From: Pseudomonas cremoricolorata | Lineage (GTDB): Bacteria > Pseudomonadota > Gammaproteobacteria > Pseudomonadales > Pseudomonadaceae | Direction of reading: 5' to 3' | Length of the DNA stretch: 64,000 bases | NCBI RefSeq assembly: GCF_000759535.1 | Contig: NZ_CP009455.1 | Coordinates: forward strand, 558,001 to 622,000 | Shown: positions 1 through 64,000 of the stretch, piece after piece | Layout: every line of letters begins with the position of its first letter | Numbering within the stretch: position 1 is the first letter of the stretch | Notes under the pieces: generated by a model | Told to the model about the DNA's origin: nothing | Database searches by the model: none | What the model saw: the letters and a program-made list of their open reading frames with translations, nothing else | Made by a program: the position numbers and the translations under genes

Positions 1-160
1 AGGTAAGTAGGATATTGCACGCCCTGTGCCAGCTCTGAGCCATATAAAATTGTCATTTATATCAATGACTTAAGATATTACAGGATTTTCAGCTTCGTGC
101 ATTTTGCAAGCCGACCTCAAATCCTGCATGCAAGATGCAAGTCCACCAATAAAAATCCCA
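1..160. other. intergenic sequence, no gene seen
   Basis: AT-rich stretch beyond the pnp terminator. I see no open frame with a ribosome binding site and no RNA gene. Short related words (a GCATGCAAG-type motif) occur twice near 100-142 but do not build a recognisable element. Confidence 0.5.
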
Positions 161-197
161 GGCAAAAAGAAAGGGGCCAGCAAGGCCCCTTTTTTTT
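161..197 (-). terminator. rho-independent terminator after pnp
   Basis: An 8-bp stem (171-178 with 184-191, AAGGGGCC / GGCCCCTT) with a five-base loop. Read on the minus strand it is followed by a T-rich run, and a T run also follows on the plus strand, so it could work both ways. It sits about 15 bases after the pnp stop codon. Confidence 0.85.
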
Positions 198-212
198 ACT
201 GCACAATCACAC

Positions 213-2318
213 TCAGACGCCGGAAGCTTTCGCCGCCGCCACGTCCTTGATCGACAGCTTGATACGGCCGCGGTTGTCCACATCCAGTACCAGCACTTCG
301 ACTTCCTGACCTTCCTTCAGGATGTCGGTGACTTTCTCGACGCGCTCGTTGCTGAGCATCGAGATGTGCACCAGGCCATCCTTGCCAGGCAGGATGTTGA
401 CGAAGGCACCGAAGTCGACGATACGCTCTACCTTGCCGACGTAGATCTTGCCGATCTCGGCTTCGGCGGTGATGCTCAGCACGCGCTGACGCGCCGCTTC
501 AGCTGCATCCTTGGTCTCGCCGAAGATCTTGATCGAGCCATCGTCTTCGATGTCGATCGACGCTTTGGTCTCTTCGCAGATGGCGCGGATGGTTGCGCCG
601 CCTTTGCCGATGACGTCACGAATCTTGTCGGTGTCGATCTTCATCGCGATCATGGTCGGTGCGTTGGCCGACAGCTCGGTACGCGACGTGGCGATGATCT
701 GGTTCATCTGGCCGAGGATGTTCAGGCGCGCTTCCAGGGCCTGGCCCAGGGCGATTTCCATGATCTCTTCGGTGATGCCGTTGATCTTGATGTCCATCTG
801 CAGTGCGGTAACGCCTTTGGCGGTACCGGCAACCTTGAAGTCCATGTCGCCCAGGTGGTCTTCGTCACCGAGGATGTCGGTCAGAATGGCGAACTTCTCG
901 CCTTCCTTGACCAGACCCATGGCGATACCGGCAACCGGTGCCTTCATCGGTACACCGGCGTCCATCAGCGCGAGGGAAGCACCGCAGACCGACGCCATGG
1001 AGCTGGAACCGTTGGACTCGGTGATTTCCGAGACCACGCGGATGGTGTACGGGAACACGTCGGCAGCCGGCAGCATGGCCTGAACCGAACGGCGGGCCAG
1101 GCGGCCGTGACCGATTTCACGACGGCCAGCGCCGCCCATGCGACCACACTCGCCTACCGAGAACGGCGGGAAGTTGTAGTGCAGCATGAAGGGGTCTTTC
1201 TTCTCGCCTTCGAGAGTGTCGAGCAGCTGCGCGTCACGGGCAGTACCCAGGGTCGCGACGACCAGGGCCTGGGTTTCGCCACGGGTGAACAGTGCCGAAC
1301 CGTGGGTCTTCGGCAGAACGCCGACTTCGATGTTCAGCGGACGCACGGTCTTGGTGTCACGACCGTCGATACGCGGCTTGCCGTTGACGATGTTCTCGCG
1401 AACGGTGCGGTATTCGATTTCGCCGAAGATCTCTTTGACCTGGGCCGCGGTCGGCTGGCCTTCTTCGCCGGAGAACTTGGCGATCGCCTGGTCACGCAGC
1501 TCGCCCAGACGCGCGTAACGGTCGGCCTTGACGGTGACGGTATAGCCCTGGGAAACGGCTTCGCCGAACTCGGCGCGGATGGCGTCGAACAGCGCGGTGT
1601 TGGCAACGGCGGGTTTCCAGTCCCAGGTCGGCTTGGCGGCTTCGGCAGCCAGTTCCTTGACGGCCTTGATCACAGCCTGGAACTCGTCGTGGGCGAACAG
1701 CACGGCGCCCAGCATCTGATCTTCGGTCAGCTCTTCGGCTTCCGACTCGACCATCAGTACCGCGTCGGCGGTACCGGCTACGACCATGTCCAGGCTGGAA
1801 GCAGCCAGTTGCTCGTAGGTCGGGTTGAGCAGGTAGCCGGTGCTTTCATGGAAGGCAACACGGGCTGCGCCGATCGGGCCTTCGAATGGAATGCCGGAGA
1901 TGGCCAGGGCGGCCGAGGTACCGATCATCGCAGCGATGTCCGGATCGGTCTTCTTGCTGGTGGAGACCACGGTGCAGACGACCTGCACTTCGTTCATGAA
2001 GCCTTCCGGGAACAGCGGACGGATCGGACGGTCGATCAGGCGAGAGGTCAGCGTCTCTTTTTCCGAAGGACGGCCTTCGCGCTTGAAGAAGCCACCGGGG
2101 ATCTTGCCCGCGGCGTAGGTTTTTTCCTGGTAGTGCACCGACAGCGGGAAGAAGCCCTTGCTTGGGTCGGCATGCTTGGCACCGACCACGGTCACCAGCA
2201 CGGTGACATCGTTATCGACGGTGACCAGCACAGCGCCGCTTGCCTGACGGGCAATACGGCCGGTTTCTAGTGTGACGGTCGATTGACCGAACTGAAATGT
2301 CTTGATTACCGGGTTCAC
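213..2318 (-). CDS. pnp: polyribonucleotide nucleotidyltransferase (PNPase)
   Basis: Phosphorolytic 3'-to-5' exoribonuclease of 701 residues that degrades mRNA using phosphate, in the cytoplasm, usually with RNase E in the degradosome. The order is the family's: two RNase PH domains (about 1-225 and 310-540) around an all-helical linker, then a KH domain ([11 protein letters not shown]) and a C-terminal S1 domain ([20 protein letters not shown]). Length is full for the family. The start is GTG, with an AGGA sequence just upstream. It follows rpsO on the same strand, as in other gamma-proteobacteria, and the long hairpin between the two genes is a likely site for autoregulation. Confidence 0.97.
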
Positions 2319-2420
2319 GGTTTCCTACCTTCTCAATGGCTCTGGGGGAACTGGTTTCTTGCGAATTCTTGGGCAGCATGGGGAATCGGCCCCATCGACC
2401 GTCCAGATACAACACGAGGC

Positions 2421-2471
2421 TGGGAGCCTGACTGCCCAGCGGTAGAACCGCCGGGCGTTGTCAGGCTGCCA
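2421..2471 (-). promoter_or_regulatory. long hairpin in the rpsO-pnp intergenic region (probable RNase III processing site)
   Basis: Nested inverted repeats: 2426-2432 pairs with 2460-2466, 2434-2437 with 2453-2456, and 2439-2442 with 2448-2451, with further outer pairs. There is no T run, so it is not a simple terminator. In E. coli the pnp leader has an RNase III-cut stem through which PNPase represses itself. Position and shape here suggest the same role, by inference. Confidence 0.6.
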
Positions 2472-2567
2472 ACCTCGAAGATACGCGTGGCGTGTCCGAC
2501 GGCACTGCTGACCAGCAGCCTTGCCGAAGCCTGCGACACGCCATGCACACCACTGACCTGGCCGCTA

Positions 2568-2837
2568 TTAGCGACGCAGGCCCAGGCGACCGATCAGGGC
2601 GCTGTAACGCGTGGTGTCTTTGCCCTTCAGGTAGTCCAGCAGCTTACGACGCTGGTTGACCATACGAATCAGACCACGACGGGAGTGGTGGTCCTTGTCG
2701 TTGGCCTTGAAGTGGCCTTGCAGCTTGTTGATGTTGGCGGTCAGCAGAGCAACCTGCACTTCCGGGCTACCGGTGTCACCGGCGGCTTGCTGATAGTCGG
2801 CAACGATCTGAGCTTTTTCTTCAACGCTGAGTGCCAT
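2568..2837 (-). CDS. rpsO: 30S ribosomal protein S15
   Basis: Small-subunit protein S15 of 89 residues, the normal length. It binds 16S rRNA in the central domain and forms a bridge to the 50S subunit. The sequence begins [12 protein letters not shown], and the conserved HDHHSRRGL-type core is present ([13 protein letters not shown], near residue 45). The start at 2837 has a GGAG box about 5 bases upstream. The open frame extends a further 12 codons upstream, but these lack family similarity. It lies between truB and pnp. Confidence 0.97.
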
Positions 2838-2985
2838 TTGGCTTCTCCTGATAAACGGAACACGCAAGCGCATTCCAATAGGCCGGGGACGAACCCCGCT
2901 GTAAGTAAGAAGGCGTGACCGCGCCTAATAACAGCCACCCTTTTATCCACAGGCTCGGACCAAAGCCTTTGCCTGTGGGGTTCGG

Positions 2986-3903
2986 TCATTCCGACCGAAT
3001 CAGTCGACGCGGCGCGATGCGCCCGTCTTCGCTCACTTCACCGATTCCGATGAAGCGGCCGTTGTCATCCTGGACCCGGACCATGCCGAACTGCGGGGCA
3101 TCCGGGGCCCTCACCGCCTGGCCATGCAGCCAGTAGAACGCACTGTTGGCCGACAGGCACACCAGCGGCCAATCGAGCAGACCGCTATCGACCGGCATGA
3201 GGAAGCGGTCGAGCGCCTCGTTGCCACCTTCGGCATGGGCCTGCTCCAGCGCTTCCAGGGTCACAGTCTGCGCCAGCTCGAAGGGCCCGGCGTGGGTCCG
3301 CCGCAGTTCCGCGACGTACGCACCACAGCCCAGCACTTCGCCGATGTCTTCCACCAGTGTGCGGATATAAGTGCCTTTACTGCAGCCAACCGACAGCCGC
3401 GCACGGGTGCCTTCGCTGTGCAGCAGCTCCAGGCGCGTAATAGTAACAGAACGCGCCTCGCGCTCCACTACCTCTCCTGCACGAGCGAGCTTGTAAAGTG
3501 GCTGGCCGTCACGCTTGAGGGCCGAATACATCGGCGGCACCTGGCTGATCGGGCCGCGAAACGCCGGCAGTGCCGCTTCGATATCGGCGCGACCAACGGT
3601 CACTTCCCGGGTTCGCAGCACTTCGCCTTCAGCGTCGGCGGTATTGGTGGTCTGACCCAGTTGCATGACCGTCTCGTAACCTTTGTCGGAATCGAGCAGG
3701 TACTGAGAGAACTTGGTCGCCTCGCCGAAGCACAGTGGCAGCACGCCGGTGGCCAACGGATCGAGACTGCCCGTGTGGCCGGCCTTTTCCGCATTGAGCA
3801 ACCAGCGTACTTTCTGCAAGGCAGCATTGGAGGTGAACCCTAATGGCTTGTCGAGCAAGATGATGCCGCTGACATTGCGGCGAATACGTTTGACCTGCGC
3901 CAC
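2986..3903 (-). CDS. truB: tRNA pseudouridine(55) synthase TruB
   Basis: Makes pseudouridine 55 in the T loop of tRNAs. The protein has 305 residues. The catalytic aspartate motif [15 protein letters not shown] is near residues 40-55, and the C-terminal PUA-like region ends near [20 protein letters not shown] chose a GTG start (reading [10 protein letters not shown]) because an AGGAG box lies about 8 bases upstream and it begins just after rbfA. The open frame continues another 21 codons upstream into rbfA, but those residues do not match the family. Confidence 0.95.
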
Positions 3904-3907
3904 CGGC

Positions 3908-4306
3908 TTACTCCTTGGTGTCCGACTCATCGCCCTGCTGATGCAGGCGATCTTCAGCCACCGCACGTTCGATCAGCGCCGACAGGTGCACGCCCCGGCT
4001 GACGCTTTCGTCGTAGTGGAAATGCAGTTGCGGCACACTGCGCAATTGCATGGCACGGCCCAAGTGCAAGCGCAGGAAGCTTGCGGCATTGTTCAATGCC
4101 TTGAGGGTCTGCGGCACGGCATCGGCATCATCGCCGCCCATGACGGTGATGAATACCTTGGCATGGCCCAGGTCGCGACTGACGTCGACGGCAGTGATGG
4201 TCACTAGGCCGACACGCGGGTCCTTGACTTCGCGGCGAATCAGCTCGGCCAGCTCGCGCTGCATCTGATCGCCAATGCGTTGGGTACGGCTATATTCTTT
4301 TGCCAT
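3908..4306 (-). CDS. rbfA: 30S ribosome-binding factor A
   Basis: Cold-shock ribosome assembly factor that binds the immature 30S subunit and helps 16S rRNA 5'-end maturation. The protein has 132 residues, starting [14 protein letters not shown], with the single KH-like domain ([18 protein letters not shown], then VFITV). It sits between infB and truB, the usual order, and its stop is four bases from the truB start, which suggests translational coupling. The C-terminus is a short charged tail. Confidence 0.95.
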
Positions 4307-4420
4307 TCTTACTACCTGTTTCTCAAGCGGCAAACGCCCGGCGAGGCGTGTGCCTGACCGGGCGTTACCTTGTGAGGCGCAGCCATCACTGACGGGATGG
4401 GGCTGCGCCCGGCACGACCC

Positions 4421-6946
4421 TTACAGGGTACGTGCCACCTGGACTTTCTCGAAGACTTCGATCTTGTCGCCGACCTTGACGTCGTTGTAGCTCTTGACGC
4501 CAATACCGCACTCCATGCCATTACGCACTTCGGCAGCATCGTCCTTGAAGCGACGCAGCGACTCCAGCTCGCCTTCGAAGATCACCACGTCTTCGCGCAG
4601 AACGCGAATCGGACGGTTGCGGTACACGATACCTTCGATGACCATGCAGCCGGCGATGGCGCCGAACTTGGGCGAACGGAACACGTCACGCACTTCGGCA
4701 ACACCCAGAATGTTCTCGCGAACATCGCTGCCGAGCATGCCGGTCAGGGCCTTCTTGACGTCCTCGATGATGTCGTAGATCACGTTGTAGTAACGCATAT
4801 CCAGACCTTCCTGCTCGACGATCTTGCGCGCACCGGCATCGGCACGCACGTTGAAGCCGAACAGCACCGCGTTCGAGGCCAGGGCTAGGTTGGCATCGCT
4901 CTCGGTGATACCACCGACACCGCCACCGATCACACGCACCTGAACTTCGTCGTTGCCCAGGCCGCCGAGCGAACCCTGCAGCGCTTCGAGCGAACCACGA
5001 ACATCGGTCTTGAGGACGATGTTGAGGGTTTTCTTCTCTTCCTGACCCATGGTCTCGAAGATGTTTTCCAGCTTGCCGGCGTGAGCACGGGCCAGCTTGA
5101 CCTCGCGGTACTTGCCTTGACGGAACATCGCCACTTCACGGGCTTTCTTCTCGTCAGCCACCACCGACAGCTCGTCACCGGCTTCCGGGGTGCCATCCAG
5201 ACCGAGAATCTCGACCGGGATCGACGGACCAGCTTCCTTCACAGGCTTGCCGTTCTCGTCGAGCATGGCACGCACGCGGCCATAGTTGGAGCCGCACAGG
5301 ACCATGTCACCCTGACGCAGGGTACCGTCCTGAACCAGGATGGTGGCAACCGGGCCACGTCCCTTGTCAAGACGCGATTCGACCACGACACCACGACCAG
5401 GAGCGGTCGGCGTGGCGGTCAGTTCGAGAATCTCGGCCTGCAGCAACACGGCTTCGAGCAGCTCGTCGACACCGGTACCCATCTTCGCCGAAACCTTGAC
5501 GAATGGTGTGTCACCACCCCAGTCCTCGGAGGTCACGCCTTCGACGGCCAGTTCGTTGCGAATGCGATCGAGGTCAGCACCTGGCTTGTCGATCTTGTTC
5601 ACTGCAACCACCAGCGGAACGCCGGCAGCCTTGGCGTGTTGCACGGCTTCGCGGGTCTGCGGCATGACGCCGTCGTCCGCAGCCACCACCAGGATGACGA
5701 TGTCGGTGGCCTTGGCACCACGGGCACGCATCTGAGTGAACGCGGCGTGACCCGGGGTATCGAGGAAAGTGACCATGCCGCGGTCGGTTTCCACGTGGTA
5801 TGCACCGATGTGCTGGGTGATGCCACCGGCCTCGCCAGCGGCGACCTTGGCACGACGGATATAGTCGAGCAGCGAGGTCTTGCCGTGGTCGACGTGCCCC
5901 ATGACGGTGACGACCGGCGCACGGGACTCGACCACGCCTTCGAACTTCAGCGATTCGGCCAGCGAGTCTTCCAGGGCGGAATCGCTGATCAGCGTGACCT
6001 TGTGGCCCAGCTCCTCGGCGATCAGCTGGGCAGTTTCCTGATCCAGCACCTGGTTGATGGTCACCGGGGTGCCCATCTTGAACATGAACTTGACGACTTC
6101 AGCGGCCTTGACCGACATCTGCTGCGCCAGCTCGGAGACGGTGATGGTCTCGCCGATGGTGACATCGCGCACCAGCGGGCCAGTCGGGCTCTGGAAGCCG
6201 TGCTGGTTACGCTTCTTCAGCTTGCCTTTGCCACCACGACCACGGCGAGCACCATCGCTCTCTTCGTCGGTGGTACGCGGCGCGGCGCGCGGCGTCGGCG
6301 CTTTTTCCTTTTCCTTCACCTTGACCTTGATCGACACGCGTGGCGCTTCGCCACGGCGCTCGCCGCCACGGCGATCGTCTTCACGGGTGCGGGTCTCGTT
6401 GCGGCGAGTCTCGTCTTTCTTGCGCTCGGCAGCACGGGCTGCAGCGTCATCGGCCATCGGCGCGTCGGCCACGGCCGGAGCGGCCGCCGGTCCCGGAGCT
6501 GCGGCAGCCGGGGCAGCGGCAGCGGGTGCCGGCGCCTCGCGACGGGCCTGCTCTTCAGCACGCTGACGGGCGTCGGCCTCGCTCTTGGCACGCTCGGCGT
6601 TTTCCGCCGCACGACGCTCTTCGAGCTCACGTTTCTGCTCAGCCTGGATTTCTTCCGCGCTGCGCTGAACGAAGACTTTCTTCTTGCGTACTTCTACGCT
6701 GATGCTCTTGCTACCGGCGACACGCAGGGTGCTGGTGGTCTTGCGCTGCAAGGTAATCTTGCGCGGCTCTTCCGCCTTGCTTTTATGGCTGCTTTTCAGA
6801 TGGGTCAGCAGTACCTGCTTCTCGTTGTCGGTCACTACTTGACCGGCGTCGGTGTGTGGCAGACCTGCCTCACGCATCTGCTGCAGCAGGCGCTCTACCG
6901 GTGCCTCGACCTCTTGGGCCAGTTCTTTCACCGTGACTTGCGTCAT
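4421..6946 (-). CDS. infB: translation initiation factor IF-2
   Basis: GTPase that brings initiator tRNA to the 30S subunit and promotes subunit joining. The protein has 841 residues. The N-terminal IF2 domain ([13 protein letters not shown]) is followed by a long Ala/Glu/Arg-rich linker (about 95-245), a second IF2 N domain, and the G domain with the P-loop [15 protein letters not shown] (near 350), DTPGHAAF and [10 protein letters not shown]-terminal beta-barrel domains that bind fMet-tRNA follow. It lies directly after nusA and before rbfA, in the conserved nusA-infB operon. Confidence 0.97.
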
Positions 6947-6973
6947 GCACTTCTCTCCTCAGGCCACGCCTAA

Positions 6974-8455
6974 TTACTCGAACCAGTGGGCTCGCGCGGC
7001 CATGATCAACTTGCCGGCACGCTCTTGGTCGATGCCGTCGATGTCGAGCAGGTCGTCAATCGACTGCTCGGCCAGGTCTTCGCGGTTAACCACGCCGCGC
7101 ACCGCCAGTTCCGCTGCCAGGTCCGGATCCATACCCTCGAGGGAGAGCAGGTCTTCGGCCGGATGGGCGTCTGCCAGTTTTTCTTCGGTAGCGATGGCTT
7201 TGGTCAACAACCGGTCCTTGGCACGAGCGCGAAGCTCGTTGACGATTTCTTCGTCGAAGCCATCGATGTTGAGCATTTCTTCCAACGGTACGTAGGCAAT
7301 TTCTTCAAGGCTGGTGAAACCTTCGTCGACCAGCACTTGTGCCAGCTCCTCGTCGACTTCCAGTTCTTCAACGAAATTACGCAGGATGTCGCCAGTTTCT
7401 GCTTGCTGCTTGGCCTGGATATCCTTCTCGGTCATCACGTTCAGGGTCCAGCCGGTCAACTGACTGGCCAGACGAACGTTCTGCCCGCCACGACCGATGG
7501 CCTGGGCGAGGTTGTCTTCGGCGACGGCGATGTCCATGGCATGGGCATCTTCATCAACGATGATCGCCGCGACCTCAGCCGGCGACATGGCGTTGATGAC
7601 GAACTGTGCCGGGTTATCGTCCCAGAGGACGATATCGACACGCTCACCACCCAGCTCGCCGGACACGGCTTGTACACGCGAACCGCGCATGCCGATACAG
7701 GCACCTTGCGGATCGATGCGCTTGTCCTTGGAGCGGACGGCGATCTTGGCACGCGAACCCGGATCACGGGAGGCGGCCATGACTTCGATGAGACCTTCAG
7801 CGATTTCCGGCACTTCGATGCGGAACAGCTCGATCAGCATCTGCGGCGCGGTGCGCGACAGGATCAGTTGCGGGCCGCGGTTTTCGCTGCGGATTTCCTT
7901 GAGCAGCGCACGCAGACGCACGCCGACCCGGAAAGTCTCACGGGGAATGATGTCTTCACGCGCCAGCAACGCCTCGGCATTGTTGCCAAGGTCGACGATG
8001 ACGTTGTCGCGAGTGACCTTCTTGACGGTACCGGAGATGATCTCGTTGACCCGCTCGCGGTAAGCGTCGACCACCTGGGCGCGCTCGGCCTCACGAACCT
8101 TCTGCACGATCACCTGCTTGGCGGTCTGTGCAGCGATACGACCGAACTCGATCGACTCGATCTTTTCCTCGATCACATCGCCAACCTGGGCTTCAGGGTG
8201 GGTCAGGTGGATCTTGCTCGGCCAGGTCTCGATGGCCGGATCGTCCAGGGCATCTTCGTCCACGACGGTCCAGCGACGGAAAGTCTCGTAGCTACCGGTG
8301 TGGCGGTTGATTTCCACACGCAGATCGACTTCGTCTTCAAAACGTTTCTTGGTTGCCGTGGCCAAAGCCACTTCCAGCGCCTCGAAAATGACGCCAGGGG
8401 GTACACCTTTTTCGTTGGATACCGATTCAACAACCAGCAATACTTCTTTGCTCAT
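6974..8455 (-). CDS. nusA: transcription termination/antitermination factor NusA
   Basis: RNA polymerase-associated factor that modulates pausing, termination and antitermination. The protein has 493 residues, beginning [17 protein letters not shown]. It has an N-terminal polymerase-binding domain, an S1 domain ([16 protein letters not shown], near 140), two KH domains and two C-terminal acidic repeats (about 365-415 and 440-490), as in E. coli NusA. The start was set at this ATG because the seven extra upstream codons are not conserved. Order rimP-nusA-infB is the standard operon. Confidence 0.97.
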
Positions 8456-8514
8456 CGTACGCCTCGCCTTGCGCAAGCCATTGGACCCGGATAATCCGGC
8501 GGGCCCGGCACGTC

Positions 8515-8973
8515 TCAGTCAAAACTGGGAATAATATTGGCCTTGTCGATCGAATCGATCGGCAACAGGAACTCGTTGTCATCCACCTGGACGACCACAT
8601 CCTGATCCTCCACACCACGAAGGAGGCCTTGGAAGTTGCGTCGACCCTCGAAAGGGATACGCAGCTTGATCTTCACTTGTTCGCCGGCATGCGAGGCAAA
8701 CTGTTCCAAGGTGAACAGTGGGCGATCCATGCCAGGAGAAGACACCTCGAGGGTGTATTCGCTGCTGATAGGATCTTCCACATCGAGGATGGCGCTGGCC
8801 TGGCGACTGACCGCTTCACAGTCGTCCACCAGAATGCCGCCGTCCTTGTCGATGTAGATGCGCAGTACCGAATGCTTACCCTGGGAAACGTATTCGATCC
8901 CCCAGCACTGATAGCCCAGACCCTCGACAACCGGGGCCAACAAGGCCTGCAACTGTTCTAGCTTGCTCGACAC
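8515..8973 (-). CDS. rimP: ribosome maturation factor RimP
   Basis: Factor needed for 30S subunit maturation. The core sequence contains [23 protein letters not shown] and [12 protein letters not shown], typical of the family, and ends [14 protein letters not shown] chose a GTG start at 8973, giving 152 residues, because a GAGGGGG box lies about six bases upstream and the length matches P. aeruginosa RimP. An ATG at 8991 would add six residues (MHEGVQ). It is the first protein gene of the rimP-nusA-infB operon, with tRNA-fMet just upstream, as with metY in E. coli. Confidence 0.94.
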
Positions 8974-9000
8974 CTGAACCCCCTCGTGCATGCTGTGCAA

Positions 9001-9024
9001 ATAAAAAATGGGCGAAACGCCCAT
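9001..9024 (-). terminator. terminator-like hairpin just upstream of rimP
   Basis: Stem ATGGGCG / CGCCCAT (9008-9014 with 9018-9024) with a three-base loop, followed on the minus strand by TTTTTAT. It lies between tRNA-fMet and the rimP start, downstream of a second terminator, so it may act as a partial terminator or attenuator in the leader. Confidence 0.7.
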
Positions 9025-9067
9025 CCCTGAAAGCGCCGTTGGACAACGACGCCGAAACTGTTCGGTT

Positions 9068-9093
9068 AGCAAAAAGCCCCTGAAAAGGGGCTT
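9068..9093 (-). terminator. rho-independent terminator after tRNA-fMet
   Basis: Stem AAGCCCC / GGGGCTT (9074-9080 with 9087-9093) followed by a T run on the minus strand, about ten bases after the tRNA 3' end. Confidence 0.8.
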
Positions 9094-9102
9094 GACCAAA
9101 GC

Positions 9103-9179
<77 letters not shown>

Positions 9180-9240
9180 ACAAAGCTGGGGCGAAAGTAT
9201 AAGACCGAACCCCCTACAGGGTCAATCCGACCTCCACCTG

Positions 9241-9264
9241 CAAGAAAGCCCGCTAAAGCGGGCT
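9241..9264 (-). terminator. terminator after tRNA-Leu
   Basis: Stem AGCCCGC / GCGGGCT (9247-9253 with 9258-9264), loop of four bases, followed by TTTCTTG on the minus strand. It separates tRNA-Leu from tRNA-fMet. Confidence 0.65.
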
Positions 9265-9277
9265 CTCAAGCTTCAAT

Positions 9278-9363
9278 TGGTACCGAGAAGGGGACTCGAA
9301 CCCCTACACCCTATGGGCACAACCACCTCAAGGTTGCGTGTCTACCAATTCCACCACCTCGGC
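9278..9363 (-). tRNA. tRNA-Leu (GAG)
   Basis: An 86-base class II tRNA on the minus strand, starting GCCGAGGTGGTGGAATTGG and ending with CCA. The anticodon is GAG within CTTGAGG. It has the long variable arm expected of tRNA-Leu (TGCCCATAGGGTGTA) and the GGTTCGAGTCC T arm. It follows secG on the same strand, an arrangement conserved in Pseudomonas. Confidence 0.94.
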
Positions 9364-9384
9364 AATACAACTCAATGAAACCCT

Positions 9385-9777
9385 TTACTTCTGCTCTTCA
9401 ACCGGAGGAGGTACATCACCTTGCTGGGTGGTTTCGCTCTTCTGCTCTTGGAGCACGGGTACATCATCATTTACTTCAGACTTCTGCTCTTTAACTTCAA
9501 GAACTGCTGGATCTGGCAAACCTGCTTGGGAAAGCTGATGAGCCTGTTCCTTTGCGAAGTATCCTAACCCAAGTGCAGTCAGAAAGAAAGTGGCAGCGAG
9601 TATAGCAGTAAATTTACTTAGGAAGGTAGCAGAACCTTGACTTCCGAACACAGTATTTGAAGCCCCTGCGCCGAAAGATGCACCTGCTTCCGCACCTTTA
9701 CCCTGTTGCATCAAAACCAGCGCTACCAGCGCCAGTGCCGCCAACAGATGAAAAACAACTACGACTGTTTCCAGCAT
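9385..9777 (-). CDS. secG: preprotein translocase subunit SecG
   Basis: Small membrane subunit of the SecYEG channel. The protein has 130 residues. It has two transmembrane segments (about 4-22 and 50-70) flanking the conserved [19 protein letters not shown] loop. The C-terminal tail is longer than in E. coli, acidic and Gln-rich, with repeated EQKSE words, and is probably disordered. Start at [12 protein letters not shown]. The preceding tpiA gene ends two bases upstream of this start, which suggests co-translation. Confidence 0.95.
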
Positions 9778-9778
9778 T

Positions 9779-10534
9779 TCAGTTTCCTGCGGCGCGACAA
9801 ATTGCACCGAATTCGTCTGCGTTCAAGGACGCTCCACCAATGAGCCCCCCATCGATATCCGGCATGCCGAACAGTTCAGCGGCGTTGGCCGCCTTAACGC
9901 TGCCGCCGTAGAGCAACCGCACACCGGCAGCCACTTCAGCATCCTTCGCTGCCAGCTGCGCGCGGATGGCGGCGTGCACATCCTGCGCTTGCTGTGGCGT
10001 GGCCGTAAGGCCAGTACCGATGGCCCATACAGGCTCATAGGCAATTACCGCATCGGCAAACACTGCAGCACCGAACTCATCGACGATACTGTCAAGCTGA
10101 CGCCCTACCACTTCCAGCGTCTTGCCTGCCTCGCGCTCTTCAAGGGTTTCCCCTATACACAACACGGGCATTAAACCACTTGCCTGAGCCGCTGCAAACT
10201 TGCGCCGTAGAACTTCCTCGGTTTCGCCCAGAATCTGACGGCGCTCGGAATGCCCAATCAACACCAACTTGCAACCTACTTCAGCCAACTGCTCGGGAGC
10301 AACTTCCCCGGTCAGCGCGCCCTGCTCGGACTGTATTGCAGAATTCTGTGCACCTACGCTGATTCCACCTTGCTCAAGCGCTTCAACTGCACGCTCGATG
10401 AATAGCGTTGGCGGAAAAACAGCAACTTCTACACCACGTGGCAAGGGCATGTTTCGCAGCCCTTCGAGCAGCTCTGCGACACCGGCGCGGTTACCGTGCA
10501 TTTTCCAGTTACCAGCTACCATGGGGTGACGCAT
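9779..10534 (-). CDS. tpiA: triosephosphate isomerase
   Basis: Interconverts dihydroxyacetone phosphate and glyceraldehyde 3-phosphate. The protein has 251 residues, a full TIM barrel. Visible catalytic features are the N-terminal AGNWKMHG lysine, the LIGHSERR histidine, the AYEPVWAIG glutamate with the flexible loop after it, and the YGGSVKAAN phosphate-binding segment. It sits between glmM and secG, as in other pseudomonads. Confidence 0.97.
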
Positions 10535-10600
10535 GCTCTACCTCGTAGGTCGAAGTGGGCGCAGATCTTACCCAACCAGAAACGCGCTGGCAAGCAACTT

Positions 10601-11941
10601 TCAAGCACAAACTTGTTCGACCAGTTTCGCCAGCGCCTGTGCATGGCCACGAACCTGCTCTTCGTCGTCACCCTCGACCATCACCCGCACCAGGGGCTCG
10701 GTGCCTGACTTGCGCAGCAATACCCGACCACGCCCGGCCATGGCCTGGGTCGCCTCGGCGCTGGCCTGCTGTACCGATGGATGCTCCAGCGGATCGTCCT
10801 GGCCAGCAGCGTAGCGCACGTTGATCAGCACTTGAGGGCACTTGCGCAGAGCCTGACGCGCCTGTGCGAGGGTTTCGCCACGACGCTTGAGGGCCATGAG
10901 CACCTGCAGCGCCGCGATGATCGCGTCACCCGTGGTAGTGTAGTTGCCACACACCACGTGCCCGGAATTCTCCCCACCCAGCAACCAGTCGCGCTCGAGC
11001 AGCTCTGCCATCACATAGCGGTCACCGACCTTGGCCCGTGCGAACGGAATGCTCAGCTCCTTGAGTGCCAGTTCCAGGCCCAGGTTGCTCATCAACGTAC
11101 CGACCACACCACCTTGCAGCTTGCCGCGATCCTGCAGATCGCGAGCGATGAGGAACAGAAGCTCGTCGCCCTCGACCACGACACCCGTATGATCGACCAT
11201 CAGAACCCGGTCGCCATCACCGTCGAAAGCGATACCCAAGTCGGCATGACTTTCCAGCACTGCCGCCTGCAGCGACTCGATATGCGTAGAGCCGCAACCT
11301 TCGTTGATGTTCAGGCCATCAGGCTGGGCGTGCAGCACCTTGACGTCCGCGCCCAGTTCGCTGAATACGCTCGGAGCGACTTTGTAAGTGGCGCCATGGG
11401 CACAGTCGACCACCAGCTTGAGGCCGTCGAAACTGGTGCCGGTCGGCACGCTACCCTTGCAGAACTCGATGTAACGCCCTACGGCGTCGTTGATGCGCGA
11501 TACCTTGCCCAGCTTGCTCGACTCGACCACGGTCATCGGCTGGTCGAGCAGTTCTTCGATCATGAGCTCGACGTCATCGGGCAACTTCGTGCCTTTGCCG
11601 GAGAAGAACTTGATGCCGTTATCGTCATGGGGATTGTGCGAGGCACTGATGACGATGCCTGCTTCGGCGTGGAAGGTACGGGTCAGGTAGGCAATGGCCG
11701 GGGTGGGCATCGGGCCCAGCAACATCACGTCAGCGCCGGCCGCGGACAATCCAGCCTCCAGCGCCGACTCGAACATGTAACCGGAAATTCGCGTGTCCTT
11801 GCCCACCAGCACTCGGCAGTGACCGAGCTTGCGGAAAGCCATGCCTGCCGCCCAGCCGAGCTTGAGCATGAAGTCAGGGGTGATAGGGAACTGGCCGACC
11901 CGACCGCGGATACCGTCGGTGCCGAAATACTTTCTGCTCAT
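10601..11941 (-). CDS. glmM: phosphoglucosamine mutase
   Basis: Converts glucosamine 6-phosphate to glucosamine 1-phosphate for UDP-GlcNAc, and so for peptidoglycan and LPS. The protein has 446 residues, beginning with [13 protein letters not shown]. The active serine loop [15 protein letters not shown] is near residue 100, the metal-binding loop [11 protein letters not shown] near 242, the sugar-binding GGENSGH near 325, and the C-terminal phosphate loop [15 protein letters not shown]. It follows folP in a conserved ftsH-folP-glmM run. Confidence 0.97.
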
Positions 11942-11959
11942 GTGTCACTCCACTGTGTT

Positions 11960-12811
11960 CTATTCGGCGTCTTGCACCGCGGCGATTATTCGCACCACAT
12001 CGACGGTTTGCGCCACATCATGCACCCGCAGGATGCTGGCGCCTTTGCTCATGGCCAGGGCGGCCAGGGCCAGGCTGCCATACAGCCGCTGCTCGACAGG
12101 CTTGTTCAAGGTCAGGCCGATCATGCTCTTGCGCGACACGCCGACCAGCAGTGGCCGCCCGAGGTCGGCAAGCCGCTGCAGATGCTTGAACAGGCTGAGG
12201 TTGTGCGCCAGGGTCTTGGCGAAGCCGAATCCCGGATCGAGAATGATCCGCTGCTCGGCGATGCCGGCGGCCACGCACGCCTGCATGCGCTGCTGCAGAT
12301 AAAGGGCAACTTCGTCCGTCACGTTGGCGTAATGAGGGTCGTCTTGCATGGTGCCGGGATCACCGCGCATATGCATGAGGCAAACCGGCAATCCAGTGGC
12401 GGCGGCAGCATCCAAGGCACCGTCGCGCTCGAGGGCCCGCACGTCATTGATCAGACCGGCACCCAGCCGCGCCGATTCGCGCATCACCGCAGGCGTGGAG
12501 GTATCGACCGAGATGACCACGTCGAGGCGGCTGTTGATCGCCTCTACGACAGGCGCGACGCGCTCCAGCTCCTCGGTCACCGAGACCGCCCGCGCGCCGG
12601 GACGCGTCGACTCGCCGCCGACGTCGATCAGGGTCGCGCCAGCCTCGACCATGGCTTGGGCGTGAAACAGCGCCTGATCCAACTGACCGAAACGGCCACC
12701 GTCCGAGAACGAATCGGGCGTGACGTTGAGGATGCCCATGACATGGGTACGGGATAAATCAAGAACCCGGTTGCCGCAAGGCAACCGGGTCGGGTACTGC
12801 TTGGAGGTCAT
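11960..12811 (-). CDS. folP: dihydropteroate synthase
   Basis: Joins p-aminobenzoate and hydroxymethyl-dihydropterin pyrophosphate in folate synthesis, and is the sulfonamide target. The protein has 283 residues. The pterin/Mg motif MGILNVTPDSFSDGG, the GGESTRPGA loop, the INDV segment and the GVSRKSMIG phosphate loop are present. I chose the ATG at 12811, which has AAGG six bases upstream. A TTG two codons earlier is possible. It starts eight bases after the ftsH stop, so the two are likely co-transcribed. Confidence 0.95.
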   Translation of the reverse strand: MTSKQYPTRLPCGNRVLDLSRTHVMGILNVTPDSFSDGGRFGQLDQALFHAQAMVEAGATLIDVGGESTRPGARAVSVTEELERVAPVVEAINSRLDVVISVDTSTPAVMRESARLGAGLINDVRALERDGALDAAAATGLPVCLMHMRGDPGTMQDDPHYANVTDEVALYLQQRMQACVAAGIAEQRIILDPGFGFAKTLAHNLSLFKHLQRLADLGRPLLVGVSRKSMIGLTLNKPVEQRLYGSLALAALAMSKGASILRVHDVAQTVDVVRIIAAVQDAE

Positions 12812-12819
12812 AGTCAACC

Positions 12820-14736
<1,917 letters not shown>

Positions 14737-14931
14737 TTAGCTACCCTCTGAGGTCGGCGCACGACGCAGCCGTGCCTCGCATGATATACAGCGCCCTAAC
14801 TTACTACATTACCTACGCATCCGCAGGTGCCGTCTGTAACCCTTTGTGAACTCAAGACTACACGAAGTTCGGACATTCCTGACGCAGCGGCCGATTGGAA
14901 AAAACTATCGTCAGCTACGCCGGGCGCATGT

Positions 14932-15558
14932 TCACGCCCCTTTGAAACCTTTGCCAAGCAAGTACTGCTCGCGGGATCGATCGCGTGACGAAGACGGCTT
15001 GCGCATCTGCACCTTGTCGAACTTGCTGCGCACGTCCTTAAGGTAGGCATCGAAGCCTTCGCCCTGAAAGATCTTGATCAGGAAGTCGCCGCCTGGACGC
15101 AGCACGCGGCCCGCCAGGTCCAGTGCCAGTTCGCAGAGGAACATGGCTCGCGGCATGTCGACTGCAGGCGTACCACTCATGTTGGGGGCCATATCGGAAA
15201 TCACAAGGTCGACATGCGAATCACCGACCGCCTCTAGAATCTGCTGAAGTACCGCATCCTGGGTGAAATCACCCTGAATGAAGGTGACGTCAGGGATCGA
15301 GTCCATCTCAAGAATGTCGGAAGCGATCAGTCGGCCTTGCCCGCCAATCAGACGACTGGTCACCTGTGACCAGCCTCCGGGCGCGGCACCCAGGTCGATC
15401 ACGCTCATGCCGGGACGGATGAGGCGGTCCTTTTCCTGGATCTCGAGCAGCTTGTAGCTGGCGCGCGAACGGTAGCCGTCTTTCTGCGCCTGCTTGACGA
15501 AAGGATCGTTGAAATGCTCTCTCAGCCAGTTCTGGCTGCTTTTGGAACGTTGCGCCAC
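14932..15558 (-). CDS. rlmE: 23S rRNA (uridine(2552)-2'-O)-methyltransferase
   Basis: Methylates U2552 in the 23S A loop late in 50S assembly (FtsJ/RrmJ). The protein has 208 residues. The SAM site reads [14 protein letters not shown] (near 53-66). The catalytic K-D-K-E set is visible as K41 region ([10 protein letters not shown]), the [13 protein letters not shown] aspartate, the [11 protein letters not shown] lysine and the final glutamate region. It starts with GTG. It precedes ftsH, the classic ftsJ-ftsH pairing. Confidence 0.95.
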
Positions 15559-15660
15559 GGGGCACCTCGATGATATGCGTCGTGATTGACTGGGCGCAGC
15601 TACGGGCCCTCGGGTAAAATGCCGGTCAATTTTACAGAATCAGACGAAAAGGGTCAGATT

Positions 15661-15969
15661 ATGCCGCTCAATAACGAGCAGAAGAAGCAGTACAAATCCA
15701 TTGGTCATGACCTCAAGCCGGTTTTGATCATTGCCGGCAACGGTCTGAATGAAGGCGTGGCCGCCGAGCTGGAACGCGCCCTGGCCGACCACGAGCTGAT
15801 CAAAGTGGAAATTCGTTCGGAAGACCGCGAAGAACGCGCGGCCACCATCGCCGAACTGTGCAAGGCCGGCCGTGCCGAGCTGGTGCAGACCATCGGCAAG
15901 AAAGCCCTGATCTACCGCAAGAATCCGCAGCCGAACAAGCAACTGTCCAACGTTCACCGTTACAAGTAA
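15661..15969 (+). CDS. yhbY: YhbY-type RNA-binding protein (CRM domain)
   Basis: A 102-residue CRM-domain protein that associates with pre-50S particles. The sequence has the family core LKPVLIIAGNGLNEGV and a GKKALIYRKNP tail near the end. It is divergent from rlmE, the usual arrangement of this pair (yhbY-rlmE). I chose the ATG at 15661 (MPLNNEQKKQYKS). The open frame continues 25 codons upstream into the intergenic region without similarity. Confidence 0.93.
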   Translation: MPLNNEQKKQYKSIGHDLKPVLIIAGNGLNEGVAAELERALADHELIKVEIRSEDREERAATIAELCKAGRAELVQTIGKKALIYRKNPQPNKQLSNVHRYK

Positions 15970-15981
15970 CGGCGAAGACGG

Positions 15982-16431
15982 TCAGCGGCGCAGTCTATGC
16001 GCCCTGACCGGGACCGGCTGGGCCACCAGCACGATGCCGGAGAAGCCCAGCACCAGGAAGCAGAACATCTGCCAGCGTTCGCCCACCGAGATGCCGTAGC
16101 GCAATGTGTAGTAACTCACGCACGCGCCCAACCCCAGCAGCAGCATCTGTCCGCGGAACTGCCGCCCCCAGGCGCTCAGCCCCTCTACCCTCGCCAGAAC
16201 CGCCAACTGCGTCAGCAGCCCGAGCAGGGCCACGCCGATCAACCAGCGGTCGATTTGCGCAGCGATGTCCTGCACCAGCAACGGCGCCAAGCCCGACACC
16301 TTGAGCGCAGGCACCAGCCCGACGTGGAACACCCACAGGCCGCCGACCCAGAATACCTGGGCCAACTGCCAGAGGATCCCCTCGAGGGAAGGCGCCCGCA
16401 GGCGCCGGTCAGATGTGCTTGACTTCGACAA
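15982..16431 (-). CDS. DUF4149 domain membrane protein
   Basis: A 149-residue small integral membrane protein. Four hydrophobic segments are visible (about 18-40, 62-80, 92-108 and 120-138), with the family's GGLWVFHVGL start of the first helix. Function is unknown. The frame opens at a TTG inside the end of greA, an overlap of 23 bases. An internal non-ATG start nearer LRAPSLEG is possible, so the N-terminus is uncertain. Its position after greA on the same strand is standard in Pseudomonas. Confidence 0.82.
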   Translation of the reverse strand: MSKSSTSDRRLRAPSLEGILWQLAQVFWVGGLWVFHVGLVPALKVSGLAPLLVQDIAAQIDRWLIGVALLGLLTQLAVLARVEGLSAWGRQFRGQMLLLGLGACVSYYTLRYGISVGERWQMFCFLVLGFSGIVLVAQPVPVRAHRLRR

Positions 16432-16887
16432 TCTCGTACTCGACCGTACCGTTCGGCGTCTTCACGACAACGGTGTCACCTTCTTCCTTGCCAATGATGG
16501 CCCGGGCGATCGGTGCACCGCTCGACAGCTTGCCTTTCTTCACGTCAGCTTCATCTTCGCCAACGATCTGATACGTCACCTGATCACCGGTTTCGGTGTT
16601 TTCCAGCTCGACGGTGGTGCCGAAAATGACCTTGCCGGTGTGGGCAATGGTAGTCACGTCAATGACCACCGAGTTCTGCAGGCGACCTTCGATATCACGA
16701 ATGCGTGCCTCGACCATGCCCTGCTCTTCACGGGCAGAATGGTACTCGGCGTTTTCCTTGAGATCGCCCAGCTCGCGGGCTTCACCAATGGCTTGACTCA
16801 GACGAGGACGCTCGGTCTTGGTCAGATGAAGGTGCTCCGCCTCCAGGGCGCGAGCGCCCTGAACGGTCATTGGATATTTGGTAATGC

Positions 16888-16891
<4 letters not shown>
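16409..16891 (-). CDS. greA: transcription elongation factor GreA
   Basis: Rescues backtracked RNA polymerase by stimulating transcript cleavage. The protein has 160 residues. An N-terminal coiled coil carries the acidic tip ([17 protein letters not shown], near 41-57), and a C-terminal FKBP-like domain ends in YEIVEVKHI. Its ATG overlaps the carB stop by four bases (ATGA), so it is coupled to carAB. Confidence 0.97.
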
Positions 16892-20109
<3,218 letters not shown>

Positions 20110-20216
20110 GGTTGTCACTCAAATCCGCGGGTCAGTCGGCAAGCCGTCTTGAACAATCTTGGGTCAGGCGCTGCCGGACACGAAACAGGTCGGTCCGGGG
20201 CCTCGAAGCAGGATGC

Positions 20217-21353
20217 TCAGCGGCGCTTGGCCATGGCATCGATGAAACGATCGAACAGCGGCGCGACGTCGGTCGGGCCTGGGCTGGCTTCCGGGTGACC
20301 CTGGAAGCTGAAGGCGCTCTTGTCGGTGCGCTCGATGCCTTGCAGGGTGCCATCGAACAGTGATTTGTGGATCGCCCGCACGTTGCCCGGCAGAGTCGCT
20401 TCATCGACAGCGAAGCCGTGGTTCTGGCTGGTGATCATCACCACGCCGGTGTCCAGGTCCTGCACGGGGTGGTTGGCGCCGTGGTGACCGTGGCCCATCT
20501 TCACGGTCTTGGCGCCGGAGGCCAGGGCCAGCAACTGGTGGCCGAGGCAGATACCGAACACCGGAATCTCGGTTTCCAGTACATCCTTGATCGCCTGGAT
20601 GGCGTAGTCGCAAGGCTCGGGATCGCCAGGGCCGTTGGACAGGAACACGCCATCGGGGTTGAGCGCGAGCACTTCACTGGCCGGGGTTTGCGCCGGCACC
20701 ACGGTGACGCGGCAGCCGCGGGCGACCAGCATGCGCAGGATGTTCAGCTTCACGCCGTAGTCGAACGCAACCACGTGGTACGGCAGCTCGGAGGCTTCCA
20801 GGGTCGGGTGGCTGTCGGTCTTCAGGCTCCAGACGCTTGAGCGCCACTCGTAGCGCTGCTTGGTGGACACCACTTTGGCCAGGTCCATGCCCTTGAGGCC
20901 CGGGAAACCGCGGGCGGCGGCGATGGCGGCTTCCTCGCTGATGTTGTCACCGGCCAGGATGCAACCGTTCTGAGCGCCCTTTTCACGCAGGATTCGGGTC
21001 AGGCGACGGGTGTCGATACCGGCGATGGCCACGACGTTGTTGGCCTTCAGGTAATCCGGCAGCGACTGCTTGTTACGCCAGTTGCTGGCCAGCAGTGGCA
21101 GGTCACGGATGACCAGGCCGGCCGACCAGACGCGGTCGGATTCGGCATCTTCCGGGGTAGTGCCGGTGTTGCCGATGTGCGGGTAGGTCAGGGTAACGAT
21201 CTGCTGGGCGTAGGAAGGGTCTGTAAGAATTTCCTGGTAGCCGGTCATAGCGGTGTTGAACACCACCTCTCCGACGGTCTGTCCGTCGGCACCGATGGCT
21301 TCACCGCGAAAAATGCTGCCATCGGCAAGGGCGAGTATGGCTGGCTTAGTCAA
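20217..21353 (-). CDS. carA: carbamoyl-phosphate synthase small chain
   Basis: Glutamine amidotransferase subunit that feeds ammonia to CarB. The protein has 378 residues. The C-terminal class I GATase domain has the nucleophile motif [13 protein letters not shown] (Cys near 268) and the catalytic H-E pair in [11 protein letters not shown]. The start is TTG with a strong GGGAGG box six bases upstream, the same unusual start I recall for P. aeruginosa carA. carB follows after 107 bases. Confidence 0.96.
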
Positions 21354-21395
21354 GAAGACCTCCCGTAAAAAAAGCCTGAAAGGGCGATCGCAGGT

Positions 21396-21437
21396 TGCAA
21401 AAAAGCGGAGTGACGTATGGACACGTCACCCCGCTTT
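21396..21437 (-). terminator. terminator between dapB and carA
   Basis: A 14-bp imperfect stem (21402-21415 with 21424-21437, AAAGCGG...CCGCTTT) followed on the minus strand by a T run. It probably ends the dapB transcript. Being about 40 bases before carA it could alternatively act as an attenuator in a carA leader. Confidence 0.7.
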
Positions 21438-21543
21438 CTATGCTGAATTATTCTGCGCGCTTTTAGTGAACACACTAAAGCTGCAGCTTACAGAAAAAGT
21501 GCTTTTTGGTCTACTGGGCAGGGAACTAAAACTGCGTCGACAC

Positions 21544-21670
21544 TGTAGGAGCGGGCGGTCCGCCGCTGCGGTTCAGCCGCGATGGGCCGCCATGCAATTC
21601 ACCAGGTAGATTGCGCTCACCTGGGGTGGGCCTGCTTTGCAGGCCATCGCGGCTGAAGGCCGCCCCTACA
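21544..21670. repeat. REP-like inverted repeat pair
   Basis: Two arms carrying the Pseudomonas extragenic palindrome word TGTAGGAGCGG, at 21544 on the plus strand and ending at 21670 as CCCCTACA, with matching GCGGCTGAA / TTCAGCCGC and GGCC blocks facing each other. This is the layout of a REP doublet (REPIN) in the gap between dapB and carA. Confidence 0.75.
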
Positions 21671-21678
21671 CGCTCCGG

Positions 21679-22500
<822 letters not shown>

Positions 22501-23625
22501 TCAGAGGTCGCCGAAGAAGCGCTTCACACCTTCGAACCAGCCGTTGGCCTTGGGCGAGTGCGAGCTGTCACCTTCCAGCGAATCGCGCAGCTCTTCGAGC
22601 AGTTCGCGTTGGCGTCGGCTGAGGTTGACCGGGGTCTCGACGGCTACACGGCACAACAGATCACCCGCACCACCACCGCGCACCGGCGCAACGCCTTTGC
22701 CGCGCAGACGGAATTGCTTGCCGGTCTGCGTGCCCTCGGGAATGCGCAGCTTGACCCGCCCGTCGAGGGTCGGCACTTCAAGCTCGCCCCCCAGAGCGGC
22801 TTCGGTGTAGCTGATCGGCACTTCGCAGTACAGGTGCTTGCCGTCGCGCTGGAAGATCGCGTGCTCGCGCACACTGATCACCACATACAGGTCACCGGTA
22901 GGTCCGCCATGGGCACCCGCCTCGCCCTCGCCCGACAGGCGAATGCGGTCACCGGTATCGACGCCTGGTGGAACCTTGACCGACAGCGTCTTGTATTCCT
23001 CGACGCGGCCTTCGCCGTGGCATGCCGAGCACGGATCGGTGATGATCTTGCCCTGACCATGGCAACGCGGGCAGGTCTGCTGCACCGAGAAGAAGCCTTG
23101 CTGCATGCGTACCTGACCAATACCGCCACAGGTCGGGCAGGTGGTCGGGGTCGAACCCTTCTTCGCGCCCGAACCGTCGCACGGCGCGCAATTGACCAGC
23201 GTCGGCACCCGGATATTGACGGTAGTACCGCGCACGGCCTCTTCCAGATTCAGCTCCAGGGTGTAGCGCAGGTCGCTGCCGCGCTGCGCGCCACCGCGTC
23301 CGCCGCCACGGCCACCGCCGCCGAAGAAGTCACTGAAGACATCGCCGAAGATGTCGGAGAAGTTGGCGCCGCCAAAGCCCTGGCCACCGCCCGCGCTCTG
23401 ATCGACACCAGCATGGCCGTACTGATCGTACGCGGCACGCTTGCTCGCATCGGACAAGACTTCATAGGCCTCGTTGGCCTCCTTGAAGGAGTCTTCAGCT
23501 TCCTTGTCCCCGGGGTTGCGGTCGGGGTGGAATTTCATCGCCAGACGGCGATAGGACTTCTTGAGATCGGCTTCACTGGCGCCGCGCTCGACACCTAGAA
23601 CCTCGTAATAATCACGCTTTGCCAT
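22501..23625 (-). CDS. dnaJ: chaperone protein DnaJ
   Basis: Hsp40 co-chaperone that delivers substrates to DnaK and stimulates its ATPase. The protein has 374 residues: a J domain with HPD ([14 protein letters not shown], near 33), a Gly/Phe-rich region (about 77-112), and four zinc motifs ([32 protein letters not shown]). Client-binding C-terminal domains follow. It lies downstream of dnaK with a 215-base gap that contains a REP-type palindrome. Confidence 0.97.
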
Positions 23626-23760
23626 AAGTCATTTGCACTCTTGGGGGCGTTCGGCAAACCTCTGCGCAGATCGCGCCGTGCCGCAAGCAAGCACCTGCCG
23701 CCACGTACTTAAGCACCCAGACAGATGCTGTAAAAAATTCTCGTATTCCAGACACGCCAA

Positions 23761-23780
23761 CGCGGGAGCAAGCCCCCGCG
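23761..23780. repeat. REP-type palindrome between dnaK and dnaJ
   Basis: Palindrome CGCGGGAGCAAGCCCCCGCG with arms of about seven bases, the core word of Pseudomonas REP sequences. It sits in the 215-base dnaK-dnaJ gap and may also stabilise or end part of the dnaK transcript. Confidence 0.5.
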
Positions 23781-23840
23781 CGGCGACATCCTATCAGCTC
23801 ACCGCCTGTGGGCGGTGCGCTGACCGACAACTTGCAGGGA

Positions 23841-25769
23841 TTACTGCTTGTTGTTGTCTTTCACTTCTTCGAACTCGGCGTCGACCACGTCATCGTGCTT
23901 GGCTTCCGGCTCGGCCTGCTGCGCGCCGCCCTGAGGCTGCTCGCCGCCCTGCTGCTCGGCGTACATCTTCTGAGCGACAGGTGCGGAGACCTTGGACAGC
24001 TCTTCGACCTTGGCGTCGATGTCAGCCTTGTCGGTGCCTTTGACGGCCACTTCCAGGGCTGCAACCGCAGCTTCGATGGCGCTCTTCTCGTCAGCGCTGA
24101 CCTTGTCACCGGCATCGGCGACCATCTTGCGAGTCGAGTGCACGAGCGCATCACCCTGGTTACGGGCAGCGGCCAGCTCTTCGAACTTGCGGTCTTCCTC
24201 GGCGTTTGCCTCGGCATCACGCACCATGCGATCGATTTCCTCGTCGGACAGACCGGAGTTGGCCTTGATCACGATCGACTGGGTCTTGCCGGTTGCCTTG
24301 TCTTTGGCGCCGACGTGCAGAATGCCGTTGGCGTCGATGTCGAAGGTCACCTCGATCTGCGGCACGCCACGCGGCGCTGGCGGGATGTCGGCCAGGTCGA
24401 ACTTGCCCAGCGACTTGTTCTGCGCCGCCTGCTTGCGCTCACCCTGCAGCACGTGGATGGTCACTGCGCCCTGGTTGTCATCGGCAGTGGAGAACACCTG
24501 CGACTTCTTGGTCGGGATGGTGGTGTTCTTCTCGATCAGCGCGGTCATCACGCCGCCCATGGTTTCGATACCCAGGGTCAGCGGGCTGACGTCGAGCAGC
24601 AGAACGTCTTTCACGTCACCGGCCAGAACGGCGCCCTGGATGGCAGCACCCATGGCCACGGCTTCGTCGGGGTTGACGTCCTTGCGCGCTTCCTTGCCGA
24701 AGAAGTCAGAAACCGATTTCTGCACCAGCGGCATACGGGTCTGACCGCCGACCAGAATCACGTCGTCGATCTTGTTGGCGTCGATGCCAGCGTCTTTCAG
24801 GGCGATGCGGCAAGGCTCGATGGTGCGCTTGACCAGGTCTTCGACCAGCGATTCCAGCTTGGCACGGCTGATCTTGACGTTCAGGTGCTTTGGACCGGTT
24901 GCGTCGGCAGTGATGTAAGGCAGGTTGACGTCGGTCGACTGGGCCGAAGACAGCTCGATCTTGGCTTTCTCGGCAGCCTCTTTCAGACGCTGCAGGGCCA
25001 GGGGATCGTTCTTCAGGTCCATGCCGGACTCTTTCTTGAACTCGTCGACGAGGTAGTCGATCAGGCGCATGTCGAAGTCTTCGCCACCCAGGAAGGTGTC
25101 GCCGTTGGTGGCCAGTACTTCGAACTGGTGCTCGCCGTCGACTTCGGCGATTTCGATGACCGAGACGTCGAAGGTGCCGCCGCCCAGGTCGTAGACGATG
25201 ACAGTGTGGTCACCCTTGGCCTTGTCCATGCCGTAGGCCAGGGCCGCGGCGGTTGGCTCGTTGATGATGCGCTTGACGTCCAGACCGGCGATGCGACCGG
25301 CATCCTTGGTGGCCTGACGCTGGCTGTCGTTGAAGTAGGCCGGAACGGTGATCACCGCTTCGGTGACGGGCTCTCCGAGGTAGTCTTCGGCGGTCTTCTT
25401 CATTTTCTTCAGCACTTCGGCGCTGATCTGCGGCGGGGCCATTTCCTTGCCGGAAGCCTCGACCCAGGCGTCACCGTTGTTGGCCTTGACGATCTTGTAC
25501 GGGACCAGCTTGATGTCTTTCTGCACGACATCTTCTTCGAAACGACGGCCGATCAGGCGCTTGACCGCGAACAGGGTGTTCTGCGGGTTGGTCACTGCCT
25601 GGCGCTTGGCCGACTGACCGACGAGGATCTCGCCATCGTTGGCGTAGGCGACGATCGACGGCGTGGTGCGCGCGCCTTCGGCATTTTCGATGACCTTGAC
25701 GTTACCGTTTTCGAGGATGGAAACGCACGAGTTGGTGGTCCCCAGGTCGATACCGATGATTTTACCCAT
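23841..25769 (-). CDS. dnaK: chaperone protein DnaK (Hsp70)
   Basis: ATP-driven chaperone. The protein has 642 residues. The ATPase domain opens [14 protein letters not shown] and holds [13 protein letters not shown] and [10 protein letters not shown]. The substrate domain follows (about 390-505), then the helical lid and an acidic Gln-rich tail ending [13 protein letters not shown]. It is preceded by a good sigma-32 promoter that overlaps the end of grpE. Confidence 0.98.
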
Positions 25770-25848
25770 GTTTACTCTCCCGAAACTTGAATTAGGTAGC
25801 CGCGACTAGCTCTGGCCAACTGCGGAAATACTTGAAGGCTTGACACCT

Positions 25849-25876
25849 AGATGGGGATGCCCAGACAGATTTCAAG
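25849..25876 (-). promoter_or_regulatory. sigma-32 heat-shock promoter of dnaK
   Basis: On the minus strand CTTGAA (25876-25871), a 14-base spacer and CCCCATCT (25856-25849) match the sigma-32 consensus (CTTGAA-N13-15-CCCCAT). The -35 box overlaps the grpE stop codon (TGA inside CTTGAA). The dnaK start lies about 80 bases downstream. Confidence 0.85.
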
Positions 25877-26429
25877 CCTTTTCATCGATAGAAGGCTGAG
25901 GTGCCGTCGGCGCCTTGCTGACCACCACCATGGCAGGGCGCAGCAGGCGGCCGTTGAGCAGATAACCCTTCTGGAACACCTTGAGCACGCTGTTGGGCTC
26001 GACCTCTGCGCTCTCTTCCATGGCCATGGCCTGGTGATGTTCGGCGTTGAACGGCTCACCCTGCGGGTCGACGGTTTCGAGGTTGTAACGCTTGAGGGTG
26101 TCGCCGAACATTTTCAGGGTCAGCTCGATACCGTCACGCATGGGCTTGATGGTCTCGTCGTTGGCGCTGGACAGCTCCAGGCCACGCTCCAGGCTGTCGA
26201 TCACCGGCAGCAGGTCGGCGGCGAATTTCTCGAGGGCGAACTTGTGCGCCTTCTCGACATCCTGTTCGGCACGCCGGCGAACGTTCTGCAGGTCGGCCAC
26301 GGCACGCAGCGATTGATCCTTGGCGGCGGCCAGCTGCTCCTCGAGCTCCAGCACCCGGGCATCGGCGGTGTTTTCTGCACCGGCCTGCTCGACGTTGAGG
26401 TCTTTTTCGTTCAGCTGTTCGTCAGCCAT
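25872..26429 (-). CDS. grpE: nucleotide exchange factor GrpE
   Basis: Releases ADP from DnaK. The protein has 185 residues. An N-terminal long helix/coiled coil (about 20-90, [15 protein letters not shown]) precedes the C-terminal beta-wing domain, which contains [14 protein letters not shown] and the conserved [18 protein letters not shown]. Start at [12 protein letters not shown], because the six upstream codons are not conserved. It is the first gene of grpE-dnaK-dnaJ and has its own sigma-32 promoter. Confidence 0.96.
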
Positions 26430-26485
26430 CGGTTCTCTCCTGGGCAATTTGTGTTCTTCGAGCAGGGCTCGACGGTCTGCTGGCT

Positions 26486-26513
26486 ATATGGGGCCGGAAA
26501 AATCACCTTCAAG
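26486..26513 (-). promoter_or_regulatory. sigma-32 heat-shock promoter of grpE
   Basis: On the minus strand CTTGAA (26513-26508), a 14-base spacer and CCCCATAT (26493-26486), a near-perfect sigma-32 promoter. The grpE start is 57 bases downstream. It lies in the divergent region shared with recN. Confidence 0.88.
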
Positions 26514-26618
26514 GGCTGACGTGACCTGGATTGCCTCTGCACACCGACGAACAGACCATTGTCAGGCCAACGAGAAACACTGTATAAATAACCAGACCTG
26601 ACACTCGGGAGCAGCCCC

Positions 26619-28292
26619 ATGCTGGTGCATCTGTCCATTCGCAACTACGCCATCGTCGAACACCTCGATCTCGAGTTGGCGCGCGGCATGTCGGTGATCA
26701 CCGGCGAAACCGGCGCGGGCAAGTCGATCATGCTTGATGCCCTCGGGCTGGCCCTGGGTGACCGTACCGACAACGGCGTGGTCAGGCCGGGCGCCGACAA
26801 GGCCGACATCCTCGCCACCTTCGACCTGGTCGACATTCCGGAAGCCGCAGCGTGGCTCGCCGACCGCGACCTCGATCACGACGGCCCGTGCATTCTGCGC
26901 CGAGTCATCACCGCCGAAGGGCGTAGCCGTGGCTACATCAATGGCACGCCCTGCCCGTTGGCCGATCTCAAGGCCTTGGGCGAGCTGCTCATCGACATTC
27001 ACAGCCAGCACGAGCACCAGTCGCTGCTCAAGGCCGATACCCATCGTCGCCTGCTCGACGAATACGCCGGCGCCATCGACCTTGCCCGACAAGTACAACT
27101 GGCCGCCCAGCGCTGGCGCCAGACCCGCCAGGAACTCGAGCGCCTGTCCAACTCCGGTGACGAGCAGCGCGCCCGTCAGCAATTGCTCAGCTATCAGCTC
27201 GAAGAACTCGACAACCTTGGCCTGGGTGAAAATGAGCTCGAACAGATCGAGCAGGAACACAAGAACCTGACCAACGCCGAAGCGCTGTTCGGCATCTGCC
27301 GCCAGGTCATCGACCAATGCAGCGAGAGCGACTCGGGCAACGTGCTCAGCGCCCTCACCAGCAGCCTCAATCGCCTGGGCGCGGTGTCCAACACGCCGCG
27401 CGCGCTGGGCGAAGCGGTCAACCTGCTGTCGAGCGCACAAATCCAGATCGAAGAAGCGGTGGGCGAACTCAACCGCTTCCTCGACAACTTCGATGCCGAC
27501 CCGGCGCGTTTGCAGTCGCTGGAAGAGCGGCTCGACACCATCTATACCCTCGCCCGCAAGCATCGCGTCCACCCCACCGAACTGCCGCACCTGCAACAGC
27601 GACTGCTGGAGGAACTTGAAGGGCTCAATGCCAGTGACGAATCCCTCGAGCGTCTGGGTGAAGAGCTCGCCGCCTTTGCCAAGCACTATCAGGAAAAGGC
27701 CAAGCAGCTGAGCGCGCTGCGCACCACTGCCGCCGTACAACTGGCCGGCGCGGTAGAGCAGGAGATTCAACGTCTGGGTATGCCCGGCGGGCGTTTTTGC
27801 ATCGAACTCACCCCCTTGGGCAGCAACGACCTGTCGCCCAACGGCCTGGAGCAGATTGAACTGCTGGTCAGCGCCAACCCCGGGCAACCGCTCAAGGCGC
27901 TGGCCAAAGTCGCCTCCGGAGGTGAGCTGTCGCGCATCAGCCTGGCGATTCAGGTCATCACTGCGCAAACCTCGCGCATCCCCACCCTGGTGTTCGACGA
28001 AGTGGATGTGGGCATCGGTGGGCCGACCGCTGAAATCGTCGGCCAGTTGCTACGCCGGCTTGGCGATCGTGGCCAGGTATTGACCGTAACGCACCTGCCG
28101 CAGGTGGCCGCACAGGGTCATCATCACCTGTTCGTGCATAAAGTACGCAACGACGACAGTACCCATACTGCCGTGGCCCACCTCGGTCGGCGTGAGCGCG
28201 TGGAAGAAGTGGCACGCATGCTCGGCGGCATCGACCTGACCAAGGAATCGCTCGCCCACGCGCGCAAGATGGTGGTTACCGGCAAGGCATGA
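26619..28292 (+). CDS. recN: DNA repair protein RecN
   Basis: SMC-like ATPase acting in double-strand break repair. The protein has 557 residues. Walker A GETGAGKS is at residues 29-36, long coiled-coil arms occupy about 150-370, and the C-terminal half has the ABC signature KVASGGELSRISLA and Walker B LVFDEVDVGIGG. It is divergent from grpE and convergent with fur. Confidence 0.97.
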   Translation: MLVHLSIRNYAIVEHLDLELARGMSVITGETGAGKSIMLDALGLALGDRTDNGVVRPGADKADILATFDLVDIPEAAAWLADRDLDHDGPCILRRVITAEGRSRGYINGTPCPLADLKALGELLIDIHSQHEHQSLLKADTHRRLLDEYAGAIDLARQVQLAAQRWRQTRQELERLSNSGDEQRARQQLLSYQLEELDNLGLGENELEQIEQEHKNLTNAEALFGICRQVIDQCSESDSGNVLSALTSSLNRLGAVSNTPRALGEAVNLLSSAQIQIEEAVGELNRFLDNFDADPARLQSLEERLDTIYTLARKHRVHPTELPHLQQRLLEELEGLNASDESLERLGEELAAFAKHYQEKAKQLSALRTTAAVQLAGAVEQEIQRLGMPGGRFCIELTPLGSNDLSPNGLEQIELLVSANPGQPLKALAKVASGGELSRISLAIQVITAQTSRIPTLVFDEVDVGIGGPTAEIVGQLLRRLGDRGQVLTVTHLPQVAAQGHHHLFVHKVRNDDSTHTAVAHLGRRERVEEVARMLGGIDLTKESLAHARKMVVTGKA

Positions 28293-28317
28293 GGATGTAT
28301 CGATAAACGGCTGAAAC

Positions 28318-28348
28318 AAAAACGGCGACCATCGAGGTCGCCGTTTTT
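28318..28348. terminator. bidirectional terminator between recN and fur
   Basis: Perfect 13-bp stem (28318-28330 with 28336-28348), AAAAACGGCGACC / GGTCGCCGTTTTT, with a five-base loop. A-tract and T-tract on both sides let it serve both convergent genes. Confidence 0.9.
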
Positions 28349-28367
28349 GCAGGTAACGATTATTTCG

Positions 28368-28772
28368 TTACTTCTTCTTACGTACGTACAGGACCAGATT
28401 GTGGTCCACCAATTCGTAGCCATGCTCGGCCACGATCTCGCGTTGACGACGCTCGATTTCAGCATCCATGAACTCGATGACTTCGCTGGTTTCCACGTTG
28501 ACCATGTGGTCGTGGTGGCCACCGTCAGCCAGCTCGAATACCGCATGACCGCCGTCGAAGTTGTGGCGAACCACCAGACCCGCCGCTTCGAACTGGGTCA
28601 GTACGCGATACACGGTTGCCAGACCGACATCCTCGCCAGCCTCCATCAGTGCCTTGTAAACGTCTTCAGCACTCATGTGACGCTGCTCGGCGGAGTCGAG
28701 CATTTGAAGAATCTTCACTCGAGGTAGAGTCACCTTGAGACCGGCTTTGCGCAATTCGCTATTTTCAACCAT
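28368..28772 (-). CDS. fur: ferric uptake regulator Fur
   Basis: Iron-responsive repressor. The protein has 134 residues, starting MVENSELRKAGLKVTLPR. It has an N-terminal winged helix (LATVYRVLTQFEAAGLV recognition region near 50-70) and a C-terminal dimer domain with the metal ligands in GGHHDHMV and EIERRQREI. The length equals that of P. aeruginosa Fur. The longer open frame upstream runs into the bamE promoter region and is not conserved. Divergent from bamE/omlA, as known in P. aeruginosa. Confidence 0.97.
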   Translation of the reverse strand: MVENSELRKAGLKVTLPRVKILQMLDSAEQRHMSAEDVYKALMEAGEDVGLATVYRVLTQFEAAGLVVRHNFDGGHAVFELADGGHHDHMVNVETSEVIEFMDAEIERRQREIVAEHGYELVDHNLVLYVRKKK

Positions 28773-28869
28773 GGTCAGCTTTCTCGCCGATGCTGCTTCG
28801 CAGCTTCTCTTAATACGGGTATGATCGGGGTTTACGTTGTCCAGCCAAGATAGTGGAAGTCGCCCACCG

Positions 28870-29403
28870 ATGCAAAACACCAAGCTCTTGCTAACCAGCC
28901 TCACCCTCGTGGGACTGCTCGCACTCGCCGGTTGCTCGTTTCCCGGGGTTTACAAAATCGACATCCAGCAGGGCAATGTCGTCACGCAGGACATGATAGA
29001 CCAATTGCGTCCGGGAATGACCCGACGGCAAGTGCGGTTTATCATGGGCAATCCCCTGCTCCAGGACACCTTCAATACCAATCGCTGGGATTACCTCTAC
29101 AGCCTTCAGCCTGGCGGCGGTAAGCGTCAGCAGGAGCGCATGAGCATCTTCTTCAACGAAAGCGATCAGCTCGTCAGCCTGTCGGGCGACTTCATGCCTG
29201 GCGTGAGCCGCGACCAGGAAATCCTTGGCGGCGGCAGCGAAACCAGCGTCAGCCCAGGCACCGAGCAGACGCCATCCACGCCTGATGTACAGGAACGGCC
29301 GGCCAAACCAGGCTCTGTGGAAGAGTCGATCCAGCGCGAAATCGACGATGTCGAAACCACGCCGGTGCCGACTCCGGCGCCGCTGGAAACAGCGCCGCAG
29401 TAA
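28870..29403 (+). CDS. bamE: outer membrane assembly lipoprotein BamE/OmlA
   Basis: Lipoprotein of the BAM complex that inserts outer-membrane proteins. The protein has 177 residues, with a lipoprotein signal ending LLALAGC (Cys near 21). The BamE fold motifs are [31 protein letters not shown] and [12 protein letters not shown]. The C-terminal third is Pro/Thr/Glu-rich and likely disordered, longer than E. coli BamE. Start at MQNTKLLL. Confidence 0.94.
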
Positions 29404-29408
29404 GCAGA

Positions 29409-29436
29409 AAAAAACCGCTCCTTGAGCGGTTTTTTT
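29409..29436. terminator. bidirectional terminator after bamE
   Basis: Stem AACCGCTC / GAGCGGTT (29413-29420 with 29424-29431), three-base loop, T run on both strands. It separates convergent bamE and ratA. Confidence 0.9.
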
Positions 29437-29476
29437 TCGTCTCGACGCTGAGCGATGCGCTATCGCTCAAGCCTGC

Positions 29477-29920
29477 TCAATTGCTTGCGCCATGCAGTTG
29501 CTTGGCCCGCTGGCAAAACGCATCGACCAGGGTGTTGGCAGCCTGGTTGAACAGCGGCCCCAGGGTGGCGCGAATGATCGGCCCGGCGTAATCGAACGAC
29601 AGATCGAGGCTGATCTTGCAGGCTTTCTCGCCCAGCGCCTTGAACACCCATACACCATGCAGCTGGGTGAACGGCCCTTCTTCCAGGTTCATTTCAATGG
29701 ACTGCCCCGGCACCAGCACATTGCGCGTCACGAAGTGCTGGCTGACGCCACCCTTGGCCACCTCCAGCTTGGCGCGCATATGGGTTTCGCTGGCTTCGAG
29801 CACGGTCGAAGCCGAACACCAGGGCAGGAAATCAGGGTAACTGGCGACATCGTTGACCAGATCGTAGAGCGCCTGGGCAGGGTATGGCAGCAGGGCGGAG
29901 CGTTGAATATGGGTAGTCAT
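29477..29920 (-). CDS. ratA: RatA/SRPBCC family protein (type II toxin-antitoxin-like)
   Basis: A 147-residue START-like protein related to E. coli RatA, which inhibits 70S formation, and to yeast Coq10, which handles ubiquinone. The actual role is not settled. Family segments are IQRSALLPYPAQALYDLV, VASYPDFLPWCSAS and LEEGPFTQLHGVWVFKAL. Start at MTTHIQRS. It is divergent from smpB, as expected. The usual downstream partner rnfH is not present before the terminator. Confidence 0.9.
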   Translation of the reverse strand: MTTHIQRSALLPYPAQALYDLVNDVASYPDFLPWCSASTVLEASETHMRAKLEVAKGGVSQHFVTRNVLVPGQSIEMNLEEGPFTQLHGVWVFKALGEKACKISLDLSFDYAGPIIRATLGPLFNQAANTLVDAFCQRAKQLHGASN

Positions 29921-30083
29921 CCAGGCGTCACTTCCAAGGCTGGGCGGCGGCACTTCGCAGCATGCCGATAACGGGTTCTGCACAGAGAACAGTGCCTGCA
30001 TTGTCCGGTATTCATTGCAGTGGCTCAAGCACACCGAAATCCCGTAGCCGACCGCGCAATGACTTGCCTATAATGCCGCCCCT

Positions 30084-30566
30084 ATGGCTAAACAAAAGAA
30101 ACATCCGACCGGGACCATCGCGCAGAACAAGAAAGCGCGTCACGACTACTTCATCGAACACAAATTCGAGGCCGGACTGGTCCTGTCCGGTTGGGAAGTA
30201 AAGAGCCTGCGGGCCGGCAAGGCGCATCTGGTAGACAGCTACGTGCTGCTCAAGGATGGCGAAGCCTGGCTGTTCGGCAGCCACATCACCCCGCTGACCA
30301 CCGCCAGCACCCACGTCATCGCCGACCCGATGCGCACCCGCAAGCTGCTGCTCAACAAGCGCGAACTCGAGCGCCTTGAAGCTGCCGTGGCGCAAAAGGG
30401 TTACACGTGTGTGGCCTTGGCGTTGTTCTGGAGCAAGCACCTGATCAAGTGCGAAATTGCTCTGGGCAAGGGCAAGAAGGAGTTCGACAAGCGCGACACC
30501 GTGCGCGAACGCGACTCCAACCGCGAACTGCAGCGTGCAGTGCGCAACAAGGGCAAGGAAGACTAA
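30084..30566 (+). CDS. smpB: SsrA-binding protein SmpB
   Basis: Binds tmRNA and brings it to stalled ribosomes. The protein has 160 residues, with the OB-fold core ([26 protein letters not shown]) and a basic C-terminal tail that enters the mRNA channel. Its partner RNA, ssrA, lies about 7 kb downstream in the window. Confidence 0.97.
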
Positions 30567-30632
30567 AGGTCAGCCTGAACAGCCTGCCGCGACCCGGCGG
30601 GCTTGCCTGCTACTCAACCCCCTCCCCTCACT

Positions 30633-31400
30633 TCAACGCCCGTTGCGCCGCTCGGCCCGCGCCACGCGCTGCGCCTCCTGCTGGGCCTCGGCCAGCACTT
30701 CCTGCACATACAGAATGTGCCGACTCGACACCTCCCGCGCCTCATCCGCTCGCCCGTCCATGATCGCCTGATACAACTCACGGTGCTGACCGATCAGCAT
30801 GTCGCGGGTTTCTGTGCGCTGCTGATACATGCCGCCGATGTTGGTCACCACGTTGCGCTTGAGCAGGTCAAACAAGCCGCGAATGGTGTGCAGCAACACC
30901 GCGTTGTGGCTGGCTTCGGCAATCGCCAGATGGAAGCGCGCATCGGCGGCGCCCTCCTCGGCGCGGCTGACCTCATCGACACGGGTGTAGCAATCCTGCA
31001 AGGTGGCGAAGGCAGCGGTGAGGCGTTCGCGATCAGGCTCGGTGGCCCGCTGCGCAGCGTAATAGGCACATGACGCCTCCAGGGTGTGGCGAAACTCCAG
31101 CAAATCGCGCTGGGCATCACCGTTGCGTTCGAGCAGTTGCAACAGCGGGTCACTGAAGGTCGAGCCCAGCGATTCGGCGACGTAGTTACCGCCGCCCTGA
31201 CGGCTGATCAACAGCCCCCGCGCCACCAGTTTCTGAATCGCCTCGCGCAACGACGGACGCGACACCCCAAACTGCTCGGCCAGGGCCCGCTCGGCCGGCA
31301 AACGCTGCCCTGCACTGAGCGTGCCCTCGAGAATCATTCCCTCCAGACGCTCGACGATATCGTCGGACAGGCGCCGTTGGCGGACCTGATCAAAAACCAT
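30633..31400 (-). CDS. lldR: FadR/GntR-family lactate regulator LldR
   Basis: A 255-residue repressor: N-terminal winged helix (RLPAERALAEQFGVSRPSLREA, about 34-55) and C-terminal FCD ligand domain with the usual Asp/His metal ligands (DARFHLAIAEASHN, later QHRELYQAI). Divergent from lldP, with its likely operator between them, so it should repress the lactate genes in the absence of lactate. I chose the ATG at 31400, preceded by GGAG. The frame runs further upstream without conserved sequence. Confidence 0.93.
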   Translation of the reverse strand: MVFDQVRQRRLSDDIVERLEGMILEGTLSAGQRLPAERALAEQFGVSRPSLREAIQKLVARGLLISRQGGGNYVAESLGSTFSDPLLQLLERNGDAQRDLLEFRHTLEASCAYYAAQRATEPDRERLTAAFATLQDCYTRVDEVSRAEEGAADARFHLAIAEASHNAVLLHTIRGLFDLLKRNVVTNIGGMYQQRTETRDMLIGQHRELYQAIMDGRADEAREVSSRHILYVQEVLAEAQQEAQRVARAERRNGR

Positions 31401-31594
31401 CACATGCTCTCCACAGACTCCGGGCTGATCCCGAAGCGCTCTATTCTCGCCGATCCGGCGGCTGACCACACTCGGCAGATGAGGAAATTCTGCCCCTTGC
31501 AGTACGCCGTTCATCGCCATGCGACCAAAGTTGGCGGCGAGACAAATTGACACACCCACAAGGAGGCTTTTAACCTAGCGACCAGCCATTGTAA

Positions 31595-31611
31595 ATTGGT
31601 ATTACCAATTA
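31595..31611. promoter_or_regulatory. LldR operator
   Basis: Perfect palindrome AATTGGTATTACCAATT. It fits the FadR-subfamily consensus TNGTNNNACNA reported for E. coli LldR. It lies 44 bases upstream of lldP in the lldR-lldP divergent region. Confidence 0.85.
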
Positions 31612-31654
31612 CCCAATGCCATTGCTGACCAACAACAATTAGGGGTTTCCCCAT

Positions 31655-33325
31655 ATGCAAACTTGGCAACAAATCTACGCCCCACTGGGCAGTCTCGGCC
31701 TGTCTGCCCTGGCCGCTGTCGTTCCGATCATCTTCTTCTTCCTGGCGTTGGCGGTGTTCCGCCTCAAAGGGCACGTGGCCGGTAGCATCACCCTCGGCCT
31801 GTCGATCCTGGTTGCCATCTTTGCCTTCAACATGCCTGCCGACATGGCCTTCGCCGCGGCCGGCTACGGTTTCCTGTACGGCCTGTGGCCGATTGCCTGG
31901 ATCATCGTCGCGGCGGTGTTCCTTTACAAACTCACGGTCAAGAGCGGCCAGTTCGAGGTCATCCGCAGCTCGGTGTTGTCGATCACCGACGACCAGCGCC
32001 TGCAAGTGCTGCTGATCGGCTTCTGCTTCGGTGCATTCCTCGAAGGCGCCGCCGGTTTCGGCGCACCGGTGGCGATCACCGCCGCCCTGCTGGTCGGCCT
32101 GGGCTTCAACCCGCTGTACGCTGCCGGCCTGTGCCTGATCGCCAACACCGCGCCGGTGGCGTTCGGCGCCTTGGGCATTCCGATCATCGTCGCCGGCCAG
32201 GTGACCGGCATCGACGCCTTCCACATCGGCGCCATGACTGGCCGCCAGCTGCCGTTGCTGTCGCTGTTCGTGCCGTTCTGGCTGGTGTTCATGATGGACG
32301 GCGTTCGCGGCGTGAAAGAAACCTGGCCCGCCGCCCTGGTGGCCGGCCTGAGCTTCGCCGTGACTCAGTACTTCACCTCCAACTTCATCGGTCCGGAACT
32401 GCCGGACATCACCTCGGCCCTGGCCAGCCTGATTGCCCTGACCCTGTTCCTCAAGGTCTGGCAGCCCAAGCGCTCGATGACCCAGGCCCAGGGCAGCAGC
32501 GCCGCCGCGGTGCTCAGCGTCGGTGGCAGCCAACCTACGCCGTACAGCTTCGGGGCAATCTTCAAAGCTTGGTCGCCGTTCCTGATCCTCACCGTGCTGG
32601 TGACCCTCTGGACCCTCAAGCCCTTCAAGGCGGCCTTCGCGCCGGGCGGGGCGATGTACAACTTCGTCTTCAACTTCGCCATCCCGCACCTCGATCAGTT
32701 GGTGATCAAGACCGCGCCGATCGTCACCACTGCCACGGCCATGCCGGCAGTGTTCAAGTTCGACCCGATCTCGGCCACCGGTACGGCGATCTTCATTTCC
32801 GCGCTGCTGTCGATGTGGGTACTCAAGGTCAATGTAAAAACTGGTCTGACCACTTTGAAAGAGACCCTGTGGGAGCTGCGCTGGCCGATTCTGTCGATCG
32901 GCATGGTGCTGGCCTTCGCCTTCGTCACCAACTACTCCGGCATGTCGTCGACCATGGCCCTGGTCCTGGCCGGCACCGGCGCAGCGTTCCCGTTCTTCTC
33001 GCCGTTCCTCGGCTGGCTGGGCGTGTTCCTGACCGGCTCCGATACCTCGTCCAACGCCCTGTTCAGCTCGCTGCAGGCCACCACCGCGCACCAGATCGGC
33101 GTCAGCGATACCCTGCTGGTGGCGGCCAACACCAGCGGCGGCGTGACCGGCAAGATGATTTCGCCGCAGTCGATCGCCGTCGCCTGCGCCGCCACCGGCC
33201 TGGTCGGCAAGGAATCGGACCTGTTCCGCTTCACCGTCAAGCACAGCCTGTTCTTCGCCACCATCGTTGGCCTGATCACTCTGGTTCAGGCCTATTGGCT
33301 GACCGGCATGCTGGTCCAACACTAA
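31655..33325 (+). CDS. lldP: L-lactate permease
   Basis: A 556-residue inner-membrane transporter for lactate and probably glycolate, with about 12-14 hydrophobic segments across its length. Family hallmarks include [30 protein letters not shown] and [17 protein letters not shown]. First gene of lldP-lldD-dld, controlled by LldR. A strong GC hairpin follows it before lldD. Confidence 0.96.
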
Positions 33326-33332
33326 AGTGAAA

Positions 33333-33364
33333 GGGACCGGGCGCTCGCCAGCGCCCGGTGTCCC
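33333..33364 (+). promoter_or_regulatory. intercistronic hairpin between lldP and lldD
   Basis: Stem CCGGGCGCT / AGCGCCCGG (33337-33345 with 33350-33358), with outer GGGA / TCCC pairs. No T run follows, so it more likely protects the upstream mRNA or tunes expression than ends transcription. Confidence 0.5.
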
Positions 33365-33387
33365 GGCCACCCACGCTGCGAGAAACC

Positions 33388-34533
33388 ATGATCATTTCCG
33401 CCTCCACCGACTACCGCGCCGCGGCCCAGCGCAAGCTGCCGCCCTTCCTCTTCCACTACGCCGACGGCGGTGCGTACGCCGAGTACACCCTGCGCCACAA
33501 CGTCGAAGACCTGGCCAGCATCGCCCTGCGTCAGCGCGTGCTGAAGAACATGTCCGAGCTGAACCTTGAAACCCAACTGTTCGGCGAAACCCTCAGCATG
33601 CCCGTGGCCCTGGCCCCGGTCGGCCTGACCGGCATGTATGCCCGCCGCGGTGAAGTGCAGGCCGCGCGCGCTGCGGCAGCGCACGGCATTCCGTTCACGA
33701 TGTCGACAGTGTCGGTGTGCCCCATCGAAGAGGTGGCCCCGGCCATCAATCGGCCCATGTGGTTCCAGCTCTACGTGCTCAAGGACCGCGGCTTCATGCG
33801 CAACGCCCTCGAGCGGGCCAAGGCCGCCGGGGTCAAGACCCTGGTGTTCACCGTCGACATGCCAGTGCCCGGCGCCCGCTACCGCGACGCCCACTCAGGC
33901 ATGAGCGGCAGCAACGGCCCGCTGCGGCGCATGCTGCAAGCCATGACCCACCCACAATGGGCGTGGGACGTCGGCGTCATGGGCCGCCCGCATGATCTGG
34001 GCAATATTTCCACCTACCGCGGCAATCCCACCGGCCTTGCCGACTACATCGGCTGGCTGGGCAACAACTTCGACCCGTCGATCTCGTGGAAAGACCTGGA
34101 ATGGATTCGCGACTTCTGGGACGGCCCGATGATCATCAAGGGCATTCTCGACCCGGATGATGCCCGCGATGCGGTCAAGTTCGGCGCCGATGGCATCGTC
34201 GTCTCCAACCACGGCGGCCGCCAGCTCGATGGCGTGCTGTCCAGCGCCCGCGCCCTGCCGGCGATTGCCGATGCAGTCAAAGGCGAGCTGAAGATTCTGG
34301 CAGATTCGGGGATTCGCAGTGGCCTGGACGTGGTGCGCATGATCGCCCTCGGCGCCGACAGCGTGCTGATCGGCCGCGCCTTCCTTTATGCACTGGCCAC
34401 CCACGGCGAAGCCGGCGTCGCCAACCTGCTGCAACTGTTCGAAAAAGAAATGCGTGTGGCGATGGTGCTGACCGGCGCCAAGTCGGTCAGCGAGATCACC
34501 CGCCACTCGCTGGTGCGCGAACTCGGCGCCTGA
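33388..34533 (+). CDS. lldD: FMN-dependent L-lactate dehydrogenase (quinone)
   Basis: Oxidises L-lactate to pyruvate and passes electrons to quinone at the membrane. The protein has 381 residues, with the TIM-barrel FMN fold: [11 protein letters not shown]-type start of the barrel ([15 protein letters not shown]), [15 protein letters not shown], and the active site [10 protein letters not shown] with the base His near 274. Start at [13 protein letters not shown]. Second gene of the lactate operon. Confidence 0.96.
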
Positions 34534-34606
34534 GGCGCCCGCCTGTTTACTGCCTGATTGTCGGGACATGCAGCGCGTCAGACGCTGCAGCCCGCAAGGA
34601 GACTGC

Positions 34607-37420
<2,814 letters not shown>

Positions 37421-37517
37421 TCGCCATACAAAGGCCAGCATGCGGATGGAACCGCCGCCAATACGGCGCAGTCCATCCCATAGGCCCACCTTCCAGAGGC
37501 CGGAAAAGGAGATATCC

Positions 37518-37799
37518 ATGAAAGGTACTGCGCTCTCAGCCCTGTTCGCGGCGGCCACACTGCTGGCCTCTCCGGTGTTCGCTGCCGACGACCTCTGCGC
37601 CCTCAACCTGCAGAAGATCGACGACAACATGGCCACCCTCAACGCAACCTCCGAAGGGCTGGAGAAATCCCTCGACGAGCACGTAGCCGACGCCAAGGCC
37701 GCCCAGGCCAAGGGCGACAACACCAAGTGCATCGAGATCACCAGCAAGGTACTGCTGCGCCTGGACAAAACCGACAAAGGCACAAGCAGCGGCTCGTAA
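37518..37799 (+). CDS. small exported protein of unknown function
   Basis: A 93-residue product with a typical signal peptide (MKGTALSALFAAATLLASPVFA, cut near residue 22). The mature part is small, mostly helical and charged, with two cysteines (DDLCALNL and NTKCIEI) that could form a disulfide in the periplasm. An AAAAGGAG box precedes the ATG. Similar small proteins precede ssrA in other pseudomonads. I do not recognise a function. Confidence 0.8.
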   Translation: MKGTALSALFAAATLLASPVFAADDLCALNLQKIDDNMATLNATSEGLEKSLDEHVADAKAAQAKGDNTKCIEITSKVLLRLDKTDKGTSSGS

Positions 37800-37827
37800 G
37801 CCCGACTCGCGGGCGACGCGCCGGAAA

Positions 37828-37857
37828 TTCGACGCCGCCCGCATAAAGGCGTATAGT
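37828..37857 (+). promoter_or_regulatory. probable ssrA promoter
   Basis: TATAGT (37852-37857) preceded after 18 bases by TTCGAC, a fair sigma-70 pair, about 45 bases before the mature tmRNA. The 5' leader would be removed by RNase P. Confidence 0.45.
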
Positions 37858-37900
37858 CCACCCCACGTGCCGAAAGGTACGGTCAGCTAGAGCTGAGTGA

Positions 37901-38292
37901 GGGGCCGATTAGGATTCGACGCCGGTAGCGAAACTCTAGGTGCATGCCGAGTTGGTAACAGAACTCGTAAATCCACTGTTGCAACTTTCTATAGTTGCCA
38001 ATGACGAAAACTACGAGGGTTACGCTCTCGCTGCGTAAGCAGCTGAGCCCGCTCTCCTGGTAGCTTCGGCTCCAGCAATCACCAGGGGATGCCTGTAAAC
38101 CCGAAGTGATTGTCATACAGAACAGGATCGTCGTGTAGCACGTTGGGGGCAAAGCGACTAAAACTTACCCAACTCGTCCAAAGCACCCTGCCACTCGGGC
38201 GGCTGCGGATTAACTCAGTTGAGATGGCTAAGCATGTAGTACCGACAGCGGAGTACTGGCGGACGGGGGTTCAAATCCCCCCGGCTCCACCA
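37901..38292 (+). ncRNA. ssrA: transfer-messenger RNA (tmRNA)
   Basis: Rescues stalled ribosomes and tags the peptide for proteolysis, with SmpB. The 5' end GGGGCCGATTAGGATTCGACG and the 3' end GGTTCAAATC...CGGCTCCACCA form the alanine-tRNA-like domain. The tag frame at 37997-38038 reads ANDENYEGYALAA and then TAA. Length is 392 bases with encoded CCA. Its 3' end is a common integration site for genomic islands, and the accessory DNA here begins just downstream. Confidence 0.95.
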
Positions 38293-38300
38293 CATTCCAT

Positions 38301-38330
38301 GAAAAAGACGCCCTAGGGCGTCTTTTTTTT
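38301..38330 (+). terminator. ssrA terminator
   Basis: Self-complementary AAAAGACGCCCTAGGGCGTCTTTT centred near 38314, followed by a long T run, nine bases after the tmRNA 3' end. Confidence 0.9.
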
Positions 38331-38472
38331 GCCTGCGCTTCCGCCACGAACGCGTGCGGCAATAAGCGCAAAGAATCAGATTTAAGCCCTTTCCTGTAGG
38401 CAATTTCCCAAAGATACTGCCGCGGCGTGTTTCCCGTTGCGGTCAGATTTCCACGGTCTTAGTCTCGGCGGG

Positions 38473-38620
38473 CCGTTGCTCATCAACGGCATGACTTTGA
38501 CAGGTCGCAACGGAAAACAACACGCAGCACGCCCTTATGGCGGCTGTACGTGCGGGCACGCTTGCGTGCGCCGGAACTTGTTGTTTCCACCGGTCTGTCA
38601 ACCCGCGTACAGCTGCCACC
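38473..38620 (+). promoter_or_regulatory. structured leader of the DUF6124 gene
   Basis: Several inverted repeats precede the small gene at 38666: CCGTTG / CAACGG (38473-38478 with 38484-38489), a 38539-38556 arm (GGCGGCTGTACGTGCGGG) that pairs imperfectly with 38602-38620, and an inner GCACG-CTTG-CGTGC hairpin (38556-38569). I believe similar sequences stand before other small Pseudomonas genes of this type, but I cannot verify it here. It may be a cis-acting RNA. Confidence 0.5.
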
Positions 38621-38665
38621 CTTTGTTTGACAGCAGATGGTGGCGGCCTCGAAGAGGAAGCAACC

Positions 38666-38908
38666 ATGTTGAAGATCGTCCCTGATCCGCCTCCCGAACT
38701 CCAATCCCTCGAAGACACGCTCATGCATGCCACGGACTACGCGCTCTGCGCAGAGGCCGTAGCCCAGCAGGCGCTGCAAATGGAGCCGAGATCACCGTCC
38801 GGTTTGTTGATCGCCGCGGCAATCCACGAAATCGAAGCGCTGAGAAAGCTGCTCGAGTCGGCGCTGGCCCGGGTGCAGATGCCCGTCGACTCACCCATGC
38901 AACGGTAA
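38666..38908 (+). CDS. DUF6124 family protein
   Basis: An 80-residue protein of a small Pseudomonas-specific family. It is largely helical (DYALCAEAVAQQALQ, IAAAIHEIEALRKLLESAL). The N-terminal MLKIVPDPPPE is the usual family opening. The ATG follows GAAGAGGAAG. Function is unknown. It lies downstream of a structured leader and beside a DUF3077 gene, a common pairing. Confidence 0.75.
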   Translation: MLKIVPDPPPELQSLEDTLMHATDYALCAEAVAQQALQMEPRSPSGLLIAAAIHEIEALRKLLESALARVQMPVDSPMQR

Positions 38909-39051
38909 CCGGCGCCACCACAATCCCGATCTGGGCTTATCAAAGCCGCAACTCCCGCACGGGCCGTTGACCTGCATTGAAAGTGCCGCTGGAACGGTCC
39001 AGCCAGACCCTTCCAGCGAACAGCGCAACCAGGGCATAGGAAAATCCAACA

Positions 39052-39318
39052 ATGACCACCGAATACCAAACCGAATGCACCGTCGGCCAAACCGCATTCT
39101 GCCAAGGCGAAAACCACACCACCCCCCTGTTCCGCATCGAACCCGGCATCCCCTGCCGACACGCCCGCGAGCAAGCTTCAGAGCTGCTGGATTATGCGCG
39201 ATACCTCACCATCGAAGGGCTGATGGAGGACAAACCGAAAATGATCTGGGCTTCGCATTATCTGTGTGCGATGGCGAAGGCGTTGTTGGATGATGCGGAG
39301 TTGGGGATGGGGGTGTGA
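39052..39318 (+). CDS. DUF3077 family protein
   Basis: An 88-residue protein of the Pseudomonas family DUF3077. The family segments FRIEPGIPCRHAREQASELLDYARYLTIEG and HYLCAMAKALLDDAE are visible in order. No signal peptide. Function is unknown. It is the second of two small genes after ssrA and the last ordinary-looking gene before the mobile element remains. Confidence 0.85.
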   Translation: MTTEYQTECTVGQTAFCQGENHTTPLFRIEPGIPCRHAREQASELLDYARYLTIEGLMEDKPKMIWASHYLCAMAKALLDDAELGMGV

Positions 39319-39543
39319 AGGATCTGGGCTGTATGTGGCCATTGCAGCGCTCGGAGGGGCCTAGGTCGCTATCATTGTAAGTTTCGGCCCTTAACCGGTT
39401 TTACCCACTGGTGCAGAACTGGCCGTACGAACGCTTTCGATGGAAGCACCCCAAGTGATTCGAACGTTGAAGGTCACGCTGCTCCCGCGGGGGCTCTCCG
39501 TGGGTAATTCTTATTCGGCAGCTCGCCTGATTAACTCCCCGGT
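39319..39543. other. intergenic sequence at the mobile element edge
   Basis: No gene seen in these 225 bases. The next readable sequence, from about 39544, is an already truncated DUF3987 gene, so one end of a deleted or inserted segment probably lies here. Confidence 0.4.
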
Positions 39544-40860
39544 CGCGACGCTAGGCGATTGTTAGGGCCGGCCTTAGAGCGCATGGCCGCTGTGATCGGC
39601 GTGCCCTGCGCCATGGCCTCAGTGCGTTCCAGCCACAGCAGCTGTGGCGAGCCAGGCGCACGCCATGTTCACCTCAACGGCTGGATCTACCCGTTGTCGC
39701 TGTACACGCTGACGGTGGCTTGCTCGGGTGATCGCAAAAGCGCGGTGGACCATATTGCGCTGTAGGCCGTACGCGATTGGGAAAGACAGCAGTGGATCGC
39801 CTATGGCGAACAGCTCAAGGCGCACCGAGCTGCAATGAGTCTCACCGCGAAGTCACCGACCTCGAAACAATCAGCACAGCTAGCGCTGGACGCCCAACCT
39901 GAACCTGTCCAACCAAGACTAATCACTGCTGAGCCGACCATTGAGGGCCTGGTCAAAAGCCTGTGCCACGGCTTGCCCAGCATGGGGCTGTTTAGCGATG
40001 AGGGCGGACAGTTTTTGGTCGGTAGCACCATGAGCAAGGACAACATGATCAAGGCGATCACTCATTTGTCGACGCTGTGGGACGGTAGCCCAATTGATCG
40101 GTCGCGCTCGATAGCAGGGAAAAGTCTGCGTGCCTATAACCGCCGCCTCAGCATGCACTTGATGCTGCAACCCCGCCTGGCCGACCGCTTGCTTGACGCC
40201 GATATCAAGGACCAAGGCATCATGGGGCGCTGCCTGATCAGTTGGCCCGAGCGCCTAGTTGGACAACGGCTGTACAAAGCCATCGACCTGACCCGAGATC
40301 CAAAGGTAGACCTGTACCAGCAGCGCATTGCCGCGCTGATGCAGAAGCCTTGGTCACACCACAAAGATGGTGGCCTCAACCCTGCGGCCCTGGAGTTGAG
40401 CCCCCGCGCCCGTGAGGCCTGGATTGCCATGCACGACACCATTGAATGCGAGTCCGGGGAATTCGGCGAGATGGTCAACGTGCAAGCTGCCGCAGGCAAA
40501 GCCGCCGCGAACGTATTACGCATGGCGGGTGTGATGGCAGTGGTTGAGGAATCGACTGTATTGGAAGACATGCACATTCAGCGCGCCTCTACGCTGATGG
40601 ACTACTACTTGGCCGAGAACCAACGACTGACTGAACAGGAACCGCTGAATAAGCTTCGCGCAGAGGCCGATTGCCTGCTGCGCTGGTTGATAAAGAAGAA
40701 CTGGCCACCGTTTCGTCTCCGCGATATTACACGCAACGGCCCTCGCTTTGCCCGTAAAAGCACGCGGCACACCTTCGAGTTATTGCTGCAACTGGTTGCC
40801 CATAACTGGCTGAACAATGTCGGGGACATATTCGAGGTGCGCCATGTTCCGCCTCAATGA
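39544..40860 (+). pseudogene. DUF3987 (YfjI-type) gene, 5'-truncated, frameshifted and with a stop codon
   Basis: The frame from 39544 reads LLGPALERMAAVIGVPCAMA and NGWIYPLSLYTLTVACSGDR, both DUF3987 signatures, but the middle does not. The neighbouring frame reads TAAVASQAHA there, so two compensating one-base losses are likely. A TAG at 39763-39765 stands after DHIAL. The frame then continues without a break for 365 codons (ISWPERLVGQRLYKAIDL). DUF3987 proteins are primase/helicase-like and travel with phages and integrative elements. The 5' third is missing. A protein could still start at 39835, but it would lack the P-loop part. Confidence 0.8.
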
Positions 40861-41203
40861 CGCCGTGCGCCGCTATCGGGCGCAACATGGCTCGCCGACC
40901 GAGTTACGAAGTGTCGCCGCCACTGCCACCACTTTGTCGCAACGTGCCAATCCATATGCGGCGGGGGTTGTCGCCAGTGTCGCCGCTGTCGCCATTCCAA
41001 CATCAGAGCCCATCGACCTCGCTCGGCTCATCGAGGAGTTGCAAGAAGAAGGGGGTTTGCTGCAACACGGCGAAAACGCCCTTCTCATCCGCCCAGCACA
41101 CTGGGGACAGTTGGACAGCGTCAGCGCCCACTTGAAAGCCCTGCTGCTGCACCTACAAACTAACGATCAAGGTGAAGACAATGGCGCTGGTCAGTCGGCC
41201 TGA
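40844..41203 (+). CDS. hypothetical protein between DUF3987 remnant and integrase
   Basis: A 119-residue protein with an Ala/Thr-rich middle and a C-terminal part LARLIEELQEEGGLLQHGENALLIRP. It overlaps the end of the DUF3987 frame by 17 bases and the start of the integrase by 23 bases, so all three were one transcription unit. Family unknown to me. Confidence 0.7.
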   Translation: MFRLNDAVRRYRAQHGSPTELRSVAATATTLSQRANPYAAGVVASVAAVAIPTSEPIDLARLIEELQEEGGLLQHGENALLIRPAHWGQLDSVSAHLKALLLHLQTNDQGEDNGAGQSA

Positions 41204-42161
41204 CGGTCGCAACTTTGGCTACGGTCGCCAACTGAGCTACGCCGGTCGGCAGGCACTGGAAGACCTGTTTGCCGGCGGTCACTTCGCCACCGTCAAAGCA
41301 CACAGCGATCGCTGGCAAGCCTTCGTGCGCTGGTGCCGATCGGAGGACGGCCCCGGTTACAACGATGCACGCCAGATTGATCGACAGACGCTCCAAGACT
41401 ACGCCACATACCTGCGTCAGCAGATCCAACAAGGCAATCTGCGCATCGCTACCGCGCAAAACCGCCTGAGCAGCGTCAACCGTACACTCGCTGCGCTGCG
41501 CGGTGATCAGGAAGTGAGAATCATCAGCCCGAGCCTGGCGTTGGGTCTGCAGCGCTCCACAGTCCGCACGCGTGCGCCGGATGGCAGAGATATCCAAGAT
41601 GTGCTGAGAGTGGTTAAAGCGCTTGGAGAACAACAACACGACCGGGTCGCCGCGATTGCCATGTTGGCCCGGACTACCGGTATGCGCCTACGCGAAACGA
41701 TCCTAGCTGACCTGCCACGCTTGCACCGAGAAGCCAAACACTTGGGCCGGATCAATATCCAGGACGGTACCAAAGGCGGCCGATCAGGGGCATCAGCGCC
41801 ACGTTGGATTATCGTCACTGAACAAGTTAAGGCGGCGCTCCAATTTGCGCGTGATGCGTCGCCGCCCCGAAGCCGCAACTTGCTGGCCAGCGACGAAAGC
41901 TATTCCGCATTCCTGCAACAGACCGTGCTCCCAGCCCGCGACACTCTGCATGAACACGGGCTGAAAGGATTCCATGAACTGCGCGCTGCTTACGCCTGCG
42001 ATCGCTATGAGCAACTCACAGGCCACGCCGCGCCAGTCAATGGTGGTCACTGCTATCGCATTGACAGCGGCCTTGATCAACAGGCGCGCCAACAGATCAG
42101 CCTTGAGCTCGGACATAACCGGATTGATGTGGTCTCGACCTACATTGGAGGTCGAACGTGA
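41181..42161 (+). CDS. tyrosine recombinase / integrase
   Basis: Site-specific recombinase of 326 residues. N-terminal SAM-like core-binding region (about 30-110, HSDRWQAFVRWCRSEDG). The catalytic set looks complete: R169 (TGMRLRE), K198, H265 and R268 (HELR), H312 (ELGHNR), Y321 (STYIGG). Start at the ATG at 41181, with AAGGTGAAG upstream. It is probably the integrase that moved this region, though it lies 3 kb from ssrA. The next gene overlaps it by four bases. Confidence 0.88.
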   Translation: MALVSRPDGRNFGYGRQLSYAGRQALEDLFAGGHFATVKAHSDRWQAFVRWCRSEDGPGYNDARQIDRQTLQDYATYLRQQIQQGNLRIATAQNRLSSVNRTLAALRGDQEVRIISPSLALGLQRSTVRTRAPDGRDIQDVLRVVKALGEQQHDRVAAIAMLARTTGMRLRETILADLPRLHREAKHLGRINIQDGTKGGRSGASAPRWIIVTEQVKAALQFARDASPPRSRNLLASDESYSAFLQQTVLPARDTLHEHGLKGFHELRAAYACDRYEQLTGHAAPVNGGHCYRIDSGLDQQARQQISLELGHNRIDVVSTYIGGRT

Positions 42162-42505
42162 CCAAGCCCTTCAATATGGCGCTGTTCCTGAGCGGCGCAT
42201 TAATTGGCTCGAAGGCCACTCAGCAACGCCACCTAAGGCAAGCACGAGTCATGCAAGTGGCCATCCAACAGCGATGGCAACGAGACAACCCCTGGACTTG
42301 GCAGCTCAAGCACGTGCATTGGTTTCTAGTCCATCATTTAGCTATGCACTCGCCCGCTTCGAAGTACTACTACCAGCTGACCGTGCTCTTGATTTTAAAG
42401 AAAATGGGGAGGGACTGGTCTTCAGTTACACTTGGACAAGCAAAATCGAAAGACATCGTTTTAAACGTGGCCAAATCAATAGTTAAGCTCGAACAGAGAT
42501 CCTGA
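42158..42505 (+). CDS. integrase-associated small protein
   Basis: A 115-residue protein starting with GTG inside the integrase stop (GTGA overlap), hence translationally coupled. Segments RHLRQARVMQVAIQQRWQ and DNPWTWQLKHVHWFLVHHL resemble the core-binding domain of tyrosine recombinases. It has no catalytic half. A role as recombination accessory factor is inference. Confidence 0.7.
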   Translation: MTKPFNMALFLSGALIGSKATQQRHLRQARVMQVAIQQRWQRDNPWTWQLKHVHWFLVHHLAMHSPASKYYYQLTVLLILKKMGRDWSSVTLGQAKSKDIVLNVAKSIVKLEQRS

Positions 42506-42943
42506 CCATTAAAGACCGTCAAGCATTATGCATGAAGACCGCATCTCCCTCTTATCCGCCAGCATACTGAATACCTAATGAGCCCTGCGTTAAACCCACA
42601 AGTTCTCCAGAATGTTTCTGGTATACGTCGAACGTTGACAAGAGGTTCATCGGATGCACAGCCCTACGAAAAGGATGCCACAGCCAGTCACAACAGCGAT
42701 GCTAATTCACCGGCCGGGCCAAAAATTTGATTAACCTGCCGAACTCTCGATAGAGTTTTTAATAACGTTACACTTTAGAACTCAACAGCTGTCTTGCCGA
42801 TCAATTGGAAATCCGCCTCCATTACCTTCTTCCGCCCTAGCTTTCGGGTACTTGCAACACAAGTTGAGTAATTCTTTACGAGCAAGTGGCGTACCGCTAT
42901 CATTCGCACTGCGAAGCTCAATTTATTTGGAAAAGGAAAACCT
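42506..42943. other. 438-base AT-rich gap
   Basis: No convincing gene. The sequence is clearly more AT-rich than the core genome around it. A minus-strand open frame of 72 codons at 42775-42993 overlaps the cysteine-rich gene and lacks any recognisable feature. The stretch may hold the promoter of that gene. Confidence 0.45.
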
Positions 42944-43171
42944 ATGACTGTAACGAGACCAGGCAAGGCTCTTCGATGTGCCGGCTGCGGCAAAACTGGA
43001 GCTGAAAAGCAAGGAGCAAATAATTGGAAAATGTGTGATGAATGCTATACGCCTTACTGCATTCAGTGTTTCCAATCAGTTCGTAGGAGCTCAACTCATT
43101 GCACGGACCATAGCCCTTGGGGTAAGTGGCTAACCGGTAGCGGAACTTTTGCGACGATGACTTTCAAATAA
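42944..43171 (+). CDS. small cysteine-rich, probably zinc-binding protein
   Basis: A 75-residue protein with four pairs of likely metal ligands: C12-x2-C15, C31-x2-C34, C39-x2-C42 and H52/C53 with H56. The spacing could form a cross-brace zinc fold as in RING or B-box fingers, or a double zinc ribbon. An AAAAGGAAAA box precedes the ATG. It is convergent with hsdR. Function unknown. Confidence 0.65.
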   Translation: MTVTRPGKALRCAGCGKTGAEKQGANNWKMCDECYTPYCIQCFQSVRRSSTHCTDHSPWGKWLTGSGTFATMTFK

Positions 43172-43176
43172 GTCGA

Positions 43177-43215
43177 GACAGGGCAGGGCTCGATCCAATC
43201 GAGTCCTGCCCTGTC
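43177..43215. terminator. 18-bp inverted repeat between convergent genes
   Basis: 43177-43194 pairs with 43198-43215 across a three-base loop, with one G-T pair. AATATTT follows on the plus strand and no strong T run on the minus. It probably ends transcription from the cysteine-rich gene and from hsdR. Confidence 0.6.
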
Positions 43216-43323
43216 AATATTTAGAACGCTTTTGGCACAGCTTGTATATCTTTGCCAAAACTGGAACGTAAGCTACGGCAGAAGTGCGGCAAAATTCTTC
43301 ACTGAAGCCCACCGAGCTAAAGT

Positions 43324-46300
43324 TTACAACCATGCCTCGCAAAGCGTTTCCGCCTGGTTGAGGATCAGCTGGGCAGCTTCCTCGGCCTGATCCGGCGGGT
43401 ACTTGTACTTCCGCAAAATCCGCCGCACCAGGATGCGTAGTTTGGCCCTCACACTTTCACGACTGTTCCAATCGACACTGACATTAGCCCGCAGACTGGC
43501 AGTCAACTCGTGGGCGATTTTGGCCAAGATCTCATCACCCAGCTCGCGCACCGATGCCTCATTGTTGGCCAAGGCATCGTAGAACGCCAGTTCGTCATCG
43601 TTGAGTCCCAAGGCATCGCCACGCTGACTAGCAGCGGCGAACTTCTTGGCCATTTCGATTAGTTCTTCAATGACCTGAGCGGTTTCGATTGAGCGGTTCT
43701 GGTAGCGCTTGATCACATTGGCCAGTAACTCAGAGAATTTCTTCTCCTGGGCCAGATTGGTGCTGTAACGGCTTTTGATCTCACCTTCGAGCAAGCGCTC
43801 CAATAACTCAACCGCAAGGTTCTTCTCCGGCAGGTTGCGCACCTCGGCGAGAAACGCATCATCGAGCAGGCCGATATTAGGCTTGTCCAAGCCTACAGCG
43901 TCAAAGATGTCCACCACCTCACCGGAGACCACTGCATTGCCGATGATCTGGCGAATGGCCAACTCACGTTCTTCGTCAGTCTTTTTCTGCTGACTGACTT
44001 CACGCTTGATCAGGATCACCTTGATTCCCTGGAAGAACGCCACTTCCTCGCGGACGGCCTTGGCTTCATCCAGGGTGCAGCACAGGGTAAAAGCCTTGCT
44101 CATGGCCAGTGCGTTGTCGGCAAAACGCTTCTTGCCATCTTCCAGGCCCAACACATGGTTGGCGGCGCCAGCCAGCAGCTTGTGTCCACCGGTGAGGAAA
44201 TCGCTGTAGTCGAAGCCATGCAGCAGGCTACGCAGGACGTCCATCTTTTCTTCGAGCACCGAGTAGGCCTCATGGGCATCCACGGTAGGTCGGCCCTTAC
44301 CCTTGCTACCGGTGTACTCCTTGAGTGCAGCTTTCAGTTCATTGGCGATGCCGATGTAATCCACCACCAAGCCGCCTTGCTTGTCCTTGAATACCCGGTT
44401 TACCCGGGCTATAGCCTGCATCAGGTTGTGACCCTTCATCGGTTTGTCCACGTAAAGGGTGTGAACGCACGGCGCATCGAAGCCGGTCAGCCACATGTCA
44501 CGAACGATCACCAACTTGAGCGGGTCGAGTGGATCCTTGAAGCGTTTTTCCAAGCGCTTTTTGACCTGGCCGGAATAGATGTGCGGCCGTAGCAAAGCCT
44601 TATCCGAGGCGCTGCCGGTCATAATGATTTTGATCGCACCTTTCTCAGGATCTTCGTCGTGCCAGTCCGGACGCAAGGCGACAATCTCGTTGTACAGGTG
44701 CACACAGATATCGCGGCTCATGGCAACCACCATGGCTTTGCCGGGCATCTGCCCCACACTCACCATGCCATGGTTACGTTCCTCGAAATGCTTGACCAGG
44801 TCAGCGGCCACGCTATGAACACGTGGTTCTGCACCAACCACTCGCTCTAGGGCGGCCCAACGGCTTCTCAGCCTTGCCTGCTGGTCGTCCTCCTCATCTT
44901 CGGCCAGTTCATCGACCTGCTCGTCAATCGCTGGCAGCTCACTCTCTTTCAAGGACAGCTTGGCCAGGCGCGACTCGTAGTAGATGGCAACGGTCGCACC
45001 GTCTTCAGTGGCCTGCTGCATGTCGTAGACGTGGATGTATTCACCGAAAACCGAGCGGGTGTCGCGGTCTTCGCTGGATACCGGAGTGCCAGTAAAGGCC
45101 ACGAAAGTGGCGTTCGGCAGCGCATCGCGCAGATGCTGGGCATAGCCCACCTGGTAACGGGTTCGGCTTTCGGCGGCCTGCAGTACCTCCGAAGTTTTCA
45201 GTTCGGCGCCAAATCCGTACTGGGTGCGGTGTGCTTCGTCGGCAATGACCACGATATTCGGGCGATCGGACAGCACCGGGAAGGTGTCTTCATCCGCACC
45301 TGGCATGAATTTCTGGATGGTGGCGAAGACAATGCCGCCGCTCGGCCGATTGTTCAGTTTGCGGCGCAAGTCACCGCGCGACTCCACTTGGACGGGCTGT
45401 TCGCGCAATAGATCCTGAGACAGCGAGAACACTCCGAACAACTGGCCGTCCAGGTCGTTGCGGTCGGTAATCACCACGATGGTTGGGTTTTCCATTGCTG
45501 CTTCCTGCATCACCCGGGCGGCGAAGCAGGTCATGGTGATGCTCTTGCCTGAACCCTGGGTGTGCCAGACCACCCCGCCCTTGTGGCTGCCGCCGGGGCG
45601 CGAGGCACTGACCACCTGCCCAATGGCGGCGCGCACCGCATGGAACTGGTGGTAACCGGCAATCTTCTTCACCAGCCGGCCGTCATCCTCGAACAGTACG
45701 AAGTAGCGCAGGTAATCAAGCAGCATCGGCGGGGCCAAGGCACCGCGCACCAGGGTCTCCAGTTCGTTGAACTGGCCCAACGGATCAAGAGCCTGACCAT
45801 CAATAGTCCGCCAGTTCATGAACCGCTCGGCGTCGGCGGACAGGGAGCCCATCCGCGCTTCGCTACCGTCAGAAATCACCAGGATTTCGTTGTACTGGAA
45901 CAGATCCGGGATCTGCTCCTTGTAGGTCTGGATCTGATCAAAGGCTTTGCCCAGGTCAGCCTTCACATCCGCCGGATTCTTAAGTTCCAGCAGCACCAAT
46001 GGCAGGCCGTTGACGAACAGGATGATGTCCGGACGCCGGGTATGCTTCGGCCCCTGAATGCTGAACTGGTTGATGGCCAGCCAATCGTTGGCCTTCACCT
46101 CGACCCAGTCGATCAGGCGCACGAAGTCGCCACGGGTTTCACCGTCCTTTTGATACTGCACCGGCACGCCGCTGACCAACAGGCGGTGGAACAAGCGGTT
46201 GGCCGACAGCTGTACCGGTAGGCCCAGCTCCTGCACCTGCTTGAGGGCATCCTCCCGTGCGGCCAGCGGCACCTTGGGGTTGAGCTTAGCGATGGCACTG

Positions 46301-46446
46301 CGCAAGCGCTCGACCAGGAGCACCTGACGGTAGCTGTCACGTTCCGGGCTCTCACCGTCATAGGCGATAGTCGGGCCATACACATGACGATAGCCCACCT
46401 CTGCCAGCCAGCCGAGGGTTTCCTTTTCCAATTGATCTTCGGTCAT
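43324..46446 (-). CDS. hsdR: type I restriction enzyme subunit R
   Basis: Restriction and translocation subunit of 1040 residues. N-terminal PD-(D/E)xK nuclease (D140 in RRPDIILF, E154-L-K156 in LLELKNP), then the SF2 motor with Walker A QGSGKS (297-302), DEAH (403-406) and FVAFTGTPV, and a helical C-terminus that binds the HsdM/HsdS core. Length is normal. Its ATG overlaps a DUF1016 relic by four bases. It is the last gene of the hsd operon. Confidence 0.94.
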
Positions 46447-46610
46447 TCCACTTCACTTCCTGTGTTCCGTTCTCCGGCCAGCTCCGCCCCGATCTCGACA
46501 AAGCTCGGCAGGTTGCTGCCCAAGGTATCGGGCAAATCGTGTAAGAGTTGGTATTGGGCGGTACCGACGGGTGTGTCGATACCAGCTAGCGTGTATTCGG
46601 CCACTACCCG
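46443..46610 (-). pseudogene. relic of a DUF1016 (YhcG-type) PDDEXK nuclease gene, C-terminal end
   Basis: One frame reads RRVVAEYTLAGIDTPVG, then TAQYQLLHDLPDTLGSNLPS and a short acidic tail, ending at a TGA that overlaps the hsdR ATG. This is the typical last 50 residues of DUF1016 proteins, which often precede hsdR in such operons. No start codon, no upstream body. The COG2958 gene now fills the place, so a replacement is likely. Confidence 0.7.
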
Positions 46611-46632
46611 CCTAGCAATAACGCTAGTGGCA

Positions 46633-47571
46633 TCACTCGTTAGCCTCCCACTCCCTGGCTGCCATTTCGCCAGTCTGATGGAAGCGCCTTACCCTGCCCA
46701 GAAACTCGGCGAAGTCAGCATTTTCTGCCGTAAGGCGGTTGCACATATCCCAGTCGACGTCACTGCGTTCGCGAGCCGGTATCAGAATCTGGCTTTCCGT
46801 GGGACTCTGAACGTCTAGCTGAATCACCCCAATGCCATGCGCGGCGGCGAGCATGCGCAACTCTTTCAGTGTGCCGTCGCCCTCTACCGTGGCAGCTACC
46901 AGGTAGCCAAAATGCGCCCAAGAAGAGTTGGACACGGCCTGGAAGAAACTTTTGCGTGCATTGGAGCGGTTGAGCAGCAACTTGATTTCGAATGACCACA
47001 ATCGAGCACGGCGATCGCCCATCACACGAACGCAGTCACGTAAATCTGACATCCAGTCGGCCGTCAGATCTTCCAGACCGACCAGATCCGGATGCAACCA
47101 TTCGTTGCCCCCGATACCCGCACGGTTGGACGAACGTTTTTCGTTGATCCGCATGGCGTACACACGCTGCTCGTCGGTCAGCAGGTACTCTGCCAAAAGC
47201 GGATAGAGCGCATGCTCACGCAACCGCGAGGGCTCAGGCAGGTCTGACGTTACGAGTGCGACACCTTCAGCCGCCGCAACCTCAGCGGTGGCATCCAACT
47301 CCGACCAGTAATAGTGACGTGGCCGTCCTTCGGTCGTTTTTAGTTGCGGATGCATCTCCTGCCAGCGCGGACGTGAACCCGAGATCTCCGCCACTAATTG
47401 CTGTACAAGATCATCGTCAGTCTTGATGTAGCTGGCACTGCCAGCTTTCTTGACCGCGCATTCGGCCGGAAACTGCTCGAATATCCATTGCGCCAGCTCG
47501 CGGGCGGTCTGCTGGGTATCCGGCAGGCTTTGCAGGCGCTCGACGACACGTTGACGTAAACTCAGAGCCAT
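46633..47571 (-). CDS. COG2958-family HTH / PD-(D/E)xK protein
   Basis: A 312-residue protein in the hsd operon. The N-terminal part (1-80) resembles the HARE-type winged helix seen in COG2958/HrgA proteins. The C-terminal half carries a PD-(D/E)xK-like pair: P161-D162 (LHPDLVGL) and E195-I-K197 (WSFEIKLLL). So it may be an additional nuclease. Start at MALSLRQRVVERL, two bases after the hsdS stop. Its role beside a type I RM system is unknown. Confidence 0.8.
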   Translation of the reverse strand: MALSLRQRVVERLQSLPDTQQTARELAQWIFEQFPAECAVKKAGSASYIKTDDDLVQQLVAEISGSRPRWQEMHPQLKTTEGRPRHYYWSELDATAEVAAAEGVALVTSDLPEPSRLREHALYPLLAEYLLTDEQRVYAMRINEKRSSNRAGIGGNEWLHPDLVGLEDLTADWMSDLRDCVRVMGDRRARLWSFEIKLLLNRSNARKSFFQAVSNSSWAHFGYLVAATVEGDGTLKELRMLAAAHGIGVIQLDVQSPTESQILIPARERSDVDWDMCNRLTAENADFAEFLGRVRRFHQTGEMAAREWEANE

Positions 47572-47572
47572 A

Positions 47573-48916
47573 TCAGACCGCCTCCGACAACATATTTTCA
47601 TTAGCGACTTCCGTGTCCGGTAGGCGCAGCTGGCCGGAGATCAGCCGAGGCAGCAGGGTGTCACGAATCTGGGTGAGAGTTTTGGCGTGCTCTTGGTTGG
47701 CCGAAATTTTCTGCTGAATGCTACCAACGGCAAGTCCAAACGCTTCCGCAACTTTGTCCGAAGGAACGACCACGCTGTACCGTCCAAGGACATCATTCTG
47801 CACCCTCTGCCGACCACTGGTGCCGGACATGCTCTGTATTGCATATTCACGAAACATGGGATGACGAGCCAGTAAGTATCCATGATAGGGCGGCAGCGGC
47901 GCTTTTGGACGCAGCACTACAAATTCAGTCGAGCCCCACCCGGTTTGATCGTTTGACAGGAAATCGACAAAAGCAGATTTGCCATTTTCTAGACAAGGTG
48001 TAATCCGAGCAAGCAGAGTATCGCCGTTGATGAATTTTGTGCCCCCCCCCACCTCTCGGTTAATAAAACCGCTAACAACATGGCCTTGCGTACCAACACT
48101 AGCCATGTCGAGGTAGGGTGCCACTTCGCCTTTTTTAAGCTTACGTGGCGGATTGATTTCATATGCCGATTCAAGAGGCATCAGTCGCCAACCCATTGGC
48201 ACCAGCCCCGACTCAGACTCTTCAAAACTATCGGGAAACAGCGCTGCGGTGGTTGCATCCATGCCTACTGGTTCAAGATTCTCGGCTTTAGATCGCACCG
48301 GGTCGAAATCGACAAACCAAGATTTGAACAGCGCCTGGGCGATGGCTTCTAAGGTGGTGTTGGTTTCGCGGAGCAGGGTGATGCGGTCGTCGAGAGCTCC
48401 AAGAGTCGCAGCGATACCAAGTTGTGATTGTAGGGGCGGCAGAGTGATCGGAACAGCTGAGAGAATTCCGGTGTTCAAGTTCGGCATGGTCGCGCCGACG
48501 GCATGACGAATCAGCCATTCTTTAGTTTCCGGAAGCCGAAGACAGTACGATATGAACTTTGCGTCTGCAATCGCTTCATCTCCCAACCTAACTTTTAGAC
48601 AGCCGGTCCCACAGAGCCATCCCACCTCATGCAGACGAACCAGTGCATTCTTGGTTACATCACCACGACGGCTGAACACTATGTCTCCAATTTTTAATTT
48701 ATGTTGGGATAAGCGCTCAACATCAAAGCCATCAATACGGGCTATGCAGTCCTCATCAATTCCGCTTTCACCAATATTAGTTGGCATCACGACAGGAATT
48801 CCAAATTCCTTGTAATCTGACGTGTGCAGTTGACTACCGAAAGGGCCTGTCTGGATAGCCCCACCTTGAGCCCCACAAATCTCTCCTAATGTCGTATTCA
48901 GCCACTCAAAACTCAT
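47573..48916 (-). CDS. hsdS: type I restriction enzyme specificity subunit S
   Basis: A 447-residue specificity subunit that selects the DNA target. Two target-recognition domains (about 1-150 and 215-390), each followed by a conserved helical stretch (LRETNTTLEAIAQALFKSWFVDFDPV near 180-205, and a C-terminal one). A run of nine G (48042-48050 on the plus strand as C) sits in the second recognition domain, near residue 290. It overlaps hsdM by 11 bases. Confidence 0.93.
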   Translation of the reverse strand: MSFEWLNTTLGEICGAQGGAIQTGPFGSQLHTSDYKEFGIPVVMPTNIGESGIDEDCIARIDGFDVERLSQHKLKIGDIVFSRRGDVTKNALVRLHEVGWLCGTGCLKVRLGDEAIADAKFISYCLRLPETKEWLIRHAVGATMPNLNTGILSAVPITLPPLQSQLGIAATLGALDDRITLLRETNTTLEAIAQALFKSWFVDFDPVRSKAENLEPVGMDATTAALFPDSFEESESGLVPMGWRLMPLESAYEINPPRKLKKGEVAPYLDMASVGTQGHVVSGFINREVGGGTKFINGDTLLARITPCLENGKSAFVDFLSNDQTGWGSTEFVVLRPKAPLPPYHGYLLARHPMFREYAIQSMSGTSGRQRVQNDVLGRYSVVVPSDKVAEAFGLAVGSIQQKISANQEHAKTLTQIRDTLLPRLISGQLRLPDTEVANENMLSEAV

Positions 48917-50639
48917 AGCCCAGCCCCCCCAACTTCTGGCGAATCAACTGATCGAGCTCGGCGCCCTTGGCCAGTTGCTCGCCCAGCAGCGCCGTGAGAA
49001 TCTGCATCTTGTCGGCGAAGGCTTCGTCGTCATCCTCGATGACCTCGGCACCGACATAGCGGCCCGGGGTCAATACATGGCCATGCTCTGCGATTTCTGC
49101 GAGGGGCACGCTGCGGCAGAAACCAGCCACATCGGCGTAATCGCCAATCTCACTCCCCTCATCCAACGGCACCCCGCGCCAGTTCGCCACAGTCTGGGCA
49201 ATGTGCTCGATGTCGCTTTCGAGCAGCTCGATCTGTACTCGGCTGATATTAGTGCCGAGCTTGCGCGCGTCGATAAACAGCACCTCGCCAGGGCGTTTGG
49301 TTTTCTGCTTGGCCAAAAACCACAGGCAGGCCGGGATCTGCGTGTTGAAGAACAGTTGGCCCGGCAGGGCCACCATGACTTCGACCACGTCGGCCTCGAC
49401 CATAGCCCGACGGATGTCACCCTCAGTGTTCTGGTTAGAGCTCATGGAGCCATTTGCCAGGACAATGCCGGCACGACCACTGGACTTGAGGTGGAACAAC
49501 ATGTGCTGCAGCCAGGCGTAGTTGGCGTTGCCGGCGGGTGGCGTGCCGTAGACCCAGCGCGGATCACCTTCCAGGCTGCCATGCCACCAGTCGCTGACGT
49601 TGAACGGCGGGTTAGCCAGAACGAAATCGGCGCGCAGGTCACTGTGCTGGTTTCGCACAAAGCTGTCGCCCGGCTCCTTGCCGAGGTTGAAGTCGATGCC
49701 GCGGATAGCCAGGTTCATTGCCGCCAGGCGCCAGGTGGTCGGGTTGGACTCTTGGCCGTAGATCGACACGTCGCCCAGCTTGCCACCGTGGGCCTCAATG
49801 AATTTTTCCGACTGCACGAACATGCCGCCGGAGCCACAGCAGGGGTCGTAAACCTTGCCGTGGTGCGGATTGAGCACGGCGACCAGGGTCTTGACGATGC
49901 TGGCCGGCGTGTAGAACTGGCCGCCTTTTTTGCCTTCGGCACTGGCGAACTGGCCGAGGAAGTATTCATAGACCTGGCCGAGCAGGTCGCGGGCGACGTT
50001 GGCGTCGCCGCCGAAACCAATGGTCGAGATCAGGTCAACCAACTCGCCGAGCTTGCCATCCGGCAGTTGGGCGCGGGCATATCGCTTGTCGAGGATATTC
50101 TTCAGCGACGGGTTTTCCGCTTCGATGGCGGCCAGCGCCTCGTCGATACGCTTGCCGATGTCGATCTGCTTGGCGGCGGCCCGGAGCGACTCCCAGCGGG
50201 TCGCTTCCGGTACCCAGAACACGTTGACTTCCTTATAGTAGTCACGCTCTTCCAATTCCCCAGCCAGGTATTCAGGATCGTCGCTGCCCAGGTAGTAATC
50301 ATCCGTGGCGTCGGCAAAGCGACGCTCCAGCTCGGCACGGCGGCCGGCGAAGCTGTCGGAGATGTACTTGAGGAAGATCAGGCCGAGCACGATATGCTTG
50401 TATTCGGCGGCGTCCATATTGGCGCGCAGCTTGTCGGCGGTGGCCCACAGAGTCTTTTCCAGATCCTGCAGCGTGTTGCTGGTGGCGCTGACAGCGGCCT
50501 TGCGCCCGCGCTTCTTTTTATCCAGCTCCGATTCTGGCTCGGCCCCGGCTTCGCTCGGCGCCAGGCGGGTGCGGGCCTGCTTGAGTGCCTGTTCAGCGAG
50601 ACTTTTGGCGGCCTGTTCGGTACCCTTTTGATCCGACAT
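48906..50639 (-). CDS. hsdM: type I restriction enzyme methyltransferase subunit M
   Basis: N6-adenine methyltransferase of 577 residues. Helical N-terminal HsdM_N domain (about 50-165), SAM motif DPCCGSGGMF (near 290) and catalytic NPPF (near 365, NPPFNVSDWW). Start at MSDQKGTEQAAKS. The upstream extension of the frame is not conserved. First gene of hsdM-hsdS-COG2958-hsdR. Near its 3' end lies a run of seven G (48924-48930). Confidence 0.95.
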   Translation of the reverse strand: MSDQKGTEQAAKSLAEQALKQARTRLAPSEAGAEPESELDKKKRGRKAAVSATSNTLQDLEKTLWATADKLRANMDAAEYKHIVLGLIFLKYISDSFAGRRAELERRFADATDDYYLGSDDPEYLAGELEERDYYKEVNVFWVPEATRWESLRAAAKQIDIGKRIDEALAAIEAENPSLKNILDKRYARAQLPDGKLGELVDLISTIGFGGDANVARDLLGQVYEYFLGQFASAEGKKGGQFYTPASIVKTLVAVLNPHHGKVYDPCCGSGGMFVQSEKFIEAHGGKLGDVSIYGQESNPTTWRLAAMNLAIRGIDFNLGKEPGDSFVRNQHSDLRADFVLANPPFNVSDWWHGSLEGDPRWVYGTPPAGNANYAWLQHMLFHLKSSGRAGIVLANGSMSSNQNTEGDIRRAMVEADVVEVMVALPGQLFFNTQIPACLWFLAKQKTKRPGEVLFIDARKLGTNISRVQIELLESDIEHIAQTVANWRGVPLDEGSEIGDYADVAGFCRSVPLAEIAEHGHVLTPGRYVGAEVIEDDDEAFADKMQILTALLGEQLAKGAELDQLIRQKLGGLGYEF

Positions 50640-51085
50640 GGACTGTTCCCTACATTCGACGCAGATGTATTGCGCGATAAAAAATGAAAACCCGACCACA
50701 GGGGCTCGGGCGAAGATAGCTGCATGATACCTGGGCAGATAGCTATTCGCTGAACCTCCTCGGCATCAGGGACAACCCAGCTGCTTCGGCGTATGCGACC
50801 TACGATGCAAACTTCCGCGCACATTAGGCCGTTGAGCTACCGACGCCAAGACTGGACAAGCTCACAGGTAAACAATCCAGGCAGGCCTCGCTGGCGATAC
50901 TGCGTTAAAAACACCTCAGGCGGCTGAAACCTCAGTATTTGCAAATGCAGAAACGAACAACCTGCACCCAAAATTGGCACATACCTGTTTAGCGCCGCGT
51001 AGGGAAGCAGGCATTAATGGCGTATCGATGTTGGCCTTCACCTTTCTAACTCGATTGCAATCTCGATAAATCAAAAGCTCAGCCT
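50640..51085. other. 446-base gap between zorD and hsdM
   Basis: No gene seen. It contains one terminator-like hairpin (50678-50710) and presumably the hsdM promoter. The gap separates the Zorya and restriction-modification units. Confidence 0.5.
50678..50710 (-). terminator. possible terminator after zorD
   Basis: CCCGA / TCGGG (50691-50695 with 50706-50710) with a ten-base loop, followed on the minus strand by TTTTCATTTTTT. The stem is short, but the T-rich tail is good. Confidence 0.4.
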
Positions 51086-54000
51086 TTACCGCGCACCCAG
51101 CAACTCCTCAAAATCTGAAGCCTGAAGCTCCGAAGCCCCACTCAACATATCTCGCGCCAACGCCCGCCGCTTGCTCAGCAGCTCATCCAACGTCGCCTCA
51201 AATGTCGGCATCGCCGCATCCCGAACCGTCGGGTAGTACACATACACATCCTTCTGCTGCCCAATCCGATAGGCCCGATCGGTCGCCTGATCTTCCTTGG
51301 CCGGGTTCCAGCAGCGCGTGAAGTGAATGACGTGGTTGGCGGCCTGCACGTTCACTCCGAATCCGACGGCGATAGTGGACAGGATGATGACGGCGAAACC
51401 CGGCAACTCCTGGAATTGATCGATCAGCCTCTGTCGGCTATTGGCACTCTGACTGCTGGTACTGGTGTCACCGTTGATGACCGTCGCCCGAAACCCGAAA
51501 TGCTTCTGAATTGCGTGCTGCAATTCACGCTGAATATCACGCAGTTCGGTAAAGACGATGACCTTGTCACCGTTACCGTCCCTTTTTATCGACTCGAGAG
51601 TTTTCATCAACCATTGCAGTTTCGGCGAGTTGTCGCGCAACCGCGTGTCTGGCTGAACGCTATAAGGATGGGCGCAAATCAGCTTGAGCTTATGCAGCAA
51701 GCCGAGCATGCCGGAGGTCTTTTGATCGAGCTGCTCTTCGATCTGCTGCTTCTGGCTGTATGCGGAAATTTCGGACAGATACAGGTTACGCTGCAGGGTA
51801 TGCATGCCAAGTGAACGGCATGCTGCGTCTTCGATTTTAGCCGGCAGGTCCTTGGCGATGTCCTGCTTGGTCCGCCGCAAAGTCTGCGGTTCGATAAGCC
51901 CACGCAGGCGTTCCAGCGCATCCGTATCACGCTCCAGTGCGGCTTCGATGGGGCGCTGATAGTCGCGACCGAACTGGTTCAAGCCGCCCAGAAATCCTGG
52001 CTGAATGAAGTCGAACAGACACCAGAGATCGATCAAGGTATTTTCGACTGGTGTACCAGTACACGCCACTCGGAAGCGTGCAGGGATAGCTTTGATCGCT
52101 TGAGTCACCAGTGCCGCCGGGTTCTTCAGCTTCTGAGCTTCGTCACACACGACGATGGACCATTGCTGGCGCGCTAGGGAAAATTCCTGATCGCGCAGTG
52201 TCTCGTAAGTCGTCAGGACGATTCGGGCATCGCCCATCCAACCTGGACGCAGCAGGTTCTTGATGCCTTTGGCTTTCAAGTCCGCTGGGATTTCATCTTT
52301 CTTGAACTTCACTGCACTCAAGGCTGAGCCGTACAGCTTCAATACAGGCAGCGCGTCAGCAAAGAAGAAACAGTGAAGCTCTCGCTCCCAGTTATCGAGC
52401 AACGAAACCGGAGCGACGATCAGCGTTGGCTGATCTTTTGGGTACTGTTCCAGGTACCAGACCAGGAAGGTGAGCAACTGGATCGTTTTCCCAAGCCCCA
52501 TGTCATCAGCGAGCAAGCAACCCGATACGTCCGTGGGAGACAAGCGGAACAAATGCTGCAACCACGCCACGCCTTGCAACTGATGGTCACGCAGAACGAC
52601 TTCAGGCTTGAGCAAACCAGGCAACTCTGGCGTTGCACCCAAAGCGGCGCTTAACGCTGCTTGACGTACCTGTACGTAAGTCGGCTCGTCAATGTTGTGG
52701 CCGATTTGCAGTACGGCGCGGCCAACTTTCTCCCGTTGCTCAACCTGGCCGGTCTCGACAGGTGCAATCTTCTTCGACCAGGCATCCAACAGTTGTTCTG
52801 CTGCGGCAATCGAGAGTGGTATTTCAGACTCTTGCAAACACACCGTGTCATCGCCGGCAGCACGCGCTTCATCCAACCGCTGCCCAAACGCTTCAAATTG
52901 AGCGCGGTCGGAAGGGTCCCACCGACCGAGGATTCCTGCGTCGATGCCCAGCGCTGCCACATCCTTCGGCAACCAGTTCTCGGTCGCCTCTTTGACCAGG
53001 AAAGGCGAAGTAATTCTTTCCGCTTCCCCAATGCCCGTCACGCGGTCGCCGTAGAGGGAAAGGTCCAGGACCGAGTCAAACTCGATACCGGCCGCCTCGT
53101 TTTGCCAACGTTTAAGCAGGTCATTGATGCCTGCCAACTGGCGCAAATCAAAATCGCTGAGCTCCAGCTCATAGCCCTGCCAGAAGCCCGCAGGCATACC
53201 GGCGGCCAACTTCAGCTGCAGTTCATGCACAAGCGGCGCGAATTCATGGGCCGCTTTGAACTCAATTTCGATAGGCGCCTGCGGGGTTGGAGAAATCGGC
53301 TCGAGCGTCAGTGTTACCTGCTCAATACGCTGGCCCGCTTCATCCAGTTTGGGTTCCAGATGGAAGCGATGAAAGAAAATACCGGCCTCAGCGAGCTCGT
53401 CTTCATAGGCTTCGGCATCCAGCACGTGTGCGGCACTTTCGCCGAGTGAGCTGTAAGGGTTACGGACGAATGAAAGGGCATCGTCACCAGCAACCCGACG
53501 CCCGGGTAACGAACGCACGTAGTCCAGTACCGATTTGACTTCAGGCTCAATCAGAACATGAGTCAGCGAGCCATCGTCACCCGTTATCCGGTACCGATCC
53601 TGAACCTGCTTGGCACCGTCAAAGCTCTCAAGCCAGTTGGCCGGCTGGCCATCAAAGCTCGGTTGCAACTCGATAACTGGTATGTCGCCAAGCGTCGACT
53701 TTCGTGGGTTGAGCCGCAGTTTCTCGGGTTTGATAACGACGGTCTTATCCAAGAAGCCATCCATACCAGCGCCAGCCTTGCGCGCCAGCTTTCTGATGCT
53801 GGCCCAGCCGATCTGGTTGGTTACTTCACCGGGCTCATTTTGTTGTGCCAGATAAAGCTGTCGTACAGCACCGATCAGTTTCCAGGACGCCTCAGGCAGC
53901 ATTTCTTTGGCTCCCTGATGTTGAACGATGCCCCCCGTTCGCTGCACCTGCACGCTGGCATTGGACTGCGGATCACGCCAGCCACTGATGGAGACCTTGA

Positions 54001-54334
54001 AATCGTCGGAGGCAAGGCTGCCCTGGCTGCTCAATTGAGGGATGAGGGCTTTCTGCGGCGGCAACCCCAATAGTGGCAGGCTTGTTTCGTGCTCTGGCTC
54101 ATCCAGCAGCCGGTAGAGCTCATCCCACGTCAAGAGCCAGCGATCGCTCAATTGGGAAACGAACTCCTCTTCTTCCAGCTGATCAAGATAACTCGCCAGC
54201 GACCAGGACTCCGTGCTCTCCGCCAAGCTCAGGGGATAACAGATGCCCTGCTCTTCAATGGAAAAAACCGGCTCAGAATTTTCTGCTGCCGAGTTCGGCT
54301 GCAGGCCAATGCCTTTGAGGAAACGCTTGAGCAT
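51086..54334 (-). CDS. zorD: Zorya protein ZorD (Snf2-family helicase/nuclease)
   Basis: DNA translocase of the type I Zorya antiphage system, 1082 residues, the family length. Snf2 motifs are clear: Walker A DDMGLGKT (610-617), Walker B DEAQ (731-734), TGTPVEN and the final QATDRAYRIGQ. The N-terminal 570 residues are the Zorya-specific part. In E. coli ZorD the Walker B pair is at D730/E731, one residue away, as far as I recall. It overlaps zorC by one base (TAATG). Confidence 0.92.
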   Translation of the reverse strand: MLKRFLKGIGLQPNSAAENSEPVFSIEEQGICYPLSLAESTESWSLASYLDQLEEEEFVSQLSDRWLLTWDELYRLLDEPEHETSLPLLGLPPQKALIPQLSSQGSLASDDFKVSISGWRDPQSNASVQVQRTGGIVQHQGAKEMLPEASWKLIGAVRQLYLAQQNEPGEVTNQIGWASIRKLARKAGAGMDGFLDKTVVIKPEKLRLNPRKSTLGDIPVIELQPSFDGQPANWLESFDGAKQVQDRYRITGDDGSLTHVLIEPEVKSVLDYVRSLPGRRVAGDDALSFVRNPYSSLGESAAHVLDAEAYEDELAEAGIFFHRFHLEPKLDEAGQRIEQVTLTLEPISPTPQAPIEIEFKAAHEFAPLVHELQLKLAAGMPAGFWQGYELELSDFDLRQLAGINDLLKRWQNEAAGIEFDSVLDLSLYGDRVTGIGEAERITSPFLVKEATENWLPKDVAALGIDAGILGRWDPSDRAQFEAFGQRLDEARAAGDDTVCLQESEIPLSIAAAEQLLDAWSKKIAPVETGQVEQREKVGRAVLQIGHNIDEPTYVQVRQAALSAALGATPELPGLLKPEVVLRDHQLQGVAWLQHLFRLSPTDVSGCLLADDMGLGKTIQLLTFLVWYLEQYPKDQPTLIVAPVSLLDNWERELHCFFFADALPVLKLYGSALSAVKFKKDEIPADLKAKGIKNLLRPGWMGDARIVLTTYETLRDQEFSLARQQWSIVVCDEAQKLKNPAALVTQAIKAIPARFRVACTGTPVENTLIDLWCLFDFIQPGFLGGLNQFGRDYQRPIEAALERDTDALERLRGLIEPQTLRRTKQDIAKDLPAKIEDAACRSLGMHTLQRNLYLSEISAYSQKQQIEEQLDQKTSGMLGLLHKLKLICAHPYSVQPDTRLRDNSPKLQWLMKTLESIKRDGNGDKVIVFTELRDIQRELQHAIQKHFGFRATVINGDTSTSSQSANSRQRLIDQFQELPGFAVIILSTIAVGFGVNVQAANHVIHFTRCWNPAKEDQATDRAYRIGQQKDVYVYYPTVRDAAMPTFEATLDELLSKRRALARDMLSGASELQASDFEELLGAR

Positions 54335-55983
54335 TACTGTCTCCAGAACCGGAGTGGCTGGTTATTGACGGGCCTGAAGCCCAGGCGCTGCAGTGCAGTT
54401 ACTGCGGCCGGGTCATGATCATCAAGCTGGACCTGAAATGCACCGCCGCGCTCGCGCTGATCATAGACCTTGTGTTTGACCGACTTTAGAGCGTCACGGA
54501 CCTGGTCTTCAAAAGGCAACGGCTTGGCTGAACCTGCCGCTGCGATCTGACTCTGTACACGAATACCCCATTGCTCGAGGGCATAATCGAATTTGCTGAG
54601 CCAACCCTCTATGCGGTCCGGGCGACTGGGTGCAGGTGAATGCCGCATTCGGTCCAGTGCACGATTAGGCTGCTTCAGCTCGCTCGCCAATTCGAGCTGC
54701 AACTTGTCTGGATTGAATGGTGACTTGTCTGCTTGATACACATAGCAGGCATTACCGGTACCGGAGAACTCGACGAAAAAGTAGTTCCCGATCTGCATGA
54801 TGACGGCGTTGTTATGACCGGGGCCGCCTACCAGTCGGCTGAGGCGCCCTTTGTTCTTCCCTCGGAAGTGGACGAAATCTCGCCCGCTGTCGTGCCAAGC
54901 ATCCGACCCCATGACAATCCGGGTATAACTCATTTGGTTGGCAAAACGCAGCCAATAATGCAGACGAGATTGATCGACTTCTGCTTCCCCTTTCAGCAGG
55001 TTGAAGAAGTGCTCCAGATCCTCCTTCGCAAACCACGCCACAACCATCGCGCACACATCATTATCGACATACTGCAGCCAGCTGTTTTGTCTGGAGCGGA
55101 TCTGCGGACTACCCCAATTGTCGAGCGCAAGCTGTTTGAGCAGCGACGATGGCTTCTCCCGATAAGCTGCCAAGTGGTAACGCGACAGGCATGCACTCAG
55201 AATGTCGTTCATGTACCGCGGGTGCTGCCGGCCGATGTCGATCAGGTCGGCCAAGCGCTGAGAAAACTCGGCGTCATCCAGCATGAAAATGCGAGAAATC
55301 AGCACGGTAAAAATCCTGCGCCACAGCCAGCTGTTGTCCGGGATCTGCGCAATCGTCTGCAGGGCAGAAAGGTCGCTGATCTCGCCCTTGAACATCTGGT
55401 CACCCAGGGTGGCACCTGCCTGCTCGGAAAAAAGCTCCTGATGCTGCTGAACGATCTGCACCCATTCCTTCACACGCGTTTGCTGGTCTCTGACACATTC
55501 GAAACCGAGCTGAACATCTTCGCGCAACAGACACCAATTGGCGTTCTGCGCAGGCTTGGCGGCGTCGTAGCCAAAGTAGCTGAAGCACAGCGCCAACCAA
55601 TCCCGGCGGTTCAGTCTTCGCTTTTCGATACGCTGATGTACTTCTTCGTGCACCCGGGCATAAAGCTGGTCATCGTCCAGTATCGGCCCGACGCGCTCAC
55701 TCTTGTCGGAAAGGCCGGCGAATACCAAGCGCCATTCCGAGGCGTTGAGTGGTAGTACATTGCGAAACTTGCTTATCGCAGCACGGCGCTTTTCTTCGGG
55801 TGGCGGCAAGGCCTTTTCAGCGCGCTCGAATCGCTCGTAAAGATCGACTCCCGCAGCAGCCAGACGGGGAAATCGCTCCAACGGTTCTGGGGCCTGCACC
55901 GTGCGATGAGCTGACAGGCTTTGGCTAATGGCGGCGGAAAGCCTCGCGATTGAACTGGTCATCGGTTCATCGCCAACTGACAT
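54334..55983 (-). CDS. zorC: Zorya protein ZorC (EH_signature domain)
   Basis: A 549-residue soluble protein at the ZorC position, with the helical EH_signature-type C-terminal half (WLRFANQMSYTRIVMG, HFRGKNKGRLSRLVGG). ZorC is thought to bind DNA and to link the motor to ZorD. The ATG at 55962 overlaps the zorB stop as ATGA and is the likelier start (542 residues). The longer start at 55983 is given as the outer limit. Confidence 0.88.
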   Translation of the reverse strand: MSVGDEPMTSSIARLSAAISQSLSAHRTVQAPEPLERFPRLAAAGVDLYERFERAEKALPPPEEKRRAAISKFRNVLPLNASEWRLVFAGLSDKSERVGPILDDDQLYARVHEEVHQRIEKRRLNRRDWLALCFSYFGYDAAKPAQNANWCLLREDVQLGFECVRDQQTRVKEWVQIVQQHQELFSEQAGATLGDQMFKGEISDLSALQTIAQIPDNSWLWRRIFTVLISRIFMLDDAEFSQRLADLIDIGRQHPRYMNDILSACLSRYHLAAYREKPSSLLKQLALDNWGSPQIRSRQNSWLQYVDNDVCAMVVAWFAKEDLEHFFNLLKGEAEVDQSRLHYWLRFANQMSYTRIVMGSDAWHDSGRDFVHFRGKNKGRLSRLVGGPGHNNAVIMQIGNYFFVEFSGTGNACYVYQADKSPFNPDKLQLELASELKQPNRALDRMRHSPAPSRPDRIEGWLSKFDYALEQWGIRVQSQIAAAGSAKPLPFEDQVRDALKSVKHKVYDQRERGGAFQVQLDDHDPAAVTALQRLGFRPVNNQPLRFWRQ

Positions 55984-56702
55984 TTTTCCACGTCAGTGTT
56001 AGTGAACACCGGCACATCAGGCTTGAGACTGCTCTCCTTCTCCTTCAAGCCAAAAAACTGCATGCGCAACTCCACTCTCCGGCTTTCTTCCTTGGTGTCC
56101 TTTGCATTGTTGAACGACACGCCGCCCGCCAGAAACATCGATCTGATCTGCTGTTGGTGCTCCGGCGACAATCCGACCTGAAGCGGGCTACGACTATCGA
56201 GCAGGCTGCACATCACCCACTCCGAACGCTGCAGTGACAAGTGCAAGTTATAAAGGTAGGAACCATCGGTGTCGGTCGATCCCTCGATCACAACCTGTTT
56301 GAACCACTTGCGCCCCTCTTCACTGTTAGCCGCGTCCAAAATCATCGGCACGACCTCCTGAAGTGCCGATTGGCCATCGTTGCTCAGCGCGTACTGGTTA
56401 TGCCCAAAACGGCCAGCATCGTCGAAGCTGATTCGGTTGTCCTTACAGTCCACAATGATGGTCTTGCTGGCAGTCTTCGCCTTGAGGCTCAGGTGCTCGC
56501 AGATCTGGCTGATGTCCTTGCTACGCTGCTTCTCCCCCTGTTCCGCCTGGTTGATCCGCTGCGTCACAGAACTCAAAGCCGCCACCATGACCACGAGAAA
56601 CAGAATCATCATCGCGGTCATCAAATCAGCGAAGGAAATCCAGAAAGGCTTCTCTCCCTCGTCCTTTGAACGGGCAGCCGAAGGCATTTGCTTACCAAAC
56701 AT
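55959..56702 (-). CDS. zorB: Zorya protein ZorB (MotB/OmpA-like)
   Basis: Stator partner that anchors the Zorya motor to peptidoglycan, 247 residues. One transmembrane helix (about 23-45) carries D26 (ISFADLMTA), the proton-carrying aspartate, at the same number as I recall for E. coli ZorB. An OmpA-like domain follows (EGSTDTDG at 140-147, NLHLSLQRSEWV at 152-163, SRRVELRM at 208-215). It lies 13 bases after zorA. Confidence 0.92.
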   Translation of the reverse strand: MFGKQMPSAARSKDEGEKPFWISFADLMTAMMILFLVVMVAALSSVTQRINQAEQGEKQRSKDISQICEHLSLKAKTASKTIIVDCKDNRISFDDAGRFGHNQYALSNDGQSALQEVVPMILDAANSEEGRKWFKQVVIEGSTDTDGSYLYNLHLSLQRSEWVMCSLLDSRSPLQVGLSPEHQQQIRSMFLAGGVSFNNAKDTKEESRRVELRMQFFGLKEKESSLKPDVPVFTNTDVEKCQLAMNR

Positions 56703-56715
56703 CGACTAGCCTCCG

Positions 56716-58908
56716 TTACCGCCTGATACGTTCCATGATGTCGCCGAAATCTTCGAGACTTTCCTTGACCCCTTCCACACCGCCGGCGAGGCTTTTGACT
56801 GCTTTATCGAGCTCGGTGTCAAGGCTGCCCAGGGTTTGTCTCAACGCCCGGTCCATACCTTCACCGAATTCCTTGAAGCCGTTACTCAGCACACCACTGA
56901 TGTTTTCGAGGTATTCATACACTTCACGGTTGAGCGACTGCATCCGCTCGCTTTGAACCTTCAGGTCCTGGAGATATTGGCTGCGCCCGCTGGCTTCCCC
57001 TTGTGCACTGGCAACTACCCCTTCGATGACAGCGAGCGTTTTCGCGAGCGCTTCACGATTGTTCCGGTAGTCCGCGACAACGGTATTGAGCTCTCGCGAA
57101 GCCTGTGCAAGTTCAGCCCCTGCGCCCTGGACTGTACCCATCAACCCTGCAGTCGATTCACTGGCTCGCACAACGCTTTGCCCGGCAGTTTCAAATCGCT
57201 CAGCCGCCGCCCGCATCTTGTCCGCACCTAGCTGCATGCTGTGCAGATGCTGCTCTGTCTGGGCGCTCAATGCATTGACAGTGTCCTGGGCAGATTTCTG
57301 TTGCTCGGAAACCGTCTGCAGCAATGCCTTGACCTGCTCGTCGAGGCCACCCACCAGGTCGCGGGTACCTTGGTGCAGGTCTGCTTGGGCTGCGCGGGTG
57401 GATTGATCCATCTGCTGCTGGCCCTGTTCCAGTTGCTTGAAGACTGCAGAGAGCTGCTCACCCAGCACCTCAACGGAGCCTGCAATCTTGGCCATGGTTT
57501 CCTGCTGGCCTTGGCCGATGCTCTGCTTGATCGACTCGACAAAAGCCTGGAGATTCTCAGCCATTGCCTGTTGGCGAGCCTCGCTTTGAGCAAACAGCTT
57601 CTCCATTTGCTCGGCCATTCGAGCGCCAGCCCCCTCCCCTTCGTTGCCGATACGGGCAACCGAAGCCTGAAGATTGGCGAGCATCTCGTTCATCCCCGCT
57701 TGCATGGCGTTTTGTCCGGCCTGCATATCGGCCAGTAGCTGGGCAATCATGGTCGAACTGCTTTGATTCGAGGACTCGCTAGCCGAGCGCATATCCTGGA
57801 TCAGCGTCGAGAAGCCCTGCTGCATCGACTGCATGGCGGCAACCGACTGGCCCATCAACTCGTGGAGGCCATTGAACTGTTGCCCGAACGTTCCTTCCAG
57901 CTTGTTCATGAATGCAACCAGAACATCCTGGAGCAGGTTCTGAACCTGCCCGGACTGATCGCCACTGGCGGCCTGCACGGCACCCGCGATGGCTTCAAGC
58001 GGCGACTTGAGGCTATTTTCAATTGCCCCGCTCACCTGGTCGGCTAGCAGTTGCCCAGAGTCACGGTAGGTCGTCGACAAGGTATCTGCCAATTTGAGGC
58101 TTTCACGGACCTGGGTATCAACCAGGTTCTGTAGCATTTCCCGCAAATCAGTAACGAGGCTGTCCTTCAGCTGACGGGTTTGCACCGAGCTTTCAGCACT
58201 GGAGCGCACCAGCTCGGCCAGGTATTCCTCGCCGACACCGCTGTCAAAAAGCCCGTCGATGGTTTCATTGAATGCCTCAAGCAGCTTGTAGCAGTGTCCC
58301 AAGCGCCACTTTTCAGTAAGCGTGACGGCGATAGAGGCCATGATTGAAATGAATGAGCCGATGAAAGCGAACAGCACGTCTTTCAACAGCTTATCGACGC
58401 TGGCGTTAACCTGTTCAGGCGTGCTTGGGTCAAAGTGCTGAAGACCTAGCATCAAGCCGAAGAAGGTTCCGACGATCCCGATACCGGTCAAAATACCCGG
58501 TAGGTGCTTGTAGAACTCGGTCCCCAGCGGGGTATCAACCACACTTTGAGGTGAGAAGAAATGTGCAGCACCGGCAGTGGCTCGTGATCGGAGAAGAACC
58601 TGTTCGCCCTCCTTGAGCTCGAACTGATCGTGCAGCGTTTCAGCATACTCGCGCCAGGAATGCTCCAGTCTGCTGCCACTGAACAGTCGCTCCAGCTTAG
58701 AACGCCGGAGAGATGGATCGAGAGTTTTCACGTTCTGCAAGCTAACAGTCAAACGTTTCAGCTGGGCACTAAGCTTGAATGACCTACAGAAGTAACGGAC
58801 GAAGTACCAAGCGCAAAGAATGAAAACGAGACCAACAACCATTTTGGGTGCGATCAGCTGCTCAGAGCTTGCTGCACCCCACAGGTGCAACAACGTCGAA
58901 AAATCCAT
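56716..58908 (-). CDS. zorA: Zorya protein ZorA (MotA/ExbB-like motor)
   Basis: Motor subunit of the Zorya proton channel, 730 residues (E. coli ZorA is about 729). Three membrane segments (about 21-43, 139-157, 178-198). T148 and S185 correspond to the channel-lining T147 and S184 I recall for E. coli. From about 215 to the end a long helical, Gln/Ala-rich tail reaches into the cytoplasm. Start at MDFSTLLHLW with GAAGG upstream. A TTG five codons earlier is less likely. First gene of zorABCD. Confidence 0.92.
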   Translation of the reverse strand: MDFSTLLHLWGAASSEQLIAPKMVVGLVFILCAWYFVRYFCRSFKLSAQLKRLTVSLQNVKTLDPSLRRSKLERLFSGSRLEHSWREYAETLHDQFELKEGEQVLLRSRATAGAAHFFSPQSVVDTPLGTEFYKHLPGILTGIGIVGTFFGLMLGLQHFDPSTPEQVNASVDKLLKDVLFAFIGSFISIMASIAVTLTEKWRLGHCYKLLEAFNETIDGLFDSGVGEEYLAELVRSSAESSVQTRQLKDSLVTDLREMLQNLVDTQVRESLKLADTLSTTYRDSGQLLADQVSGAIENSLKSPLEAIAGAVQAASGDQSGQVQNLLQDVLVAFMNKLEGTFGQQFNGLHELMGQSVAAMQSMQQGFSTLIQDMRSASESSNQSSSTMIAQLLADMQAGQNAMQAGMNEMLANLQASVARIGNEGEGAGARMAEQMEKLFAQSEARQQAMAENLQAFVESIKQSIGQGQQETMAKIAGSVEVLGEQLSAVFKQLEQGQQQMDQSTRAAQADLHQGTRDLVGGLDEQVKALLQTVSEQQKSAQDTVNALSAQTEQHLHSMQLGADKMRAAAERFETAGQSVVRASESTAGLMGTVQGAGAELAQASRELNTVVADYRNNREALAKTLAVIEGVVASAQGEASGRSQYLQDLKVQSERMQSLNREVYEYLENISGVLSNGFKEFGEGMDRALRQTLGSLDTELDKAVKSLAGGVEGVKESLEDFGDIMERIRR

Positions 58909-59272
58909 ACCTTCCGCCTTCAATTAAGCTTTTTTGATATTCAGCAAGACCGCATTGCCCACACGGATGCGCCAATCGCCTGCCCCGCTGGGGACAGCGA
59001 CAGCACCTTGCCAAGCACGTTTTGGGGCACTACAAGCTCGGAGTGGAATGGGCGCATCAATGCGCCCCCAGAACCTTTGAAAAAATGCCAGAGAACAATA
59101 TCTTTATGCCATCACCTTAGCCTGAGCCGTAACCGTCGTAAAGCCGGGAACCACTAATGGCCCCCTGACTTTTGGATACCGAAAAAGCTTGTCGAGGGCG
59201 CTCCATGCCTTAACAAGCAGGCGGCTGAATGACGGCATGGGATTCGCTGAAATCCCAAGCCTTCGCTACCCG
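58909..59272. other. gap upstream of zorA
   Basis: Holds the presumed zorA promoter. A hairpin GGGCGCA / TGCGCCC (59050-59056 with 59061-59067) has no T run. On the minus strand a start-less frame of about 45 codons ends at 58924 (its last part reads GDWRIRVGNAVLLNIKKA). It may be a gene relic or chance. Confidence 0.4.
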
Positions 59273-61303
59273 CTAGCGGTTACAGAAATCCCTTTGATAA
59301 TGGCGTCGCATTGCCTCCAGCATTGCAGTTTGATGCGCTTCTGCCTTCGCATCACCCCATTCGCTATTCGAATATATCAAGTCCATTTTCAAAGAGTCTG
59401 GCCGCTTCTCAAGGGCTCGCTTGTTGAGGAATCGCTGGCGCTTTTCGTTGTATGGCAGGTTGCTGTACTCGGAGTTGATACTGCGCGAGACCAGCGCCAA
59501 ATTGCCAAAGCGGTTCAGCCAGGCGCTGGTGACCTTATTGGTATCGGTCGCCTGTGGACTCTGCGGCGAAATATGTTCCACCGAGTTCTTGGCTGTGAAG
59601 CGGAAGTTGCCCCATGCCTCATGATCACGATGCTGCTCATGCCAGAGCACAAAGTCCAGCTTGTAGAACCAGTAATGAGCAAAGTCGACGCCGTAATCGC
59701 AGGGCAACACTGCCTCGAATTGAAGCGCAGCGGCGGTACGCCAGGGCTCATTCATGAATGCCCGCGTGCGCACTACCAAGGGATCGCTCGTCACTTCCCC
59801 GAGCAATTGGTTATCCAAATGGCACAGGAAGCCGTAGTAGCGCTCAACCTCCTCCACGCCGCCACGCACGGTTTGCGCATGCTTATGGATGAAATAGAGG
59901 AACGGTGTCAGCCAATAATGGGTGGTGATCTCCTGGGAGTGGTAGAGCATGCTCTGCAGTAACGACATGCCTTGTTTCAGATCATTGTCACGGCTGCGAT
60001 TGATGTAACGCTTGTCATCATTGGCAGAGATCGAGGTGTGGCAAATTTGATGAACCTCGTCATCCCCCTGATCGACCCACTTGATTGCGTATTCATCCCA
60101 AAGCACTCGCATACGCCAGAGCAGGTCAATGAACCCTTGTGCCCTCGCGTTACGCTGCGCGGGCTCCGCCGGCTGCAGTAAATGGGCCTCAAACAAGGTA
60201 AGCAGGTGCCGATCCAGCACGCGGGGCAGATCTGGCTGCCCTTGCTCTTTCAACCAGATACGCAGCACATGCAGAAGGAACAAAGGGAAGCCAATAATAC
60301 TGCGCGCCCATGGTGCCTCCCCTTCGTCCATCGCGATGGTCGCGGATCCATTATCAAACTTGGGATCTGCGCCGTTGACAATGCTCTCCAAGGTCAGCCG
60401 TTCAGCAGATTCCACCTGTGCAGCCTCGACTCTTCGCGACAGCAGTCCGTGCACAGCTACTGCGTGAAGCAACTGCCCTTTGCTATAGAGATCACCCAAG
60501 CGGTGAGCCTCCAGCTGTGTATCCTGGCAGAGATTACGTTCGACAAAGCCACTCATGTCGGCACAAGCGTTCCACAAAGCTGCGTAACGGGAACGGCTTT
60601 CGGCGGGGATGTCGCGCAGTAGCCTAGCCTTGAGAATTTCGTGATGCTGAAGCTGGATGCCGCGGTTGTTGATGACCTCAAACAACTTGTTCAAGTCCAT
60701 CCCCTCAGGCACCTGAGTGAGCACGAGCGAAACCTTGCGATAAACGAAGGAAGCCAGCTCCTTGAGGTATTCGTCATCCACAGGCTTGCCATCCGCACGC
60801 TTGTAGGACTGCTTGAAAGAAGCCATCAGTTGCTGAGCTTCTCTCATGCTTTGAGTATCCGGGATCTCTGGGCTTGCTCCACTCTTGCCAGGCATCATGC
60901 TGGCAAGGAAAGTGCTCACCTGCTCGCGGATCGAGAAATGCAAGCGTGGAATAACGCTGTCTTTCAGCACTACCCTGCTGAAATCACCCATCACCTGGTT
61001 CCATATGGCGACCGTGCTGAGCATCCAAAGCGTCGTGAAGCGCTGCTGTCCATCGATCAGGTCGAAGCGGCGCAGCCCCTTAAGGCGATCTTGCTCAGAG
61101 GGTTTTTCAACCAGCAGGGCACCACCCAGAAAAAACTGGTCTTCGCCCCGATCAAAGGCATTCGCCATATCGGTCAGCAATGTCTTGATCTGATCATCAC
61201 CCCAGACGTACAGCCGCTGGTAGATAGGCACGTTGAAGCACCAGGCCGCGTCGTCTTGATTAACCAGCTGTTCCAAGGTGAAGAGACGAGAATCAATACT
61301 CAT
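59273..61303 (-). CDS. DUF262-DUF1524 protein (GmrSD-like nuclease)
   Basis: A 676-residue protein with both halves of the GmrSD fold. The N-terminal DUF262 part has VPIYQRLYVW (25-34) and the DGQQR nucleotidase motif (84-88), with FEVINNRGIQL later. The C-terminal DUF1524 part has the His-Me nuclease motif SVEHISP (574-580), FGNLALVS and NSEYSNLPYNEKR. GmrSD proteins restrict modified DNA. Here it is coupled to a second DUF262 gene by an 11-base overlap. Confidence 0.88.
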   Translation of the reverse strand: MSIDSRLFTLEQLVNQDDAAWCFNVPIYQRLYVWGDDQIKTLLTDMANAFDRGEDQFFLGGALLVEKPSEQDRLKGLRRFDLIDGQQRFTTLWMLSTVAIWNQVMGDFSRVVLKDSVIPRLHFSIREQVSTFLASMMPGKSGASPEIPDTQSMREAQQLMASFKQSYKRADGKPVDDEYLKELASFVYRKVSLVLTQVPEGMDLNKLFEVINNRGIQLQHHEILKARLLRDIPAESRSRYAALWNACADMSGFVERNLCQDTQLEAHRLGDLYSKGQLLHAVAVHGLLSRRVEAAQVESAERLTLESIVNGADPKFDNGSATIAMDEGEAPWARSIIGFPLFLLHVLRIWLKEQGQPDLPRVLDRHLLTLFEAHLLQPAEPAQRNARAQGFIDLLWRMRVLWDEYAIKWVDQGDDEVHQICHTSISANDDKRYINRSRDNDLKQGMSLLQSMLYHSQEITTHYWLTPFLYFIHKHAQTVRGGVEEVERYYGFLCHLDNQLLGEVTSDPLVVRTRAFMNEPWRTAAALQFEAVLPCDYGVDFAHYWFYKLDFVLWHEQHRDHEAWGNFRFTAKNSVEHISPQSPQATDTNKVTSAWLNRFGNLALVSRSINSEYSNLPYNEKRQRFLNKRALEKRPDSLKMDLIYSNSEWGDAKAEAHQTAMLEAMRRHYQRDFCNR

Positions 61304-62825
61304 GGCGATCTTCCTGGCAAGCCTTCAAGTACGTTTCGAGCCATTGCGATTTACCCGCAAGGGTCGAGCATTCGGAGTGCAACTGCCCTTGATAGAAATC
61401 CAGGACTGCCCTCTTGTATCGTCCCTGCACCCCCTGCCCTGTTGCTACCGTTTCGTTAGCATACGAAGACGCCACCGCTTGTTGTCGGTGCTGAAGAAAG
61501 TCCAGCACCTGCTTCGGGTGATAACTCTGGGCAATCACATCCAACAGGTTAAGCTCGGCCAGCCTGAAGAAATTGGCCGCGGTTTCCTGCTTGACCTGTT
61601 TTTTCTCCAGGCGAATCGCGCCCAGCAAAAACTCCAAGCGCAGGGCAAAGGCGGTCAATTGTTCAACGTCGAACCGATCGACATACATCAGGCTACAGAG
61701 CATGAAAATCTCGCGCAGGTACTGCTGGTTACTACGCAGCAGCTGTTTGTAAATCGAGCGGAACATACTGACCTGCGGACAAGGAGCAGGATCATTCATT
61801 AGCCGTTGCAGCAACGCTGCGTACTTGTCTGCGTATAGAAAGAACCCAACACCTTCATGGATGGGCTGACGCAACGCCATAGGCAGGCTTGCAGGATTTT
61901 GCCCGACTCGCAGCTGGCTACCCTGCAGCACATAATCACCATCTCCCGCCAGCGTCATGCAGGACGCTAGCCGATTGTGCCGGGTCGCGTAGAGCGGCAC
62001 GCTGTCAATACGACTACGGCTGTCGGCGGCGTGGGGCCAAGTGTCGCGCTGGAATTCTGCCAGGAGCGGTTCGTGCTTCCCCGCAGGCGTGTGCGATCCG
62101 CGCCAACGCCGCGCACGCCAGAGAAAACGATTGAATAAGTTAGGGGCGAAGTTCTGACCTGGGCTCAGCACCGCCGGGTGGCGTTGCAGCCTCTCCCAGC
62201 GCTCTGCACAGTCCCTCTGCAGTGCAGCCTTGAGTTCAGTCTTCCCTTGCGCGTAGTCGATCGCACGCAGGTGATAGGCCTTGAGCAGGTCAGTGGCCTC
62301 CAAGCGCACCCCGCGGTTGTTCTGGGTGTCGAAGAAGGTGAAAGCGAGGTCAGTGCTGTCCACTTCGATCACTGTCAGCCGCAGCCTTTCGATGATCTGC
62401 GGCGCAATCGCCTCCATTTGCTTCAATGCTTGCAATCCCTCAGCAATATGTCGCGCGGATTGGCCCGAATAGCTGAGTACCTGCCCCACTGGCAGCTTGC
62501 CGGTAGAGCGGTGGTACAACAGTGAGAGCGCGGTGATGCGCTGCTGACCATCAATAATGAACCGCTTCGACTGGCTTGCATCACGATGCAGCAGTACACC
62601 ACCCATGTAGTAAGGCAGGGAGGTATCCGCCTGTGCTGCATATGTTGCTAGGTCATTGACCAGTTGCGTCAGCTTGTCTGGCCCCCAGACGAAACCTCGC
62701 TGATAGCTGTCCAATGCCAACGGCCAATCGCTTGCATTGAGTAATTCTGCGAAAGACAGAGTACTGACCCGTACAAGCGAACTCGGCTTCGCGGGTAGAA
62801 TTTCCCGATTCAATTTTCGTCCCAA
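61293..62825 (-). CDS. DUF262 protein without nuclease domain
   Basis: A 510-residue DUF262 protein: YQRGFVWGP (41-49), IDGQQRITAL (91-100) and FDTQNNRGVRLEATDLLKA. I find no DUF1524 HisPro-type motif in the C-terminal half, so it is likely a partner or sensor rather than a nuclease. The start is a TTG. The TTG at 62813 overlaps the preceding stop as TTGA and would shorten it by four residues. It overlaps genes at both ends. Confidence 0.85.
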   Translation of the reverse strand: MGRKLNREILPAKPSSLVRVSTLSFAELLNASDWPLALDSYQRGFVWGPDKLTQLVNDLATYAAQADTSLPYYMGGVLLHRDASQSKRFIIDGQQRITALSLLYHRSTGKLPVGQVLSYSGQSARHIAEGLQALKQMEAIAPQIIERLRLTVIEVDSTDLAFTFFDTQNNRGVRLEATDLLKAYHLRAIDYAQGKTELKAALQRDCAERWERLQRHPAVLSPGQNFAPNLFNRFLWRARRWRGSHTPAGKHEPLLAEFQRDTWPHAADSRSRIDSVPLYATRHNRLASCMTLAGDGDYVLQGSQLRVGQNPASLPMALRQPIHEGVGFFLYADKYAALLQRLMNDPAPCPQVSMFRSIYKQLLRSNQQYLREIFMLCSLMYVDRFDVEQLTAFALRLEFLLGAIRLEKKQVKQETAANFFRLAELNLLDVIAQSYHPKQVLDFLQHRQQAVASSYANETVATGQGVQGRYKRAVLDFYQGQLHSECSTLAGKSQWLETYLKACQEDRHEY

Positions 62826-63562
62826 CGTTTACGCAGCGTCCTGATCAGCGCGTTTCCTCGCAACGCGCGGCCGTCTGGCCCACAGAGTGCGACAGAGCCT
62901 TCCGGTAATCCGAAGACATCTTCGATCCTTGCCCGTATGGTGCTCACTTTCGCATCCGAGCGTGCGGCCCGATAGCGAGCCGCCTTCCGGTTTCCGACAA
63001 CAACCGTCGAGTCTTCTTCCTGATCATCCGAAGCCTCCAGATCCTCGGCATCCCAGATCTCTTCCGCATCCTCCTCCTCGATCAGCTCGCCATCGTCGTC
63101 GGCCTCTTCAGCCTCGTCGACTTCAGCGGTCAGGTCAGCCAGCGTCTGGGCATGGGAGTACCATGTGCTGGCATCCTCTTGTTCCCACACTAAGCCATCC
63201 TGGACATGGAAGGTGCGCAGCGCTGCGGAAGACGGAACGTAATCACTGAATCGCGACCTCACGGCCGGTAAACGTTCAAAGCCAGCCCCCAAGGCACGCA
63301 GCACTTTTTCTGGGCCTGCGACCAGCAAAAACTCAGACCAGCACGGCTCGCGGAAATTGACGCTGACAGTACCGTACATGTAGAGAGTCGCCCGCAGTGA
63401 TGCGTCCTGCTCAGCCAATTGGGTGAGTACCTGCATCACCGTGCGATAGATGCTGAAACCTGCGTCCTCGATGGACTGCGAATCGACCTCGACTGTGGGT
63501 AAGGGCGATTTACTGTTGACGAACGCGAGCTCCGTCACCGATTTCTTGATCATTGCCTTCAT
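62810..63562 (-). CDS. unknown acidic protein upstream of paired DUF262 genes
   Basis: A 250-residue protein of no family I know. Residues 1-140 look globular. Residues 147-184 are almost all Asp and Glu, a short basic patch (191-201) follows, and the C-terminal 45 residues (TIRARIEDVFGLPEGSVALC, then GPDGRALRGNALI) resemble the helix and following strands of a ubiquitin-like beta-grasp fold. It lacks a C-terminal GG. An ATG at 63553 with GAAGG upstream is an alternative start. It overlaps the next gene. Confidence 0.7.
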   Translation of the reverse strand: MKAMIKKSVTELAFVNSKSPLPTVEVDSQSIEDAGFSIYRTVMQVLTQLAEQDASLRATLYMYGTVSVNFREPCWSEFLLVAGPEKVLRALGAGFERLPAVRSRFSDYVPSSAALRTFHVQDGLVWEQEDASTWYSHAQTLADLTAEVDEAEEADDDGELIEEEDAEEIWDAEDLEASDDQEEDSTVVVGNRKAARYRAARSDAKVSTIRARIEDVFGLPEGSVALCGPDGRALRGNALIRTLRKRWDEN

Positions 63563-63687
63563 TCCTTAAGCGGGACCTTGGGTGGGCGTCACGAAGTGAT
63601 TTTTCAGAATTGCAAACTCTGGGATGAGCCTTGTCTGACAACGAAAACTGTCAGAACCTGTACTCAACACTGGCCCTGGAGATTCTT

Positions 63688-64000
63688 TCAGTAAAAATAA
63701 TTCGCCTCGCACTTCTTATCGAGACCGACAAGTACACTTTGATCAATTCGACAAGCCGTTGGCGGTTCGTTTGGCCCCCAGTGTCGGCAATAATATCGCC
63801 CTTCATTCACCGCGTCCCCCTCTTCGGTAAAGACTTCGATCACCGCATTCCAGAGGGACACCCGTGGTGCCTCACTGGTGGGATCGAGACACAGCAAATG
63901 AGTGATCTGCAATTCGTCGTCATCATCAGCCTGGTACCCCTGATAACCGATTACAAGCAACCAGTGCCCTGTCTGCCCTCCTTCCCACTCAACACCGACA
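63688..64000 (-). CDS. C-terminal part of a papain/C39-like peptidase-fold protein (cut by the window)
   Basis: The frame is open through the window edge, so this is a partial gene of at least 103 residues. The sequence EGGQTGHWMLVIGYQG, then THLLCLDPTSEAP, matches the His and Asp/Asn region of papain-like and C39 peptidases (HWxLVxGY ... LDP). The Cys part would lie upstream, outside the window. An internal ATG at 63960 would give a false short protein. Whether it belongs to the next unit is unknown. Confidence 0.6.
   Translation of the reverse strand, partial: VGVEWEGGQTGHWLLVIGYQGYQADDDDELQITHLLCLDPTSEAPRVSLWNAVIEVFTEEGDAVNEGRYYCRHWGPNEPPTACRIDQSVLVGLDKKCEANYFY

Follow-up and report, generated by a model that had tools for sequence, protein, structure and literature searches.

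Two-gene systems that pair a DUF262 protein with a DUF262–DUF1524 protein have been described in Vibrio cholerae. In TgvAB, a GmrSD-type type IV restriction system from VPI-2, the available portions of two reports give adjacent genes, the DUF262-only gene first and the DUF262–DUF1524 gene second, with DGQQR and His-Me motifs, a surrounding defence island that also holds Zorya and type I RM, and a need for both proteins in restricting phages with modified cytosines (PMC11411939, PMC12409362). GrwAB, from WASA strains, is likewise a DUF262 pair with DUF1524 on one partner, both proteins being needed against phages with modified genomes; its nuclease-less partner comes second and has an extended multi-domain C-terminus, and the portion of its description available includes no third gene (PMC12137116). 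Single-chain GmrSD, BrxU, SspE and HEC-06 carry DUF262 and DUF1524 in one chain and, as far as the descriptions at hand go, are single-protein systems, with no counterpart of genes 1 and 2 considered below. The PtuXYZ candidate has three genes, one encoding a DUF262 protein without DUF1524, but the accessible part of its report pairs this protein with a Septu-like ATPase and a PIN/BECR RNase rather than with a DUF262–DUF1524 nuclease (PMC11980606).

The TgvAB-like pair and the gene in front of it

We analysed a 64,000-nucleotide stretch of Pseudomonas cremoricolorata DNA (the window), which carries the following features:

62810..63562, minus strand: gene 1, a probable accessory protein of 250 aa with an N-terminal domain, an acidic linker and a basic C-terminal module
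63155..63562, minus strand: gene 1 N-terminal domain, residues 1–136, near neutral (boundary chosen by us)
62999..63154, minus strand: gene 1 acidic linker, residues 137–188, 25 D/E of 52 and no K/R
62813..62998, minus strand: gene 1 basic C-terminal module, residues 189–250, conserved and homologous to stand-alone proteins of ~50 aa
61293..62825, minus strand: gene 2, 510 aa, TgvA-like, GmrSD_N (DUF262) plus DUF7834, nuclease domain absent
62538..62552, minus strand: gene 2 DGQQR motif, residues 92–96 counted from TTG 62825
59273..61303, minus strand: gene 3, 676 aa, TgvB-like, GmrSD_N (DUF262) plus GmrSD_C (DUF1524) nuclease
61040..61054, minus strand: gene 3 DGQQR motif, residues 84–88
59564..59578, minus strand: gene 3 EHISP stretch, residues 576–580, with candidate catalytic His577 of a His-Me finger
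59285..63629, minus strand: conserved cassette, by homology to P. marginalis (59291–63629) and to genomes G472 and G576 (59285–63567)
51086..58923, minus strand: complete type I Zorya (ZorD, ZorC, ZorB, ZorA), a neighbour outside the unit

ORF calls confirmed the three minus-strand frames proposed in an earlier, sequence-only reading of this DNA, and the 11-nt overlap that it gave for genes 2 and 3. Its 16-nt overlap for genes 1 and 2 holds only if gene 2 starts at the first TTG (62825), and becomes 4 nt (TTGA) with TTG 62813; the larger figure depends on the choice of start, because the gene-2 orthologues of G472 and G576 (79% identical) have an ATG start near window residue 13–15. The head-to-tail overlaps, and the fact that the genes travel as a unit, bear out the proposed single operon, in which translation of the three genes may be coupled.

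Pfam domains agreed with the proposed pairing of a nuclease-less DUF262 protein and a DUF262–DUF1524 nuclease: gene 2 matched GmrSD_N (3.3e-24) and DUF7834 (1.3e-44) and lacked GmrSD_C, and gene 3 matched GmrSD_N (2.1e-27) and GmrSD_C (1.6e-18). QR, DGQQR and FxxxN motifs are common to both proteins, and EHI/GN/N is found in gene 3. The window therefore has the TgvAB gene order, DUF262-only followed directly by DUF262–DUF1524, and, by motif, DGQQR in both DUF262 domains together with His-Me residues in the nuclease. Gene 3 His577 is a candidate catalytic residue, its putative role drawn by analogy from TgvB H571 (PMC11411939, in the portion available). Genes 2 and 3 match TgvAB, as judged from architecture, order and motifs, and differ from it in having a third gene in front and in lying outside a type I RM operon. 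In GrwAB the second gene is the nuclease-less one, with an extended C-terminus, whereas the DUF262–DUF7834 partner of the window is upstream and 510 aa long. Gene 3 resembles the single-chain proteins in its domains, but the locus has two DUF262 genes rather than the single, self-sufficient GmrSD-like protein of HEC-06, and the PADLOC models for HEC-06, Orf5 and SspE match genes 2 and 3 only in part.

The sensor–effector pairing suggested for genes 2 and 3, with the nuclease-less protein as a putative sensor, is no new idea, the TgvAB arrangement having been published in 2024. The earlier view that no described system has this composition fails for the DUF262 pair, already described as TgvAB and GrwAB, and can stand only for the three-gene set, to the extent covered by one open-licence library; what is new is gene 1.

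The defence island next to Zorya was also recovered. All four of ZorA–D scored above NCBIfam cut-offs, Zorya begins 349 nt downstream of the cassette, and type I RM (43324–50699) lies beyond it. Zorya lies outside the unit: among the seven genomes read with gene 1 plus TgvAB it follows the cassette in three (the window, L003 and L004) and is absent after it in L005, L026, L028 and L029.

Boundaries, selection and distribution of the cassette

In three of the relatives aligned, P. marginalis among them (loci L005, L028 and L029), homology begins and breaks off with the three genes, and the surroundings differ. Between the window and G472, dN/dS was 0.126 for gene 1, 0.117 for gene 2 and 0.108 for gene 3; against P. 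ceruminis the corresponding values were 0.122, 0.306 and 0.125, the gene-2 figure being drawn from a dS of just 0.048. At the G472 distance, purifying selection thus acts on gene 1 much as on the other two genes; at short range the constraint is less even. The similar dN/dS values at the G472 distance, and homology that breaks off at the edges of the three-gene unit, lead us to regard this unit as more than chance.

A TgvB-like ORF follows the gene-2 relative in all 15 Pseudomonas genomes that have one (348 searched, its own included), the five further TgvA-like proteins scanned all carry GmrSD_N and DUF7834 as gene 2 does, and the TgvA and TgvB trees (18 rows each) resolve identical four groups. 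The nearest sister of gene 2 (63%) is in G711, where the pair lies between ORFs read by eye as HsdS and HsdR. An Escherichia coli plasmid, pLAO4, has its pair inside a type I RM operon (annotated T1RM) in the VPI-2 gene order, with the same two Pfam domains in its TgvA-like protein, and falls in the next tree group from that of the window (support 87/90 for TgvA and 98/95 for TgvB). By sequence, the pair of the window groups with these embedded pairs of G711 and pLAO4. No type I RM operon surrounds it, such embedding being a feature of the founding locus. We do not take embedding as defining, because in the available portion of the TgvAB report the five-gene operon accounts for 79 hits and tgvAB for 1,341 (PMC11411939).

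Of the 15 Pseudomonas genomes that bear TgvA, only 5 have gene 1, and these belong to one subclade with at least 79% identity. No relative was found in the stretches read from the other ten, G711 included, or in the stretch read beside each of the four plasmid TgvAB pairs opened. Since the G711 sister, in its apparent type I RM locus, lacks gene 1, TgvAB does not need this gene generally; in the present cassette it may.

Gene 1 and its C-terminal module

No Pfam, NCBIfam or PADLOC model matched gene 1 above its cut-off, and the matches to PHROGs were at noise level; 10 matches among 50,697 phage records (E 0.2–1, 7 annotated as DNA polymerase) were also noise. The sequence-only reading had called it an acidic protein and a possible DNA mimic. 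Acidity is true of the 52-residue linker (pI 4.05), which is presumably flexible, whereas the N-terminal domain is near neutral and the module formed by the last 62 residues is basic (pI 11.1, charge +6.7). DNA-mimic anti-restriction proteins of the Ocr or ArdA kind have an acidic surface over a folded protein. In gene 1, judged by sequence, acidity is confined to the linker and the C-terminus is basic; the full-length structure prediction, at pLDDT 35.7, was unusable because the alignment contained near-identical rows only. The mimic suggestion is weakened, the acidity belonging to the linker, the conserved part being the basic module and the 178–179-aa relatives being basic.

The module was modelled with moderate confidence as a helix-loop-helix (pLDDT 73.3, pTM 0.49). 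Foldseek returned 74 matches to this model at E ≤ 10, of which none reached E ≤ 0.001, and the PDB held no close match by sequence or fold. A ubiquitin-like fold, suggested by eye, was dropped: Pfam Ub-Mut7C matched one of seven members only (0.074), PDB sequence searches were unsupportive and the model shows a helix-loop-helix. The best weak Pfam match, RKP_N (E3 ubiquitin-ligase N-terminus; four of seven members, best E 0.0013), was taken as chance because it scored 16.1 bits in another scan against a cut-off of 27.

The module recurs beside restriction genes. It adjoins GmrSD-type genes in seven of the eight Pseudomonas genomes where the module matched strongly (five TgvAB and two single-chain GmrSD, about two independent events), and the eighth, G399, carries gene 1 without TgvAB, by an apparent type III Res remnant. 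The N-terminal domain is common to relatives in G399, in G367, where the gene lies inside a Res/Mod (type III-like) operon and the linker is shorter and less acidic, and in V. ponticus, beside parAB on a Vibrio plasmid. In G656 and G618 the module gene comes after the nuclease gene; the 178–179-aa module proteins beside another GmrSD are basic (pI 9.2–9.4). The N-terminal domain of the G656 protein also matches plasmids of Variovorax (three) and Roseomonas (one), in whose opened regions there was no DUF262 annotation; in the one Variovorax frame read, the module was absent from the open frame.

Unnamed stand-alone proteins of ~50 residues on plasmids and in phages are homologous to the module; in one phage lineage the gene lies between the terminase and portal genes. 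The others were reached through a stand-alone copy in G788, which the module profile had itself picked out from 214 genomes (1.9e-6 on a single-genome basis); a shuffle control does not lift the selection effect of finding it in this way. At class level, 13 of 369 genomes gave module matches at E ≤ 0.01, of which only G000 and G367 were taken as real; weak matches in G048, G180 and G462 were put down to chance once the ORF or the genes around it had been inspected. The module search also gave weak matches in G483 and G620. Four pattern-based scans of viral contigs (gene 1, A1, A2 and gene 2) returned no relative, which says little because the stand-alone query did find module relatives there.

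Possible roles of gene 1

We think it reasonably probable that the cassette is a mobile, TgvAB-like type IV (modification-dependent) restriction system extended by a third subunit. Domain architecture, cassette boundaries, selection, the agreement of the two trees and the recurrence of the module beside restriction genes speak for this reading; against it count the confinement of gene 1 to five TgvA-bearing genomes, and its relatives in G399, without TgvAB, and in V. ponticus, beside parAB. Genes 2 and 3 would form a two-protein restriction enzyme, in which both DUF262 domains may bind or hydrolyse NTP and help to read modified phage DNA, to be cut by the His-Me nuclease of gene 3; the cassette would then act against phages. 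Gene 1 is probably an accessory subunit that binds nucleic acid or a partner: its N-terminal domain would be tethered through the acidic linker to the small basic module, which most likely docks on nucleic acid or on a restriction protein and may tune the targeting or activity of the nuclease. We infer both the binding partner and the direction of the effect.

Gene 1 is first in the operon and overlaps gene 2, as might be expected of an antitoxin-like inhibitor or safety subunit, made first and keeping the TgvAB nuclease away from the host’s DNA until infection occurs, either by docking of the basic module or by the acidic linker, with its 25 D/E in 52 residues, replacing DNA. This seems unlikely to us: the ten TgvAB-bearing Pseudomonas genomes (G711 among them) and four plasmid pairs have no gene-1 relative in the stretches read, the module gene of G656 and G618 comes after the nuclease gene, the G367 linker is shorter and less acidic, and the 178–179-aa relatives are basic. 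That gene 1 is a passenger, a mobile element’s own gene co-mobilised with TgvAB by chance, would suit its relatives by parAB on the Vibrio plasmid and alone in G399, and the stand-alone modules on plasmids and in phages, but is rendered quite improbable by the overlap with gene 2, cassette boundaries that take in gene 1 in L005, L028 and L029, selection like that on its partners at the G472 distance, and the second neighbourhood, with another GmrSD.

We are more doubtful still of a regulatory role, in which gene 1 would control the cassette at the transcriptional or post-transcriptional level, with a small nucleic-acid-binding module and a sensor N-terminal domain. The basic pI and predicted helix-loop-helix of the module are consistent with this, and so is a conserved block that, in P. 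marginalis, P. ceruminis and G424, extends ~67 nt ahead of gene 1, as far as 63629; however, the block shared with G472 and G576 stops 5 nt upstream of gene 1, the weak Pfam matches, RKP_N the best of them, include no DNA-binding family, and no close PDB match was found.

It is a long shot that the module represents an unrecognised family of interchangeable subunits of TgvAB, single-chain GmrSD and type III-like systems, exchanged with phages, whose host protein senses or mimics a factor of the phage packaging locus and so licenses the nuclease; if that were true, the small basic protein between terminase and portal genes would be the phage form, taken from or given to phages. The phage and plasmid family of small proteins is a concrete lead to what the gene 1 protein touches. 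The locus bears on the two-protein requirement of some GmrSD-type enzymes and on how modified DNA is recognised, questions raised in the available portions of the TgvAB reports (PMC11411939, PMC12409362). Gene 1, which travels in one cassette with TgvAB and whose tail recurs by a different GmrSD and in a type III-like operon, would offer a handle on the regulation or targeting of these enzymes.

Operon layout and cassette boundaries

Three minus-strand ORFs lie where the sequence-only reading had placed them:

62810-63562, minus strand: gene 1, 250 residues, with an N-domain, an acidic linker and a basic C-terminal module (residues 189-250)
61293-62825, minus strand: gene 2, TgvA-like
59273-61303, minus strand: gene 3, TgvB-like nuclease

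The 11-nt overlap of genes 2 and 3 was as that reading had it, but its 16-nt overlap of genes 1 and 2 shrinks to 4 nt with TTG 62813 as the gene-2 start, a choice that the shorter orthologues speak for. The genome (4.78 Mb) belongs to Pseudomonas, and the closest relatives of the genes were found in named Pseudomonas genomes.

Alignment of the region against eight relatives showed that the proposed three-gene unit is real. The homology block shared with P. marginalis ICMP 3553 (L005, counted with G614 as one genome) covers 59291-63629 at 91%, with its edges at the two ends of the three genes, and the block shared with genomes G472 and G576 covers 59285-63567 at 77%, its edges also at the three genes. 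Other matches to L005 lay solely past the window end, near a WYL gene, and downstream of its cassette a SNF2/DEAD-type helicase gene stands in place of Zorya. The claimed adjacency to the type I Zorya (51086-58923, minus strand) holds for the window, P. ceruminis (L003) and Pseudomonas sp. CC120222-01a (L004), which have both cassette and Zorya in common, but not for the remaining four of the seven genomes read that carry gene 1 with TgvAB (3/7). Genome G424 keeps genes 1 and 2 with gene 3 truncated to 457 aa (L026:8689-10062), and tgvB is in two ORFs in G584 (L033:6106-7892). In G472 and G576 the gene immediately upstream of the cassette encodes a 215-aa protein (L028:13462-14109; L029:13426-14073), of which the L028 copy, when scanned, gave a weak HEPN_RiboL-PSP match (0.024) below cut-off.

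Genes 2 and 3 as a TgvAB-type pair

Judged by sequence, genes 2 and 3 are a TgvAB-type pair. Pfam assigned GmrSD_N (DUF262) and DUF7834 to gene 2, a pairing shared by all six further TgvA-like proteins that were scanned, and GmrSD_N with GmrSD_C (DUF1524) to gene 3. Gene-2 relatives (E <= 1e-10) occurred in 15/348 Pseudomonas genomes, the window's own included, with a gene-3 relative next in all 15. On plasmids, 489 of 72,556 records had a gene-2 match at that threshold (464 of them Klebsiella), only 11 spanning 80% of the query; a gene-3 relative adjoined the match on all four plasmids opened: on three its annotation reads DUF262-HNH, and on the fourth an insertion sequence separates the two genes. 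The annotated order on E. coli pLAO4 (methylase, S subunit, DUF262, DUF262-HNH, R subunit) is that reported for V. cholerae VPI-2 (PMC12409362, PMC11411939). TgvA and TgvB trees of 18 rows each gave identical four groups; the gene-1-bearing rows formed a clade inside the window's group in the TgvA tree (82/96), a point that the TgvB tree left open.

Published work on these homologues describes protection as needing TgvA and TgvB together, as abolished by mutation of the nuclease His or Asn, and as escaped by phages without glucosylated cytosine (PMC11411939, PMC12409362). GrwAB is likewise a two-protein system, with the nuclease-less partner second, according to the published description (PMC12137116). 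The suggestion that no described system has this set can thus apply only to all three genes, since genes 2 and 3 match TgvAB: in an open-licence PubMed Central collection that excludes preprints, none of the titles and abstract openings listed spoke of a third gene alongside TgvAB, and the term DUF7834 occurred in no paper.

Gene 1 and its C-terminal module

Gene 1 had been called acidic; this fits a 52-residue linker (25 D/E, no K/R) but not the last 62 residues, which are basic (pI 11.1, against 5.15 for the first 136). It had no Pfam match above cut-off; PADLOC and NCBIfam gave no match either, and the PHROGs hits were noise. It is protein-coding and constrained similarly to genes 2 and 3, with dN/dS for genes 1, 2 and 3 of 0.126, 0.117 and 0.108 against G472, and 0.122, 0.306 and 0.125 against P. 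ceruminis, where the gene-2 value rests on dS = 0.048; against genome G399, dS for gene 1 was saturated.

The full-length profile (E <= 0.001) matched 10/348 Pseudomonas genomes, two of them (G483, G620) weakly. Relatives over most of the length were found in G472 and G576 (78%), G399 (about 64%), V. ponticus plasmid pVPon1 (34-38%; 1/72,556 plasmid records) and genome G367 (24-28%). The module profile at the same threshold matched 9/348, eight at E <= 2e-31; the weak ninth, G462, was judged chance. Five of the eight are this three-gene cassette. Two (G656, G618) are 178-179 aa proteins with the same module behind a different N-domain. Each follows, at a distance of 31 and 121 nt respectively, the gene of a single-chain GmrSD of 564 aa that bears only remote likeness to genes 2 and 3 (GmrSD_N 2.3e-28, GmrSD_C 2.7e-10 by Pfam in the G656 copy scanned); the two gene pairs occupy L058:6764-9026 and L059:8460-10815. 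The eighth, in G399, stands alone downstream of a putative type III Res remnant, a 105-aa fragment recognised by eye and without a Pfam match; a RE_endonuc-domain ORF lies 5.7 kb past it on the same strand, and the module gene adjoins a WYL-type gene related to that just past the window end. On pVPon1 the relative is a neighbour of parAB, and the 18.8 kb shown there carries no DUF262 annotation.

In the class-wide sample the module matched 13/369 genomes at E <= 0.01, only the window's own (G000) and G367 being taken as real; in the phylum-wide sample it matched 3/214 at E <= 0.001 (G000, G367 and G788). The G367 relative has on one side an N6_N4_Mtase gene, which comes after a ResIII gene, and on the other a UvrD-type helicase gene whose product has a weakly RelE/HigB-like N-terminus:

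L040:6253-15907: type III-like Res/Mod operon with gene-1 relative and UvrD-type helicase

G367 also holds a decayed second module copy with internal stops (L086:7600-7830), flanked by an ATPase-like and a P-loop gene, both named by eye. We treat the recurrence of the module beside restriction genes as a lead, not a law: it amounts to roughly two independent cases within Pseudomonas, to which G367 and, more weakly, G399 are added.

The full-length gene 1 model was of no use, since it reached pLDDT 35.7 from near-identical rows only. The module model, with viral rows included (pLDDT 73.3, pTM 0.49), has two helices, a long one at 3-28 and another at 47-60, with the conserved LPEGSV..PDGR stretch in the loop between them; it resembled no solved structure at E <= 0.001.

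Stand-alone relatives on plasmids and in phages

G788 encodes the module by itself, as a protein of about 51 aa. As a query it matched 5/72,556 plasmid records, from Paenibacillus and Spirosoma, at E <= 0.05, and three of these matches cover 80% or more of its length; the S. linguale gene is flanked by S24 peptidase and DNA polymerase genes. One faecal phage scaffold (1/50,697 phage records at E <= 0.1) and seven IMG/VR contigs carried further relatives. Plasmid and viral members taken together, the loci are:

L089:1645-1797, L090:6001-6153, L091:5989-6192, L092:5989-6183, L093:5346-5489, L094-L101: stand-alone family, ~50-65 residues

Five of the seven contigs have the match between ORFs of about 547 aa (terminase large subunit, 3/3 scanned) and about 406 aa (portal, 2/2 scanned; both by PHROGs), the latter in two pieces in L095 and cut at the contig end in L099. 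We count these five as one lineage, as their terminases are nearly the same in length and sequence start. By eye, L100 has the gene on the other strand between putative portal and terminase ORFs; surroundings differ in L094 and the faecal scaffold.

Profile comparison joined module and stand-alones over 46 columns (probability 94.4, E 8.5e-8); its score of 39.4 exceeded both the highest value from 200 column shuffles, 17.0, and the reversed control, 12.9. An 11-row alignment had 16 invariant columns and 40-44% identity between the window module and viral stand-alones, whose family pattern is RSD..V...E...LP.GTIRN..GRD.RSDK.IGT.RK. At E <= 1 the stand-alone proteins matched nothing in Pfam (five scanned), PHROGs (four) or NCBIfam (four). 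The plasmid and phage proteins are a family without a name, homologous to the gene-1 module.

Island surroundings and proposed action

Further along the window are:

43324-50699: complete type I RM operon, HsdM, HsdS and HsdR (Pfam)
46633-47601: 322-aa gene between HsdS and HsdR, no Pfam match
37901-38292: tmRNA gene

Taken together, type I RM, Zorya and the TgvAB-like cassette resemble V. cholerae VPI-2, for which the same three systems (Zorya, T1RM, TgvAB) are reported. The tmRNA gene is followed by DUF3987 and integrase genes, and it is at this locus (37901-42161) that the defence island may have inserted. Just past the window end (L060:4689-9517) are a 239-aa protein without a Pfam or PHROGs match, its C-terminus being ORF 63688-63999, a tandem pair of septin/MMR_HSR1-type GTPases and a reversed WYL-domain gene.

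Of the roles considered for gene 1, that of an inhibitor seems unlikely; that it is a passenger is somewhat less probable, and a regulatory role is the one to which we give least weight. Our preferred reading is an accessory subunit that would dock, through its basic module, on nucleic acid or on the restriction protein. Its partners, genes 2 and 3, most likely act, by analogy, as published for TgvAB: their DUF262 domains would read the modification and control the His-Me nuclease.
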